Shown in pieces: positions 1 to 64,000 of a stretch of 64,000 bases of DNA. The notes under the pieces are model-generated. The model did not search any database, had not been told where the DNA came from, and saw only the letters and a program-made list of their open reading frames with translations. The position numbers and the translations under genes are program-made. Source of the stretch: Rhodobacterales bacterium RIFCSPHIGHO2_02_FULL_62_130 (GTDB lineage: Bacteria > Pseudomonadota > Alphaproteobacteria > Rhodobacterales > Rhodobacteraceae); NCBI GenBank assembly GCA_001828855.1, contig MHZT01000044.1:1-64000 (forward strand). Reading direction: 5' to 3'. Each line of letters begins with the position of its first letter. The first letter of the stretch is position 1.

Positions 1-1
1 C

Positions 2-2068
2 ACCTTCGAGGATATCATCTCGGGCCTGGGCGGGCTGACCAAGGACGGCGCTGGCACCACCACGCTTGAAGCGGTGAACAGCTATTCCGGCGCGACCACC
101 GTCAACGCAGGCACACTCGAAGTCACAGGAACAATCGCTTCGGCGGTGGTGACGGTGAAGGACACCGCCACCTTGGAGGTGACGGCTGGCACGATTTCGG
201 GGGCGGCCACGGTTGAGGATGGCGGCACTTTGGATGTGACCTCTGGCACCTTTACCGGGTTGTTGACGGTGGATGAGGGCGGCGAGGCGACCCTGACCGG
301 AACCGTTGATGGCGCGGGCGGGCTGCATAACGAGGGCAGTGTGTCGGCGGAAGGCACGCTGTCGAAAAATGTGGAAAACGCCGAGGATGGCGAATTTACC
401 CTGACGGATGATCTGGCGGCTTCGGGCAGCGATTTCGACAACATCGGGTCGGCCACGCTTGATCTGGCGGGCTATGACTATACCGGCCTTGATGTCTTTA
501 CCAACAGCTCTGACGCGACGATTGGCGTCACGCTGACCTCGGGCGGGCTGCTGTCGGCCACGACCATCAACAACACCGGCGGCACGATCCGCATGACGGA
601 TGCCGAGATTGCCGGGGCCTTCACCAATAGTGGCACACTGGAAAGCTTTGGCCTTTCAACGGTGACCGGCTCGATGGTGAACACCGGCACCATTACGATG
701 GAAGATGGCAGCACCGGCGACGTTCTGACGATCACCGGCGCGGTCAGTGGAACCGGCGCTTATGTGCTGGATTTCGATCTGAGCAACGGGGACACCGATC
801 TGTTTGTCGCCTCGGCGGGTGGTGCAGGGGCAACGGGCGGGGTGCAGCTTGACTTCAATCCGCTGAACGCAGGCTCGGCGGTCTTGCTGGACCCGAATGG
901 CGTGGTTGTGTTCGAGGGGGTTGACCCCGGGGCGTCGATCTCGGCGAATTACCTGCCGACGGGCGGCGCGATCCTTTATGGCGTCGGAATCGACGGAACC
1001 AATATCGAGGTCACATCGACGATCAACCCTGCGGTTGCGGGTGTGGCGGCGGGGGCTGCGGTGACGCAATCCCTGATCGGGACGGTGGTGAACCGTCCGA
1101 CAAGCCCGTTCGTGTCGGGGCTGGCGCTGGAGGAAAGCTGTTCCTCGGGCGGTTATCTGCGCGCGACCACAGGGCAGGCGACGGTCACCGGCAATTCGAC
1201 CAACAACAGCATTTCGAAAACCAGCACGGTGGATACGCAGTTCAGTGGCGTTCAGGGCGGCGTTGATATCGGCTGCTATGATGGCCGGTTCTTTGACGGT
1301 TGGGATGGCGCGATTGGCGTCATGCTGGGCTATAACAACGGCTCGACCTCGCAAGGGGTGTATTCGGATGCGATCGACAACACGATCCTGACCGGCGTTT
1401 CGGGGTCCGAGTTCAGCCAGACCTATGGCGGGCTGTATGTGGCGGGCAGCAAGGACCGGATTTCGGGCGACGTGCAGTTGCGCTTTGACCATACCCAGTT
1501 CGATCTGTCTGAAACGGCGTTCCTGCCCTATCTGCCGATCGGTCTGGATGGGCTGAGCTATGCCACCGACAGCACCACCTTTGGCACCCGGATGAACTAT
1601 CGGTTCGATGTGAACGAGGACAAGGGCATCAACTTTGTGCCGACAATCGGCTTCAACTATACCACGACCACGGGGGCGCTGCTGACGCTGAATGGTGGCA
1701 ACGGCACGCTTGAGATCACGCCGTTCAATACGGTTGTGGGCTTTATCGGTGGCACGCTGACCAAGACCAAGATCGGTGAAGACGGGCAATCGGCCACCAC
1801 CACCTTCCTGTCCGGCAACTATTACAAGGACTTCGGCGGCGACCGTCTGGCGATCTTTGATAATGCCTCGCTGGACCCGACCGATATCACGCTGGGCAGC
1901 CTTGGCGGCTTTGCCGAAGCGTCAATCGGGGTGAACTTTGTCAAGGTGCTGGAGAACGGGCCGTCGGGCGCCAAGCAGTTGAACGCCAACATTCGCGCCG
2001 ATGCACGCTTCGGCGACAATGTCAGCGACAGCTATAGCCTGACCGCGCAAGTGCGTCTGTCGTTCTGA
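2..2068 (+). CDS. Autotransporter adhesin, C-terminal part (5' end outside window)
   Basis: The frame is open from the first bases of the window, so the true start lies upstream; a GTG at 74 is only an internal codon. The visible N-terminal part carries the autotransporter-associated repeat pattern (GLGGLTKDGAGTTTL, then YSGATTVNAGTLEV) and Thr/Gly-rich strands typical of a beta-helical passenger. The last ~280 residues look like a type V secretion beta-barrel: alternating strands with aromatic residues, ending in VRLSF with a terminal Phe, the usual signal for outer-membrane assembly. The passenger would be exposed on the cell surface. Two cysteines flank the passenger/barrel junction (in EESCSSGG and DIGCYDG), which is unusual for autotransporters and may form a disulfide. 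The ligand cannot be told from sequence. A terminator follows, so it is transcriptionally separate from the T6SS genes. Confidence 0.85.
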   Translation, partial: TFEDIISGLGGLTKDGAGTTTLEAVNSYSGATTVNAGTLEVTGTIASAVVTVKDTATLEVTAGTISGAATVEDGGTLDVTSGTFTGLLTVDEGGEATLTGTVDGAGGLHNEGSVSAEGTLSKNVENAEDGEFTLTDDLAASGSDFDNIGSATLDLAGYDYTGLDVFTNSSDATIGVTLTSGGLLSATTINNTGGTIRMTDAEIAGAFTNSGTLESFGLSTVTGSMVNTGTITMEDGSTGDVLTITGAVSGTGAYVLDFDLSNGDTDLFVASAGGAGATGGVQLDFNPLNAGSAVLLDPNGVVVFEGVDPGASISANYLPTGGAILYGVGIDGTNIEVTSTINPAVAGVAAGAAVTQSLIGTVVNRPTSPFVSGLALEESCSSGGYLRATTGQATVTGNSTNNSISKTSTVDTQFSGVQGGVDIGCYDGRFFDGWDGAIGVMLGYNNGSTSQGVYSDAIDNTILTGVSGSEFSQTYGGLYVAGSKDRISGDVQLRFDHTQFDLSETAFLPYLPIGLDGLSYATDSTTFGTRMNYRFDVNEDKGINFVPTIGFNYTTTTGALLTLNGGNGTLEITPFNTVVGFIGGTLTKTKIGEDGQSATTTFLSGNYYKDFGGDRLAIFDNASLDPTDITLGSLGGFAEASIGVNFVKVLENGPSGAKQLNANIRADARFGDNVSDSYSLTAQVRLSF

Positions 2069-2090
2069 TCTGACGCAATATCCAAGGGAC

Positions 2091-2120
2091 CCCCGGGGCA
2101 AGCGATTGCGCCGGGGTTTT
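2091..2120 (+). terminator. Rho-independent terminator of the autotransporter gene
   Basis: Stem CCCCGG/CCGGGG at 2091-2096 and 2111-2116 with an inner stem GCAA/TTGC around GCGA, followed directly by TTTTGCTTT. It starts 22 bases after the autotransporter stop. Confidence 0.8.
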
Positions 2121-2191
2121 GCTTTGCAGGCAGGCCGTTGCGCGAATCTGTGGCTTGATCGAATGATAGTAAGGACGCACAGTGGCCCAAT

Positions 2192-2217
2192 CGGTTTCTT
2201 TGGGCCGGTTTCTTTGG
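2192..2217. repeat. Short direct repeat in the tssK leader region
   Basis: CGGTTTCTTTGG occurs twice, at 2192-2203 and 2206-2217 (period 14). It lies in the 177-base gap before tssK, where the main T6SS promoter should be. No confident -35/-10 pair was found. Function unknown; it may be simple slippage. Confidence 0.4.
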
Positions 2218-2297
2218 CGCGTCGGCATTACCACGACGTGACAGTGTTTTGCGTGATTACGGGTCGGGTTTGGGCCGTTCGATAGATTGAGGGCAGG

Positions 2298-3635
2298 ATG
2301 TCTTGGTATAGCAAGGTTGCTTGGAAGGAAGGGCTGTTCCTTCAGCCGCACCACCTGCAACAGAATGACCGCTATGTGGAAAAGCTGCTTGAGGCGCGGA
2401 CGCGGCATGTCTCGCCCTATCCTTGGGGTATCGAGGAAATGCGGGTGAACCGCGACCGGCTGCAGCAGGGGCGGATCGAACTGGCCACCGTGTCGGGCAT
2501 TTTCCCCGATGGCACACCGTTTGACGCCCCTGCCGTTTCCCCCCTGCCCCGCGCGATTGAAGTGCCTGCCGGATCGGACGGGCTGTCGATCTGGCTGACC
2601 CTGCCGGATCAGGTGATGAACGGGCGCGAAGTTGCGATGGATTCCGAGGTTGGGGCGGCAACGCGCTATATTCTGGGGGCCGAAACCGTGGCCGATGCTG
2701 CCAGCGCGCTGCGGCTGGAGCAACAGATCGAAATCGCGTCTCCGCGGCTGGAACTGGACATTCGCGGCACCGCCAAGCCGGGGTATCAATGCCTGAAGAT
2801 CGGGCGCATCGTTGAGGTGCGCGATAATGTCGTCATTCTGGACGATGCTTTCCCGCCCCCCCTGCTGACCATCGGCGCGCATCCGGTGGCTTTGGGCTGG
2901 CTGGATCGGGTGATTGGCTGGGTGGAAACCAAGCTGGAATCGTTGGCCCGCTATGCGTCGGACCCTTCGGCGGCGGGCGGCTTGCAGGCGACTGATTATT
3001 TCATGCTGCTGTGTCTGAACCGCGAAGTGAACGTGCTGCGGCATTTCCGTGCCAGCCGCTATGTGCATCCCGAACGGCTGTATGAGGAATTGCTGCGCTT
3101 TTCCGGTGAGTTGTGGACCTTTGACCAAGATAAGCGGTTGGCCCCGCCCTATGACGCCTATGACCATGCCGATCTGAAAGGGTCGATTGAACCGGTGGTG
3201 CGGGACATTCAGCGGCTGCTGTCGCGTGATGTCGGGCGGGCGACGCGGCTGGATCTGGTGCAGGTGCGGCAGAATTCCTATCTGGCGCAGGTCGCCGATC
3301 GCAACCTGTTCCGCGACGCGACCTTTGTGGTCGAGGTGGAAAGCAGCCGCGCGCTGACGCTGGTGCAGCAGCAATTCCCGCAACTGTGCAAGGTGGGTCC
3401 GAACACCCGCATGGCCGAGATTGTGAACAACAACCTGCCGGGGATCGAGTTGATCCATATTCCGACGCCGCCGCGCCAGATCAGGGCCGTGTCGCGGAAC
3501 GTGTATTTCATTCTGGAGAAGAACTCGCCCTTGTGGCGCGAGTTTTCGACGGCCCCTGCCATCGGGATGCATTTTGCGGGCGATTGGCCTGATCTGAAGA
3601 TGGAATTGTGGGCCATCGTGGAGACGCGGGCATGA
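2298..3635 (+). CDS. tssK: T6SS baseplate subunit TssK (ImpJ/VasE)
   Basis: TssK is the cytoplasmic baseplate protein that connects the TssEFG wedge to the TssL/TssM membrane complex. The 445-residue length is normal for the family. The N-terminus has the family-typical block GLFLQPHHLQQ at about residues 12-22, and the C-terminal part shows the conserved LIHIPTPPRQIRAVSRNVYF-type region followed by FAGDWPDLKMELWAI. The ATG at 2298 is preceded by GAGGGCAGG. The stop overlaps the tssL start (ATGA at 3632-3635), indicating translational coupling. It is the first gene of the T6SS locus, and all T6SS genes follow on the same strand. Identification is firm from both sequence and context. Confidence 0.95.
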   Translation: MSWYSKVAWKEGLFLQPHHLQQNDRYVEKLLEARTRHVSPYPWGIEEMRVNRDRLQQGRIELATVSGIFPDGTPFDAPAVSPLPRAIEVPAGSDGLSIWLTLPDQVMNGREVAMDSEVGAATRYILGAETVADAASALRLEQQIEIASPRLELDIRGTAKPGYQCLKIGRIVEVRDNVVILDDAFPPPLLTIGAHPVALGWLDRVIGWVETKLESLARYASDPSAAGGLQATDYFMLLCLNREVNVLRHFRASRYVHPERLYEELLRFSGELWTFDQDKRLAPPYDAYDHADLKGSIEPVVRDIQRLLSRDVGRATRLDLVQVRQNSYLAQVADRNLFRDATFVVEVESSRALTLVQQQFPQLCKVGPNTRMAEIVNNNLPGIELIHIPTPPRQIRAVSRNVYFILEKNSPLWREFSTAPAIGMHFAGDWPDLKMELWAIVETRA

Positions 3636-5332
3636 GCAAGGACGGTGGCAAGGATCGGACGGTTATCGGGGGCAGTCTTGGCAATCCGTCGCCCTTGCCG
3701 GGGGGTGTCAATCCGATGCCGACGGGCAAGCTGCAGGCGACGCCAAACCAGTCGACGGTGATCGGGGGAGCGCTGCCGCAGGGGGGCGCGCCGTTCAATC
3801 CTTCGTCGGGCTTCGGACAGCCGCCGCAGGGCGGGGGCTTTGGCGGGCCGCCAGTCGGGGGCGGCTTTGGCGGCGATACGGGCGCGGATGCGTGGGGCGT
3901 GGGGACAGGCGGTTTCGGCACGCCCGCACCAGTGCCGGGGCAGCCTGCGGGCGGTTTTGGCGGCCAGCCATTCGAGCAATCGCCCATCCAGCAACGGCCC
4001 GTCGCGGGGGCGTTTGCGCAACCTGACAGCTTTTTCCCCGATGCCAGCACCGCGCAGCCGACGAATTACGCCAGCACCGCCCCCAAGATTGACCTGCGCC
4101 GCGCTTTGACGGCTAAGGGGCTGGGTGCAGGCGGGCCGAAAAGCCCGATGCTGGCCGCGGCGGCCAACCTGTTGATCCTGTTTGGCCGTTTGCGGACGCA
4201 GATGGTGGAAATGGAAGCCGTGCCGCTGATGGAATACGTCACCCGCGAGATTGAGGGCTTTGAGGAAAACTGTCTGAAAGCGGGGATTGATCCGCACGAG
4301 ACCCAGGTGGCCAAGTATCTGCTTTGTGGCACCGCAGATGATATTGTGCAGAATATCCCCGGCACGGACCGGCATATCTGGGTGCAATATTCGATGGTGG
4401 CACGGTTCTTCAACCGCCGCACGTCTGGCGTGGGGTTTTTCCAAGAGGTGGAAAAGGCGCTGCAAGCCCCCGCGCAACGGTTCCAACTGCTGGAACTGGC
4501 GCTGACCTGTTTGTCGCTGGGGTTTGAGGGGCAGTATCGCTCGGCCCCGAATGGCGCTGTGGAATTGGCGCGGATCAGGGGGATGATCTACGAAAGCCTG
4601 CGCCGCGTGCAGGGGCGACCGGATGAGGATATCTCGCCGCGCTGGCAGCCGGTGGATGTCGGTGGGCGGCGGCGCTTTGGCGGCACGCCCCTGTGGGTGA
4701 TCGGATCGGTGCTGGGGATGGCGCTGATGGGGGCCTATTTCGGGTTGTCGATGATGATTTCCGGCGAAGGCAGTGCCGTGTCTCAACGGTTGCTGACGAT
4801 CAACCCGACGGGGCAAGTGTCCTTGGTGCGGACGGTGGCCTTTACGCCGCTTGAGGTGGATCAGGCGGAACTGGTGCAGACGGGTCAGTTGGACCGCATC
4901 AAGGAAGGCATGGCCAAGGACATCACCGACGGTCTGGTCGAGGTGGATGTGAAGGGCGAGTTCATCTTTATCCGCGTGAACAACGCAGCCCTTTTTGCCA
5001 GCGGCAAGGCCGATACCAAGCCTGAATTCAATGACTTGGGCGCGCGGATCACCACTGCGCTGAACGCGGAACCGGGGCCGGTCTATATTTTCGGCTACAC
5101 CGACAACGTCCCGATGAGCGGGCGCGGGCGGTTCAAGAACAACCACGATCTGTCTCTGGCGCGGGCCGAGGCGGTGAAGGCGGTGCTGGCCAATGGCATG
5201 ACAGACCCCGAACGCTTTGTGGTCGAAGGCAAGGGCGAGGCCGACCCGATTGGCGACAACGAGGCCGAGGATGGCCGCGCGCTGAACCGTCGGGTGGAAA
5301 TCATGATCAAGCGGGAAGAGACGCTGCAATGA
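3632..5332 (+). CDS. tssL: T6SS membrane-complex protein TssL with OmpA-like C-terminus
   Basis: Evolved TssL (DotU/ImpK) of 566 residues. The order is: a Pro/Gly/Gln-rich cytoplasmic tail (~1-145), a DotU domain (~165-340, beginning SPMLAAAANLLILFGRLR), one membrane segment (~354-376), and a periplasmic OmpA/MotB peptidoglycan-binding domain (~440-566, with FGYTDNVP and LSLARAEAVKAVL). The start at 3632 overlaps the tssK stop; an upstream in-frame start is less likely. The tail carries two copies of a TVIGG motif, at Thr10 and Thr42. In Agrobacterium tumefaciens, PpkA phosphorylates an N-terminal Thr of TssL and Fha binds the phospho-form; the same logic is plausible here because ppkA, pppA and fha lie in the same locus. 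With tssJ absent, the OmpA-like domain may be the main anchor to the cell wall. Confidence 0.94.
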   Translation: MSKDGGKDRTVIGGSLGNPSPLPGGVNPMPTGKLQATPNQSTVIGGALPQGGAPFNPSSGFGQPPQGGGFGGPPVGGGFGGDTGADAWGVGTGGFGTPAPVPGQPAGGFGGQPFEQSPIQQRPVAGAFAQPDSFFPDASTAQPTNYASTAPKIDLRRALTAKGLGAGGPKSPMLAAAANLLILFGRLRTQMVEMEAVPLMEYVTREIEGFEENCLKAGIDPHETQVAKYLLCGTADDIVQNIPGTDRHIWVQYSMVARFFNRRTSGVGFFQEVEKALQAPAQRFQLLELALTCLSLGFEGQYRSAPNGAVELARIRGMIYESLRRVQGRPDEDISPRWQPVDVGGRRRFGGTPLWVIGSVLGMALMGAYFGLSMMISGEGSAVSQRLLTINPTGQVSLVRTVAFTPLEVDQAELVQTGQLDRIKEGMAKDITDGLVEVDVKGEFIFIRVNNAALFASGKADTKPEFNDLGARITTALNAEPGPVYIFGYTDNVPMSGRGRFKNNHDLSLARAEAVKAVLANGMTDPERFVVEGKGEADPIGDNEAEDGRALNRRVEIMIKREETLQ

Positions 5333-8300
5333 AGTGGGTGAAACTTGCGCTGGTCCTGTTCGGCTTTTCCGCCTTTTCGGCCACGGTATTTTTCGCGGGG
5401 CCGCTGATCGGCTTTGGCGAGGCGCGGCCTTTTGATCCCCTGTGGGTGCGGTTGCTGATTATTGGCATCCTGCTGCTGATCCTGATGATCTGGGGGCTGG
5501 TGAAATTCCTGCGCCGCCGCAAGGGTCAGGCGGCGATTGAAAAGGCGCTGATCGTCGATGCGCCGCCCACGGGCGACGGCAAGGAACTGGCAAGCCGGAT
5601 GACGGCGGCGCTGGCGACCTTGAAAAAATCGGGGAACTCCAAGACTTATCTCTATGATATGCCTTGGTATATCATCATCGGGCCGCCCGGATCGGGCAAG
5701 ACAACGGCGCTGATCAACAGCGAGATCAAGTTCCCGCTGTCGGGCCAGCAGGGCGGTTTGCAAGGCTTTGGCGGCACGCGCTATTGCGATTGGTGGTTTG
5801 CCGAAGAGGCGATCCTGATCGACACGGCGGGGCGCTATACGACGCAGGACAGCGACGCGGGCGCGGATTCGGCGTCTTGGACGGCTTTCCTTGGCCTGTT
5901 GAAGCGCAACCGCCCGAAACAGCCGATCAACGGCGTTATTCTGGCGTTTTCGGTGGCCGATCTGATGAACGCGTCGCCAGATTCAATCACCGCCCATGCC
6001 GAAACGGTGCGCGCGCGTCTGGCTGAAATCCACGAGACGCTGAAAGTCGATTTTCCGGTCTATGTGATGTTCACCAAGGCCGACCTGATTGCCGGATTCC
6101 GTGAATATTTCAGCAGTTTCTCGTCCAGCAGGCGCAAGAAAGTCTGGGGGGCGACGTTCCAGACCGACAGCCGCAAGGACCAGACCTATGACAAGGTGGA
6201 AACCGAATTTGACGCGCTGGTGGCACGGCTGTCGGATGAGGTGATTGACCGGCTTTCGGAAGAACCCGATGGCGTGAACCGGATTGCGATCTTTGGCCTG
6301 CCCGGCCAGATGGCGCTGTTGAAGGACGAGATCGAGTCGTTCCTGCGGCAGGTGTTTGAACCGACGCGCTACAAGACCAGTGCGATGCTGCGCGGGTTCT
6401 ACTTCACATCCGGCACGCAGGAAGGCACGCCGATTGATCAGGTGCTGGGCGCGATGGGGCGCAGCTTTGGCGGTGATGCGGGCGCGCTGATGTCGGGCAA
6501 GGGCAAAAGTTTCTTCCTGCATGACCTGCTGTCGAAGGTGATTTTCGCCGAACAGGGCTGGGTTTCCTATGATCGAAAGGCGGTGCGGCGGTCTTCGGTG
6601 ACGCGGATTGCGATCACCACGGCGATGGTGCTGGCGTCTTTGGGGATGCTGGGGGCTTGGACCTACAGCTATTTCAACAACCGCGCGCTGGTGGCTTCGG
6701 CACAGGCGGCGATGGCCGATTACGAGATGGCGGCGACTGAAGATTTGCAGGCGGTGGAAATCAAGGACACCGATGTTTTGCGGGTGGGCAACCATCTGCA
6801 ACTGCTGCGGACCATGCCTGCAGGTTTTGAAAGCCCTGAAGAAGACACATCGGATTGGTCGCGCGGGTTTGGGCTTTCACAGCAGGGCGCGCTGCGGCAA
6901 TCGGCGCGCGACAGCTATGGGCAGGGGTTGGAGCGGCTGTTCCGTCCGCGTCTGGTGCTGCGGGTGGAAGAGCAGTTGCAAAGTTTCGTTCTGGCGAACG
7001 AGACGCTGGCGATCTACGAAACCTTGAAGGTTTACAAGCTGTTGGGCGGTGCCGCCCCCGCGCCGCAGGATGATCTGGTGCGGGCATGGTTCCGGCAGGA
7101 CTGGGAGCAGGTGATGTTCCCCGGCATCAATCAGGAACCCGCGCGCGCCATGCTGGAGGCGCATCTGGCTGCGATGCTGGAACTGGACGATACCACCACG
7201 CCTTCGGTGACGCTGAACGCCGATCTGGTGGGCAAGGCCGAGGTTATTCTGGCGCGGATGTCGGTGGCCGATCAGGCCTATTCTTTGATCGTGGCGACAG
7301 CGCCCTTTGCGGGGCTGCCGGATTTCAACGTAGTGGAGCGCACAGGCGCCGATGCGCGGCTGGTGTTTGAAACGGTGGATGGCAGCGATCTGGGCGATCT
7401 GACGGTGCCGGCGCTGTATACCTATGCCGGGTTCCACGACTTCTTTCTGGACCAGTTGGCCGAAGTCGCGCTGAAGCTTGAGAATGAGCAGTGGGTTCTG
7501 GGCGAGCAGGCGAAAGAGGCCGATGTTTCGGGGCAGTTGACGAACCTTGGACCCAAGCTGTTGCAGCGCTACCGCGAAGATTATCTGGCGGCATGGGAGG
7601 CTGTGCTGGCGAATATCAAGCTGGCCCCGATGGCGGCGGACAAGCCTGCCTATCAGGCGCTGGCGGCGGCATCGTCTTCGACGACCTCGCCGATTTTGAA
7701 GCTGGTGGAAGGGATTACGGCGGAAACCAAGTTGACCGTGGCCCCCGTGGCAGAAGACGGGCTTGAGGCCGGTCTTGCGGAAAACTCCGAAGCGTTGGGT
7801 GATGCGGCGAACCGTGTCACCTCGATGCTGTCAAACCGCGTGTTGGGGTTGCAGCGGATCGGGCTTGATCTGGCGCTTGAGGTTGGCAAATCGCAGCGTC
7901 GCGCCGGAGCGGCGGGGGCCGCGGCCGAGCCGATCATTCCGGGTGCGGATATCGAGGCACAGTTTGCCGAGTATCACGCGCTGATGGAGGGCGCGCCGGG
8001 GCAGCGGCCGATTGATGCGCTGCTGGCCAGTTTCGACAAGATCCAGCAGGGATTGGTACTGGCTGCGGGGTTCAATCAGGCCGAGGCGGCGGCGCAGATG
8101 CCCGCGCTGATCGGGCAGCTTCGCACGGCAGCGTCACGCCTGCCGCCCGAGTTGAACCGCATGGTTGGTGAGGCGGTCGAGGATTTCGAGGGCGACGCGG
8201 CTTCGACCACCATCGCGCAGATCAATCAGGAATTGACGACGCAGGTGGTCGGGGCCTGTTCGCAGATTGTGGACGGGCGCTATCCCTTCTCGAATAGCCC

Positions 8301-8907
8301 GGCGCGGCAGGTGCCTTTGTCGGAATTCGCGCAGTTGTTTGCGCCCGATGGGGTGCTTGACCGCTTTTTCAACGCCAATCTGGCCGTGCATGCCAATATG
8401 GGCGCAGGCGACTGGACTTGGCGCGAGGATAGCCCGCTGGCCGACAAGCTGTCGTTGCAATCCTTGCGGCAGTTTCAGCGGGCGGCGGCGATACGGGATG
8501 CGTTCTTTCCGGGGCGCAGCCCGACGGTGGCGCTTGAGGTGACGGTGAACCAGATCGCGGCGCATGACCGGATCAAGCAATCGGTGCTGGTGGTGGACGA
8601 TCAGCCGATCCAGATGCGCAAGGCGGGGAATACGCCGGTGACGATCACCTGGCCGGGGGGGGGCGGGAATACGTCGCTGCAACTGCTGCCGGAATTGAAC
8701 AACCGCGAAAGCCAGATCATGTTTCAGGGGCCGTGGGCGTTCTTGCAATTCCTCCGCGAAGGCAATCCTAATCAGGTCGGTGACGTGATGCAGGTCAGCT
8801 ATGTGGTGGGGGGGCGGAATATCACTTATGAAATCAGGGTGAACTCGCTGGTCAATCCGTTCAACATGTCCGAGCTGCGCGAGTTCAAATGCCCGACGGG
8901 GCTGTAG
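5329..8907 (+). CDS. tssM: T6SS membrane-complex protein TssM (IcmF)
   Basis: Large inner-membrane IcmF protein of 1192 residues, a normal length. Two N-terminal membrane segments (~5-27 and ~39-61) precede a cytoplasmic NTPase-like domain with an intact Walker A motif GPPGSGKT at residues 118-125. A third membrane segment (~428-449) leads into the long periplasmic part and the C-terminal IcmF region. TssM bridges the inner membrane to the outer envelope; in Agrobacterium, ATP binding by TssM is linked to Hcp secretion, and the conserved P-loop fits that variant. The gene overlaps tssL by ATGA (5329-5332) and ends two bases before tagF. Confidence 0.95.
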   Translation: MKWVKLALVLFGFSAFSATVFFAGPLIGFGEARPFDPLWVRLLIIGILLLILMIWGLVKFLRRRKGQAAIEKALIVDAPPTGDGKELASRMTAALATLKKSGNSKTYLYDMPWYIIIGPPGSGKTTALINSEIKFPLSGQQGGLQGFGGTRYCDWWFAEEAILIDTAGRYTTQDSDAGADSASWTAFLGLLKRNRPKQPINGVILAFSVADLMNASPDSITAHAETVRARLAEIHETLKVDFPVYVMFTKADLIAGFREYFSSFSSSRRKKVWGATFQTDSRKDQTYDKVETEFDALVARLSDEVIDRLSEEPDGVNRIAIFGLPGQMALLKDEIESFLRQVFEPTRYKTSAMLRGFYFTSGTQEGTPIDQVLGAMGRSFGGDAGALMSGKGKSFFLHDLLSKVIFAEQGWVSYDRKAVRRSSVTRIAITTAMVLASLGMLGAWTYSYFNNRALVASAQAAMADYEMAATEDLQAVEIKDTDVLRVGNHLQLLRTMPAGFESPEEDTSDWSRGFGLSQQGALRQSARDSYGQGLERLFRPRLVLRVEEQLQSFVLANETLAIYETLKVYKLLGGAAPAPQDDLVRAWFRQDWEQVMFPGINQEPARAMLEAHLAAMLELDDTTTPSVTLNADLVGKAEVILARMSVADQAYSLIVATAPFAGLPDFNVVERTGADARLVFETVDGSDLGDLTVPALYTYAGFHDFFLDQLAEVALKLENEQWVLGEQAKEADVSGQLTNLGPKLLQRYREDYLAAWEAVLANIKLAPMAADKPAYQALAAASSSTTSPILKLVEGITAETKLTVAPVAEDGLEAGLAENSEALGDAANRVTSMLSNRVLGLQRIGLDLALEVGKSQRRAGAAGAAAEPIIPGADIEAQFAEYHALMEGAPGQRPIDALLASFDKIQQGLVLAAGFNQAEAAAQMPALIGQLRTAASRLPPELNRMVGEAVEDFEGDAASTTIAQINQELTTQVVGACSQIVDGRYPFSNSPARQVPLSEFAQLFAPDGVLDRFFNANLAVHANMGAGDWTWREDSPLADKLSLQSLRQFQRAAAIRDAFFPGRSPTVALEVTVNQIAAHDRIKQSVLVVDDQPIQMRKAGNTPVTITWPGGGGNTSLQLLPELNNRESQIMFQGPWAFLQFLREGNPNQVGDVMQVSYVVGGRNITYEIRVNSLVNPFNMSELREFKCPTGL

Positions 8908-8909
8908 GG

Positions 8910-9827
8910 ATGGCACTTTCGGTTTATGGCAAGCATCCGGCGAAGGGAGACTTCGTTGAATATGGGCTGGCGGACGGGTTGAAGCCGGTTGTCGAGGCCT
9001 GGCTGGATGCGGTGCTGGCGGAAACGCGGCATGCTTTGGGCGACGCCTGGGATCGGGCTTGGCCTGTCGCACCGGCGCTGCGGTTCTGGCTGGGCGAGGC
9101 GATCTGGGGAGAGCCGGTGTGCGGCGTTCTGATGACAAGCGCCGACCGCGTGGGGCGGCGGTTCCCCTTGGTGATCTTTGCCAGCGGGGCCGAGGCCGCC
9201 GCCCTGCCCGCCCCCGCGATTGCGCCCGATCAGGCATGGTATGACGGGATCGAGGCGCATCTGCGTGCGGTTCTGCGGATGGCGGATTTTGCGACGCCCG
9301 CGGCATTGGTGGCAGGGGTCGCCGCGCCGCTTGCCAACCCCGATACGCCAACGGCAGGGCCGGTGGATTTCTGGGGGGTGCGTCCGGGGTCGGGGGTGGC
9401 GGGATTGCTGGCCGATATTGCCTTGACCGACCACCGCCGCGCTGCGATGGGGCGCAGCTATTGGTGGGTGGCGGGGCAAGAGCCTGTCGAATTGCTGGAG
9501 ACCGAAGCACCACCAGAGCCTGCGGCCGTGGCATCCGCCCCAGAATCCCCCCCTGCATCCGAACCCGAGCCGATCATCGAGGCCCCCGAAGCATCGGCTT
9601 GGGATTTGCCCGAGCACGACGATTCCCCCTTTGCCGCCCCCAGTGGACCAAGCCTGTTTGCCGCCCCCGAAGCCGCCGATCCTGAGGCTGCCGTGGTGGC
9701 TGCGCCTGCTGTGGTCACTGCCCCGTCCCCGCCGCGTGTGCTGTGGTCACAGGTCTGGGCCGGTGAGGGATTGCCTTCGGGTCATGTGCTGGCGTGGTTC
9801 TTGCGGGGGTATGATGGCAATGGCTGA
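8910..9827 (+). CDS. tagF: T6SS post-translational repressor TagF
   Basis: 305 residues. The N-terminal ~170 residues match the TagF (TssM-associated) family: a start of the SVYGKHPAKGDF type, the Trp-rich RFWLGEAIWG, and DRVGRRFPL. Residues ~195-285 form a Pro/Ala/Glu-rich linker, and a short C-terminal segment with LWSQVWAGEGLPSGHVLAWF closes the protein. The ATG at 8910 follows the tssM TAG by two bases; an in-frame ATG inside tssM is unlikely. TagF proteins hold T6SS off, in Pseudomonas by binding Fha. In Agrobacterium tagF and pppA are fused into one protein; here they are separate but adjacent and in the same order. Confidence 0.85.
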   Translation: MALSVYGKHPAKGDFVEYGLADGLKPVVEAWLDAVLAETRHALGDAWDRAWPVAPALRFWLGEAIWGEPVCGVLMTSADRVGRRFPLVIFASGAEAAALPAPAIAPDQAWYDGIEAHLRAVLRMADFATPAALVAGVAAPLANPDTPTAGPVDFWGVRPGSGVAGLLADIALTDHRRAAMGRSYWWVAGQEPVELLETEAPPEPAAVASAPESPPASEPEPIIEAPEASAWDLPEHDDSPFAAPSGPSLFAAPEAADPEAAVVAAPAVVTAPSPPRVLWSQVWAGEGLPSGHVLAWFLRGYDGNG

Positions 9828-9920
9828 CTCCTTTTCCGCCCCGGCACGCTGCAACCGCTATAGCCAGAGCGCGGCATTTGCGCCTAAACTCAAAGAAAAA
9901 AGCAATTTGCGGGGGGATCG

Positions 9921-10739
9921 ATGATCGAGGCTCCATTTGTTTTCGAAACCGGTGCGGCCTCGGATACAGGGCGTGTGCGGAACCACAACGAGGACAGCTT
10001 TCTTGCCCTGCCCGATGCGGGTGTCTGGCTGGTGGCGGATGGCATGGGCGGGCATCATGCCGGTGATTTTGCCAGCCGCGCCATTGCGGAAAGCGTGGCT
10101 TCGGTGGGCAAGCCGGTGTCGGCCCCCGATCTGCAGGCGCGGTTCATGGACCGCGTGCAGCGCGCGCATACGATCATCCAGCAGCAATCGGCGCGGCTGA
10201 ACGGGGCGACGGTGGGGGCCACCTTGGTGGGGCTTTTGTCGTTTGACCGGCATTTTGCCTGCATCTGGTCGGGCGACAGCCGGATTTACCTGCTCCGTCA
10301 GGGGCAATTTGCCCAAGTGACCGTGGATCATACCGAGGTGAATGAATTGCTGCGGACCGGCGCGATCACGCCGGAACAGGCGCTGACATGGCCGCGCCGC
10401 AACGTGATCACGCGGGCGATTGGCGTGCATGACCGCCCGATGACCGATGAACGGTCGGGCGTGCTTGTGGATGGCGATACATTCCTGCTTTGCTCGGATG
10501 GTCTGACCGAGCATGTCGAAGATCACGAGATGGCCGAGGCGCTGTCGCGGATGGGCGCGCAGGAGGCCTGCAACGCCTTGGTCGCGCTGACGCTGGAGCG
10601 GGGGGCGAAAGACAATGTGACGGTGCTGGTCGTGCGCTGCCGTGATCGCGCGGCGGCACAGGTGGCGCCCGGCTATGGTGCCGTGCAACAGAATTATCGT
10701 CCCGATCATAGCGCGGACGAATGGACAGTGGGCATCTAG
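9921..10739 (+). CDS. pppA: PP2C-type Ser/Thr phosphatase PppA of the T6SS
   Basis: 272 residues, a single PP2C domain. The metal-binding motifs are visible: [10 protein letters not shown] (~18-27), [11 protein letters not shown] with Asp40 and Gly41, [21 protein letters not shown] and KDNVTVLVV. It should reverse phosphorylation by the adjacent kinase and shut T6SS assembly down. A gap of 93 bases separates it from tagF, with no clear promoter. The stop is three bases before the ppkA start, so kinase and phosphatase are co-expressed. Confidence 0.92.
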
Positions 10740-10742
10740 GCC

Positions 10743-13196
10743 ATGACGCAAGACACCACGAACCCCGGAACCGGCGACGAGAACGGCACCCCTGCAGCGG
10801 AGCCGACCAAAACCACGCCTCCCGTTGAGGATACGCCAGCGGCAGAGGTGCCAAAGCCCGCGCCGATGCCCGGCGCGCGCGCTGCTGCACCGGCTGATAT
10901 TCCGCAAACCGGCTTCCCCGCCCCTGCCCCGCAAACCGGACTGCCGGTGGCGGATGGCAACGGCAAACCCCATACCACGGTGACATCCGGCACCCTGATC
11001 ATGGGAACCTACGAGATTGAAAAGCTGATCAATTCCGGCGGCATGGGCGAGGTGTATCGCGGCCGGAACATTCACAACGGCGAGCCTGTGGCGATCAAGA
11101 TCGTGCTGCCCTCGCTGGCGCATGATCCCAAGATCGTGGCGCTGTTCCAGAAGGAATCTACCACGCTGTCACGTCTTAGCCACGAAGCCATCGTGCGCTA
11201 TCACGTCTTTACGGTGGACCCGACGATTGGCCGCCCCTGCATGGTGATGGAGTTTGTGTCCGGCACAGCCCTTGCCGACCGGCTTGAGCAGGGACCGATG
11301 CCCGCCGAGGATGTGAAGGTGATGCTGCGGCGCGTGGCCTCGGGGTTGGACAAGGCGCACCGAGCGGGCGTGGTTCACCGCGATCTTTCGCCCGATAACG
11401 TGATCCTTGAGGAAGGCTCGGTCGAACATGCCAAGCTGATTGATTTCGGCATCGCCAAATCGACGAAGATGGGCGCAGGCACGCTGTTGCAGGGGCAATT
11501 CGCGGGCAAGTTCAACTGGGTATCGCCGGAACAGTTGGGGGCCTATGGCGGCAATGTCGACGGGCGGTCGGATATCTATTCGCTGGCCTTGGTGACGGCA
11601 GCGGCCAGCCGTGGCGCCGTGTTGCAGATGGGCGCGTCGATTGTGGACGCGGTGGGCAAGCGTTCGGGCGTGCCGGATCTGGCGGGGGTTGATCCCGAGT
11701 TGGTGCCGCTGCTGTCATGGATGCTGCAACCCGATCCTGACAAGCGGCCCGAAAGCATGGCACGGGTAATACAGGCCATCGACAATCCGGCGCTGATCCC
11801 CGTGGCGGCGACGCCTGCGGTGATGGCCCCCGACCCCAACCGCACGGTGATCGGCGGGTCTTTGCCGCCGATCGATCTGAACGCGCCGACGCCTGTGATG
11901 GCGCGGCCTGTTTCGGCAGCGCCGCAGACCGCGCCTCCGATCGGCGCGACAGTGATCGCCTCGGGACCGATTGTGGCCGAGGAACCCGAAGATTTCAGCC
12001 CCTTCGGCGCACCGGGATCGGCCAAAGCGGCGGCCATTGCCGCGCCTGCGCCTGTGGCCGCGCCCGAGAAAAAGGGCAAGGGCGGCTTGGTTGCTGCTTT
12101 GGCGGTGCTGGTCGTGGCAGGCGGGGGTGCGGGGGCCTATTTCGGCGGCGTGTTCGATCCCAAGCCGGGCGTGGCAGTCGAAGCGCCCGAGCCGGTTGCT
12201 CAGGGTGAAGAGCCTGCAAAGCCGGTGGAAACCGCCACGGCAGAACCGGAGAAACCCGCCGAGGAACCGGTTGCAGAAACGCCTGCGGTCGAACCCGTGA
12301 CGGCGGAAGATACCGCCGCAGCCGAAGCGAAGGCAGCCGAGGAAAAGGCCGCAGCAGAGGCCAAAGCTGCGGAAGAAAAGGCGGCATCTGAGAAGGCCGC
12401 GGCAGAGAAAGCGGCGGCAGACAAGGTAGCAGCCGAAAAGGCGGCGGCGGATGCGAAGGCCGCCGAGACGAAAGCAGCGGAAGAAAAGGCCGCAGCCGAG
12501 GCAGAGGCCGCAAAACAGGCCGAAGCAAAGGCCGCCGAAGAGGCCGCAGCAACCAAGGCCGATCCGCTGGCGCGCCAGCAGGCGTTCTTTGACAGTTTTG
12601 CCGCCCCCGACTGTGTGCATCTGCGGCTGACCGAGGCAAAGGCGACCGGCTTTGCGCTGAACGGCTTTGCTTTGGACACCAAGCCGCTGGAAGACATGGC
12701 TGCTGCATGGAAAGCCACGACCGAGACCACCCCCGATGTGGCGGTGCATCTGATTGACGAACCGCAATGCCCGATCCTTGATTTCGCCTCGCGCCACCAA
12801 GCCGATGCGGCCAAGCCGGTCACCGTCAAGCTGACCGAGGCCGGTGAGGTGGTCAAAAGCGGCGGCACAGTATCGGGTGTGATCGAGGGGCTGGAGGGCC
12901 GCCCCTTCGCGCTGTTCCTTGTCAGCGAAACCGGCGGGGCCAGCAATCTGAAGGACTGGATCTCGACCGGATCGGACGGGACTGCCAGCTTCAAATTCTC
13001 GGTCACGCTGGCCAAGGGCGCACCGCCCGCGCCACAGCTTTTGCTGGTGATCGCCACGGATACCGAACTGGCCAAGCTGGCTGCGGTGCCGAATGGCGTT
13101 ACGGCAAAATCGCTGATGCCCTTTGTGGATGTGCAACTGAAGGATGCCGCGCTGAACCCGACGACGGGTCTGGGATTCTTCCGGCTGGAGAACTGA
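10743..13196 (+). CDS. ppkA: T6SS Ser/Thr kinase PpkA
   Basis: 817 residues. The Hanks-type kinase domain (~90-345) has a glycine loop at 99-102, VAIK with Lys119, HRDLSPDN with catalytic Asp214, and DFG at 234-236. A cytoplasmic linker holds NRTVIGG with Thr368, the same TVIGG motif that occurs twice in TssL, suggesting autophosphorylation or a shared FHA docking site. One membrane segment lies at ~447-469. A long Ala/Glu/Lys-rich stretch (~522-605) should form a helical stalk in the periplasm. The last ~210 residues are a distinct periplasmic domain (begins PDCVHLRLTEAKATGF) that I do not recognise and that may be the sensor. Such kinases trigger T6SS by phosphorylating Fha or TssL. Confidence 0.92.
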   Translation: MTQDTTNPGTGDENGTPAAEPTKTTPPVEDTPAAEVPKPAPMPGARAAAPADIPQTGFPAPAPQTGLPVADGNGKPHTTVTSGTLIMGTYEIEKLINSGGMGEVYRGRNIHNGEPVAIKIVLPSLAHDPKIVALFQKESTTLSRLSHEAIVRYHVFTVDPTIGRPCMVMEFVSGTALADRLEQGPMPAEDVKVMLRRVASGLDKAHRAGVVHRDLSPDNVILEEGSVEHAKLIDFGIAKSTKMGAGTLLQGQFAGKFNWVSPEQLGAYGGNVDGRSDIYSLALVTAAASRGAVLQMGASIVDAVGKRSGVPDLAGVDPELVPLLSWMLQPDPDKRPESMARVIQAIDNPALIPVAATPAVMAPDPNRTVIGGSLPPIDLNAPTPVMARPVSAAPQTAPPIGATVIASGPIVAEEPEDFSPFGAPGSAKAAAIAAPAPVAAPEKKGKGGLVAALAVLVVAGGGAGAYFGGVFDPKPGVAVEAPEPVAQGEEPAKPVETATAEPEKPAEEPVAETPAVEPVTAEDTAAAEAKAAEEKAAAEAKAAEEKAASEKAAAEKAAADKVAAEKAAADAKAAETKAAEEKAAAEAEAAKQAEAKAAEEAAATKADPLARQQAFFDSFAAPDCVHLRLTEAKATGFALNGFALDTKPLEDMAAAWKATTETTPDVAVHLIDEPQCPILDFASRHQADAAKPVTVKLTEAGEVVKSGGTVSGVIEGLEGRPFALFLVSETGGASNLKDWISTGSDGTASFKFSVTLAKGAPPAPQLLLVIATDTELAKLAAVPNGVTAKSLMPFVDVQLKDAALNPTTGLGFFRLEN

Positions 13197-13201
13197 GCAA
13201 T

Positions 13202-13240
13202 GCCGCCCCTTGCGCTTTTCTTGCCAGAAGGGCGGCGTTT
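13202..13240 (+). terminator. Possible terminator between ppkA and vgrG
   Basis: An imperfect stem GCCGCCCCTT/AAGGGCGGC (13202-13211 and 13228-13236, one bulged C) is followed by GTTT. It sits 5 bases after the ppkA stop and suggests that vgrG starts a new transcription unit. The U-tract is weak. Confidence 0.45.
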
Positions 13241-13320
13241 ATGTAACCTGAAGGGTATTCAGGAGAGGCGTTCTTTCCGACTTTCTGTTTTGCATCTATT
13301 TTCTTGAAAGCGGTATCCGT

Positions 13321-15102
13321 ATGCCAGACGATAATGCCGACCCCCTCTATAAGTATACAATTCATGCGATTGGCCAGTCGGACAAGCTGGACCTGCTGGA
13401 ATTTTCCGGCACAGAACTTGTCAATGAATTGGGGCTGTTCCGCCTGCGTGCTTTTGCCGATGCCGGCATCGATGTTGAGGCCTATATCGGCAAGCCGATG
13501 CGGCTTGAGGCAAAGCTTGGCGGCGGCAATGTCCGCAATTTTCTGCTGACAGTTTTCGGCGTGCGGCGGCTTGTGCATGAAAGCAAGGGCAAGCTGTTCG
13601 AGTTCGAGTTGCGGCCCTGCTTCCATTTCCTGAGCAAGCGCACAAATTCGCGTATCTTCAAACAGCGGACGATCCTTGAGGTGTTCAACCTGATCCGAGG
13701 CGAATATGGCGGCACCCTCGGGCCGATTATCGACAACTCGCACATTTCCTTTCCCAAGCTGGAATTTCTGGTGCAATACCGCGAAACCGATCTGGATTTC
13801 ATGCGCCGCCTGCTGGAACATTATGGTGTCAATTTTCACGTCAAGATGACCGACACGACGCAGACTCTGGTGCTGACCAGTTCGGCGGATGAGTTCACGG
13901 CAGCCGATGTCGGAACGGTCAGTTTCAGCCCCGATACTGCGACAGGCGCGCGTGACGCGTGGAATCTGGACAGTTGGACTGTTCACCGGCAGGTGACGAC
14001 GGGCAAGGTCAAGCTGACCGATTATGACTTCACCGCGCCAACGCGCGAGATGGAGGTGCAAAAGTTCGATACTCTGGCCTACACCGGCTCGGATCAGGAA
14101 TATTACGACTATCCCGGCGGCTATGACAAAGATGGTAACTCGAACCATTTTGCCCAGCGGAGGCTGGATGCGTTCCGTTCGGCGGAAAATACGGTTCGGA
14201 CAGATGGCAACCTGTATCAGCTGGGGGCTGGCACGACCGTCTCGGTCAAAAATCACGACGGGGCGAACGGCACGGCGGATTATGCGGTTCTGGCGGCGAC
14301 GCATCACCTTGCCACGGCCAATCTTCGCAGCGGCCAAAAGAGCGTCACGGATGCGCGCTATAGCGGCAGCTATGTGCTGACTGCCAAAAGCAACAAGATC
14401 GCGCCGCCTCTGGTTACGCCGCGCCCTGTCATGCGCGGCCCGCAAACCGGAGTCATCACCGATGGCGCGGATGGCACCACCGATGAATACGGCCGTGTGA
14501 GGGTGAAGCTGTTCTGGGCAGAACCCGATGACACCATCCCGATCCGCGTGTCGCAGATGTGGGCCTCGAAGCAATGGGGGGCGATGTTCATCCCCTATGC
14601 AGGCATGGAGGTGATCGTCGATTTTCTGGACGGAGATCCAGACCGGCCCATCGTCGTTGGCTGTGTCTACAATAAAGACAACATGCCGCCCTGGACCTTG
14701 CCCGGCAAAAAGACTGTCTCGGGCATCAAGACCGTGACGAATAACGAATTGAGTTTCGACGATGATCGCGGGAAGGAGAAAATCTTCATCCATGCCCGCC
14801 GTGACATGGAAACCGAGGTCGAAAATGATTCGACGGTCAAGATTGACCAGAACCGCAAGATGACGGTGAAGGGGACCGAGCTGAAGGACGTCACCGGGTC
14901 GCTGACGCTGAAGTCAACGGATTCGATCGTGCTGGAGGTCGGGTCGAACAAGATCACCATCAATCAAACCGGGATCACCATCAACGGGGTGCAGGTGGCG
15001 GTGCAGGCGACCAGTACGCTGACCACCGAAGGCAAGGCATCGGCAGACCACAAGGGCGGGGGCGCGATGACGATTTCAGCCGGTATCGTGAGCATCAACT
15101 GA
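13321..15102 (+). CDS. vgrG: T6SS spike protein VgrG (TssI)
   Basis: 593 residues, standard VgrG size. The N-terminal gp27-like part (~1-370) is followed by the gp5 OB-fold (GVITDGADGTTDEYGRVRV, then WASKQWGAMFIPYAGMEVIVDFLDGDPDRPIVVG in segments), and then a needle region of repeating strands (SLTLKSTDSIVLEVGSN, then ITINQTGITING). The C-terminus ends shortly after the needle (TISAGIVSIN), so there is no fused effector domain. The trimer tips the Hcp tube and normally carries a PAAR protein; no PAAR gene was seen in this window. It starts after a 124-base gap with a possible terminator, so separate transcription is likely. The stop is two bases before the next, unknown gene. Confidence 0.95.
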   Translation: MPDDNADPLYKYTIHAIGQSDKLDLLEFSGTELVNELGLFRLRAFADAGIDVEAYIGKPMRLEAKLGGGNVRNFLLTVFGVRRLVHESKGKLFEFELRPCFHFLSKRTNSRIFKQRTILEVFNLIRGEYGGTLGPIIDNSHISFPKLEFLVQYRETDLDFMRRLLEHYGVNFHVKMTDTTQTLVLTSSADEFTAADVGTVSFSPDTATGARDAWNLDSWTVHRQVTTGKVKLTDYDFTAPTREMEVQKFDTLAYTGSDQEYYDYPGGYDKDGNSNHFAQRRLDAFRSAENTVRTDGNLYQLGAGTTVSVKNHDGANGTADYAVLAATHHLATANLRSGQKSVTDARYSGSYVLTAKSNKIAPPLVTPRPVMRGPQTGVITDGADGTTDEYGRVRVKLFWAEPDDTIPIRVSQMWASKQWGAMFIPYAGMEVIVDFLDGDPDRPIVVGCVYNKDNMPPWTLPGKKTVSGIKTVTNNELSFDDDRGKEKIFIHARRDMETEVENDSTVKIDQNRKMTVKGTELKDVTGSLTLKSTDSIVLEVGSNKITINQTGITINGVQVAVQATSTLTTEGKASADHKGGGAMTISAGIVSIN

Positions 15103-15104
15103 CC

Positions 15105-15701
15105 ATGATGCAACGCTCCGACACATATGCCCCGACCACGCAAGACCCCGCCTTGGGCCTGCGCGAACAGCTTGGCCAGGATCTGGTCACTGCCTTGCCC
15201 GATATCGGCGAAGCCATCGCAACCAAGCCAAGGGAAGGCCAGCACACGCTGGATTTTCTGCGCGTTTTGATGATGGGCCAGACCCCTGAAGAGGCGGTAA
15301 CGCTGCTGACCTATGCCTTGGCGCCGCGCCATGCGATCTGGTGGGGGCATGAGTGTTTGCAGGCGATCCCCGATCTGATCACCGACAACGACCGGCAGTT
15401 GATGGGCCTTGCCGCCGCCTGGGTCGGTGAACCGGACGAGGACAACCGCTATGCCGCTCTTGATGCCGGCATCGCCGCCCATCCGCGCGGGCCGGGGGCT
15501 TGGCTGGCGATTGCGGCCGGCTGGTCGTCGGGGTCGATTGCAGGCAGGGGCCAGCCCGATGTTCCCGCCGCGCCGCATCTGTTGTCTCGGGCGCTGAACG
15601 CCTGCGTGCTGACCGCTTTGGCCCGCGTGCCGCAGGACAAACGCCGCCGCCTGCTGGAACATTACGTCAGCATGGGCGAAGTGCTGGCCAAAAGCGGATA
15701 A
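15105..15701 (+). CDS. Conserved-looking protein of unknown function encoded next to vgrG
   Basis: 198 residues, cytoplasmic by appearance: no signal peptide and no membrane segment. It is rich in helix-forming residues, with TPEEAVTLLTYALAPRHAIWWGHECL in its middle part and a Trp-rich centre. It starts two bases after vgrG (ATG at 15105, alternative ATG at 15108), so the two are co-translated. Small soluble proteins directly after vgrG are often adaptors or chaperones that load effectors onto the spike (for example DUF4123, DUF2169 and DUF1795 families), but I see no signature of those families. It could also be a structural accessory restricted to alphaproteobacterial T6SS loci. No function is claimed. 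Confidence 0.75.
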   Translation: MMQRSDTYAPTTQDPALGLREQLGQDLVTALPDIGEAIATKPREGQHTLDFLRVLMMGQTPEEAVTLLTYALAPRHAIWWGHECLQAIPDLITDNDRQLMGLAAAWVGEPDEDNRYAALDAGIAAHPRGPGAWLAIAAGWSSGSIAGRGQPDVPAAPHLLSRALNACVLTALARVPQDKRRRLLEHYVSMGEVLAKSG

Positions 15702-15804
15702 ACGGCGTGCTGCACCTGCAAAATTTTTGCTCTCCCACTGGTGCGTCTGGGCAGAACCGGGCTTATGTAGGGTTTGACAGACAACCGGTTGGGCGCGAGC
15801 GGAC

Positions 15805-17043
15805 ATGAAACTGACCCTGCGGATCGAAAACTACGATTACCTGCCCGACGGCGGCCCGCTGGAGTTTTCCGCCAGTGCGCGCGGGTTTGAAGTGGGCCGC
15901 GATTCCGCGATGGACTGGACGCTGCCCGATCCGAACCGGCATATCTCAAGCCGGCATTTCGAGGTGGTGTATCGGGACCGGCAGTTCTGGCTGAACGACA
16001 TTTCCACCAATGGAACCTTTGTTTACGGCCAGTCGATGCGGGTGTCTTCGCCGCTGCATCTGTCGCACAATGAGCGGTTGCAGGTGGGGCATTACATCAT
16101 CCGCGTGCTGATCGAAGAGCCTGCAGCGCAGGCACCGGCGGCCTTTGCGCCACAGCCGTTTGCGCCTGCCTTTGCCGCACCGCAACCGCCCGCTGCGGCC
16201 GCCGATCCGTGGAGCCTGACTCCCACGCCCGCCCCGATGCCGACACCGATGCCCGCGCCGCAGCGCCCTGCGATGCCGCTGGCAGGGCAGTATGGCGATA
16301 GTTTCGTCGAGAATATACGGCCTGCCCCTGCGATTCAGCCGGCGCAATCAGGCGCGATCGGGTTGGGCGGGGCGGCGGCTCCGTCGGAACCGTTTGCCCA
16401 ACGTCCGACCACGCCGCCCCCGCCGCAAGCCACCCCGCCCCAAGCCCCGGTCGCACCTGCAAGCAGCGGCGACAACGTTCTGTTGAGCGCGATTTGTCAG
16501 GGTGCCGGTCTGCCACCCGGCAGCCTTGCCGCCGTGGATGCCGCGACCTTGGGGCAGGACATCGGACGCTGTCTGCGGATTGCCACCGAAGAATTGATGG
16601 CGCTTTTGGGCGCGCGGGCGGCTGCCAAGCAATTTGTGAAAAGTTCCAGCCGCACGATGATCGGCGGGATGAACAACAGCCCGCTGAAGTTCAAACCCAA
16701 TGCCACCGAGGCGCTGACCACGATGTTCGTGCAGCGCCCCGACAGCTATCTGTCGGCAACCGCGACGTTCCAGCAGGGCTTTGACGATATCAAACGCCAC
16801 CAGACGGCGGTTTATGCCGCAATGCAGCCCGCGCTGGCCAAGCTGTTGGAAGACCTGTCGCCCGAAGCGATTGAAGAACGCACCTCGGGCGGGTTGATGT
16901 CGTCGAAAAAATCGCGCGCCTGGGAAACCTTTGTGGAGCGCTGGGACGCCAAGACCCATCCCTATGAAAACGGGATGCTGGATGTGTTTTTGGCCTATTT
17001 TGCCGATGCCTACGACGATGCAGTAAAGAAAACCGGTGGCTAG
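15805..17043 (+). CDS. fha: T6SS FHA-domain protein Fha (TagH/ImpI)
   Basis: 412 residues. The N-terminal FHA domain (~1-95) has the phosphothreonine-binding residues expected: Gly31-Arg32 (FEVGR), Ser49-Arg50-His51 (SSRHFEV) and Asn69-Gly70 (STNGTFV). A Pro/Ala-rich linker follows (~105-215), then the T6SS-specific C-terminal domain (~220-412) with SSSRTMIGGMNNSPLKF and LMSSKKSRAWETF. Fha scaffolds activated T6SS by binding phosphorylated PpkA or TssL. The SRTMIGG stretch resembles the TVIGG motif of TssL and PpkA, but this is weak similarity. A 103-base gap precedes the gene, with no convincing promoter. Confidence 0.93.
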   Translation: MKLTLRIENYDYLPDGGPLEFSASARGFEVGRDSAMDWTLPDPNRHISSRHFEVVYRDRQFWLNDISTNGTFVYGQSMRVSSPLHLSHNERLQVGHYIIRVLIEEPAAQAPAAFAPQPFAPAFAAPQPPAAAADPWSLTPTPAPMPTPMPAPQRPAMPLAGQYGDSFVENIRPAPAIQPAQSGAIGLGGAAAPSEPFAQRPTTPPPPQATPPQAPVAPASSGDNVLLSAICQGAGLPPGSLAAVDAATLGQDIGRCLRIATEELMALLGARAAAKQFVKSSSRTMIGGMNNSPLKFKPNATEALTTMFVQRPDSYLSATATFQQGFDDIKRHQTAVYAAMQPALAKLLEDLSPEAIEERTSGGLMSSKKSRAWETFVERWDAKTHPYENGMLDVFLAYFADAYDDAVKKTGG

Positions 17044-17122
17044 GCCAGAGGATTTTAGCTGCATTGACCATGGCAGGGCGCGGCGCTAGCATTTGATTCT
17101 GAGTTGCAGAAGGGGTGTTCAG

Positions 17123-17233
17123 ATGACGGCTGTTGTGATTGCGCTGACCACGACCATTCTGGGGGCGATTGCCCTTGCCGCTGGCACCCGTGCCGCGCAG
17201 CCCGTGCGTGTCAAGCCGCGGTCGCGGCGCTGA
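17123..17233 (+). CDS. Small single-span membrane protein candidate between fha and tssA
   Basis: A 36-codon open frame starts with ATG and is preceded by AAGGGG about 10 bases upstream. The product begins MTAVVIALTTTILGAIALAA, a plausible membrane segment, and ends in a basic tail (RVKPRSRR), so it would be an inner-membrane miniprotein with a cytoplasmic basic end. It lies on the coding strand of the T6SS genes, 79 bases after fha and 18 bases before tssA. I do not recognise a family. It could be a chance frame; conservation at this position in related loci would decide. Confidence 0.4.
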   Translation: MTAVVIALTTTILGAIALAAGTRAAQPVRVKPRSRR

Positions 17234-17251
17234 TCGCGGCATAGGTCCGCC

Positions 17252-18559
17252 ATGCGCGTCGAAGATCTGGTTTCTCCAATCTCGCCCGACGCACCCTGCG
17301 GCGAGGATTTGCTTGCCGCCGATGATCCCGATTTTATCGACTATTACTTTGGCGTCGAGGACCGCCTGCCCAGCAGCTATTTCAACATGGCACGCGGCAC
17401 GCTGTTTGATTCAAAGTCTGTTGATCTTAAAGGCGAAACCGCACGGATCGAGGCGCTTCTAAAGCGCAGCCGTGATCTGCGGCTTGTCGGGCTGGATGCC
17501 AAGTTCAACATTCTGGCAGGCCGTTTCAAGGGATTTGCCGAAGCGGTTCTGGGCATGGTCGCCCTGCTGGAAACCTATCCACAAGAGGTTCACCCGACCG
17601 ACCCGGTTGATCGCCGCAACGCCATCGAAGAATTGGACACCTTGGCCACGGTGGTTGCACCGCTGGATTATGCCACGCTGATCACCGACAAGCGTTTTGG
17701 CGATGTGACGTTCCGGCCCTTTGGCACGGCGACCGGCAAGATTGACAAGCGCGAGGGTGAGGACGCCGGTGATTCCAACGGGATTACGGCGGCGCTGGCC
17801 TCATCGGAAAACGTCAAGAACGTGGACGCGCTGCACGAGCAACTGACGGCGATGCGCGACGGGATCAAGAAGATGATCCTGATCTGCCAGTCCGGCAGCG
17901 ACAGCTTTACCCCCCGCCTTGACCGGCTGGACACCAAGCTGCGCGATATTCACGACATGGTTCTGGGCGCACGGTCGGATCTGGGCGGCGCTTCGGCTGA
18001 GTCGCCTGACGGGGCTGCTGCGGGCGAGACAGCCGAAGGGGCGGCTCCGGCAGCGGCGGGCGGAACGACGACGATTACCATCGCCGCCACACCCGGCGAT
18101 GTGAAAGATCACCGCGCGGCCTATCGCATGCTGCAATCGGTCGAATCCTATTTTGCCACCACGGAACCGGCCTCGCTTGCGCTGATCCTTGTGACACAAT
18201 CGCGCCTGCTGATCGGGCGGCCCTTGGTTGAGGCGTTGGATGCGCTGGTGGCCAAGAATGCGAATTATGCCGAGATTACCTTCGGCACCGAAACCAATTT
18301 TATCATCCCGATGAACAGGATGCGCGAATTGTCGAACGCGGCGGGCATCCCGTCGGATGATTTCGCCAAGCCGGTCGAAGGCGAGGCACCACCGCCCGAA
18401 ATTCTTTCGCGCGATCACGCCGGAATGGTGCTAAAGTTGATCGAGGAATTCTTCAGAACGCGCGAGCCTGCAAGCCCGATTCCGATCTTGCTTTTCAAGG
18501 CGCGCAACATGCTGACCAAGGATTTTCATGCGCTGGTGCGCGAATTGATCACGCCCTGA
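17252..18559 (+). CDS. tssA: T6SS cap/baseplate-associated protein TssA (ImpA)
   Basis: 435 residues. The N-terminus has the ImpA_N signature (LVSPISPDAPCGEDLLAADD, with the Pro-Cys-Gly-Glu-Asp-Leu core) and the region around DLRLVGLDAKFNILAGRFKG. The C-terminus (EEFFRTREPASPIPILLFKA, then ALVRELI) is the family's short C-terminal motif. TssA proteins start or cap tail polymerisation and coordinate Hcp stacking with sheath growth. A Gly/Ala-rich linker lies at ~245-275. It is followed by a 95-base gap before tssB. Confidence 0.9.
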   Translation: MRVEDLVSPISPDAPCGEDLLAADDPDFIDYYFGVEDRLPSSYFNMARGTLFDSKSVDLKGETARIEALLKRSRDLRLVGLDAKFNILAGRFKGFAEAVLGMVALLETYPQEVHPTDPVDRRNAIEELDTLATVVAPLDYATLITDKRFGDVTFRPFGTATGKIDKREGEDAGDSNGITAALASSENVKNVDALHEQLTAMRDGIKKMILICQSGSDSFTPRLDRLDTKLRDIHDMVLGARSDLGGASAESPDGAAAGETAEGAAPAAAGGTTTITIAATPGDVKDHRAAYRMLQSVESYFATTEPASLALILVTQSRLLIGRPLVEALDALVAKNANYAEITFGTETNFIIPMNRMRELSNAAGIPSDDFAKPVEGEAPPPEILSRDHAGMVLKLIEEFFRTREPASPIPILLFKARNMLTKDFHALVRELITP

Positions 18560-18654
18560 TCCGGGGCGGCCGGGGGTTCCGGCCAAAGTGCAAATCTGTT
18601 GACTTGTGCGCCTTGTTGCGGCTTTCTTTTGATAGATTTACTTAGGAGATTGTT

Positions 18655-19182
18655 ATGGCATCGTCAGACTCCGCCACTGGTTTTATCAAGCGTAATCGTC
18701 CCCCGCGCGTGCAGATTTCTTACGCTGATCCGATCGAATCCAACAAACAGGTTGAGCTTCCCTTTGTTATGGGGGTGTTTTCGGACCTGTCGGGCAACGC
18801 CTCCAAGGTGGAGAAACCCGCCTTCAATGACCGGGAATTTACCCAAGTATCGTCCGACACTTTGGATGACTACATGGAAAGCGTTTCGCCCGGTCTGGCG
18901 ATCAATGTGGAAAACACGTTGGACCCGGAACAGGGCGGCAAGCTTTCGGTCAATCTGAACTTCAAGAAGATGGCCGACCTTAGCCCCGGCGAGATCGCGC
19001 GTCAGGTGCCTGCCCTTAGCCAACTGCTTGAGGCCCGCCAGCAACTTGCCAACCTTCAGCGCTATATGAACGGCAAGACCGGCGCGCAGGATCAGTTGAA
19101 AGCGCTGCTGTCCGACCCGAAACTGATGGCCGCGCTGGAAGAGCGCCGCGCCAAGACCACAGATGGCAAATCCGAAGAATAA
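18655..19182 (+). CDS. tssB: T6SS sheath small subunit TssB (VipA)
   Basis: 175 residues, normal length. N-terminal conserved block with RNRPPRVQISYADP and LPFVMGVFSDLSGN, and the central YMESVSPGLAINVEN. The C-terminal helix (LEARQQLANLQRYMNGKTGA) matches the part that packs against TssC and is exposed to ClpV. A strong ribosome site TTAGGAGA precedes the ATG at 18655. With TssC it forms the contractile sheath. Confidence 0.95.
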   Translation: MASSDSATGFIKRNRPPRVQISYADPIESNKQVELPFVMGVFSDLSGNASKVEKPAFNDREFTQVSSDTLDDYMESVSPGLAINVENTLDPEQGGKLSVNLNFKKMADLSPGEIARQVPALSQLLEARQQLANLQRYMNGKTGAQDQLKALLSDPKLMAALEERRAKTTDGKSEE

Positions 19183-19251
19183 TTGACCGGCAGTCCGGTG
19201 CCGTTTCGGGGCCGGACCCTCTTTTTCGAATAAAATGATCGGGACAAGACG

Positions 19252-20739
19252 ATGGCAACAGAGTTTGAAAAGGAAGTCGGCAGTTCGGGCGCGCTTAGCG
19301 AGCTGGATGAGTTTTCGGCGATCCTGAAGCAGAATTTCAAACCGCGCAGCGATGTGGCGGCAAAAGAAGTGGAAAACGCCGTCGGCACCTTGGTGCGCGA
19401 GGCGCTTTCCGATGACAGCCTGATTACGGATGACATTCTGGACACCATCGATGCGATGCTGGCCAAGATCGATGAAAAACTGTCGGCGCAGATCAACCAG
19501 ATTATCCACAATCCGGAATACCAAAAGCTGGAAAGCGCGTGGCGCGGTCTGGCCTATACGGTGAACAACACCGAATCGGATGCCTCGCTGAAGGTGCAGG
19601 TGTTCAACGTGTCCAAGGCCGAGCTGGACCGCGAATTGCGCGGCTATCCGGGGGCCAAGTGGGACCAAAGCCCGCTGTTCAAGAAGGTCTATGAAGCCGA
19701 ATTTGGCCAGCTTGGCGGCCAGCCCTTTGGCGCCCTGATCGGGGATTTCTACTTCGACCATTCGGCTTCGGATGTGCGTCTGCTGCGCGATCTGGGCAAG
19801 ATTGCTGCCTCGGCACATGCGCCGTTCATCTCGGCGGCGGCACCGACCCTGCTGGGTATGGATAGCTGGAACGAGCTTGGCAATCCGCGCGATCTGTCCA
19901 CGGTGTTCGATACGCCGGATTACGCGGGCTGGAATTCGCTGCGCGATTCCGAAAACTCGCGCTATCTGGCGATCACCTTGCCGCGCGCGCTGGCGCGGTC
20001 GCCCTATGGCCAGAATGGCGAGCCGGTGGACGAGTTCAACTTCGAGGAAACCACCGACGGGCATGAGGGCAAGCATTATGCCTGGATGAATGCGGCCCAT
20101 GCGATGGCCGTAAACATCAACCGCGCCCACAAGGAATATGGCTGGACGGTGCAGATCCGCGGCGTTCAGTCTGGCGGTGAGGTGACGAACCTGCCGGTGC
20201 ATAACTTTGACACCGGCGATGGCTCGACCGATATGAAATGCCCGACCGAATTTGCCATCAGCGACCGGCGCGAGGGCGAACTTTCGAGATCGGGTCTGAT
20301 CAGCCTTGTTCACCGCAAGAATACCGATCGCGCGGCCTTCATCGGCGCGCAAACCCTGTATCGCCCGAAAAAATATCAGGACGAACAGGCCACCGCTTCG
20401 GACAACGTGTCGTCGCGGCTGCCCTATATCTTTGCCGTGTCGCGGTTCAGCCATTACCTGAAATGCATGGTGCGCGACATGATCGGCTCTAACAAAGAGC
20501 GTGACCAGCTTCAGCGCGAATTGCAGACCTGGATCAGCAAATACGTTCATGGCGCGCCGTCCAGCGCGACAGAGCGTGAAAAGGCACTTCTGCCCTTGGC
20601 CGCCGCCAAGGTTGAAGTCATCGCGGACGAGGAAAACCCCGGCTACTACGTCGGCAAATTCTTCCTGCGCCCGCATTTCCAACTGGAAGGAATGGACATC
20701 GGCATGAGCCTTGTCTCAAGACTTCCGGGCAAAAAATAA
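19252..20739 (+). CDS. tssC: T6SS sheath large subunit TssC (VipB)
   Basis: 495 residues, standard size. Characteristic segments are ESAWRGLAYTVNNTESDASL, GQPFGALIGDFYFDHS, FDTPDYAGWNSLRDSENSRY and VSSRLPYIFAVSRFSHYLKC. The C-terminus (EENPGYYVGKFFLRPHFQLE) is the usual TssC end. It polymerises with TssB around the Hcp tube. It lies 69 bases after tssB and is followed by a palindromic stretch before hcp. Confidence 0.96.
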   Translation: MATEFEKEVGSSGALSELDEFSAILKQNFKPRSDVAAKEVENAVGTLVREALSDDSLITDDILDTIDAMLAKIDEKLSAQINQIIHNPEYQKLESAWRGLAYTVNNTESDASLKVQVFNVSKAELDRELRGYPGAKWDQSPLFKKVYEAEFGQLGGQPFGALIGDFYFDHSASDVRLLRDLGKIAASAHAPFISAAAPTLLGMDSWNELGNPRDLSTVFDTPDYAGWNSLRDSENSRYLAITLPRALARSPYGQNGEPVDEFNFEETTDGHEGKHYAWMNAAHAMAVNINRAHKEYGWTVQIRGVQSGGEVTNLPVHNFDTGDGSTDMKCPTEFAISDRREGELSRSGLISLVHRKNTDRAAFIGAQTLYRPKKYQDEQATASDNVSSRLPYIFAVSRFSHYLKCMVRDMIGSNKERDQLQRELQTWISKYVHGAPSSATEREKALLPLAAAKVEVIADEENPGYYVGKFFLRPHFQLEGMDIGMSLVSRLPGKK

Positions 20740-20752
20740 CCCGGTCCCTTTG

Positions 20753-20768
20753 TGGGTCAGGTGACCCA
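20753..20768 (+). promoter_or_regulatory. Palindromic hairpin between tssC and hcp
   Basis: TGGGTCA-GG-TGACCCA is a perfect dyad (7-base arms) 13 bases after the tssC stop and 30 bases before hcp, which has the strong ribosome site AAAGGAGAA. It has no U-tract, so it is more likely an RNA-processing or 5'-stabilising element, or an operator, than a terminator. It could help raise Hcp output above that of the sheath genes. Confidence 0.5.
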
Positions 20769-20798
20769 TAGAGTATTGATTATAAAAGGAGAACTATC

Positions 20799-21287
20799 AT
20801 GGCTGTAGAAATTTTCCTCGAGCTGCCCGATGTTGAAGGTGAGTCGCTGAAAAGCGGTTTCGAAGGCAAGATCGACATTCTGCAATATTCCTGGGCATCG
20901 TCCCAGTCGGCCACCCGCCACAGCGGCACGGGCGGCGGCAGCGGTCAGGCCAACGTCGGCGACATCCATTTCTCGAAGTATCTGGATAAATCGACCCCTG
21001 TGCTTTTCAAGACCCTGCTGATGGGCAAGCACTATGACACCGGCACCCTGACGGTTCGCAAGGTTACCGGCGGCAAGCCGCTGGATTATCTGGTGATCAA
21101 GCTGGAAGAGGTCATCATCTCGAGCTACCAGACCGGCGGTGGCGCGGGCGGGGATGACCGCATCATTGAGAACATGTCGCTGAACTTCCGCAAGTTCGAC
21201 ATGATTTACACCGTGCAAGAAGGCAAGGGTGCTGGCTCGGCTCAGGTGCCGGTGTCTTACGACATCGCCGTCGGCCCCGAGGCATAA
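20799..21287 (+). CDS. hcp: T6SS tube protein Hcp (TssD)
   Basis: 162 residues, the normal Hcp size. It begins MAVEIFLELPDVEGES, then has IDILQYSWASSQ, STPVLFKTLLMGKHYDTGTL and the C-terminal NMSLNFRKFDMIYTVQE. Hcp forms stacked hexameric rings that make the inner tube and carry small effectors. The ribosome site AAAGGAGAA is the strongest in the T6SS locus, as expected for a bulk structural protein. It follows tssC, with a palindrome in between. Confidence 0.96.
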   Translation: MAVEIFLELPDVEGESLKSGFEGKIDILQYSWASSQSATRHSGTGGGSGQANVGDIHFSKYLDKSTPVLFKTLLMGKHYDTGTLTVRKVTGGKPLDYLVIKLEEVIISSYQTGGGAGGDDRIIENMSLNFRKFDMIYTVQEGKGAGSAQVPVSYDIAVGPEA

Positions 21288-21395
21288 GACCCCGATCCGA
21301 TCACCGTGCAGGGCGTGCAAGCGCGCCCTGCATCGCTTGGCAGGCGGCATCCTGCGATGTCGCAGAAATGCCGGTTCCTGCAACGCGAGTGCTTG

Positions 21396-21953
21396 ATGAA
21401 AGAGCGAAGCGACGGCTATTTCCAGATCTCGCTTATGAACGTGTTTCGACAGGCAGCTCGGGAACGCGATGCAAGCAAAGACGACACAACCGTCACCGCT
21501 GACGGCGGACGGATGCTGTCCACCCGCAGCGTCGAGCGGCGCGAGGGGGCAAGCCAAGCCACCCTGCGCGACCATCTGGCCCGCGATCTGAGCGGGCTAC
21601 TTAGCACGATCAATCTGGAATCCGCGCTTGACCTTGATGGGCTGGATCATGTGCGCGCCTCGGTGCTGAATTATGGCATGCAGGATCTGACCCGCCTGAC
21701 CACCGAGGACATCCGCACCCTGCGCCTGTCGCGCGATTTGCGGGATTCGCTTTTGGCACATGAGCCGCGGTTGATTGCGGACAGCCTTGTCGTCAAGCTT
21801 CGCAAAGGCGGAGGAGATCGGAACCAGCGGGTTTGCTTTGATATTCAGGCCGAGATGTCGGCGCGCCCCGTTGATGTGCCGCTTGAGTTCGAGGCCGAAA
21901 TTGACACCGGAGCAGGCAAAGTGGCGCTGACAAATCTGGTGGTGCGGGGATGA
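21396..21953 (+). CDS. tssE: T6SS baseplate wedge protein TssE
   Basis: GP25-like lysozyme-family baseplate protein (no enzymatic role in T6SS). 185 residues if the ATG at 21396 is used (MKERSDGYFQ); the ATG at 21435 (MNVFRQAARE) is an alternative, and neither has a strong ribosome site. The core contains TLRDHLARDLSGLLSTINLE, VRASVLNYGMQDLTRL and the C-terminal DVPLEFEAEIDTGAGKV. It overlaps tssF by ATGA (21950-21953). The gap between hcp and this start (108 bases) contains no other feature seen. Confidence 0.88.
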   Translation: MKERSDGYFQISLMNVFRQAARERDASKDDTTVTADGGRMLSTRSVERREGASQATLRDHLARDLSGLLSTINLESALDLDGLDHVRASVLNYGMQDLTRLTTEDIRTLRLSRDLRDSLLAHEPRLIADSLVVKLRKGGGDRNQRVCFDIQAEMSARPVDVPLEFEAEIDTGAGKVALTNLVVRG

Positions 21954-23887
21954 ACCGCGCCTTTCTGGAAGCCTATAACCGCGAGCTTTCGCTGCTATAT
22001 GAAAGCGCGAAGGAGTTTGCCGAGGATTACCCCGGCATTGCCGAGCGGTTGGGTGGGCTGACGCAAGACAATCTTGACCCAGCCGTGGCCGGATTGCTGG
22101 AGGGGGCCGCCTTTATGGCCGCCCGTGTGCAGCTAAAGCTTGAGTCTGAATTCGAGACGTTCACCTCGGAATTGCTGGATCAGGTGTTGCCGAATTTCAT
22201 GGCACCGACCCCCAGCGCCATTCTGGCACAGGCCGAGCCGGTTTATGCCGATGACGAATTGGAAAAGGGCAAGACCTTTGCGCCGGGGGCCTATCTGGAC
22301 GCCCGCTATATTGACCGCGAGCAGCGGATTTCCTGCCGGTTCCGGCTTGCGGCACCTTTGGAATTGTGGCCGCTGCGGTTGTCGGGGGCCAAACTGGTCG
22401 CGGGACCAACGGCATTTCAGGCGATGGGGCTGGATGTTGGCGCGGGGATGGCGGGCGGATTGATCCTGTCTTTTCTGCGCCCGACCTCCAATACCGAGTT
22501 GGATCAACCGGGTAAGCCAGTTGCTAAAATTCAGGCCGATACGCTGCCGATCTATCTGGTGGGCGAGCCTGCCGAGACAATTGCTATTTATGAACATCTG
22601 TTCACCAACGCGACCCGCGCGACCCTGCGCTTTCTGAACAAGCATGGCGATCCGGTTTTCGTGCGGCTGGAGCCGGACTTTCTGGAGCAGTTGGGCTTTG
22701 CCGAGGACGAGGCGCTGTTCCCCGAAGACACCCATGTGTTCCGTGGCTTTTCCCTGCTGCGCGAGTTCTTCATGTTCCCGCAAAAATTTCTGGGCTTTCG
22801 CCTGCGCGGGCTGAAAAAGCTGTTCCCGATGATCCACGGATCGGCCTTTGACCTGATGATCGAGATGGACGCGGTGCGCCCCTCCTTGCCCGCGCGGATT
22901 ACACTGGACAATTTCCGGCTGTTCGCCGCGCCTGCCGTCAATCTGTTTGAGGAAAATTGCAGCTCGGTCAAGCTGGACACGCTGCGGCATGATTATCTGG
23001 TCAGTTCGGACAGCAGCCCCGCGTCGCATTACGAGGTGCATCGCATCCGTGAGGTCTTTGCCTATTACGCAGGGGTGCAGACGAAAATTCCCGTGCATCC
23101 GCTATATGGCCTGCCTGCCGATGTGATGCAGCCGCGTGAAGCGCTGTATTACACCGTCAAGCAGCGCCCGCGCCGCCTGAACGCCAAGGAAAAGCGGTTC
23201 GGGCAGGTGCAGGGCTATACCGGAACCGAGGCGTTCATCTCGATCTACGAGCCGGGTCATCTGGACAGCGAAGAACGGGTGAAGCGGCTTCAGATCAAAC
23301 TGCTGTGTTCAAACCGGCATCTGCCGCAATATCTGCCCATCGCCCAAGGTGGCGCAGATTTCAAGATGAACGATGATACCTCCCTGAGTCTGCGCTGTGT
23401 GGCCGGCCCCACGACGCCGCGGGAAAGCGTGATCCAACTGGAGCAAAAGGCTCCGCACCGCGCGCAAAGCGGGCCGGTGCATTGGCGGTTGCTCAGTTAT
23501 CTGTCGCTGAACGTGCTTGGCTTGGACAATCGCGGCAGCCGCGACGAGGCAGCGGCGCTGCGGGAATTGTTGTCACTGTTCACCGATATTTCCAGTCAGG
23601 TGACCGAGCGGCAGTTGCAGGGGTTGAAATCGGTGTCAGCGCGGCCTGTGGTGCGGACGATCCGGCGCGCGGGCGGCTATCATGCGGCGCGCGGCACCGA
23701 AGTGACGCTGCACTTTGACGAACGGGCGTTCGAAGGATCGGGCGTGTTCTTGCTTGGCGCCGTGCTGGACCGGTTCATGGCGGAATATGCCAGCGTCAAC
23801 AGCTTTACGCAGGTGGTGATCGAAACGGACCAGCGCGGCATTGTGAAAACATGGCCCGCCAGAACTGGACAGGGGCCGCTGCTATGA
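21950..23887 (+). CDS. tssF: T6SS baseplate protein TssF (ImpG/VasA)
   Basis: 645 residues. N-terminal signature FLEAYNRELSLLYESAKEFA and DYPGIAERLGG, followed by LLEGAAFMAARVQLKLESEF; C-terminal GVFLLGAVLDRFMAEYASVN and the usual VIETDQRGIVKTWPARTGQ end. With TssG and TssE it forms the wedge on which sheath and tube assemble. It is translationally coupled at both ends by ATGA overlaps (with tssE at 21950-21953 and tssG at 23884-23887). Confidence 0.95.
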   Translation: MNRAFLEAYNRELSLLYESAKEFAEDYPGIAERLGGLTQDNLDPAVAGLLEGAAFMAARVQLKLESEFETFTSELLDQVLPNFMAPTPSAILAQAEPVYADDELEKGKTFAPGAYLDARYIDREQRISCRFRLAAPLELWPLRLSGAKLVAGPTAFQAMGLDVGAGMAGGLILSFLRPTSNTELDQPGKPVAKIQADTLPIYLVGEPAETIAIYEHLFTNATRATLRFLNKHGDPVFVRLEPDFLEQLGFAEDEALFPEDTHVFRGFSLLREFFMFPQKFLGFRLRGLKKLFPMIHGSAFDLMIEMDAVRPSLPARITLDNFRLFAAPAVNLFEENCSSVKLDTLRHDYLVSSDSSPASHYEVHRIREVFAYYAGVQTKIPVHPLYGLPADVMQPREALYYTVKQRPRRLNAKEKRFGQVQGYTGTEAFISIYEPGHLDSEERVKRLQIKLLCSNRHLPQYLPIAQGGADFKMNDDTSLSLRCVAGPTTPRESVIQLEQKAPHRAQSGPVHWRLLSYLSLNVLGLDNRGSRDEAAALRELLSLFTDISSQVTERQLQGLKSVSARPVVRTIRRAGGYHAARGTEVTLHFDERAFEGSGVFLLGAVLDRFMAEYASVNSFTQVVIETDQRGIVKTWPARTGQGPLL

Positions 23888-24900
23888 CGGACGAAGGGCC
23901 GAAGACATCAGCCCGTCGCAAGGCGCTGTTGGCGGTTCCGGCCGATTTCGGGTTTCTGGCCCTGCTGCGCGAATTGGAGCGGGCCAGCCCCGACAAGCCC
24001 CGCATCGGGCGCAATCAGACCTTGAAGCAAGAGGTTGTCCGGCTGGGGCAGGAACCGTTTCAGGCCTTCCCTGCCTCGAACGTCAGCCAGGCCAATGCGC
24101 GCGACGATGGCCGGTTGCGGGTGCGGTCACATTTTCTGGGCTATTTCGGGCCACAGGGGGCGTTGCCGCTGAATGTCACCGAGGAGGTGGTGCAGTGGTA
24201 CAACCGCCGCGACGAGGCCTTTGTGCGGCTGGCGGATATTTTCACCAACCGCTTTCAACAGTTGTTCTTTCGGGCGTGGTCAGATTCGCGCGGGATCACG
24301 CAATATGACCATTCGGGCGGGGACCGGTTTCAGACCTATGTGGGGGCCTTTGTCGGGCTTGCCTCTCCGGCCCTGAAAAATCGTGGCGTTGTGCGCGATA
24401 TGGATCGCCTGCCCTTGGTGGGCCTTGCGATGGCGCGCACCAAAAGCCCGGTGCGCCTGCGTCAGATCATCGAGGCGCTGTGCCATGTGAAGGTGACGGT
24501 CGAGGAAAACATTCCGGTCTGGTTGCCGTTCGAACCCTCGGACCGCACGCGGTTGGGGATGGCGGGCAGTTCCTTGGGCCGCGATTGCAGGCTGGGGTCG
24601 CGGGTGCAATCGGTGAATGAAAAGATCCGCGTCGGCATCCGCACAGAAAGCCTTGCCGAATATCAAAGCTTTCTGCCCGGCGGCACCAATTTTGCCCGCC
24701 TGACAGAGCTTTTGTTCTGCTATCTTGGCCATGAAACCGAAGTGGAAATTGCGCCCTCACTACCTGCCGACCAGATCAAGGGCGTGGTTTTGGGCAAGGG
24801 CGCGGCCTTGGGTTGGACGGGGTGGATTGCCCCGCCAAAGCCGGAACCCGGAACCTACCGAAGTGACGCAGTTTTCGCGTCAGATCGCAGAACTGCCTGA
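23884..24900 (+). CDS. tssG: T6SS baseplate protein TssG (ImpH/VasB)
   Basis: 338 residues from the ATG at 23884, which overlaps the tssF stop; an in-frame ATG at 23851 inside tssF is less likely. Typical segments are FGFLALLRELERASPDKPRIG, LGYFGPQGALPLNVTEEVVQ and DHSGGDRFQTYVGAFVGLAS, with GSRVQSVNEKIRVGI later. Its role is in the baseplate wedge with TssF and TssE. It is followed 37 bases later by tssH. Confidence 0.93.
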   Translation: MTDEGPKTSARRKALLAVPADFGFLALLRELERASPDKPRIGRNQTLKQEVVRLGQEPFQAFPASNVSQANARDDGRLRVRSHFLGYFGPQGALPLNVTEEVVQWYNRRDEAFVRLADIFTNRFQQLFFRAWSDSRGITQYDHSGGDRFQTYVGAFVGLASPALKNRGVVRDMDRLPLVGLAMARTKSPVRLRQIIEALCHVKVTVEENIPVWLPFEPSDRTRLGMAGSSLGRDCRLGSRVQSVNEKIRVGIRTESLAEYQSFLPGGTNFARLTELLFCYLGHETEVEIAPSLPADQIKGVVLGKGAALGWTGWIAPPKPEPGTYRSDAVFASDRRTA

Positions 24901-24937
24901 ATTTATTAAAAAGACCAATAGCAAGAGGGATAGGAAC

Positions 24938-27574
24938 ATGGCCGATATCAGTATGGAAACCGTCGCCGGCAAGCTGAACCGGGTGGGCTATGACGCCTTC
25001 CTGCAATCGCTCCGCCATGCCAAGAACGAAGGCAACCGCAATGTCGAGCTGTCGCATTGGCTGTTCCATATCGCCGCCAATCCCAAATCCGATATTTCGG
25101 CCACGCTGAACCACTTCAAGCTGGACCGCGCCAAGCTGGTGAAAGACCTTGGCACGGTGATTGACGGGCTGCGGAAGAACGCGACCGAAATGCCTGCGAT
25201 TTCCGAACAGGTCACCGATATTCTCGATCGCGGCTGGCACTATGCGACGCTGCTTTTTGCCGAAGCGCAGATCCGCACGGGTCATGCGTTGGTGGCGGCG
25301 TTGAAGAACCAAAACCTGCGGCGCGAACTGGTGCAGATGTCGAAGGTGTTTGGCGAGATCAATGTCGAAACGCTGGTGAACGAGGCGCGCACAGCGTGGA
25401 AAGACAGCGATGAAGAAGACATGCGCCCGATGGACGGCACCGGCATTGGCCGCGCGCAGTCGGGCGCTGCTGCAGCGGGTGCGCCGGGGGGCGGGACGAC
25501 CGCGTTGGGGCGGTTCGCGGTGGATATGACCGAAGTGGCAGCATCGGGCAAGATGGACCCGATTGTCGGGCGGGACGAAGAAATCCGCCAGATCATCGAC
25601 ATCCTGCTGCGGCGTCGGCAGAACAACCCGATCCTGACCGGTGAGGCAGGGGTGGGCAAAACCGCCGTGGTCGAAGGCTTCGCGCAGCGGTTGGCTTCGG
25701 GCGAAGTGCCGCCGAAATTGCAGGGCAACAAGCTGTTCATGCTGGACATGGGGCTGATGCAGGCCGGTGCGTCGATGAAGGGCGAGTTTGAACAACGCCT
25801 GCGGTCGGTGATCGACGAGGTTCAGGCCTCACCCGTGCCGATCATCCTGTTCATCGACGAGATTCACACCCTGATGGGCGCGGGCGGGGCGGCGGGTACG
25901 GGCGATGCGGCCAACCTGCTGAAACCGGCGCTGGCGCGCGGCACCTTGCGCACGGTGGGGGCAACGACATGGATGGAATACGCCAAGTATTTCGAAAAAG
26001 ACCCCGCGATGACGCGGCGGTTCCAGCCGATCACGATTGACGAGCCGTCGATCGAAAAGGCCTGCTACATGCTGCGCGGCATCCTTGCGCCGATGGAAAA
26101 GCACCACGGCGTGCGGATCTCGGACGAGGCGGTTGTGGCGGCGGTGAACCTGTCGGCGCGCTATATCCCGTCGCGGCAATTGCCCGACAAGGCGGTGTCG
26201 CTGCTGGATACCGCCTGTGCGCGGGTGGCGATCAGCCAATCCACAACGCCTGCGCGGGTGCAGGATCTGAAGGTGAAGATCGGCGCGCTGGCCTCGGAAA
26301 TCGCGGCGAAAGAGGCGCAGCGCGATCTGGGTGAGGTGAACGAGGACCGCATCAAAGAGGCGATGTCGGAAAAGACCGACGCCGAGGCCCAGCTGATTGA
26401 GGCCGAAGGACTTTACGGCAATGAAAAGGGCATGGTCGATGAGATTCTGGCCCTGCGTGCCGCGCTGACCGAAGACGGCGCCGACAAGGACGCGCTGCGC
26501 GGGCAGTTGGCCGAAAAAACCCATATGCTGGAAGGCCATAACCCCGATGATCGCATGGTGTATTCCCATGTCGATGAACAGTCGGTGGCCACGGTGATCT
26601 CGGACTGGACGGGGATTCCTGCGGGGCGGATGGTGTCGGACGAATTGCAGTCGATCCTGACGCTGGCGGACCGGCTGAAAGAGCGGGTGATCGGGCAGGA
26701 TCACGGGCTGGAGATGATCGCCAAGCGGATCGAAACAGCCTCGGCAAAACTGTCAAACCCGAACAAGCCGATTGGCGTTTTCATGCTCTGCGGCCCGTCG
26801 GGTGTGGGCAAAACCGAAACCGCGCTGGCCTTGGCCGAGGCGGTGTACGGCGGCGAGCAGAACATCATCACCATCAACATGAGCGAATTCCAAGAGGCGC
26901 ATACCGTGTCGCTGCTGAAAGGTGCGCCCCCCGGCTATGTCGGCTATGGCGAAGGCGGGCGGCTGACCGAAGCGGTGCGGCGCAAGCCCTATTCGGTGGT
27001 GCTGCTGGACGAGGTGGAAAAGGCGCACTCTGACGTGCATGAGCTGTTCTTTCAGGTCTTCGACAAAGGCATCATGGAGGACGGCTCGGGCCGCAGCATC
27101 AACTTCAAGAACACGCTGATCCTGCTGACCTCGAACGTCGGCACCGAAGTGATCATGGACATGGCCGAAAAGGGCGAAACCCGCCCCGAGGTGGATGATC
27201 TGTCCGAGGCGATGAAGCCCTATCTGACCCGCGTCTTCCCGCCTGCCCTGCTGGGCCGGATCGTGACCATCCCTTACTTCCCGCTGTCGACCGAAGTGCT
27301 GTCGGGCATCGTCAAGCTGAAACTCAAGGCCATCGTGCGCCGGATGAAGGACAATCACGGCGCCAGCATGACCATCTCGCCCGAGGTGATGACCTTTATT
27401 GTCGATCAGTGCAAAGACCCGGATTCGGGTGGCCGCATGGTGGACAATATCATCACCAACACGATCCTGCCGGACCTGTCGCGCGAGGTGTTGTCGCGCA
27501 TGGTGGCGCAGACCGAGATGAAAGCGGTCGAGGTTGTGATGAAAGACGGCAAGATCGGCTACGATTTCAGCTAA
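24938..27574 (+). CDS. tssH: T6SS sheath-recycling AAA+ ATPase TssH (ClpV)
   Basis: 878 residues from the ATG at 24938, chosen because it follows AAGAGGGA and begins the ClpV N-domain ([20 protein letters not shown]). Upstream in-frame codons overlap tssG and are not part of it. Two AAA modules are visible: Walker [10 protein letters not shown] at 235-243 with [13 protein letters not shown], and Walker [10 protein letters not shown] at 619-627 with [12 protein letters not shown]. The middle region contains the family coiled coil. ClpV extracts contracted TssBC sheath for reuse. It is the last gene of the T6SS transcription direction and ends 15 bases before a large inverted repeat. Confidence 0.96.
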
Positions 27575-27589
27575 CCCGCCGCGCCGCAT

Positions 27590-27670
27590 CATCTTGGCCT
27601 AAATACTCCCGCCGGAGGCTTCCGGCATTGGCGGCAGGTGCCTCCGGCGGGAGTATTTAGGGCCAAGATG
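27590..27670. repeat. Intergenic inverted repeat, copy 1 (complete), between convergent genes
   Basis: The left arm at 27590-27619 starts CATCTTGGCCTAAATACTCC, and the right arm at 27640-27670 is its reverse complement with one extra G; the loop is 20 bases. It sits between tssH (+) and the M23/transglycosylase gene (-). Two further, less complete copies lie at 33141-33204 and 59716-59740. The long stem could act as a bidirectional terminator or RNA stabiliser. I associate the motif with Rhodobacteraceae intergenic DNA; this is memory, not a search. Confidence 0.85.
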
Positions 27671-27683
27671 AATGCAAGAGCCT

Positions 27684-29963
27684 TCAGGTCGGGGTGCCGA
27701 GGATGGATTCGATGACCTTCTGATAGGCCAGAACCTCGGGCGGGATCACCACGGCGGCGGGCAGGCTGCCGCCGCCTTTGCGGTTCATCTTCAGCTCGGC
27801 CCATTCCTTGACATAGGCGATGGTCTTGCCGGTCAGGAAGGGGTTGGCGCTGATGACGCCCTGCCCCATCACATCGACGACCAGTTGCTCATCTGTGGCG
27901 GAAAGCACCATATTCGCGCCCTCGGCTCCAAGGAAGTGGCACAGATAGAGCCGCCCCGCCGTAATCTGGTGGCCGCGTGCGCGCAGATAGGCTTCGCCTT
28001 CGCGGGCAAGGGCCGTGACCATCTCGCGGCTGATGGTGGGATCGTTCCGCAGGGCCAGAAGCGCCTCACGCGTCATGCTGCCCGCCAGATCGGGGCGGTA
28101 TTGCTGCATCATCCGCAGCCATGTGCTTTCGATGAACTGGCCCAGACCTGTCGCGGTGGACAGCGGGTTCTTGGCATCTGCCTTGCCGCCGGATTCGACG
28201 CGGATGATCTGATCGACCAGCGTTTCTACCGCAGACCCCCCGCCATCGGCCACCACGGTGCCGCCTGCGTTGAAGGGGTCCACGGCCTCGCCGCCCTCAT
28301 AAATTTCAAAGTGCAGGTGGGGGCCGGTGGATTGGCCGGTGGTGCCGATATAGCCGATAAGATCGCCCGCCCGCACCTCTTGGCCCGCCTTTATCCCGTC
28401 GGCAAAAGCGTTGAGATGGGCATAGCGGGTTTCCATCCCGCCCGTGTGGGTGATCTTGATCAGGTTGCCGTAGGAGCCGCCATCCCCCGCCGCAAGGATC
28501 GTGCCATCAAAGGCCGCGACCACGGGCGTGCCAATCGGAGCGGCCCAATCAGTGCCTTTGTGCAGCTTGGCCACTTTCAGGATCGGGTGCATGCGCGGGC
28601 CAAAGCGGGAGGTCAGCACGCCCTCGGCGGGTGTCACCATACCGGCGCGCAGGGACACGCCGCCGCCACCGCCACCGCCCGAGCCCTGGCCGAAACAGGC
28701 GTAGTCATCCTTGCCCGCCTGTTTGAACACATGACATTCCAGCGATTTGCCTTCACCCTTGATCGCGGCATAAAGGATCTGGCCCGGCCCCGGCCCATCG
28801 GTTCCCGCCTCACGCGAGAACAGCAGGGTCATCTTGTCACCCGGCGCGGCAAAGCTTTCCAGATCGAAAGACTGGCTCATCAGCACGATGGTTTCGGCCA
28901 CAATGGCGGATGGCACACCGTTGCGGATCGCTGCGGAATAGAAGGCATCCAGCATGCGGTATTTCCGGCTGGTATCGGCCCCCGCCACCGCATCGTCGCC
29001 CGCAAACGAGAACAGATCTTCTTCCACCCACGGATCGGCCGAGGTGACCACTTTGCCCGCATCATTGGTGGCCAGCGACCCGAAATAGGTGTCGCCGGTA
29101 TAAAGCGACAGTTGCACCGGCACTTTCAGCCCGCTGCGATCCGCCGCGCGCAGGGCGAGGATATAGCCGTTGCCCAAAGTGCCAAGCGCCGGCATCAGGG
29201 CGATGCCCGCCTCGGCAAAGCGTTTTGCGGCGGCCTCGTCCATGCCATTGGCCGTCATCAGCGCCACCAGATCGGAGGGTTCCTTCAGACGCAGAAAGGT
29301 ATCCTCATAGGGCTTTTTGCGCTGCGTTTCCGGCAGGATGAAGGTCAGGCTGGTGGTATTTTCAATGCGGGTCTTGGTGAAGGTGTCCGGCGCCGTGGTT
29401 TCGCTGCCCGCAAGGTTTTCGCCCCAACTGGCCTCATCCTCGACCACAACGGTTTCAAGCGGCTGGGTCTGCGGTTCTGGCACCGGGGTTGCGGGCATGG
29501 CGGAGGGTGCGCTGCGTTGGGCCTGAAAGAACGCGAAATCTTCGCGGCTGGAAGGGATGGTGGTGATCAGCCGCTCTTCGGTGGTGATCATGTCGTCGCG
29601 CAGCAGCACCAATTCATTGCCCGCGCGGTCGGTCGGCACTTCGGCGGGGCGCAGCAGGGTTTTCGAGTGTTCGGCCATGCCACTGGTATCAAAGCGCAGC
29701 AGCATCGGATCGCCTGCCAGATCGACAAAGGCCGAAGCATAGGCAGCGGTCGACTCGGCGGCGTGGTCGTGGCTGTCCTGATCCTCTGTGGCGGTCTGAT
29801 CAGGGGTGCCAAGCGTGATGATGCCGGACAGATAGAGGCCAAGCGCCACGGCAGCCAAGGCCAGAGAACCCCCACCAAGCAACAGGCTTGGCATAAGCCA
29901 CGACTTGCGGCGCCTGCGGGTGGCGTTTTGGCGGGCGGCTTTGAACCGGGGGTCGATCTCCAT
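27684..29963 (-). CDS. Membrane-anchored M23 metallopeptidase fused to a lytic transglycosylase domain
   Basis: 759 residues. A basic N-terminus and one membrane segment (~20-47) leave the rest in the periplasm. After a long region of unknown fold (~50-430) comes an M23 (LytM) domain with metal-binding LHKGTDWAAP (~465-475) and GPHLHFEIYEGG (~545-555). The C-terminal ~170 residues resemble a soluble-lytic-transglycosylase fold: RVESGG with a candidate catalytic Glu (~590), TATGLGQFIESTWL, and ITAGRLYLCHFLGAEGA. It would cut both peptide cross-links and glycan strands. Its position, convergent with the T6SS operon, suggests that it opens peptidoglycan for the secretion apparatus, but general cell-wall turnover is also possible. 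It probably forms an operon with the upstream caspase-like gene (21-base gap). Confidence 0.82.
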   Translation of the reverse strand: MEIDPRFKAARQNATRRRRKSWLMPSLLLGGGSLALAAVALGLYLSGIITLGTPDQTATEDQDSHDHAAESTAAYASAFVDLAGDPMLLRFDTSGMAEHSKTLLRPAEVPTDRAGNELVLLRDDMITTEERLITTIPSSREDFAFFQAQRSAPSAMPATPVPEPQTQPLETVVVEDEASWGENLAGSETTAPDTFTKTRIENTTSLTFILPETQRKKPYEDTFLRLKEPSDLVALMTANGMDEAAAKRFAEAGIALMPALGTLGNGYILALRAADRSGLKVPVQLSLYTGDTYFGSLATNDAGKVVTSADPWVEEDLFSFAGDDAVAGADTSRKYRMLDAFYSAAIRNGVPSAIVAETIVLMSQSFDLESFAAPGDKMTLLFSREAGTDGPGPGQILYAAIKGEGKSLECHVFKQAGKDDYACFGQGSGGGGGGGVSLRAGMVTPAEGVLTSRFGPRMHPILKVAKLHKGTDWAAPIGTPVVAAFDGTILAAGDGGSYGNLIKITHTGGMETRYAHLNAFADGIKAGQEVRAGDLIGYIGTTGQSTGPHLHFEIYEGGEAVDPFNAGGTVVADGGGSAVETLVDQIIRVESGGKADAKNPLSTATGLGQFIESTWLRMMQQYRPDLAGSMTREALLALRNDPTISREMVTALAREGEAYLRARGHQITAGRLYLCHFLGAEGANMVLSATDEQLVVDVMGQGVISANPFLTGKTIAYVKEWAELKMNRKGGGSLPAAVVIPPEVLAYQKVIESILGTPT

Positions 29964-29984
29964 TCCCGCCCCTTGCTGTGCAGC

Positions 29985-31673
29985 TTAGAACGAACCGGTC
30001 ATGCCGATCGTGCCTTTGGTGATCCGGGTCTTGGCGGTTTCCTGCTTTTTCCCGGTTTTCTTTTTGGAGTTCACATCGACCTTGGTTTCCACAGGCTCGA
30101 TGGCGCTGGTCCGGTTGCCGGTCTTGACTGCCGATTTGGCAACGCGCACTTCGCAGACAACCTTGCTTTCGGTTTTCAGGGCGGCATAAAGCGCCTCTGT
30201 CGGCTCAAGGCTGTCGGGAACCAGACGCTTGGCAAGGAAATAGCTGGTCAGCGCAGTGCGCGAGCCTTTGCCCCAAGACCCGTCCACCTTCATCTGATAG
30301 CAGCCGACGCGCTTCAACTCGGTCTGCACGACCATGGCGAGTTGTTCCGGCGGGATGATGGTGATCACCTCTTCGGTCAGAAGATCGGGGTCAATCGCTG
30401 CAAGGATGGCGCGGTCGTCGTCATTGTCGGGGGTGACGACGCGGCCCTTTACGGTGGTGGGACCATTGGCACCGACATCGCGGGTGTCCCAGTTCAACGC
30501 CGCAAGGCGGATCGGGGCGTCTTCTTCGGTCTTGGCCGGATCAAGTTCCGCGATTTCGGGCTGCGCGGGGGCTTCCCCAATGGTCACTGAAGAATCCACG
30601 ACCTCCAGCCCCGCCAGATCATCGACGGCAGGTTCAACCGTGCCAGATTCGGCCACCTGCACATCGGGCGTGGCGGGTTCTTCGAGAACCGGCGCGCCGA
30701 TGACGGTGGTTTCGGCGGCGACCAGAACAAGATTGGCCTCGGACACGGCGATTGCGGCCTCGGCCTGTGCCAAGGAGTCCTCATCGAAACCCGATTGCGC
30801 GAGAAGATCCATGAATTGCTTGCGGTCTTCGGGATCAAGCTGGGCCAGAAGTTCGTAATCGGCCTCGCTGAGTTCCTGCTTGGCCACTTCGGCCTGCGGG
30901 ACAAAATAGAATTGCTCGCGCAGCGAAGACTGATCCCACGGCACCTGCTTGCGAAGGGTCGCATTTTCAACATCGTTCCGCACTTCGATCATCATGTCAG
31001 AGATCGAAATGCCTTCGGTTTCGATATGGCTGAGCAAGGCCGTAGTAAAAGGGCTATTCTTGCTGTCGGCAACGGCATCGGCCGCCACACCGCCCGGTTC
31101 GGTCGAAAAGGCGACAAAGGTGCCGACGCCAGCCTGCACCCGCGCCAGACCATCCGCCGCCGCCCCCGACCCGCGCACCGCAGCGGGCAGCGGATCATTG
31201 CGGCAGGCATCCAGAAAGATCAGCGTCTGGCGATTGCGGCTTTGCAGGCGGGCGATGATTCCATCAAGGCTCCAGGTTTCGGCCTTGGCACCGTCGCGGC
31301 TGTCGAGTTTTGCGCTGACGGGGACAAGGTAGTTCACCCCGCTCATCTGAAAGGCGTGGCCCGAGTAATAGAACACCGTGCTTTCTGCACCTTCGGAGTC
31401 CGTCACGAACCTGTCCAACTCGGCCCAAAGCGAATCGCCGCCGGCGTTGGTCATCAAGGTGACCTTGAAGCCAAGCCGTTTCAGCGCATCAGCCACAGCG
31501 GTGGCGTCGGTGACGGGATTCGCAAGATCGGGGGCGGCGTCATAATCGGCGTTGCCGACCACAAAGGCGAGACGTTCGGCATGGGCCAAAGCCGCGGAAA
31601 GCATCAAGGAAATGCACACAGCGGAAAGCCGCTGCGATGCCCGCTTCCAGAAATGCCAACCTGTCTTGGCCAA
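29985..31673 (-). CDS. Secreted caspase-fold (peptidase C14) protein with peptidoglycan-binding-like C-terminus
   Basis: 562 residues with a signal peptide (~1-32, ending ALAHA). The C14 domain (~33-255) starts RLAFVVGNADYD and has the catalytic pair His106 (FYYSGHAFQM) and Cys157 (LIFLDACRND). A Pro/Glu-rich linker follows (~310-420), then a region with GCYQMKVDGSWGKGSRTALT (~455-475) that resembles a PG_binding_1 fold, and a basic Lys-rich tail. Exported bacterial caspase-like proteins exist in many alphaproteobacteria, mostly of unknown role. Here it is encoded just upstream of a peptidoglycan hydrolase and next to a T6SS, so processing of cell-wall or secretion components is one guess. 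The catalytic residues look intact. Confidence 0.82.
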   Translation of the reverse strand: MAKTGWHFWKRASQRLSAVCISLMLSAALAHAERLAFVVGNADYDAAPDLANPVTDATAVADALKRLGFKVTLMTNAGGDSLWAELDRFVTDSEGAESTVFYYSGHAFQMSGVNYLVPVSAKLDSRDGAKAETWSLDGIIARLQSRNRQTLIFLDACRNDPLPAAVRGSGAAADGLARVQAGVGTFVAFSTEPGGVAADAVADSKNSPFTTALLSHIETEGISISDMMIEVRNDVENATLRKQVPWDQSSLREQFYFVPQAEVAKQELSEADYELLAQLDPEDRKQFMDLLAQSGFDEDSLAQAEAAIAVSEANLVLVAAETTVIGAPVLEEPATPDVQVAESGTVEPAVDDLAGLEVVDSSVTIGEAPAQPEIAELDPAKTEEDAPIRLAALNWDTRDVGANGPTTVKGRVVTPDNDDDRAILAAIDPDLLTEEVITIIPPEQLAMVVQTELKRVGCYQMKVDGSWGKGSRTALTSYFLAKRLVPDSLEPTEALYAALKTESKVVCEVRVAKSAVKTGNRTSAIEPVETKVDVNSKKKTGKKQETAKTRITKGTIGMTGSF

Positions 31674-31759
31674 TTTGGAAATGCCCTATGAAATACTCTG
31701 CTTTTCAATGTAGCGCAGGGGGAACGGTCTGACTAGCCCCGCGCAACTGGCAAGCGACT

Positions 31760-32191
31760 TTAGGGCGTTGCCGCCAGAAACAGCGACCAGCGCTGGGTTT
31801 TCTGTGTGTCCACCTCGATAAAGCCTGCGGCGACGTGGCCGCGCGCCCAACATTCGGTGATGCCCCGGATGGTGAATTTGCGCGGCGAAATGCACATCTG
31901 CGTCGTGCCGGGCATGATCGGCTGCCCAAAGACATCCTGCGCGTAGATGTAGATGTAGCGACTGGTCAGTTCATCCTTGATGACGTTGGCGCATTGGTTC
32001 GGGCCAATGGTCCACCAGCCCTCGGTCTGGAAATCGCCCGCGACATCCTGCCCGATGGCCACGTTCACCACGTCGAAGGACTGGTTGCAGACGGCAAATT
32101 CGGCCCGCGCGGTGGTGGCGGCAAGCGTCAGAAACACCACCGCCACAAGGGCGCGGCACAGCAGGCGCGGCAGGGTTAAGGCGTGAACCAT
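31760..32191 (-). CDS. Exported DUF1036 family protein
   Basis: 143 residues from the ATG at 32191, chosen because it gives a clean signal peptide (VHALTLPRLLCRALVAVVFL, then TARA); a start 29 codons upstream would bury it. The mature part has the DUF1036 pattern: FAVCNQSFDVVNVAIG, EGWWTIGPNQCANVI, then YIYIYAQD and a closing FTIRGITECW. The paired cysteines suggest disulfides. The function of the family is unknown. It lies between the caspase-like gene and a divergent small exported gene. Confidence 0.8.
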   Translation of the reverse strand: MVHALTLPRLLCRALVAVVFLTLAATTARAEFAVCNQSFDVVNVAIGQDVAGDFQTEGWWTIGPNQCANVIKDELTSRYIYIYAQDVFGQPIMPGTTQMCISPRKFTIRGITECWARGHVAAGFIEVDTQKTQRWSLFLAATP

Positions 32192-32344
32192 GACGGCAGC
32201 ATAGGATGGCCGCCTGTGCTGCGAAAGGCGCGTCTTGGCCAGCGCCTTGCCCGAGGCTATGTTTTTTTGCAAATCCATGATAGGTTGATCTCAGGCTGGG
32301 GTGATCGCCCGCGTTTTTGGGCTGCATCTTATGGGAATCGTTGC

Positions 32345-32599
32345 ATGAACCGGATGTCTTCACTTCTGATCCTGACGCTTGCACTGTCGGCAAATGCCGC
32401 CTTGGCGGACGGCAGCGCGACCAAGGAAAAGCCGCTTTATGCCGTGTCGCTGGCCTGCATCATTGAAAACGGCGAGCGTAGCGGCAATTGTCCGCGCATC
32501 GCGCCCAAACCGCAGATCATGCTTGTCTCGGCGGAAACCACCAAGGGCAAGCGCGCGCGCATCACGCAGATGCCGTGGATGATCGGCGCGTTCCAGTAG
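32345..32599 (+). CDS. Small exported protein of unknown function
   Basis: 84 residues from the ATG at 32345; longer upstream starts would bury the signal peptide. Signal peptide MNRMSSLLILTLALSANAALA, then a short mature part with two cysteines (SLACIIENGERSGNC) and a basic segment ending in MPWMIGAFQ. No family recognised. It is divergent from the DUF1036 gene (gap 153 bases) and upstream of another small exported protein, so it may belong with the T6SS-flanking accessory block. Confidence 0.6.
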   Translation: MNRMSSLLILTLALSANAALADGSATKEKPLYAVSLACIIENGERSGNCPRIAPKPQIMLVSAETTKGKRARITQMPWMIGAFQ

Positions 32600-32675
32600 T
32601 TGACAGGGGCGCGTGGCTGCGAACAACTAGGCTGAATTGTCGGCATCGACCTGTTCAGCGAAGAGGATTGCCAAA

Positions 32676-33095
32676 GTGCGTATTGCCAAGACCGCCGCCG
32701 TCATCTGCCTGTCCCTTGCCGCCCATCCTGCCTTTGCCCAAAGCGGCAACTTCGAGTTGGAGCTGAATTCCTCGGCTGATGTGCCTCAGGGCTGTCGGCT
32801 GACCTTTGTGGCGACAAACAACACAGGGATCGCGCTGACCAAGACCGGCTATGAGGTGGCAGCCTTTGACGCTTCGGGCGTGGTGGCGTCTTTGCTGGTG
32901 CTGGAGTTTGGCGAGTTGCCACTGAACAAGACCCGCGTGGTGCAGTTCGATTTGCCCGATTTCAAATGCGCCGACCTGTCGCGGCTTTTGGTGAACGGGC
33001 AGGACAGTTGCGACTCGGCGGATGGCACGCATGATGTGTGCATCAAACAATTGAGCGCAAGTTCAAGAATTTCGTCGATTCCCTTTGGCCTGTAA
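32676..33095 (+). CDS. Small exported protein of unknown function, probable GTG start
   Basis: 139 residues if translation starts at GTG 32676, which follows AAGAGGA by 8 bases and gives a clean signal peptide (VRIAKTAAVICLSLAAHPAFA). A TTG start at 32637 is possible but unlikely. The mature part reads like a beta-sandwich: FELELNSSADVPQGCRLTFV, AFDASGVVASLLVLEF, then LNKTRVVQFDLPDFKC, with four cysteines that could form two disulfides. No family assigned with confidence. A strong hairpin follows. Confidence 0.65.
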   Translation: MRIAKTAAVICLSLAAHPAFAQSGNFELELNSSADVPQGCRLTFVATNNTGIALTKTGYEVAAFDASGVVASLLVLEFGELPLNKTRVVQFDLPDFKCADLSRLLVNGQDSCDSADGTHDVCIKQLSASSRISSIPFGL

Positions 33096-33104
33096 GCCAT
33101 CCGG

Positions 33105-33128
33105 CCCCGCATCGAAGGCGATGCGGGG
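33105..33128 (+). terminator. Hairpin after the small exported protein gene
   Basis: Perfect 10-base stem CCCCGCATCG/CGATGCGGGG with AAGG loop, 9 bases after the stop. The following tract is only partly T-rich (GGTGCAACCCTTT), so it may work with the repeat element just downstream. Confidence 0.65.
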
Positions 33129-33140
33129 TGGTGCAACCCT

Positions 33141-33204
33141 TTCATCTTGATCAAAATATCCGCGCCGGAGGCTGCTGTGGCAGGCCTATTCAGGCCGAGA
33201 TGAA
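33141..33204. repeat. Intergenic inverted repeat, copy 2 (degenerate), overlapping the 3' end of cysA
   Basis: Left arm TTCATCTTGATCAAAATATC (from 33141) followed by CGCGCCGGAGGC, and right arm CAGGCCGAGATGAAA (33190-33204), are diverged forms of the arms at 27590-27670. The right arm read on the minus strand (TTTCATCTCGGCCTGAATA) supplies the last codons and the TGA stop of the short cysA. Confidence 0.65.
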
Positions 33205-33909
33205 ATCCCGCACGAATTGGGTGGCGGGACGGGCGCGGATGTCGGCGGGGCGGCCGATCTGTTCGATCTGGCCCATCGACATCACCACCACCAGATCGGC
33301 CAGTTCCATCGCTTCGTCCTGATCATGGGTGACGAAAACCGTGGTCAGGCCGGTGGAATCGTGAATCTCGCGCAGGCCTTGGCGCAATTCTTTCCGCACA
33401 CGGGCATCCAGCGCGCCAAAGGGTTCGTCCAGCAGCAACATGCGGGGTTCAATCGCAAGCGCGCGAGCCAAGGCCACACGTTGTCGCTGGCCGCCCGAAA
33501 GCTGTGTCGGATACCGCGCGCCAATGTCTGGCAGTTGGATCAGTTCCAGCAATTTGGTGACGCGGCGGGAAATCTCGGCCTCGGGCGGGCGCGATTTGCG
33601 CGGGCGGGCGCGCAGGCCGTAGGCGATATTCTCGAACACAGTCATGTGGCGGAACAGGGCGTAGGACTGAAACACAAAGCCTGCGCGGCGCTCTTGCACC
33701 GTCAGCCCCGTAGCGTCCACACCATCAAACAGCACGCGGCCCGAGTTCGGGAACTCCAGCCCGCCGAGAATCCGCAGCAGCGTGGTCTTGCCCGACCCCG
33801 AAGGCCCCAACAACGCCACCAGCGCGCCGGAAGGGATCGACAGGCTGACAGGGCGCAGCGCAGCAGTGGCGCCGAATTCTTTCGAGATCTCGTCGATTTC
33901 GATTTGCAT
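33190..33909 (-). CDS. cysA: Sulfate/thiosulfate ABC transporter ATPase CysA, short form
   Basis: 239 residues from ATG 33909 (AAAGGAACGCCC before it); a 28-codon upstream extension is repetitive and unlikely. Walker [10 protein letters not shown] (~35-43), signature [15 protein letters not shown], Walker [12 protein letters not shown] and the switch His ([11 protein letters not shown]) are intact, so the ATPase should work. The usual CysA is about 350 residues, with a C-terminal regulatory (TOBE-like) domain; here the protein ends at FVRDFISA, right inside a copy of the intergenic repeat, so the regulatory domain is missing. This could be a natural short form or a truncation by the repeat. 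It is the last gene of the sulfate operon. Confidence 0.9.
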
Positions 33910-33930
33910 GGGCGTTCCTTTCAGTTGCGG

Positions 33931-33959
33931 TTGGGTCAGTGGCGTTTGGGTCAGTGGCG
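33931..33959. repeat. 14-bp direct repeat spanning the cysW stop
   Basis: TTGGGTCAGTGGCG occurs at 33931-33944 and again at 33946-33959; the second copy holds the cysW stop codon. Probably a recent tandem duplication in the cysW-cysA junction. Confidence 0.6.
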
Positions 33960-34829
33960 GTGCGTGGCGGCAAGCTGATCGGCATAGCGCCATTCCAGCA
34001 GGGTTTTCAGAACCAGCGTCACCAGCGCCAAGAGCGCCAACAGCGCGGCCATGGTGAAGGCGGCAACCGAGAGATATTCGTTATACAGCATTTCGATGGT
34101 GATAGGCATGGTCGCGGTCTGGCCCCGGATTTTGCCCGAAACCACGGCAACGGCACCAAATTCTCCCATCGCACGGGCGTTGCACAGCAAGACGCCGTAA
34201 AGCAGCGCCCAGCGGATATTGGGCAGGGTGACGGTGAAAAATACCCGCCAGCCACCGGCGCCAAGGGTCAACGCGGCTTCTTCCTCAACTTTGCCCTGTT
34301 CGATCATCACGGGGATCAACTCGCGCGCCACGAAGGGGAAGGTGACGAACAGTGTTGCCAGAATGATGCCGGGGACGGCGAAGATGATCGGATAGCCCTG
34401 CGCCACCATCCAGCCGCCGAACAGACTGTTCGTGCCGAACAACAGCACAAGGCACAGCCCCGCCACGACGGGCGACACCGAAAACGGCAGGTCGATCAGG
34501 GTGATCAGGAAGGCCTTGCCGCGAAAATCGAATTTGGTGATGAGCCATGCGGCGGCCACGCCGAACACGGCGTTCAGTGGCAAGGCCAGCGCCGTGACCA
34601 TGAGTGTCAGCAGCACAGCCGAGCGCGCATCGCGGTTGCCCAGCGAGGCCAGCGCCTCGATCACGCCATCTTTCAGCGCCTCGGCAAAGACGACGATCAG
34701 GGGGGCGAAGAGCAGCACCGACAGCACCACAACCACGCTGGCGATCAGCAGCCAGCGGGTCAGCGGGCTTTCCGTGGTAACGGGGCGAAAGTTGGCGGGA
34801 CGAAACTGCGGGGCGGGTGTGTCAGACAT
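33951..34829 (-). CDS. cysW: Sulfate ABC transporter permease CysW
   Basis: 292 residues with about six membrane segments. The ATPase-contacting EAA loop is visible ([20 protein letters not shown]), preceded by [16 protein letters not shown]. The conserved N-terminal [16 protein letters not shown] and [20 protein letters not shown] are typical of CysW. It overlaps cysT by 8 bases (34822-34829) and pairs with CysT to form the channel for sulfate/thiosulfate import. Confidence 0.93.
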
Positions 34830-35658
34830 GTCCGATCCTCCGGCGGCTGAAGATCTGCACGGCGTTGATCACCAGCAGCATGAAGAAGGAAATCGCCAGC
34901 ATTGAGATGCCGATGGAGGCCGCGCCGTTATAGTCGAATTCCTCAAGCCGGATCACGATCAGCAGGGGGGCGATCTCGGTCTTCAGGGGGATGTTTCCAG
35001 CGATGAAGATGACCGATCCGTATTCGCCAACCGACCGCGCCAGCGCCAGCGCAAAGCCTGTCAGCGCGGCAGGGGCCAGCATCGGCAGGATCACGCGGCG
35101 CAGGGTATAGGCACGGCTGGCACCAAGGGTAGCCGAAGCCTCTTCGACCTCGCGCTCGATTTCCTCGATCACGGGCTGCACGGTGCGGGTGACAAAGGGC
35201 AGCCCCACGAAGATCAGCGCAATCAGGATGCCCCATTGCGTATAGGCGATGCGGAAGCCCAACTCTTTGGCAAATTGGCCGAAAAAACCGTTCGGGGCGT
35301 AAAGCGTTGTCAGGGCGATGCCAGCCACCGCCGTGGGCAGGGCAAAGGGCAGATCAACCGCGGCGTCGATGATGCGGCGACCGGGAAAATCATATCGCAC
35401 CAGCACCCAAGCCAGCACGATGCCGAACACCAGATTGAACAACGCCGCATAAAGCGAGATTCGGAACGACAGGAACAGCGCCGCCCAAGTGCGTTCGGTG
35501 TTCACCACCGCCCAGACTTCGGGGAGGCCGAAACTTGCCCCCTTCATCAGAAGCGCGCCAATCGGCAACAGGACCACAAGGCTTAGCATGGTCAGGGTGA
35601 CCCCCACACTTAGCCCAAGGCCGGGCATGGGGGAACGGTTGATCAGCGGGCGGCTCAT
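34822..35658 (-). CDS. cysT: Sulfate ABC transporter permease CysT (CysU)
   Basis: 278 residues, six predicted membrane segments. Family features: PGRRIIDAAVDLPFALPTAV, the EAA loop EVEEASATLGASRAYTLRRV, and SVGEYGSVIFIAGN, which is typical of sulfate permeases. The start at 35658 overlaps the binding-protein stop by ATGA, and its end overlaps cysW, so the four transport genes are one unit. Confidence 0.94.
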   Translation of the reverse strand: MSRPLINRSPMPGLGLSVGVTLTMLSLVVLLPIGALLMKGASFGLPEVWAVVNTERTWAALFLSFRISLYAALFNLVFGIVLAWVLVRYDFPGRRIIDAAVDLPFALPTAVAGIALTTLYAPNGFFGQFAKELGFRIAYTQWGILIALIFVGLPFVTRTVQPVIEEIEREVEEASATLGASRAYTLRRVILPMLAPAALTGFALALARSVGEYGSVIFIAGNIPLKTEIAPLLIVIRLEEFDYNGAASIGISMLAISFFMLLVINAVQIFSRRRIGHV

Positions 35659-36704
35659 TTTGCGGTATAGATCTGGTCGAAGATGCCGCCGTCACCGAAA
35701 TGTTCGGGCTGCACTTTATCCCAGCCGCCAAAGCTTGCGATGTCGCGCAGGTCAAGCGTGGGGAAGCGGGCGACGTCTTCGGGGTTGGCGGCAGAGGTAT
35801 CCCAAGCACGGTAATAGTTCTTGAAGGCAATCGCCTGACCTTCGGGGGAATAGAGATACTCCAGATAGGCAGTCGCCAGTTCGCGCTGTTCGTCGGATTT
35901 GATATTGGCCTCGATCAGTGCGACGGGGGGTTCGGCCAGAACCGATACCGACGGCACCACGATGTCGAATTCATCATCGCCCAGTTCGGCCAGCGCCAGA
36001 TAGGCCTCATTCTCCCACGCCAGAAGCACATCGCCGATACCGCGTTCGGCAAAGGTGGTGGTCGCACCCCGCGCACCGGAATCCAGCACCGGAACCTGAC
36101 CATACAGCGCCTTTACAAAGGCTTGCGGGTCTTGGCCGTTCTTTTCCGCCCAGGCCCATGCCCCCAGATAGTTCCAGCGCGCACCGCCCGAGGTTTTCGG
36201 ATTCGGCGTGATCACCTCGATACCTTCACCGATCAGATCGCCCCAATCCTTGATGCCCTTGGGGTTCCCCTCACGCACAAGAAACACGATGGTCGAGGTG
36301 TAGGGCGAGGAATTGTGCGGCAGTTTGGACTGCCAATCGGCCGGCAGCTTGCCGGCATCCGCGATCTTGTCGATGTCTGAAGCCAAGGCCAGCGTGACCA
36401 CCTGAGCATTCAGGCCTTCAATCACCGCGCGGGCCTGTGCGCCAGAGCCACCATGCGAGCCTTGCAGATCGGGGGCATCGTGGCCAAGGCTGACCCAATG
36501 CTCCGAGAAGGCGTCGTTGAATTCGCGGTAAAGCTCGCGCGTGGGGTCATACGAGACGTTCAGCAGTTCTTGGGCATGCAAGCCATGCGGCGCTGAAAGC
36601 GTGAACAGCGCCAATCCAAAAGCCGGAATCCATGCGCGGCAAAGCGCCGTTTTCGCATTCATGTGCCGCAGGTCGGGCAATGCGAAGGCATTTGCGTAGG
36701 TCAT
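35655..36704 (-). CDS. sbp: Periplasmic sulfate/thiosulfate-binding protein (Sbp/CysP)
   Basis: 349 residues from the ATG at 36704 (GGAG six bases upstream); starts at 36716 and 36662 are alternatives, the last giving the shortest signal peptide (MNAKTALCRAWIPAFGLALF, ending LHAQ). The mature protein begins LLNVSYDPTRELYREFNDAF, the Sbp signature, and has SHGGSGAQARAVIEGL (anion binding), then TPNPKTSGGARWNYLGAWAW later. It cannot be told from sequence whether sulfate or thiosulfate is preferred. It heads the operon sbp-cysT-cysW-cysA. A dyad 21 bases upstream is a probable operator. Confidence 0.93.
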   Translation of the reverse strand: MTYANAFALPDLRHMNAKTALCRAWIPAFGLALFTLSAPHGLHAQELLNVSYDPTRELYREFNDAFSEHWVSLGHDAPDLQGSHGGSGAQARAVIEGLNAQVVTLALASDIDKIADAGKLPADWQSKLPHNSSPYTSTIVFLVREGNPKGIKDWGDLIGEGIEVITPNPKTSGGARWNYLGAWAWAEKNGQDPQAFVKALYGQVPVLDSGARGATTTFAERGIGDVLLAWENEAYLALAELGDDEFDIVVPSVSVLAEPPVALIEANIKSDEQRELATAYLEYLYSPEGQAIAFKNYYRAWDTSAANPEDVARFPTLDLRDIASFGGWDKVQPEHFGDGGIFDQIYTAK

Positions 36705-36724
36705 GGCAATCTCCATTTTGACAT

Positions 36725-36752
36725 CGTATCGGCATCAGGCTGTGCTGATACG
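36725..36752. promoter_or_regulatory. Dyad operator candidate before the sulfate transport operon
   Basis: CGTATCGGCA (36725-36734) and TGCTGATACG (36743-36752) form an inverted repeat with one mismatch and an 8-base spacer. It lies 21 bases upstream of the sbp start and downstream of the Rrf2 gene. It is a good candidate binding site for that Rrf2 protein. Confidence 0.55.
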
Positions 36753-36888
36753 GTAATAACGACAGAGTAAGTCGATATTAGCAAGGAAAGATGCTGGGCG
36801 ATTTTTGACGCCGAAAGAGAATTTTATTCTACGATGAGCCATGCGCGATCGCTGCGGGCGACGCGCTTTGCCGTTCTGTTTCAGGTTG

Positions 36889-37353
36889 TTAGGCGACAGT
36901 CGGAGCGGCAAGCACCTGATCGGCCACTTCGCCCGACCGCAGCATATCGGCCAGCGTCAGGGATTCGATGATCAGCAGATAGGACCAGAACACATCGGCA
37001 AACACCTTGCGGATACGGCAGGCCACCTCGTCGACGCAATCATCGCAGCGCTGATAGGCGCGGCGCGACAGGCATCCCAAGGGCGCAATCGGGCCGTCGA
37101 TCAGGCGCAGAAGTTCCGAGATCGACACTTCGGCCGGAGGTTTGATCAGTTGATAGCCCCCCGAACGCCCACGGGTCGAGGCGATGTAACCCGCATTGCG
37201 GATTTCCAGCAGGATATGTTCCAGAAAACGTTTCGGCGTGCCGGACCTCTTGGCGATCTCTTCGATCGTCAGGGCTTCGGGCCGATCCTTTGCCGCCTCA
37301 TCCGCCAAAGTCAGCAGGGCCTTCAGGGCGTATTTCATTTTCTGCGTGATCAT
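36889..37353 (-). CDS. Rrf2-family transcriptional regulator, probably of sulfate uptake
   Basis: 154 residues. The N-terminal winged helix (MKYALKALLTLADEA, EEIAKRSGTPKRFLEHILLE, STRGRSGGYQLIKPP) is typical of Rrf2 proteins. Four cysteines cluster at positions 94, 103, 106 and 112 (GCLSRRAYQRCDDC). IscR and NsrR use three nearby cysteines to hold an Fe-S cluster, while CymR-type Rrf2 proteins regulate sulfur metabolism without one. The extra cysteines suggest a redox or Fe-S input. It lies immediately upstream of the sulfate operon on the same strand, which supports control of that operon. Confidence 0.88.
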   Translation of the reverse strand: MITQKMKYALKALLTLADEAAKDRPEALTIEEIAKRSGTPKRFLEHILLEIRNAGYIASTRGRSGGYQLIKPPAEVSISELLRLIDGPIAPLGCLSRRAYQRCDDCVDEVACRIRKVFADVFWSYLLIIESLTLADMLRSGEVADQVLAAPTVA

Positions 37354-37473
37354 GAATTCGACCTAAACCCTGTGGCACGGCGAATCAACGCCCAGAATGG
37401 TTGCAAGACGGTGATTTCAACAGAAAAACCATGCAAAACAAGCCTGCTTTGCTATGATTCCGCTTATCACGAT

Positions 37474-37497
37474 AAATGCTATAGACATTTAGTATTT
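37474..37497. promoter_or_regulatory. AT-rich dyad before the Lrp/AsnC regulator
   Basis: AAATGCTA (37474-37481) and TAGTATTT (37490-37497) form an imperfect inverted repeat 38 bases upstream of the regulator start, in an AT-rich patch. It may be an autoregulatory Lrp-type site and may overlap the promoter. Weak evidence. Confidence 0.35.
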
Positions 37498-37534
37498 CAT
37501 CGACATGCTAGGGGCGCAAATCGGAGGACGCTGC

Positions 37535-38008
37535 ATGGATGACCTTGACCTGATCGACCGCAAGATCATCGCCGAGTTGATGCGCGACGCAACGCTGCCT
37601 GTCGCACAGATCGCCGACAAGGTGGGCCTGTCGCAAACGCCGTGCTGGAAACGCATCCAGAAGCTTGAGGCCGCGGGGGTGATCACCTCACGCGTGGCAT
37701 TGGTGGACCCTGCACGGATCGGCTTTGGCCTGACGGTCTATGTCGGGATCGAGGCGCTGGACCATTCCGCAGAATGGCGCGACGCCTTTACCGCCGCCAT
37801 CGAGTCAATTCCCGAAGTGATGGACGCACACCGCATGGCAGGCGAGATGGACTACCTGCTGCGGGTCGCCGTGCGCGATATGGCCGCCTTTGATGCTTTC
37901 TATCGGCGGCTGACCGATGCGGTGCCGATCAAGAATGTCACCTCGCATTTCGCGATGGAACGGATCAAACACTCGACCGCTTATCCGATCGACACCAAGA
38001 CCCGCTAA
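37535..38008 (+). CDS. Lrp/AsnC-family transcriptional regulator
   Basis: 157 residues from the ATG at 37535, which follows CGGAGGA; a start 10 codons upstream lacks such a site. N-terminal helix-turn-helix (LDLIDRKIIAELMRDATLPV, then KVGLSQTPCWKRIQKLE) and a C-terminal RAM ligand domain (~60-150) with MAGEMDYLLRVAVRDMAAFD. Proteins of this type usually sense an amino acid. Its target is not evident; it is divergent from the Rrf2 gene and convergent with ilvD, so control of branched-chain synthesis is possible but unproven. Confidence 0.9.
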   Translation: MDDLDLIDRKIIAELMRDATLPVAQIADKVGLSQTPCWKRIQKLEAAGVITSRVALVDPARIGFGLTVYVGIEALDHSAEWRDAFTAAIESIPEVMDAHRMAGEMDYLLRVAVRDMAAFDAFYRRLTDAVPIKNVTSHFAMERIKHSTAYPIDTKTR

Positions 38009-38056
38009 AGCGCTTGGGGCAGATCGCATAAAATCCGATCTGCCCCGAAGACCTGT

Positions 38057-39892
38057 TTATTCCGGGAGTTTCCGCACCGCACCGGTGGCCGCAGAGGTGG
38101 CGAACAGGCCGTAAGCCTTGAGCGCCGTCGAAATCTTGCGCGGGCGCGGCTTTGCGGGTTTCCAGCCAGCGGCGTCCTGTGCCGCGCGACGGGTGGCCAG
38201 TTCAGCCTCTGGCACCGCCAGATTGATCGAGCGGGCGGGGATGTTGATCTCGATCTTGTCGCCTTCCTGAACCAGACCGATCAGGCCACCCGACGCCGCC
38301 TCGGGTGAGACATGGCCGATGGACAGGCCCGAAGTGCCACCCGAGAAGCGGCCATCGGTCAGCAGGGCGCAAGCTTTGCCCAGACCTTTGGATTTCAGGT
38401 ATGAGGTCGGATACAGCATTTCCTGCATGCCCGGCCCGCCCTTGGGGCCTTCGTAGCGGATCACCAGCACGTCGCCCTCTTTGATCTTGTTCGACAAGAT
38501 CGCCTCGACCGCCGAGTTCTGCGATTCAAACACCCGCGCAGGGCCAGAGAACACGAAGATCGACTCGTCCACGCCCGCGGTTTTCACGATGCAGCCATCG
38601 GGCGCGATATTGCCCTTCAGAACCGCCAAACCGCCTTCGGTCGAGAAGGCGTGTTTGACAGACCGGATCACGCCCTTTTCACGGTCAAGGTCCAGTTCGC
38701 GGAAGCGGTTCGAGGTGGAAAACGCCACGGTCGTCCGCACGCCGCCGGGGGCGGCAAGGAAGAAATCGCGCACGGTCTGGTGGTTGGTGCGGCTGACATC
38801 CCAATGATCCAGCGCGGCCCCCATGGTGGGGGAATGGACGGTGGGGCAATCGCGGTTCAACAAGCCAGCGCTGTCCAACTGGCCAAGAATGGCCATGATG
38901 CCACCGGCGCGGTGAACGTCTTCCATGTGAACGTCTTGCTTGGCGGGGGCAACCTTGCACAGGCACGGCACGCGGCGGCTGAGTTGGTCGATGTCGTCCT
39001 GATCAAAGTCGATGCCGCCTTCATGGGCTGCAGCCAGAATGTGCAGGATGGTGTTGGTCGATCCGCCCATGGCAATATCCAGCGCCATCGCGTTTTCAAA
39101 CGCCTGCTTGGACGCCACATTGCGCGGCAGAACCGACTCGTCATTCTGTTCGTAGTAGCGCTTGGCGATGTCGACGATCAGATGCCCCGCCTCGACAAAC
39201 AGGCGCTTGCGGTCGGCGTGGGTGGCAAGGGTCGATCCGTTACCGGGCAGCGACAGGCCGAGTGCTTCGGTCAGGCAGTTCATCGAGTTGGCGGTAAACA
39301 TGCCGGAACAGGAACCACAGGTCGGGCAGGCCTCTTTCTCAATCGCGTCAACTTCGGCGTCGGTATAGGCGTCATCGGCGGCCACAACCATCGCATCCAC
39401 CAGATCGAGCGCCAGTTCGCGGCCCTTCACAAAGGCCTTGCCCGCCTCCATCGGCCCGCCGGACACGAACACGCAGGGGATGTTCAGGCGCATCGCGGCC
39501 ATCAGCATGCCGGGGGTGATCTTGTCGCAGTTCGAGATGCAAACCATCGCATCGGCGCAATGGGCGTTGACCATGTATTCCACCGAATCCGCGATCAACT
39601 CGCGCGAGGGCAGCGAATAGAGCATCCCGTCATGGCCCATCGCAATGCCGTCATCCACGGCGATGGTGTTGAATTCCTTGGCGACACCGCCCGCCGCCTC
39701 GACCTCGCGCGCGACCATCTGGCCAAGGTCTTTCAGGTGGACGTGGCCGGGAACGAACTGGGTGAACGAGTTGACGATGGCGATGATCGGCTTGCCGAAA
39801 TCGCTGTCCTTCATCCCCGTGGCCCGCCAAAGGCCGCGCGCACCGGCCATGTTGCGGCCGTGGGTCGTGGTTCTAGAGCGGTATGCGGGCAT
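38057..39892 (-). CDS. ilvD: Dihydroxy-acid dehydratase IlvD
   Basis: 611 residues, the usual length. It converts 2,3-dihydroxy-isovalerate and its methylvalerate analogue to the 2-keto acids in valine/isoleucine synthesis. Fe-S and metal ligands are visible: [13 protein letters not shown] and [20 protein letters not shown]. The N-terminus ([20 protein letters not shown]) and C-terminal [20 protein letters not shown] match the long Fe4S4-type IlvD group. It is a single gene, convergent with the Lrp-type gene. Confidence 0.97.
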
Positions 39893-40025
39893 GATGCGTT
39901 CCTTGTTTGGGGCAGAGTCGGGCTTTGATGCAGCGCATATGACATGGCCTGTGTCGCGGTCTGGATCAAGAGTGCAAACGGCCCCGCGCGAAGGATTGAT
40001 GGATGGCGAAGGGCGGGCTATGGCT

Positions 40026-40043
40026 TACTATAACGTTATAGTA
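40026..40043. promoter_or_regulatory. 18-bp perfect palindrome before the GH3 gene (LacI-type operator candidate)
   Basis: TACTATAACGTTATAGTA is perfectly self-complementary with a central CG, the layout of LacI/GalR-family operators. It lies 32 bases upstream of the beta-glucosidase start, where a repressor would block the promoter. No LacI gene is adjacent. Confidence 0.65.
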
Positions 40044-40075
40044 GACCGAATCCCCGCCGCTCGAAAGGCCAAGCC

Positions 40076-42523
40076 ATGACCGAAGACCGCATCACCGCCC
40101 TTGTGGACCAGATGACGCTGGAGGAGCAGGTCTCGATCCTGTCAGGCGCGGATTTCTGGTCGCTGCCTGCGGTGGAGCGTTTGGGGATTGGCAAGCTGCG
40201 GGTGACGGACGGCCCGAACGGCGCACGCGGGGGTGGATCGCTGATCGGCGGGGTAAGGTCGGCCAGCTTTCCGGTAGGGATTGCTTTGGGGGCGACGTGG
40301 AACCCCGATCTGCTGGCGGAAATCGGTGCCGCCTTGGCGGATGAGGTGAAATCCAAGGGCGCGCATGTGCTGCTGGCCCCTACCGTCAACATCCATCGGT
40401 CGGTCACCAATGGCCGGAATTTCGAGTGCTATTCGGAAGACCCCGAACTGACGGCAGCACTGGCGGTGGCCTATATTCGCGGGCTGCAAGGCCAAGGCGT
40501 CAGCGCCACGATCAAGCATTATGCCGGCAATGAAAGCGAGATCGAGAGGACCACGATCAGCTCGAACATCGACGAACGCGCGCTGCGCGAGATTTACCTG
40601 CGCCCGTTCGAAGCTGCGGTGAAAGAGGCGGGCGTCTGGGGGATCATGTCCTCTTACAACAAGCTGAACGGCACCTATGCGGCGGAAAACCACTGGCTGC
40701 TGACCGAGGTGCTGCGCGGCGACTGGGGCTATGATGGCATTGTGATGTCGGACTGGTTCGGCTCGCGCAGCACCGCCCCCACGGTGAATGGCGGGCTTGA
40801 TCTTGAGATGCCGGGCCCGACTCGGGATCGCGGGGCGAAACTTGTCGCGGCGGTGCAGGCGGGCGAGGTGTCGCGCGAAACCGTGCGGCTGCGGGCGCTG
40901 AACATGCTGCGGCTGATGGCGCGGGTCGGGTCGCTAGACGATCACCGCCCGCATGTGGAACGCGCCGATGACCGCCGCGAACACCGCGCCCTGATCCGGC
41001 GCGCGGGTGCCGAGGCTGCGGTGTTGTTGAAGAATGACGGGCTGCTGCCCTTGTCCGCCCCTAAGGGCAAGATTGCTGTGATTGGTCCCAACGCGAAAAT
41101 CGCGCAGATCATGGGGGGAGGCTCGGCCCAGTTGAACCCGCATTACGCTGTCAGCCCGTGGCAGGGCTTGGCTGCGCGGTTGGGCGAAGATGCGCTGACC
41201 TACGCGCAAGGCTGCACCAACCATCGCTGGGAGCCGCTTTGGACCGGCGATCTGACGCTTGATTTCTATGGCACCCCGAACCTGACCGGCCCCGTCGTGC
41301 ATAGCGAACCGATGACCGAGGCCGCGACGTTCTGGATTCCGCCCTTTGGCGGCGACAAGGTGGACCCCTCCAATTTCTCGGCCCGTATCCGTGGCAGCTA
41401 TACGCCGCAGGTCAGCGGGGTGCATCGCTTTGGCATCTATTCGGCAGGCTTTTCGCGGATGTTTGTCGATGGCCTTCTGGTGGCCGATGCGTGGTCGGGC
41501 TGGAAAAAGGGCCGCACCGTATTCGAGGAAGGCTGTGACGAGGTGGTGGGCGAAGCCGATCTGACCGCAGGCACCGCGCATGACATCGTGATCGAGTTTG
41601 GCGTGCGGACTTCGGACAATCTGGTGCTGTCGGCGCTGCGTGCTGGCATTGCGCGCCCGTTGGGCGATGCAGATATTGCCGAGGCCGCGCGGGTGGCGGC
41701 GGCTGCCGAAACGGCGGTGGTGTTTGTGGGCCGTTCGGGTGAGTGGGATACCGAAGGCAGCGACCTTGAGGGTATCGGATTGCCAGGGCGTCAGGATGAG
41801 TTGGTCGCGGCGGTGCTGGCCGCCAACCCGCGCACGGTGGTCGTGCTGCAAACCGGCGGGCCGGTGGAACTGCCGTGGATGGCAGATGCACCTGCAATCT
41901 TGCAGGCTTGGTATCCGGGTCAGGAGTGCGGCAATGCGATTGCCGATGTGCTGTTTGGCGATGCCGAACCCTCTGGCCGTCTGCCGCAAACCTTCCCGAA
42001 ACGCTGGGAGGACAACCCCACCCGCAGCCAAGACCCCGAGGTTTATCCGGGCCTGAATGGGCATGTCCGCTATGAGGAAGGGCTTTTCATCGGCTATCGG
42101 CATTATGACCGGCAAGGTCTGGAGCCGATGTTTCCCTTCGGGCATGGCCTTGGCTATACCAGCTTTGATCTGACCGATTTGCAGGTGGTGGCGTCGGGCG
42201 ATGGCGCAAAGCTTTCGGCACGGGTGACGAACACCGGTGCGCGGGCAGGCAGCACGGTGGTGCAGGTCTATGTCGGGGATATTGAGTCGTCGGCGCCGCG
42301 ACCCGCGCGGGAATTGAAAACATTTTCCAAGATTTTACTGGCCGCAGGCGAAACCCGCGAGATCAGCCTTGACCTGCCCGCCCGCGCCTTTGCCTTCTGG
42401 GACGATGCCGCGCGGTGCTGGCGGGTAGAGGCGGGCGCATTCCGCATAGAGGCCGGTTTTTCCGCCGCCGATATTCGCGCTGTGGCAGAGCTGGTTTTGG
42501 GTGCCAACACGATGGCACCCTGA
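40076..42523 (+). CDS. Glycoside hydrolase family 3 beta-glucosidase with PA14 insert
   Basis: 815 residues. GH3 N-domain (~1-290) with the catalytic nucleophile Asp226 in GIVMSDWFGS and substrate-binding KHYAGNESEIERT; GH3 C-domain interrupted by a PA14-like beta domain (~385-530, with FSARIRGSYTPQVSGVHRFG); C-terminal fibronectin-III-like domain (~740-800). This layout is that of BglX/Bgl3B-type enzymes which hydrolyse terminal beta-glucosides and related sugars. There is no signal peptide, so it is cytoplasmic and must act on imported oligosaccharides. No transporter is adjacent. A palindrome upstream suggests sugar-responsive repression. Confidence 0.93.
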   Translation: MTEDRITALVDQMTLEEQVSILSGADFWSLPAVERLGIGKLRVTDGPNGARGGGSLIGGVRSASFPVGIALGATWNPDLLAEIGAALADEVKSKGAHVLLAPTVNIHRSVTNGRNFECYSEDPELTAALAVAYIRGLQGQGVSATIKHYAGNESEIERTTISSNIDERALREIYLRPFEAAVKEAGVWGIMSSYNKLNGTYAAENHWLLTEVLRGDWGYDGIVMSDWFGSRSTAPTVNGGLDLEMPGPTRDRGAKLVAAVQAGEVSRETVRLRALNMLRLMARVGSLDDHRPHVERADDRREHRALIRRAGAEAAVLLKNDGLLPLSAPKGKIAVIGPNAKIAQIMGGGSAQLNPHYAVSPWQGLAARLGEDALTYAQGCTNHRWEPLWTGDLTLDFYGTPNLTGPVVHSEPMTEAATFWIPPFGGDKVDPSNFSARIRGSYTPQVSGVHRFGIYSAGFSRMFVDGLLVADAWSGWKKGRTVFEEGCDEVVGEADLTAGTAHDIVIEFGVRTSDNLVLSALRAGIARPLGDADIAEAARVAAAAETAVVFVGRSGEWDTEGSDLEGIGLPGRQDELVAAVLAANPRTVVVLQTGGPVELPWMADAPAILQAWYPGQECGNAIADVLFGDAEPSGRLPQTFPKRWEDNPTRSQDPEVYPGLNGHVRYEEGLFIGYRHYDRQGLEPMFPFGHGLGYTSFDLTDLQVVASGDGAKLSARVTNTGARAGSTVVQVYVGDIESSAPRPARELKTFSKILLAAGETREISLDLPARAFAFWDDAARCWRVEAGAFRIEAGFSAADIRAVAELVLGANTMAP

Positions 42524-42604
42524 CCGCAGCCCACGTCAAACGACTCTCTGGACATAACTGTCCAGATGCCGCATTCTGTTCCCGACGGTCTGCGGAGGGA
42601 TGGC

Positions 42605-44998
42605 ATGAAGGCGCATTACAGGGCGGTTGTGATTGGCGGCGGCGTGGTGGGGGCGTCTGTGCTGTATCACCTTGCGAAATTCGGCTGGAGCGATGTCGCC
42701 CTGATCGAACGGGCCGAGTTGACGGCAGGGTCAACATGGCATGCGGCGGCGGGGTTTCATGCGCTGAACGCGGACCCGAATATTGCGGCGCTACAGGATT
42801 ACACGATCCGGCTTTATCCCGAAATCGAAGCTGAAAGCGGCCAAAGCTGTGGGTTGCACATGACCGGCGGCGTCAGCTTTGCCTCGACCCCGGATCGGTG
42901 GGAGTGGCTGCAATCGGCTTGGGCGGTGTTTCAGGCGATCGGGGTGGAAACCTCGCGGCTTGTGACGCCCGAGGAAATCCACGCGATGAATCCGTTGCTG
43001 GATATGACCGGCATCAAGGGTGGGTTGCATGATGTGGCCGAAGGGTATCTTGACCCGAACGGCACCACCCACGCCTATGCCAAAGCCGCGCAGAAACGCG
43101 GGGCCGATGTGATCCTGCGCAACCGCGTGCTGTCGATTGCGCCGCGCGCGGGCGGTGGCTTTGATCTGATGACCGAACAGGGATCGATCTTTGCTGAAAA
43201 CGTGGTGAACGCGGGCGGGCTTTGGGCGAAACAGGTCGGGCGGATGGTCGGGCTGGATCTGCCCGTGACGCCGATGGAGCATCATTATCTGGTCACCGAA
43301 AGCCTGCCGGAACTGGCCGACCGCCGAGACGAGTTGCCCGTGACAGTCGATCTGGACGGGTTTTCCTATGCGCGGCAGGAACAGAAGGGCTATCTGCTGG
43401 GCGTTTACGAACGCAATCCGCGCCATTGGCAGATGGAAGGCGCACCGTGGGATTACGGGATGGAGTTGATCCCCGAAGACATCGACCGCATTGCTCCGGA
43501 ACTGGAGATCGCCTTTGCCCGCTATCCGTCGCTGCAGCGCGCGGGGATCAAGCGGTGGATCAACGGCGCTTTCACCTTCACGCCCGACGGCAATCCACTG
43601 GTGGGGCCTGTGGGGCCGCGTGGCTATTGGGTGGCCTGCGGGGTGATGGCGGGGTTCAGTCAGGGCGGCGGCGTGGGCAAGGCCTTGGCGGAATGGATGA
43701 TCCACGGCACCCCCGCGCAGGATGTTTACGGCATGGATGTGGCCCGCTATGACGCGTTCCATGCCAACCGCGACTACCTGCGCCAGACCACGGGGCAGTT
43801 CTATTCCCGCCGTTTCGTGATGACCTTTCCGAATGAGCAACTGCCCGCCGCGCGCCCGCTGAAAACAGCACCCGCCCATGCCGAGATGACGGCGGCGGGC
43901 TGTCGCTGGGGCGTAAGCTGGGGGCTGGAGGTGCCGCTGTATTTTGCGCCCTCGCCGGATTTCGTGGAAACCGGCAGTCTGCGGCGGTCCGAGGCGTTTC
44001 CGGTGATCGGTGCGGAATGTCAGGCGGTGCGGCAGGCAGCGGGCCTGCTGGATATTTCCGGTTTCTCGCGGTTCGAGGTTTCGGGTGCGGGGGCTGCGGC
44101 GTGGCTGGACAGGCTGCTGGCCTCTTCATTGCCCAAAACGGGCCGCGCGCGTCTGGCTCCGATGTTGGCCGAGGATGGTCGGCTGAAGGGCGATCTGACG
44201 GTGTTCAACTGGGGCGACGGCACCTATTGGCTGATGGGGTCGTATTACCTGCGCGCCTTCCATTTGCGCTGGTTTGCCGATCATGCTGCGGCAAATGCTG
44301 CGGTGCGCGACATTTCCGATGATGTCGTCGGGTTCTCGATCAACGGGCCGCGCGCCCGTGAGGTGCTGGAACGGCTGGCGGGGCCGGTGGGCTTGCCCCT
44401 TATGGGCTGTGCCGAGATGGATGTGGGCATGCTGCGGGCCAAGGTGGCGCGGCTGTCGCTGTCAGGCGAGTTGGCCTATGAGATCAACTGCCCTGCGGCC
44501 TTCCACAGCACCTTGCGGCGGCAGATTTTGGCGGCGGGGGCGGATCTTGGACTGCGCGAGATCGGCTTCGCGGCGATGCTTTCGCTGCGGCTTGAGAAAA
44601 GCTTTGGCATCTGGAACGCGGAGTATGGCCAGTCCTACACGCCCGCGATGACGGGGCTGGACCGCTGGATTGCGGCGGACAAGGGCGATTTCATCGGGCG
44701 CGCGGCCTATCTGGCGGCCCCCCCGCCGGAAAGGCGCATCGTGATGCTGGAAGTAGATGCCACGGATGCGGATTGTTCGGGGTTCGAACCGATCTGGCTG
44801 AACGGGCAGAAGGTCGGCTTTACCACTTCGGGCGGCTATGGCCACAGCCTGAAACGCAGTTTTGCGTTGGGGCAGGTGCGATCTGATCTGGCGGTGGCCG
44901 GGACGGAACTGGGCGTACATGTGGTGGGGCAACTGCGGAAAGCTGTGGTGATCGAGATGTCACCCTATGATCCAGACGGCGAAAGGATGCGGGCATGA
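42605..44998 (+). CDS. FAD-dependent sarcosine/dimethylglycine dehydrogenase-like protein with GcvT domain
   Basis: 797 residues from ATG 42605, preceded by CGGAGGGA; an ATG 13 codons upstream lacks a ribosome site. N-terminal FAD-binding fold (VVIGGGVVGASVLYHLAKFG) with the TAGSTWHAAAGFH segment, where the His is the usual covalent FAD attachment site in this family. Residues ~420-797 form the aminomethyltransferase (GcvT-like) part that passes the oxidised methyl group to tetrahydrofolate. Likely substrate is an N-methylated amine such as dimethylglycine or sarcosine. It overlaps the MttB-like gene by ATGA (44995-44998), so the two act together. Confidence 0.9.
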   Translation: MKAHYRAVVIGGGVVGASVLYHLAKFGWSDVALIERAELTAGSTWHAAAGFHALNADPNIAALQDYTIRLYPEIEAESGQSCGLHMTGGVSFASTPDRWEWLQSAWAVFQAIGVETSRLVTPEEIHAMNPLLDMTGIKGGLHDVAEGYLDPNGTTHAYAKAAQKRGADVILRNRVLSIAPRAGGGFDLMTEQGSIFAENVVNAGGLWAKQVGRMVGLDLPVTPMEHHYLVTESLPELADRRDELPVTVDLDGFSYARQEQKGYLLGVYERNPRHWQMEGAPWDYGMELIPEDIDRIAPELEIAFARYPSLQRAGIKRWINGAFTFTPDGNPLVGPVGPRGYWVACGVMAGFSQGGGVGKALAEWMIHGTPAQDVYGMDVARYDAFHANRDYLRQTTGQFYSRRFVMTFPNEQLPAARPLKTAPAHAEMTAAGCRWGVSWGLEVPLYFAPSPDFVETGSLRRSEAFPVIGAECQAVRQAAGLLDISGFSRFEVSGAGAAAWLDRLLASSLPKTGRARLAPMLAEDGRLKGDLTVFNWGDGTYWLMGSYYLRAFHLRWFADHAAANAAVRDISDDVVGFSINGPRAREVLERLAGPVGLPLMGCAEMDVGMLRAKVARLSLSGELAYEINCPAAFHSTLRRQILAAGADLGLREIGFAAMLSLRLEKSFGIWNAEYGQSYTPAMTGLDRWIAADKGDFIGRAAYLAAPPPERRIVMLEVDATDADCSGFEPIWLNGQKVGFTTSGGYGHSLKRSFALGQVRSDLAVAGTELGVHVVGQLRKAVVIEMSPYDPDGERMRA

Positions 44999-46542
44999 GC
45001 GCGCCAGAACAGGGGCGTCGCGGCGGGCGGCGGGGCAATCAGGATCGGGGTGGGGCCAACCCTGCGCTGCATGCGGCCTATATAAATCTGAAAAATCCTT
45101 TCACGCCGCAGCAGGGTTTCTCGGATGACCAGATTGCAGCAATGCATGACACCGCTTTGCGCGTGCTGGAAGAGTTGGGCATTCGCGTGTTGCTGGACGA
45201 AGGCCGCGCGATTTTCCGGACAGGCGGGGCCTTGGTGGATGAAGACAGCCAGATGGTCCGCATTGGCCGCGATATGGTTGAGGCAGCTTTGGCAAGCGCC
45301 CCGCGCAGCATCCGTCTGCGCGCCGCCAACCCTGCCCGCGAACAGGATTTCGCAGCAGGATCAACGCTGTTCATGGCGGGCGCAGGCTGTCCGAACGTCT
45401 TTGACGCCACGCGGGGCCGTCGTCCGGGATCGAAGCGCGACTATATCGAGACATTGCGGTTGCAGCAGTCGTTCGACGTGATCCACATGCACGGGCCATC
45501 GGCAGAGCCGCAGGATGTGGCGGTGAACCTGCGGCATTACACGCTGATGGAGGAACAGCTTTCCAACTGCGACAAACCGCTGTTCGTCTATGCACGCGGG
45601 CGCGGGCAGGTGGATGAGGCATTCCAGATGATCCGGCTGGCTTACGGTCTGGACGAGGACAGTTTTCTGAACAACGTCTGGGCGACCACGGTGATCAACA
45701 CCAACTCGCCGCGTCAGTTGGATATTCCGATGACGCGCGGGATCATCGACTTTGCCCGCGCGGGGCAGCTGACGCTGATCACGCCGTTTTGTCTGGCGGG
45801 GGCGATGGCCCCGATCACGGTTTCCGGCGCGTTGGTTCTGCAACATGCCGAGGCGCTGGCGGGCATCACCCTTGCACAACTGGCGCGTCCCGGCGCGCCG
45901 GTGGCCTATGGCGGGTTTTCGTCGAATGTGGATATGAAATCCGGCTCTCCGGCCTTTGGCACGCCGGAACATATCCGCGCCAATCTGGGGTCCGGGCAGT
46001 TGGCGCGGCACATCGGGCTGCCGTGGCGGTCGGCGACGGGGGCTGCGGCGAATACGGCGGACGCGCAGGGTGCCACCGAAACCGTGATGGCCCTATGGGG
46101 GGCGATGCTGGCGCAGGCGACGGTGACGGTGCATGCAGCAGGCTGGCTGGAGGGTGGCCTGACCTTTGGCTACGAGAAATTCATTCTGGACATCGAGGCG
46201 CTGCAAACCATTGCGGAACTGTGCCGCCCTGCCCCTGCCGATATGGCCGCCCTTGCCTTTGACGCCATTGCCGAGGTGCAACCGGGCGGGCATTTCTTTG
46301 CCTCCGCGCACACGATGGAACGCTATCAGACCGCCTTTTACACGCCGTTGGTAGCCGATCTGTCCAACCACGGTGCATGGACCGAGGCTGGTGCCTTGCG
46401 CGCAGATCAACGGGCAACGACGGTTTGGCAAAACACACTTGCCAGTTTTGCGCCACCTGCTGCTTGTGACGGGGTGCGGGATCGGCTTATCGATTGGGTG
46501 GCACAGCGCAGCGCAGAAGGCGGTGTCGCCCCCGAGGAATAG
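44995..46542 (+). CDS. MttB-family methyltransferase, non-pyrrolysine type
   Basis: 515 residues of the trimethylamine methyltransferase (MttB/COG5598) superfamily: YINLKNPFTPQQGFSDDQIA, MAGAGCPNVFDATRGRRPGS, then TLITPFCLAGAMAPITVSGA. No in-frame TAG interrupts the gene, so it lacks pyrrolysine and belongs with the glycine-betaine-type (MtgB-like) branch, which demethylates quaternary amines. Such enzymes normally pass the methyl group to a corrinoid protein; none is encoded next to it here. The very basic, Gly/Arg-rich N-terminus (~1-25) is unusual. Operon with the dehydrogenase-like gene upstream and a TetR gene two bases downstream. Confidence 0.9.
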   Translation: MSAPEQGRRGGRRGNQDRGGANPALHAAYINLKNPFTPQQGFSDDQIAAMHDTALRVLEELGIRVLLDEGRAIFRTGGALVDEDSQMVRIGRDMVEAALASAPRSIRLRAANPAREQDFAAGSTLFMAGAGCPNVFDATRGRRPGSKRDYIETLRLQQSFDVIHMHGPSAEPQDVAVNLRHYTLMEEQLSNCDKPLFVYARGRGQVDEAFQMIRLAYGLDEDSFLNNVWATTVINTNSPRQLDIPMTRGIIDFARAGQLTLITPFCLAGAMAPITVSGALVLQHAEALAGITLAQLARPGAPVAYGGFSSNVDMKSGSPAFGTPEHIRANLGSGQLARHIGLPWRSATGAAANTADAQGATETVMALWGAMLAQATVTVHAAGWLEGGLTFGYEKFILDIEALQTIAELCRPAPADMAALAFDAIAEVQPGGHFFASAHTMERYQTAFYTPLVADLSNHGAWTEAGALRADQRATTVWQNTLASFAPPAACDGVRDRLIDWVAQRSAEGGVAPEE

Positions 46543-46544
46543 GC

Positions 46545-47183
46545 ATGACATCTGACCCGATCAGCACAACGCGCGAAGACTGGCTGGCCGCAGCCTTGCA
46601 GATTCTGATCGAAGAAGGCGCGTCGGCAGTCAAGGTGCTGACGCTGGCGCAGCGGTTGGGGGGATCACGTTCCAGCTTTTACTGGTTCTTCAAGGATCGG
46701 GATGCCCTGCTTGCTGCTTTGCTGGAGTATTGGAGCGCGCGTAACACCAAGGCCATCACCGACAGGGCCAGCAAGCCTGCGGCTTCGGTCTCGCAGGCGG
46801 TGCTGCATGTGTTCGAATGCTGGGCTGATCCGGCCCTGTTCGATGCCAAGCTGGATTTCGCCGTGCGCGAATGGGCGCGGCGTGCGCCGGACATCCGCGA
46901 GGCGGTTCATCGCGCCGACGCAGAGCGGTTGTCGGCGCTGTCCGCGATGTTCGCCCGCTTTTGCCCTGATCCGAAAGAGGCCATCGTGCGCGCCCGAACG
47001 CTGTATTTCATGCAGATCGGCTACTACGCGCTGGACGTGCAAGAAACCAACGCCCAACGCGGCGCGCTGCTGGAACACTATGTCGAGGTGTTCTCGGGCG
47101 AGCAGCCTTCGGCCCCTGACCTGCATTGGTTCATGCAAATCATAGACAAGGCCCATCCGGAAGGTGCAACACAGGTAGGGTAG
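46545..47183 (+). CDS. TetR-family regulator of the methylamine operon
   Basis: 212 residues from ATG 46545, two bases after the methyltransferase stop. N-terminal TetR helix-turn-helix (WLAAALQILIEEGASAVKVL, then LGGSRSSFYWFFKDRDALLA). The C-terminal ligand domain is ordinary helical TetR. Co-transcription with the dehydrogenase/methyltransferase genes suggests local feedback control by an N-methyl compound. It is followed 19 bases later by the modE-like gene, which may be read through. Confidence 0.88.
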   Translation: MTSDPISTTREDWLAAALQILIEEGASAVKVLTLAQRLGGSRSSFYWFFKDRDALLAALLEYWSARNTKAITDRASKPAASVSQAVLHVFECWADPALFDAKLDFAVREWARRAPDIREAVHRADAERLSALSAMFARFCPDPKEAIVRARTLYFMQIGYYALDVQETNAQRGALLEHYVEVFSGEQPSAPDLHWFMQIIDKAHPEGATQVG

Positions 47184-47202
47184 CACAGCAAGGGTTCGCA
47201 GA

Positions 47203-47568
47203 ATGACCAAGGTTTCCCCCAGTTTGCGGCTGCGCGTGGTGTTCGGGCCGGGCGTGATGCTGGGTCCGGGCAAGGCCGAACTGCTGGAGATGATCCACGA
47301 AACCGGATCAATCGCAGCGGCGGGGCGGCGCATGAACATGAGCTACAAGCGGGCATGGATGCTGGTCGAAACCATGAATGCCACCTTCCGCGCGCCGGTG
47401 GTCGAGGGGTCGCGCGGCGGCAGCAAGGGCGGTGGCGCGGTTGTGACCGAAACCGGAATCGCCGTTCTGGCGGCCTATCGCGCGCTTGAGGCGCATCTGG
47501 CCACGGCAGGCAAGGTCGAGATTGATCAACTGACCGCGCTGCTTGGGGATATTCCCGAGGGGAAATAA
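47203..47568 (+). CDS. modE: ModE-like molybdenum regulator, DNA-binding domain only
   Basis: 121 residues. The sequence fits the N-terminal winged helix of ModE: FGPGVMLGPGKAELLEMIHE, TGSIAAAGRRMNMSYKRAWM, then VEGSRGGSKGGGAVVTETGI. The C-terminal molybdate-binding (MopI/TOBE) domains of classical ModE are absent, so metal sensing, if any, must come from another route. Short ModE-like proteins are common in alphaproteobacteria. It lies 60 bases before modA, with a dyad in between. Start by ATG 47203. Confidence 0.88.
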   Translation: MTKVSPSLRLRVVFGPGVMLGPGKAELLEMIHETGSIAAAGRRMNMSYKRAWMLVETMNATFRAPVVEGSRGGSKGGGAVVTETGIAVLAAYRALEAHLATAGKVEIDQLTALLGDIPEGK

Positions 47569-47590
47569 CGGTTGACCCGACACAGCCAAG

Positions 47591-47614
47591 CGATATGTTT
47601 CAAGAAACATTTCG
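47591..47614. promoter_or_regulatory. Mo-box-like dyad upstream of modA
   Basis: The inner arms ATGTTTC/GAAACAT (47595-47601 and 47604-47610) are perfect, and the outer CGA/TCG at 47591-47593 and 47612-47614 extend the dyad with one mismatched pair. The CGnTAT...AnnnCG layout resembles the Mo-box bound by ModE-type proteins. It is 14 bases upstream of the modA start, between modE and modA. Confidence 0.6.
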
Positions 47615-47628
47615 ATAAGGGTCAAGAT

Positions 47629-48402
47629 ATGCTGCTTTCCCGTCGTCTGCTGTGCAGCCTTGTGCTTGCGCTGACCCCGCTTGCGGCCCTTGGCCAAACC
47701 GACACGCCGATCATCGCTGCGGCGTCGGACCTGAAATTCGCCGCCACTGAAATTGCAGCGGCTTTCAAGACCGAAACCGGCATGGAGGTCACGCTTGTCT
47801 TCGGCTCCACCGGCAACTTTGCGACCCAGATCAGAGAGGGCGCGCCGTTTCAGATGTTCATGGCGGCGGATGAAACCTATGTGGCCGAGCTTGCCGCCGA
47901 AGGGCTGACCCGCGATGCGGGCGCGCTTTATGCCGAGGGGCGGATCGTGATGATCGTGCCGAAAGGGTCCGGCATGCTGGCAGATGGGTCGCTGGAAAGC
48001 CTGCGAGCGGCACTGGCGGCGGGTGGCGTTACGCATTTTGCCATCGCCAACCCCGACCACGCCCCTTACGGGTTGCGCGCGCGTGAGGCGTTGCAGCACG
48101 CCGGCCTGTGGGAGGCGCTGGGGCCAAAGCTGGTGCTGGGCGAGAATGTATCACAGGCGGCGCAATTTGCCACGTCGGGCGACGCGCAGGGCGGCATCAT
48201 CGCCTATTCCCTTGCGCTTGCCCCCGAGGTTTCGGCTTTGGGCGACTATGCCCTGATCCCCGCCGCATGGCACAGCCCGTTGCAGCAACGCATGGTGCTG
48301 CTGAAATCGGCAGGTCCGGTGGCCGAAGCGTTTTATGCCTATATGAATTCTGACCCTGCGCGTGCGATCATGGAGAGATACGGCTTCGCTTTGCCGCAAT
48401 GA
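47629..48402 (+). CDS. modA: Periplasmic molybdate-binding protein ModA
   Basis: 257 residues from ATG 47629; an upstream in-frame start would bury the signal peptide and overlap the dyad. Signal peptide MLLSRRLLCSLVLALTPLAA, then the molybdate-binding core: IIAAASDLKFAATEIAAAFK, VTLVFGSTGNFATQI, PFQMFMAADETYV, then HAPYGLRAREAL. It captures molybdate (or tungstate) for the ModBC importer. Downstream modB starts 7 bases after the stop. Confidence 0.94.
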   Translation: MLLSRRLLCSLVLALTPLAALGQTDTPIIAAASDLKFAATEIAAAFKTETGMEVTLVFGSTGNFATQIREGAPFQMFMAADETYVAELAAEGLTRDAGALYAEGRIVMIVPKGSGMLADGSLESLRAALAAGGVTHFAIANPDHAPYGLRAREALQHAGLWEALGPKLVLGENVSQAAQFATSGDAQGGIIAYSLALAPEVSALGDYALIPAAWHSPLQQRMVLLKSAGPVAEAFYAYMNSDPARAIMERYGFALPQ

Positions 48403-48409
48403 GGGGTTG

Positions 48410-49078
48410 ATGGACTGGGTTTCACTGTTGCTGTCGCTGCGTTTGGCAGGCTGGACCGTGGCGATCCTGCTGCCTGTCGCGGTCTTTGCGGGCCGCTTTC
48501 TGGCCTATCGCAGCTTTGCCGGCAAAGGGCTGGTCGAGGCGCTGGTGATGCTGCCTTTGGTGCTGCCACCCACGGTTCTGGGGTTTTACCTGCTGGTCAG
48601 CCTTGGCGCGCGATCCCCCATCGGGCAGGGCTGGCAGGCGCTGTTTGGTGGACCCTTGGTGTTCACCTTTCCGGGGCTGCTGATTGCTTCGGTGATTTTC
48701 AACCTGCCATTTGCGATCCAGCCCTCCCAACGCGGGTTTGAATCGATTCCGGTTGCGCTGCGCGAGGCGGCGGCCTGTTGTGGCATGTCTCCGCTGCGCG
48801 CATTGTGGCGAGTGGAGCTGCCTTTGGCCTGGCCGGGGCTGATGACGGCGATGGCGCTGACCTTTGCCCATACGCTGGGCGAGTTTGGCATCGTGCTGAT
48901 GGTGGGCGGATCGATTCCCGGCCAGACCAAGACCATCGCCATTTCGATCTATGACAAGGTGCAGGGCTTTGACATGACGGGGGCGGCGGTGATGTCCGCG
49001 ACCCTGCTGGCGATTTCTTTGGTTACGATCTGGCTGACCTTCTGGCTGTCGGCGCGGCTGGGCAGAAGGCTGTCCTGA
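48410..49078 (+). CDS. modB: Molybdate ABC transporter permease ModB
   Basis: 222 residues from ATG 48410, after GAGGGGTTG. Five to six membrane segments, with LVMLPLVLPPTVLGFYLLV, the EAA loop (LREAAACCGMSPLRALWRVE) and FAHTLGEFGIVLMVGGSIPG, all typical of ModB. It overlaps modC by one base (TGATG at 49076-49080). Confidence 0.94.
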   Translation: MDWVSLLLSLRLAGWTVAILLPVAVFAGRFLAYRSFAGKGLVEALVMLPLVLPPTVLGFYLLVSLGARSPIGQGWQALFGGPLVFTFPGLLIASVIFNLPFAIQPSQRGFESIPVALREAAACCGMSPLRALWRVELPLAWPGLMTAMALTFAHTLGEFGIVLMVGGSIPGQTKTIAISIYDKVQGFDMTGAAVMSATLLAISLVTIWLTFWLSARLGRRLS

Positions 49079-50175
49079 TGGCGCTTGAGGTGATGGCACA
49101 GGCCGAAGGGCCGATCCCGCTGAACGTGGCGTTCCGGGTGGAGCCGGGCGAGTTGGTGGCGCTGGTCGGTCCCTCCGGTTCCGGCAAATCAACGCTGCTG
49201 CGGACAATAGCGGGACTGTGGACACCGCAGGCGGCGCGGGTCACGGTGGGCGGGTCGGTCTGGCTGGACAGCGCAGCCGGGATCAACCTGCCACCGCATC
49301 AGCGTCATCTGGGGATGGTGTTCCAGTCCTACGCGCTGTTCCCGCATATGACGGCGGCGGCGAATGTGATGGCGGCGATGCCCGCCCGCCCCAAGGCAGA
49401 AAACAGGGCCGAGGCGCAGCGGCTTTTGGCGCTGGTCAATCTTGCCAGCTTGGGCGCGCGCTATCCGGCTGAACTGTCGGGCGGCCAACAACAGCGGGTC
49501 GCCGTGGCCCGTGCTTTGGCCCGCAACCCGCAAGTGCTGCTGCTGGACGAGCCGTTTTCCGCCGTGGATCGCGCCACGCGGGAAGGGCTTTATGCCGAGA
49601 TTTCTGCGCTGCGGGGCAGCCTGAACATGCCTGTGGTTCTGGTCACCCATGACATCGCTGAAGCGCAGCTTTTGGCGGATCGGATGGTGGTGATCGAGGC
49701 GGGGCAAATGCTGCGCGATGGCACCACCGCCGAAGTGATGTTTGACCCGACGGTGCTGCGCGCGATGGGTATTCGGGACGCCGGATCAGCGCTGCAAGCC
49801 CGCATCGCCGCACAGGAAGAGGATGGGCTGACGCGGCTGGAAACCGCTGCGGGGCCGATCTGGCTGCCGCGTGTTGATGGCGCGATAGGAACTGCGGTGC
49901 GGGTACGGATCATGGCGCATGAGGTGATCTTGTCGCGCAACCGCCCCGAAGGGCTGTCGGCGCTGAACATCCTGCCCGTCACAGTTCATGCGGTGATGCA
50001 GGGCGATGGTCCGGGTGTTCTGGTAGAGTGCCGCGCGGGCGACGCGCCGCTTCTGGTTCGCATCACCCGACGCTCGGCCATAGGGCTGGGGCTTGCGCCC
50101 GGCGTGAGCTGTTATGCGATCCTCAAATCCATGTCGGTGGCGCGGGATCAGGTTGGCTTGGCATCCGTGATATAG
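49078..50175 (+). CDS. modC: Molybdate ABC transporter ATPase ModC
   Basis: 365 residues. Walker A GPSGSGKSTLL, signature LSGGQQQRVAVARALA, Walker B LLLDEPFSAVD. The C-terminal ~70 residues form the Mop/TOBE domain (LPVTVHAVMQGDGPGVLVEC, then GVSCYAILKSMSVARDQ) that binds molybdate and inhibits transport when cells are replete. Last gene of the operon; a strong hairpin terminator follows 17 bases later. Confidence 0.95.
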   Translation: MALEVMAQAEGPIPLNVAFRVEPGELVALVGPSGSGKSTLLRTIAGLWTPQAARVTVGGSVWLDSAAGINLPPHQRHLGMVFQSYALFPHMTAAANVMAAMPARPKAENRAEAQRLLALVNLASLGARYPAELSGGQQQRVAVARALARNPQVLLLDEPFSAVDRATREGLYAEISALRGSLNMPVVLVTHDIAEAQLLADRMVVIEAGQMLRDGTTAEVMFDPTVLRAMGIRDAGSALQARIAAQEEDGLTRLETAAGPIWLPRVDGAIGTAVRVRIMAHEVILSRNRPEGLSALNILPVTVHAVMQGDGPGVLVECRAGDAPLLVRITRRSAIGLGLAPGVSCYAILKSMSVARDQVGLASVI

Positions 50176-50192
50176 CCTTGGCCCAAGAGGAA

Positions 50193-50219
50193 ACCCGGCC
50201 CCTTTTGCAGGGGCCGGGT
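50193..50219. terminator. Bidirectional terminator between modC and the permease gene
   Basis: Perfect 10-base stem ACCCGGCCCC/GGGGCCGGGT around a TTTTGCA loop, between convergent genes. It lacks a long T-run on either side but is very stable. Confidence 0.7.
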
Positions 50220-50238
50220 CGGTGCCGTGATCTGAAGA

Positions 50239-51681
50239 TCAGCGCTGGTTCTGGCCCATGCGGGCAAAGGCTGCCGGATCGCCCGACCGCAACCGGCTGG
50301 CCATCATATAGCCAATGAGGCCACCCAGAGGGATCAGGCAGGGCAGCACGATGCCCAAGATTCCGCCTGTGGTGCCGGTCAGATCGCCAAAGTTCAGGAA
50401 GACATAAACGAACAGCACCACCATGATGGCGCCCGACAGGACCGGCAGGATCAGGCTTGCCAGTATGCCGACATTCGTTTGGGTCTTGCGGAAGAAGGCC
50501 ACCACCGAAAGTGCGGTGATCGACATCATCCCCAGCACACCCAGAACGCCGATCTGGCTGATCCATGTGAACATGTTCAGGATCGGGTCCAGCCCTGCCA
50601 GCGCAAAGACCGCGATAGCGATCACCGACATGATGGTTTGCACGACCGATCCGACATGCGGGCTTTGGTGTTCGGCATGGGTATTGCCAAAAGCAGAGGG
50701 CAGCAGCCGTTCACGACCGGCAACATAGCTGTAGCGGGCGATGTAGTTGTGGAAGGCACTCAGCGCCGCAAACAGGCTGGATACCAGCAACAGGCCCGCA
50801 ATCATGGCAACCGTGCCGCCGACATATTGCCCCGCCAGTTCAAAGAAATAGCTGGTCGGATCGGCCAGCCCGCCAACGGTTTCCTGCAACTTGTCCGTGC
50901 CGACGGCAACCACCATCAGCCATGTGGTGAACACGAAGAACAGCCCGATCATCAGGACCGAGATATAGGTCGCGCGCGGGATGGTCTTTTCGGGGTCGCG
51001 CGCCTCTTCGGCATAGATCGTGGTGGCCTCGAACCCGATGAACGAACCAAGGCAGAACAGGATCGACGCCGAAAGCGAACCGCTGGTGATGGCCTCATAG
51101 TTGAAGAAGTCAAAGGACAGGCCTTGCGGGCCGCCGTTGCCAAGGATGGCGAAATCGACGATCAGCACGATCAGGTATTCAAGACCCACCAGCAGGATCA
51201 TCACCTTGGCCGACAGATCGACCTGCCGATAGCCCAGCACGGCCACCAGCGCCGTGGCGATCAGGCTATAGGCCCACCACGGCAGGTTGATGCCCATTGA
51301 TCCGAACACCCCTGCCGACACGCCGCCCAGCAGGCCCAGCAGACCGAACTGCATGGCATTGTAAGAGAACAGCGCCATCATCGACACTGCACCGCCCATG
51401 CGCCCGCCCAAACCGCGCGCGGCATAGGCATAAAAGGCGCCCGCGTTGCTGACATGGCGCGACATGGCGACATAGCCGACCGAAAAGGCCAGCATCACGA
51501 GTGTCATAAAGAGGAATGTCGCAGGCATCCCCGCGCCGTTGCCGATCAGAAAGGCAATCGGCACCGCCCCCGCCACCCCTGTCAGCGGAGCCGCCGCCGA
51601 GACGACCATGAAGGTCACGGCAATCAGCCCCAGTGAATTCTTGCGGAGCTGGTTTGCCCCTTTGTCCGGTCTTTCTGTCAT
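50239..51681 (-). CDS. Amino acid/amine permease of the APC superfamily
   Basis: 480 residues, about 12 membrane segments. N-terminal consensus FMVVSAAAPLTGVAGAVPIA and the FIGFEATTIYAEEARDPEKT motif are typical of APC transporters of amino acids and polyamines. It is the last gene of the minus-strand run that starts at nicX, 84 bases after the flavin reductase gene. Its likely job is uptake of the substrate or export of an intermediate of that pathway; the substrate itself is not evident. Confidence 0.88.
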   Translation of the reverse strand: MTERPDKGANQLRKNSLGLIAVTFMVVSAAAPLTGVAGAVPIAFLIGNGAGMPATFLFMTLVMLAFSVGYVAMSRHVSNAGAFYAYAARGLGGRMGGAVSMMALFSYNAMQFGLLGLLGGVSAGVFGSMGINLPWWAYSLIATALVAVLGYRQVDLSAKVMILLVGLEYLIVLIVDFAILGNGGPQGLSFDFFNYEAITSGSLSASILFCLGSFIGFEATTIYAEEARDPEKTIPRATYISVLMIGLFFVFTTWLMVVAVGTDKLQETVGGLADPTSYFFELAGQYVGGTVAMIAGLLLVSSLFAALSAFHNYIARYSYVAGRERLLPSAFGNTHAEHQSPHVGSVVQTIMSVIAIAVFALAGLDPILNMFTWISQIGVLGVLGMMSITALSVVAFFRKTQTNVGILASLILPVLSGAIMVVLFVYVFLNFGDLTGTTGGILGIVLPCLIPLGGLIGYMMASRLRSGDPAAFARMGQNQR

Positions 51682-51765
51682 TTGCGTTCCCTGTTCACTG
51701 ATATGCGCCGGTCTTTGCCGGCTTTGGTTTTCCGCCCGTAACGGGTCGGATTTCGGGGATCTCCC

Positions 51766-52272
51766 CTAAAACTGCACCGCCCGCCGATAGGCGCGCTGGC
51801 CATAGAGCAAGGCGGCCGGTTGGTCCGACAGCCACACCGATGTCACTTTGCCCACGATGATGTAGTGGGTTTCCCACAGCAAGGCCGTTGCAAGGCGACA
51901 TTCGAAATTTGCGGTGGCCCCCGCCAGAACGGGCTGACCTTCTGGGCCGGCATGCCAGTCGGCCTGTTCGAACCGCGCGGGCGCATCCGCCTTGGCGCGG
52001 CCTGCGAATAGATCGGACAGCGCCTGCTGGTCTTCGTGCAAAAGGTTGGCACAAAAGGCGCGGTTCTTCAGGATCGCCGTGGCGGCTGGGCTAAGGTGAT
52101 GGATGCAGGCCAAAAGGGACGGCGCATCGCCATCCGCCGAGACGGATGTCAGCGATGAGATGGTCACCCCGAACCGCCCCGCCTCGCCATCGGTCGTTGC
52201 CACGGCCACAAAGGTGGCGGCGCGGCTCATGCCTTCCAGAAAGCGGTTTCGCAGGTCTTGCATGGCGGTCAT
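51766..52272 (-). CDS. Flavin reductase (HpaC/FRE-like) for a two-component monooxygenase
   Basis: 168 residues, with the flavin-reductase-domain pattern: MSRAATFVAVATTDGEAGRF, GVTISSLTSVSADGDAPSLL, then FCANLLHEDQQALSDLFAGR. Enzymes of this size reduce FMN or FAD with NAD(P)H and hand it to a partner oxygenase. The start overlaps the glutamine-synthetase-like gene by ATGA (52269-52272). The natural partner here would be the acyl-CoA dehydrogenase-fold flavoprotein four genes upstream, which resembles the fold used by several two-component monooxygenases. Confidence 0.88.
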   Translation of the reverse strand: MTAMQDLRNRFLEGMSRAATFVAVATTDGEAGRFGVTISSLTSVSADGDAPSLLACIHHLSPAATAILKNRAFCANLLHEDQQALSDLFAGRAKADAPARFEQADWHAGPEGQPVLAGATANFECRLATALLWETHYIIVGKVTSVWLSDQPAALLYGQRAYRRAVQF

Positions 52273-53609
52273 CCCAGATCGAAAAAGCGTTCCAGTTCCA
52301 CATCGGGAACCTTCTTGCGGAATTCGTTGTATTGGCTTTCACGGGTCGAGCTGAACGCCTCGACAAAGCGGGGGCCAAGCCAGTCTTTCGCAAAATCCGA
52401 TCCGCGCAGGCGGTCGATGGCCTCGGGCATGGAACGGGCGAAATCGCGCGGCGGAGTTTGGGAATAGCCGTTGCCAAGGGTTTCGTCATCCGGCTCGATC
52501 TGTTCGATAATGCCTGCGACCCCTGCGGCAATGGTCGCCGCGGCGGTCAGGTAGGGGTTCGTGTCCGCCCCCGGCAGCCGGTTTTCCACCCGCAAAGACC
52601 CCGCATCATGGCCAACAAGCCGGAAGCAGGTGGTGCGGTTTTCATAGCCCCACGTCAGACCGGGCGGCGCAAAGGTGCCGGGCGCAAAGCGGCGGTAGGA
52701 ATTGACTGTGGGCTGGCACAGCAGGGTCAGATCACCGATATAGCGCTGCAAGCCGCCCAGAAAATACCGGAAGGTCTGCGAGACGTTGTTCTTCTGCGAC
52801 GGGTCGAAGAACACCGATTTGCCCGCCTTGTCCTTCAAGGACACATGCACATGGATCGACTGGCTGTCAGCGTGTTCGGTCCAGCGCGGCATGAAGGTGA
52901 CGCATTTGCCTTGCCGCTGCGCCAGTGCGCGCAGGAAGTTCTTCAGCAGCACCAACTGGTCGGCAGGCTCCAGCCCCTCACCCGCCGCGATGCAGGCCTC
53001 AAGGAAACCGCCGCCGATTTCCTCGTGCATCTTGGCTAGATTGATTTTCAGCGGGATGCACATTTCGGCAACCGCCTCATACCATTCGGTTTGCTGCACC
53101 TGATACAGCACCAGATCGTGACTGTTGTGCTGCGTCGCGGTTTTCAGGTTGCGATAGCCCTTGGCGCGCGCGCTTTCGGGGGTTTCGTCGAACAAGGTAT
53201 ATTCCAGCTCCATCCCGTATTTCGGCACCAGCCCCGCCGCATCGGCCCGCGCCAGCACCCGTTTCAGGATGGAACGCGGGCAAAACTCGGAGGTAGCGCC
53301 GGAATAGTTCGACAGCACCAGCATGTCATACCCCGGTTTCGACCACGGCAGACGCCGCACCGTTGCAGGGTCCAGCAGCAAGGGATCGTCATGGAAATCG
53401 GAATCGCCATCCGACACGCCGGGGATCACCTGCACCACATCGGTCGGGTCAAGCGCCAGCGTCACGGGGGCCATGCCCATGCCGTTGCGGGCAATGCCTT
53501 TCAGGCTGCCGGTGGACACCATCTGCCCGCGCAAAAGCCCGTTGGTATCGGTCATCGCCACGGTGGCAAAACGGGCGGCCGGATCGGCGATATAGTCGTC
53601 AAGGGTCAT
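52269..53609 (-). CDS. Glutamine-synthetase-like ligase (gamma-glutamylamide type)
   Basis: 446 residues. GS-fold motifs: YGMELEYTLFDETPES (metal-binding Glu), IHVHVSLKDKAGKSVF, the ATP-site region RFAPGTFAPPGLTWGYENRT and ENRLPGADTNPYLTAAATIA. In place of the classic NPI loop of GlnA there is a divergent N-terminus (TNGLLRGQMVSTGSL), as in PuuA-like and aniline-type gamma-glutamylamide synthetases, so the acceptor is more likely an organic amine than ammonia. Overlaps TetR (53606-53609) and the flavin reductase. Its presence suggests that the pathway substrate or an intermediate is an amine. Confidence 0.86.
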   Translation of the reverse strand: MTLDDYIADPAARFATVAMTDTNGLLRGQMVSTGSLKGIARNGMGMAPVTLALDPTDVVQVIPGVSDGDSDFHDDPLLLDPATVRRLPWSKPGYDMLVLSNYSGATSEFCPRSILKRVLARADAAGLVPKYGMELEYTLFDETPESARAKGYRNLKTATQHNSHDLVLYQVQQTEWYEAVAEMCIPLKINLAKMHEEIGGGFLEACIAAGEGLEPADQLVLLKNFLRALAQRQGKCVTFMPRWTEHADSQSIHVHVSLKDKAGKSVFFDPSQKNNVSQTFRYFLGGLQRYIGDLTLLCQPTVNSYRRFAPGTFAPPGLTWGYENRTTCFRLVGHDAGSLRVENRLPGADTNPYLTAAATIAAGVAGIIEQIEPDDETLGNGYSQTPPRDFARSMPEAIDRLRGSDFAKDWLGPRFVEAFSSTRESQYNEFRKKVPDVELERFFDLG

Positions 53610-54289
53610 GGTTCACCTGTTGGCATGGGATGGGCGCTTAGAAGCGTCTCTAATGTGGCAAGGTCTGTGGCGGGATCGGTCGCATAGGCTTTCAAGAAAA
53701 CCCGCAGACCGTTGTTAATATAGCGGGCCAGAACGTCCTGCCCGAGATCGAGATCAGGCTGATACAGCGCCTGCGTTCTGGGGGCCGACAGGATCAGGCC
53801 CCAGAGATCCTGCGCGGCCAGTTCGGCATCATCAAAGGCCAGCCGCCCTGCGCTGCGCTGTTGGTCAAGATAGGCCATAATGCCCTTCAGCAACCGGTCC
53901 GGTCCCGAAGTCTGATAGGCCCGACCGATTTCGGGAAAGCGCTGCACCTCGCCGATGATCAGGCGGGCCAGTGACAGCAGATCTGGCCGCATCACGGTGC
54001 GCGCGTAATCCCATGCGAAGGCATGCAGATCGTGAACCATGCCATCAGCCGAGGGGTGTTCGAAAACGTCCAGCATCTGATCGCGCTTTTGCAGCATCAT
54101 CGCCGAGAAAAGTTGATCCTTCGACTCGAAGTATTGGTAAAGCGTCGGCTTTGTCAGGCCCGCCGCTGCGGCAAGCCCGTCCATCGTGGCACCGGAATAG
54201 CCGGTTTCGGAAAACACCTTTAGCGCCGCGTCGAGAATCCGCCGCTCTTTCGCAATCCGGTTTTGCTGGCGGCGGGGCAGACCGGTCAT
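53606..54289 (-). CDS. TetR/AcrR-family regulator inside the nicX operon
   Basis: 227 residues. N-terminal helix-turn-helix: LDAALKVFSETGYSGATMDG, then AAAAGLTKPTLYQYFESKDQ. The C-terminal ligand domain has the AcrR-like pattern LARLIIGEVQRFPEIG. It overlaps both neighbours by four bases (54286-54289 with the hydrolase, 53606-53609 with the ligase), so it is translated with the enzymes and probably acts as local feedback repressor. Confidence 0.9.
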   Translation of the reverse strand: MTGLPRRQQNRIAKERRILDAALKVFSETGYSGATMDGLAAAAGLTKPTLYQYFESKDQLFSAMMLQKRDQMLDVFEHPSADGMVHDLHAFAWDYARTVMRPDLLSLARLIIGEVQRFPEIGRAYQTSGPDRLLKGIMAYLDQQRSAGRLAFDDAELAAQDLWGLILSAPRTQALYQPDLDLGQDVLARYINNGLRVFLKAYATDPATDLATLETLLSAHPMPTGEP

Positions 54290-55572
54290 TGTGGTAACCT
54301 GCGAAGGAAGTCGATCAGAGTGCGGCTGTAGGCTTCGGGCTGTTCGACGTTGCAGACGTGGCCTGCATCCGCGATCACCTCGAAGCGCACGTCGGGCTGC
54401 GGGGCGCTGTCCCAGATCCGGCCCGCCACGCTGCGGATTTCGGCGGGTGGCGCAAGGCGGTCATGCTGGCCTGTCATCATCAGAACCGGCATGGTCAGGC
54501 GGGCAAAATCGAACCGCTCCAGCGGGTTGGTAAAGCAGACCAAGGCATCGCGGTAGGTGCTGGCGGAAATGGCCGCCATTGATGCCAATAAAGCCTGTCG
54601 CGTGGCCTCGGTTGCATTCGGCCCTGCCAGAACCTTGACAACGGCGGGCGCGAAATCGGCCGGAACCTGCCCTGCGTTCAAGGGAACCTCGCGGCTGACA
54701 CGGAAAGCCTCGCGTTCATCCGGTCCTGCCTCGGACATGCCGGTACAACCACCCGACAGCACCAGACCGGCCAGCATTTCAGGGTGCCGCATGGCAAAGG
54801 ATGTGGCGATCCAAGACCCGTAAGACAGCCCGCACAGCACCAGCTTGCGCGCGCCCAGCACATCGCGGAGGCGCAGAATATCCTCGCAATAGTCATCCAC
54901 TGTAGACTGACGCGCGCCCAAGGAACTGCCGCCATAGCCCCGCAGATCCAGCGCCGCCGCCCGCATCACCGACCCGACTGCGCCCAGTTGCTGCGCCCAA
55001 TTGCTGCGGCCGCCGCCGATACCGTGCAGGAACAGGCACAGCGTGTCTTGCCCCAGATCGGGCGTCACCGACAGGGCAAGCCGTGGCAGATCGTCGATGG
55101 TCAGCGATTTAAGGGCAACCGGCACAGGCATGTCTTGCGCCGGAGCGGCCTGAACGACAGCTTTGCCAAGCGCAGCAATGCCATCATTGAAAATACTTTT
55201 CGTTCCATTGCAGACCTGCGCCACCCGCGTAGCAGGGCCGTGGACAGTCGCTGTCCAAGTAATCGCGCTGCCCCCGTCTTCCGCCGGTGAAACCGTCATG
55301 CGGGCATTGTAGGACTCGATCCCCGCGATGCCCTGCAGATGGCGGTAGGCCAGCGTGCGGTCGCTGTCGCTGAAATAGGTCAGTTGCTCGCGGTAAAGCG
55401 TGTCCTCGCCGTGGGTGGTAAAGGCGCGGATCAGCGCGCCTTGCGGGCCATGCTCGGCCTTTGCTGTGGCAATGGCGGGATGCCACGTGCCGCAGAAATC
55501 CCGCGCCACCGACCAGACCGCTTCGGGACTGGCCGGCAGGATGCCGTGACAATGGACCTGATCGCGCGCCAT
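54286..55572 (-). CDS. SRPBCC domain fused to alpha/beta hydrolase
   Basis: 428 residues with two parts. Residues ~1-140 form an SRPBCC (START-like ligand-binding) domain: LPASPEAVWSVARDFCGTWH and GIESYNARMTVSPAEDGGSA. Residues ~155-428 are an alpha/beta hydrolase with nucleophile Ser250 (CGLSYGSWIA), acid Asp371 (GQHDRLAPP) and His405 (DAGHVCNVEQP). In nicotinate degradation the step after NicX is hydrolysis of N-formylmaleamate by the alpha/beta hydrolase NicD; this protein is well placed for a similar step. The SRPBCC fusion is not part of NicD as I know it and may bind the ring-opened product. Confidence 0.85.
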   Translation of the reverse strand: MARDQVHCHGILPASPEAVWSVARDFCGTWHPAIATAKAEHGPQGALIRAFTTHGEDTLYREQLTYFSDSDRTLAYRHLQGIAGIESYNARMTVSPAEDGGSAITWTATVHGPATRVAQVCNGTKSIFNDGIAALGKAVVQAAPAQDMPVPVALKSLTIDDLPRLALSVTPDLGQDTLCLFLHGIGGGRSNWAQQLGAVGSVMRAAALDLRGYGGSSLGARQSTVDDYCEDILRLRDVLGARKLVLCGLSYGSWIATSFAMRHPEMLAGLVLSGGCTGMSEAGPDEREAFRVSREVPLNAGQVPADFAPAVVKVLAGPNATEATRQALLASMAAISASTYRDALVCFTNPLERFDFARLTMPVLMMTGQHDRLAPPAEIRSVAGRIWDSAPQPDVRFEVIADAGHVCNVEQPEAYSRTLIDFLRRLPQ

Positions 55573-55575
55573 AGC

Positions 55576-56886
55576 CTAGCGCAGCCCCTTCAAGGAACCG
55601 GCATCGCCGCGCCACAAGGACGACCGGCCTGCGCCTTCGTCACCGGGGGCTGTGTCGATCTCGTCCATTTCATAAAGCGCCAGAACGCCCAGATAATCCT
55701 CCATGATTTCAGAGGTATAGGGCAACATCAGTGCGCCGCAGCGGCTGTCGCGATACATCCGCTCCAGCGGCAGGGATTTAAGCATCGACTGCCCGCCACA
55801 GGTTCGGATCGCAAGCGCGGCCAGTTCCTGCGCGCCCTCCATCACGTTATACTGCGCGGCATACATCCGCATCACCTCGGCCTTGGTCGGGAAGCCTTTC
55901 GCCTCGGAGAACGCCTGCCACCACAGCGCGCGGATGTTGGCAAGACGCGTATACATCTTGCCCACGGTGATCCGCTTGGTCGCATACATGCGGCGGTCGA
56001 TCGGGGGTTGGCCGGGGATCTGGCCCTTGAGGTAATCAACGGTGAAGTCATAAGCCCCTTGCGCGACCCCCATATAGGTGGGCGACAGGGTGGCCATCAT
56101 ATGCGGGTAGTTCGGCAGGGTTTTGCCAAAAATGCCGCGCGGCATCAGCATGTCTTCTTCGGTGACAAAGACGTCCTTAAGGATCAGATCGCGCGAGTTG
56201 GTGCCGCGCATCCCCAGCGGGTCCCAGTCGCCCTTGACAGTCAGGCCCGCCGCGTCTTTGTGAACCACAAACAGCACGGTGTCCTCGTGGCGGGGCTCGA
56301 CGCCTTCGAACACCTCTGTGCAAACGATGGTGTAGTAATCGCAATAGCCCGCAAGGCTGGCGAATTTCTTGAAGCCGCTGATCTTCCAGCCGCCCTCAAC
56401 CTTGCGGCATTGGGTCTGGTTTGGCTTTGACGTCCAGTTCTGACCACCTTCGGAAATCGGCTGCGAATAGATCGCGCGCTCGGCAATGGCGCGGCGGAAC
56501 TGGCGTTCGCGCAGCGGGGCAAAGGCAGCGCGCTCGGCATCGGTCAGGTTCGGCATTTCGAACATGAAGCGCGACCATGCCATCGACGAATTGTGCATGT
56601 TGAAGGTCAGCGCGGTCGCGCCGCAGTATTTGGCAATCTCGGCCCCGACCATGGCATATTCGAACATGGAAAAGCCCAAGCCGCCAAATTCGACAGGGAT
56701 GCACAGGCCAAGAAAGCCCTCGTCCGCCAGATCGCGGTAGTTTTCGACGGGGAAAGACGCATCAATGTCGATCTGGGCCGAGCGTGGGGCAAAGCGTTCG
56801 CGGCCCAATTCGTTCACGCGGCGCAGCTTTTCCACCACTTCGGGGCGGATGCGGGACAGGTCGTAATAGTCGGCGATATCGCTCAT
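55576..56886 (-). CDS. Acyl-CoA dehydrogenase-fold flavoprotein, possibly a monooxygenase component
   Basis: 436 residues of the acyl-CoA dehydrogenase superfamily: LADEGFLGLCIPVEFGGLGF, AIYSQPISEGGQNW, WKISGFKKFASLAGYCDYYT and a C-terminal IRTCGGQSMLKSLPLERMYR. The catalytic Glu of true dehydrogenases was not confidently located. The same fold serves two-component flavin hydroxylases (for example HsaA type), and a flavin reductase lies in the operon, so oxygenation of a ring or N-heterocycle is a real alternative to acyl-CoA oxidation. Located 21 bases after nicX and 3 bases before the hydrolase gene. Confidence 0.85.
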   Translation of the reverse strand: MSDIADYYDLSRIRPEVVEKLRRVNELGRERFAPRSAQIDIDASFPVENYRDLADEGFLGLCIPVEFGGLGFSMFEYAMVGAEIAKYCGATALTFNMHNSSMAWSRFMFEMPNLTDAERAAFAPLRERQFRRAIAERAIYSQPISEGGQNWTSKPNQTQCRKVEGGWKISGFKKFASLAGYCDYYTIVCTEVFEGVEPRHEDTVLFVVHKDAAGLTVKGDWDPLGMRGTNSRDLILKDVFVTEEDMLMPRGIFGKTLPNYPHMMATLSPTYMGVAQGAYDFTVDYLKGQIPGQPPIDRRMYATKRITVGKMYTRLANIRALWWQAFSEAKGFPTKAEVMRMYAAQYNVMEGAQELAALAIRTCGGQSMLKSLPLERMYRDSRCGALMLPYTSEIMEDYLGVLALYEMDEIDTAPGDEGAGRSSLWRGDAGSLKGLR

Positions 56887-56907
56887 GTCAGTCTCCCTGC
56901 GGGCGCG

Positions 56908-57960
56908 TTACAGCGCCAGATCTCCTTGAAGGACGCCGTTTTGCACGACGACCTGACCATCCAGTGCGATGGTGCAATTCCGCATCGGCAGGTCGAAATG
57001 ACCCAGCGTGTAGCGGCCGGCATATTGGTTGGCGCCCGTGGACCACAGGAAGGAACCTGCCAAGGCGCGGAACTCGACCGCCTGCATGTCGCGCTTGTCA
57101 TACATCGCGGCGCTGACCCATTTGGCACCGGGGTTCATGCCCCAGCCGACGTGGCTTAGGCCAAAGGCGTTGCGGTCTTCCCATGCGTCCATGTATTCGC
57201 GCAGGTGCAGCGCATCAATGCCGTCGCCTTTGATGGAGGTCACGAAATCGTCCTGAATGGTGAAATCGATCTGGCTGGTCAGAGTGGTCTTGAACGTCAG
57301 GTTCATATCGCCCACGCCCATCACGATCCGCCCGTTGACTGCATTCTTGCCGGGGAATGCAAGGCACAGCCCGCCCGGCCAATGCGCCACAGATCCCGGC
57401 GTGGTGCCGAAACCTGCTGTTCCGCCACAAGGCGCGCCGCGCAGATCAATAGTCAGATCGGTGCCAAGCGCCGAAGTGACCCGCATTTCAGACGCCTCGC
57501 GCAGCATCTGGATGCCAAGCTGCACTTTCGGGCCGTGTTCAGCCTTGGGTTCGGTGCGTTCCAGAATCTCGGGGTGTTCATTGGTGATGACCAGAAGGCG
57601 GGCGCGGCCTGCCTCTTCGATTTCGGGCCATTCGGGGGCGTGGATCAGCCCTTCGACGGTGCAATCGACCACAACGTCAACCAGCTTCAGTGCCTCGATC
57701 ACCGCGCGGTTTTGTTGGATCGCCCATGAGGTGCCGGTGGATTTCACCGGAACCGGCGCGGTTTGCGGCGGGGTCGGCATCTGGATCATGCAGAACTCGG
57801 CCCCCAGATCATACAGCGCCAGCTCCGACAGATGCACCAGAACCGGACGCGACTGGGTTTCCGAGATCAGCGCCACTTGCGTTCCTTTGCCGATGCCGTT
57901 CAGCGCGAACACCCGCCGGAACGCCGCCAGCCATTTGCCCTCGATCCGTTCCTGCAGCAT
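56908..57960 (-). CDS. nicX: 2,5-dihydroxypyridine 5,6-dioxygenase-like protein (NicX family)
   Basis: 350 residues, matching the length of Pseudomonas putida NicX, the ring-cleaving Fe(II) dioxygenase of nicotinate degradation. The C-terminal half is clearly related: GLSHVGWGMNPGAKW, SFLWSTGANQYAG and HFDLPMRNCTIALDG. The iron ligands known for NicX (two His and one Asp) correspond to His270, His321 and Asp323. The N-terminal half is much less conserved, so substrate may differ from 2,5-dihydroxypyridine. The ATG at 57960 follows GGAGGAAGCG. It heads a run of seven minus-strand genes, and 90 bases upstream lies a 20-base palindrome shared with the gentisate/GntR locus. NicC, NicF and NicE homologues were not seen in the window. 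Confidence 0.85.
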   Translation of the reverse strand: MLQERIEGKWLAAFRRVFALNGIGKGTQVALISETQSRPVLVHLSELALYDLGAEFCMIQMPTPPQTAPVPVKSTGTSWAIQQNRAVIEALKLVDVVVDCTVEGLIHAPEWPEIEEAGRARLLVITNEHPEILERTEPKAEHGPKVQLGIQMLREASEMRVTSALGTDLTIDLRGAPCGGTAGFGTTPGSVAHWPGGLCLAFPGKNAVNGRIVMGVGDMNLTFKTTLTSQIDFTIQDDFVTSIKGDGIDALHLREYMDAWEDRNAFGLSHVGWGMNPGAKWVSAAMYDKRDMQAVEFRALAGSFLWSTGANQYAGRYTLGHFDLPMRNCTIALDGQVVVQNGVLQGDLAL

Positions 57961-58049
57961 CGCTTCCTCCAGTTTTCCGTTGACGATTCGTCGCCGGTAT
58001 ATTTCTTTACTCTTAAGTTAAGTTTTTCGTCTGGACGTACGTCTGTCAA

Positions 58050-58069
58050 CATTATTTTCGAAAATAATG
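58050..58069. promoter_or_regulatory. 20-bp palindromic operator with -35 box before nicX
   Basis: CATTATTTTCGAAAATAATG is perfectly palindromic. On the minus strand it is followed immediately by TTGACA (58049-58044), a consensus -35 pointing at nicX; the matching -10 is weak (AAAACT at spacing 17). The box CTTGCGAAAAA lies 3 bases away at 58073-58083. The same palindrome core and box occur at 61831-61865. Between 57961 and 58050 also lie GACGTACGTC (58034-58043) and CTTAAGTTAAG (58012-58022), small self-complementary stretches of unknown use. Confidence 0.75.
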
Positions 58070-58083
58070 AACCTTGCGAAAAA

Positions 58084-58716
58084 CTAGAGGGTATCGGCCT
58101 GCAGCTTCGCCCATGTCGGGCGATCAAGGCTGAAGGTGTCATGTGTGCGGATGTAATCGCTGCCAAAAGACCGCGCGACCAGATCCAGCGCATCGGTCAA
58201 CACATGGCCACGCGCCGCATCCTTTACAAAGCGGTCGTCGATATGAACGGCCAGAACGCGGCCAATGACGACGGTTTGCTGTGGCCCTGTCACCACCGAT
58301 GACAGCGACACACATTCAAACGCCACAGGGCTTTCGGCAATGCGGGGCGGAGCGATATGGGTGGAAGGCAGGGTTTCCAAGCCCGCCAGCGCCAACTCAT
58401 CTACCCCGCGCGGGGCGTCAACGGCGGTCAGGTTCATCGCGGCCACCAGCCGTTCCGGCACCAGATTAATGACGAACTCACCCGTGTCCAGAATGTTGCG
58501 GGCAGTGTCCTTGAAGCCCCGTTCAGGATCGGCCAGCAGGCCAAGCGCGATGGTGGGCGGGGCCGATCCCATCACATTGAAAAAGCTGTAGGGCGCGGCG
58601 TTGACCTGCCCTTGTTGGTCCTTGGTCACCACCCAAGCAATCGGGCGCGGCACCACTGTGGCGGCCAGAAGCTTGTAGGCGATGGCGGTGCCTACCTTGT
58701 CCAGATCAAAGCGCAT
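58084..58716 (-). CDS. Flavin reductase-domain protein of the nitrilase operon
   Basis: 210 residues with the FMN-binding split-barrel pattern of the DIM6/NTAB flavin reductase group: LLAATVVPRPIAWVVTKDQQ, GQVNAAPYSFFNVMGSAPPT, then ARNILDTGEFVINLVPERLV. It would bind FMN and may supply reduced flavin to an oxygenase, or act on its own as an oxidoreductase. The start overlaps the nitrilase stop by one base (TGATG at 58714-58718). It is the last gene of operon B. Confidence 0.86.
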   Translation of the reverse strand: MRFDLDKVGTAIAYKLLAATVVPRPIAWVVTKDQQGQVNAAPYSFFNVMGSAPPTIALGLLADPERGFKDTARNILDTGEFVINLVPERLVAAMNLTAVDAPRGVDELALAGLETLPSTHIAPPRIAESPVAFECVSLSSVVTGPQQTVVIGRVLAVHIDDRFVKDAARGHVLTDALDLVARSFGSDYIRTHDTFSLDRPTWAKLQADTL

Positions 58717-59639
58717 CAGACCTCGCGCACGGCTGTTTTCGGTTTGGTATCCACGGCAAGCTGGAACACATCGGGCCGCCCGTAATGGCCTGTCACATCG
58801 AAATCGAACTTGGCGCGCATCACCTCATCAGGGTCTATGCTGGCATAAAGGATGGTCTCGCCGCTGAAATCAGGGCCAGCCAATACGCGGCCCAAAGGCC
58901 CGATGATCGCTGATCCGCCGCGCATCATCACGGTGTCAGGATCGTTCCCCAGCGCGCTTTCATGCTCTGCGCCATAGGCCGCGCGGGTGATGTGCTGGCA
59001 GGCGGTCAGAACGAAACAGCGGCCCTCCAGCGCGATATGCTGCATGGTGGCAAGCCATGTATCACGGTCATCTGCGGTCGGCGCGCAGTAAAGCGTAACG
59101 CCTTGGTGATACATATGCATCCGCAGCGCGGGCATATAGTTTTCCCAGCAGATCACCGCGCCGATGGTGCCAAAGTCGGTCTGGAACACCGGCATGGTAG
59201 AGCCATCTCCAAAGCCCCAGATCAGGCGTTCGCCCGCCGTGGGCATGAGCTTGCGATGCTTGCCGACCAGCCCCTTGGCGCCGTCAAAGTAAAGCACAGT
59301 GCAATACAGGGTAGCGCCATCACGTTCGATCACGCCCACCACAGCGAAAGCGCCGGTTTCGGCGGTCGCCTCGGCCAGAAGCGCAACCTCTGGCCCGTCC
59401 AGATCAATGGCCGCAGCGTGGTAGCGGGCAAAGGCGGCGCGGCCTTCGGGTTTGCGCATCCCGATGGGCGCGCCAAAGCTGGCACCCTTGGGATAGCCGC
59501 CGATCAACGCCTCGGGGAATACCACCAGCCGCGCGCCACTGGCGGCGGCCTGCCGCATAGAGGCGGCAGCCTTTTGCGCGGTGGCCAGCGGATCATCGGG
59601 AAGTGCCGCGATCTGGGCAACGGCAACGATGTAAGTCAT
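58716..59639 (-). CDS. Nitrilase (carbon-nitrogen hydrolase superfamily)
   Basis: 307 residues from ATG 59639; a 16-codon extension upstream runs into the hairpin region and is unlikely. The catalytic triad is visible: Glu43 (VVFPEALIGG), Lys130 (KHRKLMPT) and Cys164 (VICWENYMP). The CWEN sequence after the Cys is that of true nitrilases, which convert nitriles to acids plus ammonia, rather than of amidases. The substrate is unknown; a cyano-substituted aromatic or pyridine feeding the neighbouring ring-cleavage enzymes is an attractive idea but not shown. It sits downstream of the FAA-type hydrolase gene, after a pair of hairpins. Confidence 0.9.
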   Translation of the reverse strand: MTYIVAVAQIAALPDDPLATAQKAAASMRQAAASGARLVVFPEALIGGYPKGASFGAPIGMRKPEGRAAFARYHAAAIDLDGPEVALLAEATAETGAFAVVGVIERDGATLYCTVLYFDGAKGLVGKHRKLMPTAGERLIWGFGDGSTMPVFQTDFGTIGAVICWENYMPALRMHMYHQGVTLYCAPTADDRDTWLATMQHIALEGRCFVLTACQHITRAAYGAEHESALGNDPDTVMMRGGSAIIGPLGRVLAGPDFSGETILYASIDPDEVMRAKFDFDVTGHYGRPDVFQLAVDTKPKTAVREV

Positions 59640-59665
59640 GCAGGCGGTCCTTTCGTGGCGAAGGC

Positions 59666-59740
59666 AGGGGGCCAGCCCCCTGACCACATTGGCAAGCCAA
59701 TGTGGCTTACCCCCGGAGTATTTGGGCCAAGATGAATTCA
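59666..59740. repeat. Double hairpin plus intergenic repeat motif, copy 3
   Basis: Hairpin 1: AGGGGGC/GCCCCCT (59666-59672, 59675-59681). Hairpin 2: perfect 10-base stem CCACATTGGC/GCCAATGTGG (59684-59693, 59696-59705). Next comes CGGAGTATTTGGGCCAAGAT (59714-59733), the same motif as the repeat arms at 27590-27670. On the minus strand the motif begins right at the stop of the FAA-hydrolase gene, so it marks its 3' end and could tune nitrilase expression. Confidence 0.75.
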
Positions 59741-60658
59741 GTCCGGAGTCGCATTGACGACAGGATGACGGATTGTGCCGATGCCTTCAACGCTGGCGAC
59801 AACGACATCGCCCGGCCACATCCATTCCTGCGGGGTGCGTCCCGCGCCCACGCCTTCGGGGGTGCCAGAGGCGATGATGTCACCCGGTTCCAGCGTGATG
59901 CCAGACGAGATGTCGGAGATCAGCGTATCTACCTTGAACAGCATGTGCCGCGTGTTTGATCGCTGCTTTTCGACGCCGTTCACCGTCAGCCAAAGGTCCA
60001 GCACTTGGGGGTCGGGGATTTCGTCGGCGGTGACGATGCAGGGACCAAAGGGCGCATAGGTGTCTTGGCCCTTGGAAAAGATCCACTGACCCGCGCGGCG
60101 GTTGTCACGGGCCGATACGTCGATCATCACGGAATAGCCGAACACATGCGCCAGCGCGGTTTCGCGGGTGACGCGGCGGGCGGTGGTGCCGATGATCACG
60201 GCCAGTTCCACCTCCCAATCAAGCTGTTGGGTGATCTTGGCGTTATGCTCGATCCCCTGCCCCGGCCCGATCACGGTTGTTGGCGGTTTCGAGAAGATCA
60301 CCGGCTGTTTCGGCAGGTCTTTCGAAGTGTCCAGCGACGCCGCACTTTCGGCGACGTGTTCGACATAGTTCAACCCGATGCCGAAGATATTCTTGCGCGG
60401 ACGCGGGATCGGGGCCAGCAAGGTCACATTCGCCAAAGCCGTTGCAGAACCGGGCGCGAAATCACCGTCGGCCTCATCCAGACAGGCGCGCAGCAGGGCA
60501 AGGCCGGGGCGGCCCGCGTCGATCAGGCCCAGCATGGTGTCGGGCAACACCTCGCCCATGCTGTCGGCCAAGGCGGCGACATCGACAACCAGATCATCCA
60601 GCAGCACGCCAAGACGGGCGGCACCCTCGACATGGGCGCGGTAGGTCACAAGTTTCAT
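59738..60658 (-). CDS. Fumarylacetoacetate hydrolase-family enzyme (probable fumarylpyruvate/maleylpyruvate hydrolase)
   Basis: 306 residues. The C-terminal FAH domain is clear: IFGIGLNYVEHVAES, PVIFSKPPTTVIGPGQGIEH, then DWEVELAVIIGTTARRV with the metal-binding Glu residues, and ITLEPGDIIASGTPEGVGAG. Such enzymes hydrolyse acylpyruvates formed by ring cleavage. Next to a gentisate dioxygenase-like gene (9-base gap), hydrolysis of maleyl- or fumarylpyruvate is the most likely role; no maleylpyruvate isomerase is present, which would favour direct maleylpyruvate hydrolysis if the substrate is gentisate. Confidence 0.9.
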   Translation of the reverse strand: MKLVTYRAHVEGAARLGVLLDDLVVDVAALADSMGEVLPDTMLGLIDAGRPGLALLRACLDEADGDFAPGSATALANVTLLAPIPRPRKNIFGIGLNYVEHVAESAASLDTSKDLPKQPVIFSKPPTTVIGPGQGIEHNAKITQQLDWEVELAVIIGTTARRVTRETALAHVFGYSVMIDVSARDNRRAGQWIFSKGQDTYAPFGPCIVTADEIPDPQVLDLWLTVNGVEKQRSNTRHMLFKVDTLISDISSGITLEPGDIIASGTPEGVGAGRTPQEWMWPGDVVVASVEGIGTIRHPVVNATPD

Positions 60659-60667
60659 CGGATTTCC

Positions 60668-61789
60668 TCACAAGATCGGCTGATAGCCGCCGTTTTCACC
60701 AAAGGCCTGTTCGCGATACAGGCCCAGCGCCCGCATCACGGGCGTATCTGACAGACAGAACAGGCAGGCATCTTCGCCCGCCTGATCGTTGACATGTTCA
60801 TGCCAAGCCCATGACGGCACACAGAAGATATCGCGTTCCTGCCAGTCGAACCGCTTGCCGTTGATGATGGAATGGCCCTTGCCCTTGGCGACATGGTAAA
60901 GATAGCTGCCGGTATGGCGATGCGCCTTGGTGTGTTCGCCTGCGCGCAGCATCTGCATGCTGGCCCCCAGCGTCTGCATCACCGGACCGTTCGTCACCGG
61001 GTTCACATATTCCATCATCACCCCGTCATAGGGCGAACCATCGGTGCAACCGGCGTATTTGCTTAGCGCGTCATAGGTGGGCAGCCATTCATATTTGAAC
61101 ATCGGGCTGTAGCCTTTGGACCACGCCCCGCCCGAAGGCGTCAGCCCTGCGTTGCCCCATGTCTTGGTCATATCATCCACCGCATAGCCCACGGCCTGCG
61201 ATAGGTCGGGGTGGACCTCGTAGAAATTGGCCTCCATCGCGTTGACGAAGGGGATGTCCAGACCGTCCTGCCACAGGCAGGTCGTGCCTTCGGCGGCCAC
61301 GCCATGTTCGTGCCATGTGCCGTTGGGCGTCAGCACAAAATCATTCGCGCCAAGTGTCATCTTGTGGCCATCCACCACCGTGTAGGCGCCGCTGCCTTCC
61401 ATGATGAAACGGATCGCGCTTGCGGAATGACGGTGGGCGCTGGCCACCTCGCCGGGCTTCATCACTTGCAGGCCTGCATAGATCCAGCCGACCGCAGCCG
61501 CCACATCGCTGCGGCCCGGATTGTTCAGATAGATCACCCGCCGCCCCGCCTTTTCCGGCGTCACCAGATCAATCGAGCGCAACACATGGTCGCGCAATTC
61601 GCGATAGCGCCAGACCACCGGCACCGACTGGCTTTTCGGCTCCCACGGTTCGATCTTGTTGGCCACGGTCCAAAGCGCGCCAGCACTTAGCTTGTCGAGA
61701 TCGTTGTAATAGGCCAGCAGTTCGGGCGTATCTTCAACATTGGCGCGGCCTGCGACATCCTCGCGGTGGTTCTCATGGGGTTTTGCCAT
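60668..61789 (-). CDS. Gentisate 1,2-dioxygenase-like bicupin
   Basis: 373 residues, two cupin domains. N-terminal cupin (~95-175) with AHRHSASAIRFIMEGSG and LTPNGTWHEHG supplies the Fe(II) His ligands; C-terminal cupin (~265-350) has AHRHTGSYLYHVAKGKGH and VPSWAWHEH. Length and spacing fit gentisate 1,2-dioxygenase, which opens 2,5-dihydroxybenzoate to maleylpyruvate; relatives cleave salicylate or 1-hydroxy-2-naphthoate. The start follows AAGGAGGAT. First gene of operon B, divergent from the GntR regulator with a palindromic operator between them. Confidence 0.9.
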   Translation of the reverse strand: MAKPHENHREDVAGRANVEDTPELLAYYNDLDKLSAGALWTVANKIEPWEPKSQSVPVVWRYRELRDHVLRSIDLVTPEKAGRRVIYLNNPGRSDVAAAVGWIYAGLQVMKPGEVASAHRHSASAIRFIMEGSGAYTVVDGHKMTLGANDFVLTPNGTWHEHGVAAEGTTCLWQDGLDIPFVNAMEANFYEVHPDLSQAVGYAVDDMTKTWGNAGLTPSGGAWSKGYSPMFKYEWLPTYDALSKYAGCTDGSPYDGVMMEYVNPVTNGPVMQTLGASMQMLRAGEHTKAHRHTGSYLYHVAKGKGHSIINGKRFDWQERDIFCVPSWAWHEHVNDQAGEDACLFCLSDTPVMRALGLYREQAFGENGGYQPIL

Positions 61790-61830
61790 TGCAACATCCT
61801 CCTTGGTTCGCGCCTAGGATGCCGAGGTTC

Positions 61831-61865
61831 TTTTTCGCAAGCAAGCATGATTTTCGAAAATCTTG
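61831..61865. promoter_or_regulatory. Composite palindromic operator between the gentisate dioxygenase and GntR genes
   Basis: GATTTTCGAAAATC (61849-61862) is a perfect palindrome, and the wider stretch 61846-61865 keeps CA...TG ends with one mismatch. TTTTTCGCAAG lies 4 bases before it at 61831-61841. The same two boxes in the same order and orientation (read toward the target gene) occur before nicX. It lies ~60 bases upstream of the dioxygenase start and ~57 bases upstream of the regulator. Confidence 0.75.
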
Positions 61866-61921
61866 GAATTGCCAAGCAATCTGAGGAAAGCCATACTGGG
61901 CAAGACAATGAAAGCACGAGC

Positions 61922-62593
61922 ATGACCCTTGCGGAAAAAGCCTATGAGTCCTTGCGCCACGACATCATCCGTGGTGCGTTTCAGGCTGAACAGCCTTTGC
62001 GTCTGGCCGATCTGAAAACCCGCTATGACATGGGGTTTTCGCCGCTGCGCGAGGCGCTGAACCGGCTTCAGGCCGAACGGCTGGTGGTGGCCGAGGCCTT
62101 GCGCGGCTTTAAGGTGGCGGGGCTTTCGGTGGCGGAATTGCAGGATGCCACCCGCACACGCATCATGATCGAATCGCAGGCGCTGCAAATGGCGATTGCG
62201 CGCGGCGATGATGCCTGGGGCGCAAAGATTGTCGGCGCGCTTTATGCCCTGAAGGCGCAGGCGGCGCGAAGCGGGGCTGACAAGGACGTGTGGGAGCTTG
62301 AAGCCCGCCACCACGCCTTTCACCGCGCGTTGTTGGAGGCCTGCGGGTCTGACTGGCTGCTGGAGTTTTTCGAACGCCTTTACGCCGCGACCGAGCGGTA
62401 TCGGATTCCGATTTTGATTGAGTCGGACGTGCCGACGGGGCGCGATATTCAGGCCGAACACACAGCCTTGGCCGAGGCGGCAATCGGACGAAATGCGGAC
62501 TTGGCGGTGGACCTGCTGCGCGATCATTACACCCGCACGGCGGATACCATTCTTGGCCTGATGGATGCGCCCAAGCCAAAGCGGCGGAAGTAA
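61922..62593 (+). CDS. GntR-family (FCD) regulator, probable controller of both catabolic operons
   Basis: 223 residues from ATG 61922. An in-frame ATG at 61847 is rejected because it would place the palindromic operator inside the gene. N-terminal GntR winged helix: LAEKAYESLRHDIIRGAFQA, then DMGFSPLREALNRLQAERLV. C-terminal FCD ligand domain (~80-215) with RTRIMIESQALQMAIARGDD, ARHHAFHRALLEACGSDWLL and AEHTALAEAAIGRNADLAVD, including the His/Asp residues that bind metal in this subfamily. FCD regulators usually sense carboxylic acids. Its position beside the operator suggests autoregulation and control of operons A and B. Confidence 0.91.
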   Translation: MTLAEKAYESLRHDIIRGAFQAEQPLRLADLKTRYDMGFSPLREALNRLQAERLVVAEALRGFKVAGLSVAELQDATRTRIMIESQALQMAIARGDDAWGAKIVGALYALKAQAARSGADKDVWELEARHHAFHRALLEACGSDWLLEFFERLYAATERYRIPILIESDVPTGRDIQAEHTALAEAAIGRNADLAVDLLRDHYTRTADTILGLMDAPKPKRRK

Positions 62594-62599
62594 AGGCGC

Positions 62600-62629
62600 C
62601 CTGACGCGACCTTTACGGGCCGCGTCAGG
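62600..62629. terminator. Bidirectional terminator between the GntR gene and katG
   Basis: Stem CCTGACGCG/CGCGTCAGG (62600-62608 and 62621-62629) with a 12-base loop, between convergent genes. No strong T-run, so efficiency is uncertain. Confidence 0.6.
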
Positions 62630-62641
62630 ACAGTCTTGGGG

Positions 62642-64000
<1,359 letters not shown>

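What the first reader, a model, noticed from the sequence alone, without database searches (positions are those of the whole stretch)
50239..57960. Seven-gene nicX-type operon with a combination of enzymes I cannot match to a known pathway
The minus-strand run nicX-like dioxygenase, acyl-CoA dehydrogenase-fold flavoprotein, SRPBCC-hydrolase fusion, TetR, glutamine-synthetase-like ligase, flavin reductase, APC permease is almost gap-free: gaps of 21, 3, -4, -4, -4 and 84 bases. NicX ligands (His270, His321, Asp323) are kept, but NicC, NicF and NicE partners are absent. A gamma-glutamyl ligase plus a two-component flavin oxygenase plus a ring-cleaving Fe dioxygenase suggests degradation of an amine-bearing or N-heterocyclic ring by a route different from nicotinate. 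Known: NicX/NicD chemistry, gamma-glutamylanilide-type ligases. Inferred: that these act in one pathway.
Basis: partly seen in the sequence, partly recalled or inferred. Interest (0 to 1): 0.72.

Follow-up and report, generated by a model that had tools for sequence, protein, structure and literature searches.

The report
NicX-like ring-opening operon, likely indole-type
A widespread but unassigned bacterial gene cluster appears to break open a nitrogen-containing ring with an enzyme built like the known pyridine-opening enzyme NicX but with a changed substrate pocket, probably feeding the breakdown of anthranilate.

Summary
The set is conserved: ACAD and hydrolase accompany the NicX-like gene in 60 of 60 named loci with enough flank, all seven in 36 of 60.

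The dioxygenase is a NicX homologue. It keeps the Fe ligands but not Glu177, which grips 2,5-dihydroxypyridine: E or Q in 11 of 11 canonical rows, T in 94 of 94 core rows. It falls in a separate supported clade.

The context points to anthranilate rather than maleamate. CoA-ligase, ABMR-type or kynurenine genes lie nearby in several lineages. In a phylum sample 19 of 19 strong-hit genomes carry ABMR-type genes, against 51 of 379 others. But 7 of 16 in the family sample lack them.

Best reading: a two-component monooxygenase, NicX-fold dioxygenase and deformylase turn an indole-type ring into anthranilate. The substrate is unproven. My search listings showed no description of this set.

The parts
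56908..57960 (-). NicX-fold non-heme Fe(II) ring-cleaving dioxygenase (core gene, NICX)
   Evidence: 7cn3 NicX E 7e-51; Fe ligands H270/S307/H321/D323 and H107, H193, R298 kept, Glu177-equivalent changed; core clade 100/100 in the tree
55576..56886 (-). acyl-CoA-dehydrogenase-fold flavoprotein, probably the oxygenase half of a two-component monooxygenase (core gene, ACAD)
   Evidence: PF02771/02770/00441; best solved chain 5gj7 E 6e-38, with nitrososynthase and DnmZ among further hits; a proline where dehydrogenases have the catalytic Glu of Y-E-G-T (motif recalled) in all 13 rows of A3
54286..55572 (-). SRPBCC + alpha/beta-hydrolase fusion, probable N-deformylase (core gene, SRPH)
   Evidence: PF10604 + PF00561; GLSYG elbow; in the same gene run as NICX in 60 of 60 named loci; in frame with the TetR in 17 of 87 loci tested
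53606..54289 (-). TetR/AefR-like repressor
   Evidence: PF00440, PF14246
52269..53609 (-). glutamine-synthetase-like ligase (GSL), probable gamma-glutamyl ligase for an amine
   Evidence: PF00120 E 4e-82; below the cut-offs of all 4 NCBIfam models it hit; best solved chain 11zs E 2e-60
51766..52272 (-). flavin reductase FR2 (RutF/HpaC-like), likely partner of ACAD
   Evidence: PF01613 E 3e-32; RutF 111 and HpaC 90 bits, below cut-offs
50239..51681 (-). APC-family permease
   Evidence: PF13520 E 2e-23
60668..61789 (-). gentisate-1,2-dioxygenase-like double cupin (cupGDO), proposed 5-hydroxyanthranilate dioxygenase
   Evidence: 3bu7 E 7e-168; TIGR02272 306 bits, under its 442 cut-off
59738..60658 (-). 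FAH-family hydrolase
   Evidence: PF01557 E 5e-69
58716..59687 (-). nitrilase-superfamily C-N hydrolase (NIT); real start probably an inner ATG, judging from orthologues
   Evidence: PF00795; plant NIT4 6i00 E 2.5e-105; motif CWENYM
58084..58716 (-). flavin-reductase-like protein FR1
   Evidence: PF01613 E 1e-24
61766..62593 (+). divergent GntR regulator beside the upstream half (start uncertain)
   Evidence: PRK11534 CsiR-like 158 bits, under cut-off 218; GNTR hit in 27 and cupGDO in 26 of 60 named loci

Best explanation
The core NICX-ACAD-SRPH opens the N-ring of a benzo-fused N-heterocycle and delivers anthranilate (or a ring-substituted anthranilate). Proposed steps: (1) ACAD with reduced flavin from FR2 oxygenates an indole-type ring to an indoxyl (3-hydroxyindole); inferred. 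(2) The NicX-fold dioxygenase cleaves the C(OH)-C(H) bond next to the ring N, the same bond type that NicX cuts in 2,5-dihydroxypyridine (C5-C6), giving N-formylanthranilate; inferred by analogy, with the Fe site shown by sequence. (3) The SRPBCC-hydrolase removes formate, as NicD does; inferred. (4) Anthranilate goes on by CoA ligase + ABMR-type monooxygenase/reductase (present on another contig of this genome). In the window type its 5-hydroxylated form goes through cupGDO; ring cleavage beside the amino-bearing carbon would give an amide, then FAH releases pyruvate + a maleamate-like acid and NIT removes ammonia; inferred. GS-like ligase and permease are a lineage-specific module that handles an amine-bearing precursor; inferred.
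For: NicX homology with all four Fe ligands kept, but Glu177 (H-bonds N1 and O1 of DHP; passages of PMC7910607) replaced in 94 of 94 core and 18 of 18 intermediate rows and E or Q in 11 of 11 canonical rows; Glu308 likewise (a few contigs occur twice in these rows). Separate clade, 100/99. CAL (benzoate-CoA-ligase family) lies within the fetched 10 kb flank in 10 of 60 named loci: Rhodobacter, Gemmobacter, Tabrizicola, an unclassified Rhodobacteraceae, Shinella, Mesorhizobium, Ascidiaceihabitans. In G104 the only CAL copy at E 1e-150 lies beside NICX, while its ABMR cluster shows none. An ABMR-type gene (PRK08255, 1272 bits > cut-off 1078 for the L126 copy) lies in L126, L127 and L166-L169, and 4.4 kb from NICX in G530 and G532. 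Phylum sample: full-length ABMR-type gene in 19 of 19 genomes with NICX hits of 450 bits or more (my cut) versus 51 of 379 others, p 5e-16; by genus 12 of 12 versus 33 of 201, p 2e-9; versus genomes with weaker, canonical-range hits 8 of 15, p 0.001. kynB, kynU and kynA, all over cut-off, lie divergently beside NICX-hydrolase-ACAD-CoA ligase in L173; TDO follows CAL in L029 (over cut-off), L110 and L112. cupGDO-FAH-NIT-FR1 stands in one run with CAL, thioesterase and ABMR in G135 (L188), and by NICX in 26 of 60 named loci (cupGDO). [quoted passage not shown]
Against: In the family sample 7 of 16 genomes with NICX at 40% identity or more (G145, G123, G056, G143, G133, G136, G146) have no full-length ABMR, no CAL and no cupGDO at the cut-offs used, and none of them has anthranilate 1,2-dioxygenase over its cut-off, so anthranilate would be a dead end there. 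In that sample the ABMR association is weak (9 of 16 versus 45 of 133, p 0.10). Versatile genomes often carry ABMR anyway (8 of 15 with canonical-range NicX hits). Two of the 19 phylum genomes (G432, G190) show NICX without ACAD nearby (L170, L171). His105 of NicX is F in 9 of 11 canonical rows, so this pocket varies for other reasons too. No gene in the window is indole-specific. GS-like ligase and APC permease have no clear role with indole. Tct transporters, and ORFs that read by eye like TRAP and Pot-type importers, near the unit elsewhere suggest a charged substrate. Mo-hydroxylase genes adjoin L047, which fits pyridines as well. NIT has the CWEN motif of nitrile-hydrolysing enzymes (recalled), and the C-N hydrolases of the Caballeronia, R. 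pomeroyi and Sagittula clusters are only 33-35% identical to it. Structure prediction could not be run.
Confidence: 0.4

Rival explanations
1. The core degrades a substituted hydroxypyridine, for example an N-methylated one; ring opening and deformylation release methylamine or another amine, which GS-like or Mgs-like enzymes capture.
For: NicX fold and Fe site; MgsABC-like genes (class-II amidotransferase, FwdC-like and glutamate-synthase-type proteins) adjoin in 4 of 80 named loci (L104, L111, L119, L132) and in L037; Mo-hydroxylase beside L047.
Against: Glu177, which binds the lactam N and O of dihydroxypyridine, is lost in all 112 core and intermediate rows; Asp/Glu-racemase and isochorismatase genes, present beside canonical NicX in the two annotated examples, are absent from the operon; anthranilate genes lie nearby instead; the GS-like ligase scores lower to glutamate-methylamine ligase than to 11zs (121 versus 208 bits).
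Confidence: 0.25
2. Two neighbouring but separate pathways: cupGDO-FAH-NIT-FR1 finishes 5-hydroxyanthranilate or gentisate, while the NICX operon degrades an unrelated amine-bearing ring; linkage reflects catabolic islands moving together.
For: The halves occur apart: cupGDO-FAH-NIT-FR1 alone in G034 (L190), cupGDO-FAH-FR without NIT in S. alexandrii (L180), the NICX half alone in Ensifer (L028); 123 bases separate the halves in the window. In the family sample cupGDO occurs in 6 of 133 genomes without a NICX hit of 40% or more.
Against: cupGDO lies by NICX in 26 of 60 named loci across Rhodobacterales and Rhizobiales, and in opposite orientation in L113 and L130; NICX is also linked to CoA-branch anthranilate genes.
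Confidence: 0.2
3. One reading: the GS-like ligase glutamylates the aromatic amine itself, as in aniline catabolism, before oxygenation and ring cleavage.
For: GS-like + amidotransferase + oxygenase is the aniline scheme (passages of PMC4539516); GSL adjoins an amidotransferase in L040, L126, L127, and a 55% GSL relative, amidotransferase and P450 lie by an ABMR-type cluster without NICX in Sagittula stellata.
Against: GSL is missing (at 50% identity) from 9 of 60 full-flank named loci and from all 18 intermediate loci that keep NICX; the window operon has no amidotransferase and no Rieske oxygenase.
Confidence: 0.12

Closest known systems
NicX, 2,5-dihydroxypyridine 5,6-dioxygenase (P. putida KT2440)
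   Same: fold by homology; Fe ligands H265/S302/H318/D320, H105, H189, R293; an alpha/beta hydrolase in the same gene run
   Different: Glu177 and Glu308 replaced, separate clade, no racemase or isochorismatase partners in the operon
2-aminobenzoyl-CoA (ABMR) pathway of anthranilate
   Same: its genes are in this genome and near NICX orthologues in several lineages
   Different: not in the window itself; would act after, not within, the proposed core
iif/ind indole clusters; older indoxyl to N-formylanthranilate proposals
   Same: indole to anthranilate; two-component flavin oxygenase
   Different: the Providencia relative of iif uses a styrene-monooxygenase-type enzyme with an SDR and an arylformamidase-like protein (passages of PMC9871250); no NicX-fold enzyme is named in the passages seen; no sequence comparison made here
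Aniline gamma-glutamylanilide system
   Same: GS-like ligase plus oxygenase
   Different: no amidotransferase or Rieske oxygenase in the window operon
Gentisate / 5-aminosalicylate 1,2-dioxygenase modules
   Same: cupin dioxygenase + FAH hydrolase
   Different: below both NCBIfam cut-offs; a C-N hydrolase in the run

Membership tests
NicX (2,5-DHP dioxygenase) | Fe(II) ligands His265, Ser302, His318, Asp320 | tested here: met
   kept in 94 of 94 core and 18 of 18 intermediate rows
NicX (2,5-DHP dioxygenase) | Glu177 that H-bonds N1 and O1 of DHP | tested here: not met
   T in 94 of 94 core, V/I/N in 18 of 18 intermediate; E or Q in 11 of 11 canonical (role)
NicX (2,5-DHP dioxygenase) | same clade as KT2440 NicX | tested here: not met
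   core + intermediate split from canonical 100/99 in a tree of 44 chosen rows; the program warns of long branches, L051 above all
NicX (2,5-DHP dioxygenase) | turnover of 2,5-dihydroxypyridine | not testable with these tools
   needs assay
M29 aminopeptidase | sequence match to M29 chains | tested here: not met
   only NicX plus two unrelated weak hits listed up to E 1; no tree with M29 rows was made
Two-component flavin monooxygenase (ACAD fold) | ACAD domains with a flavin reductase nearby | tested here: met
   FR2 in 48 of 60 named loci
Two-component flavin monooxygenase (ACAD fold) | oxygenase activity instead of dehydrogenase activity | tested here: inconclusive
   dehydrogenase Glu motif absent in 13 of 13 rows of A3; motif recalled, no assay
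Gentisate 1,2-dioxygenase | TIGR02272 cut-off 442 bits | tested here: not met
   306 bits
Gamma-glutamylanilide-type system | GS-like ligase with class-I amidotransferase and oxygenase | tested here: not met
   no amidotransferase in the window operon; present only in some relatives
2-aminobenzoyl-CoA pathway | ABMR-type and CoA ligase genes in the same genome | tested here: met
   G000 contig C6
2-aminobenzoyl-CoA pathway | present wherever the NICX clade is present | tested here: not met
   19 of 19 in the phylum sample but 9 of 16 in the family sample

The most novel reading that the evidence does not exclude
The NICX clade is a NicX-fold indoxyl (3-hydroxyindole) 2,3-dioxygenase family, giving bacteria a monooxygenase / NicX-type dioxygenase / deformylase route from indoles to anthranilate, with cupGDO-FAH-NIT encoding the unassigned 5-hydroxyanthranilate branch.
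Probability: 0.27. Interest if true: 0.75.

Novelty: new variant of a known kind. Interest (0 to 1): 0.55.

Why it matters
NicX had not been reported to act on anything but 2,5-dihydroxypyridine (PMC7910607, passage). It would also offer genes for points that a 2018 indole review calls open: indole degradation outside iif, and the gene for the gentisate-type branch of anthranilate (PMC6221969, passage). A first test is cheap: indigo colour from ACAD + FR2.

Tried and rejected
Homarine and trigonelline operons were considered because MgsABC-like genes adjoin some loci; the homarine paper is not held and is known to me only from a citing passage and reference, so that comparison is open. Methylamine capture by GSL: not favoured, since glutamate-methylamine ligase is not the best match of GSL or of the two other GS-like proteins tried. 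Idea that cupGDO and CAL modules exclude each other: both 2, cupGDO only 24, CAL only 8, neither 26 of 60, p 0.16, so not shown. Known indole oxygenase sequences (IacA, IifC) were not at hand for comparison; of the weaker plasmid hits to ACAD I opened three (46%, 31%, 28%) and saw no indole cluster. No paper naming 5gj7 or 5z8t was found. A first neighbourhood map lost NICX in many loci through over-long ORFs; it was replaced by the tblastn map. My gene calls in other genomes are home-made codon-scored ORFs, and several neighbours were named by eye only.
Full report
OBSERVATION. All seven genes and their gaps (21, 3, -4, -4, -4, 84) are as described, and families agree. The NicX-like protein hits no Pfam model at E 1e-3, but aligns to solved NicX over residues 13-342 at E 7e-51; only two weak unrelated chains follow up to E 1. 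The cluster does not begin there. A gentisate-dioxygenase-like cupin, an FAH hydrolase, a nitrilase and a second flavin-reductase-like protein run on the same strand just upstream (58084-61789), with a divergent GntR; 123 bases separate the halves.

CONSERVATION. In the family sample 24 of 149 genomes hit NICX and 16 do so at 40% identity or more. Among the 60 with enough flank, partners were: ACAD 60, hydrolase 60, TetR 59, GSL 51, FR2 48, APC 38, all seven 36, cupGDO 26, FAH 25, NIT 14, FR1 25, CAL 10, ABMR 2. These loci are close relatives, so counts are not independent events; L055, L122 and L124 appear to be the same contigs as family loci L033, L036 and L040 (contig lengths). Ensifer adhaerens carries the seven without the upstream half; Aminobacter aminovorans carries both halves, with a gene annotated as LysR-type where FR2 stands.

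WHAT VARIES. GSL-FR2-APC is one of several alternatives beside the constant core. Others: GSL-FR2-amidotransferase with Tct genes (L040, L126, L127), another GS-like ligase + P450 + amidotransferase (L038, L058, L065, L090, L123, L125, L129, L131), MgsABC-like genes (L037, L104, L111, L119, L132, with an amidotransferase except in L111, whose locus shows none), an amine oxidase with hydantoinase-type subunits (L036), a DAO-type set (L041), and, in a more distant group, a CoA ligase (12 of 18 loci). In L123 the P450 module lies with homoprotocatechuate genes (HpaD 411 bits, over cut-off; the rest by eye). The hydrolase and the TetR share one open frame in 17 of 87 loci tested (L036/L122 and L040/L124 are the same contigs).

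THE DIOXYGENASE. NicX holds Fe with His265, Ser302, His318 and Asp320, and binds DHP through Glu177 (N1, O1), His189 and His105 (passages of PMC7910607). In 123 aligned rows (122 loci and the window) the Fe ligands are kept in the core (94) and intermediate (18) sets, and in the 11 canonical rows except one at Ser302. Glu177 is E/Q in 11 of 11 canonical rows, T in 94 of 94 core and V/I/N in 18 of 18 intermediate rows; Glu308 changes likewise; His105 and His189 stay in the core, while His105 is F in 9 of 11 canonical rows. A tree of 44 chosen rows separates core + intermediate from canonical with 100/99 support, with a long-branch warning. So the chemistry is probably NicX-like and the substrate probably is not 2,5-dihydroxypyridine.

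THE PRODUCT. In two annotated examples canonical NicX sits with isochorismatase-like and Asp/Glu-racemase genes, the maleamate and maleate steps by established knowledge. The core sits with anthranilate genes. CAL (benzoate-CoA-ligase family, 361 bits, just under the 375 cut-off) lies downstream of the permease in several genera. kynB, kynU and kynA lie divergently beside the core in L173, and TDO follows CAL in L029, L110 and L112. In the phylum sample all 19 genomes with a NICX hit of 450 bits or more have a full-length ABMR-type gene against 51 of 379 others; genomes with weaker hits (E up to 1e-60) have it in 8 of 15. This genome has CAL, RidA, thioesterase, ACAD, hydratase and ABMR relatives on contig C6. 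Against it, 7 of 16 family genomes with NICX have no full-length ABMR, no CAL and no cupGDO at the cut-offs used, and none of those 7 has anthranilate dioxygenase over the cut-off.

THE UPSTREAM HALF. In the family sample cupGDO occurs in 4 of the 16 NICX genomes and 6 of the other 133. In G135 cupGDO-FAH-NIT-FR1 continues straight from CAL, thioesterase and ABMR. In Caballeronia a cupin 74% identical follows a salicylyl-CoA 5-hydroxylase-type gene and precedes FAH, a C-N hydrolase and an Asp/Glu racemase; in R. pomeroyi a 62% relative stands with a C-N hydrolase, FAH and racemase. I infer a 5-hydroxyanthranilate branch: cleavage between the carboxyl-bearing and amino-bearing carbons gives an amide, which would explain a C-N hydrolase and a maleate-isomerase-like gene. 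The window's NIT is only 33-35% identical to those C-N hydrolases, so this point is weak. An anthranilate-gentisate branch via 5-hydroxyanthranilate is on record for Nocardia opaca (PMC4539516, passage), and its gene was called unreported (PMC6221969, passage).

MECHANISM. The analogy that ties these together is mine: NicX cuts C(OH)-C(H) next to N and leaves an N-formyl acid; the same cut in indoxyl leaves N-formylanthranilate, and a NicD-like hydrolase would give anthranilate. ACAD-like indigo-forming oxygenases exist (PMC6221969). The substrate is not shown; a pyridine substrate is the main rival.

LITERATURE. None of the listings of my ten text searches showed a description of this gene set; several searches asked about other points, and long results were listed only in part. 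I read passages of PMC13390433, PMC6221969, PMC9871250, PMC4539516 and PMC7910607, and saw other papers only as listings.

Noticed in passing
L036, L038, L040, L126 and 13 other loci: SRPBCC domain, alpha/beta hydrolase and TetR share one open frame, about 650-690 aa in most (in L133 it runs on into GSL, 1139 aa); L040's was scanned and holds all three. In the window the parts are two ORFs overlapping by 4 bases. An enzyme fused to its likely repressor.
   Followed up: partly
window 47203-50175 (+): SBP, permease and TOBE-type ABC ATPase that read like molybdate uptake, after a small ORF without a Pfam hit that reads by eye like ModE, convergent with the operon; a similar small ORF + SBP lie just upstream of NICX in Tabrizicola TH137 (L115).
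   Followed up: partly
window 42566-46542 (+): FAD/aminomethyltransferase demethylase-like protein followed by an MttB-family methyltransferase (PF06253 E 3e-175); an ORF that reads by eye like MttB is also near L036's NICX.
   Followed up: no
L123:368-9935: amidotransferase, P450 and GS-like ligase beside homoprotocatechuate genes, suggesting a gamma-glutamylated arylethylamine route.
   Followed up: no
L184 (Sagittula stellata plasmid): GSL relative (55%), amidotransferase and P450 beside an ABMR-type cluster, without NICX in the stretch.
   Followed up: partly
L185 (Dolichospermum plasmid): an ACAD relative (46%) on a plasmid typed as conjugative, with none of the other genes annotated in the 17 kb stretch.
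   Followed up: no
L183 (R. pomeroyi megaplasmid) and L186 (Sagittula): C-N hydrolase, cupin and FAH genes (and a racemase next in L183) divergent from indolepyruvate oxidoreductase and thioesterase genes, possibly an isatin or aryl-glyoxylate route.
   Followed up: partly
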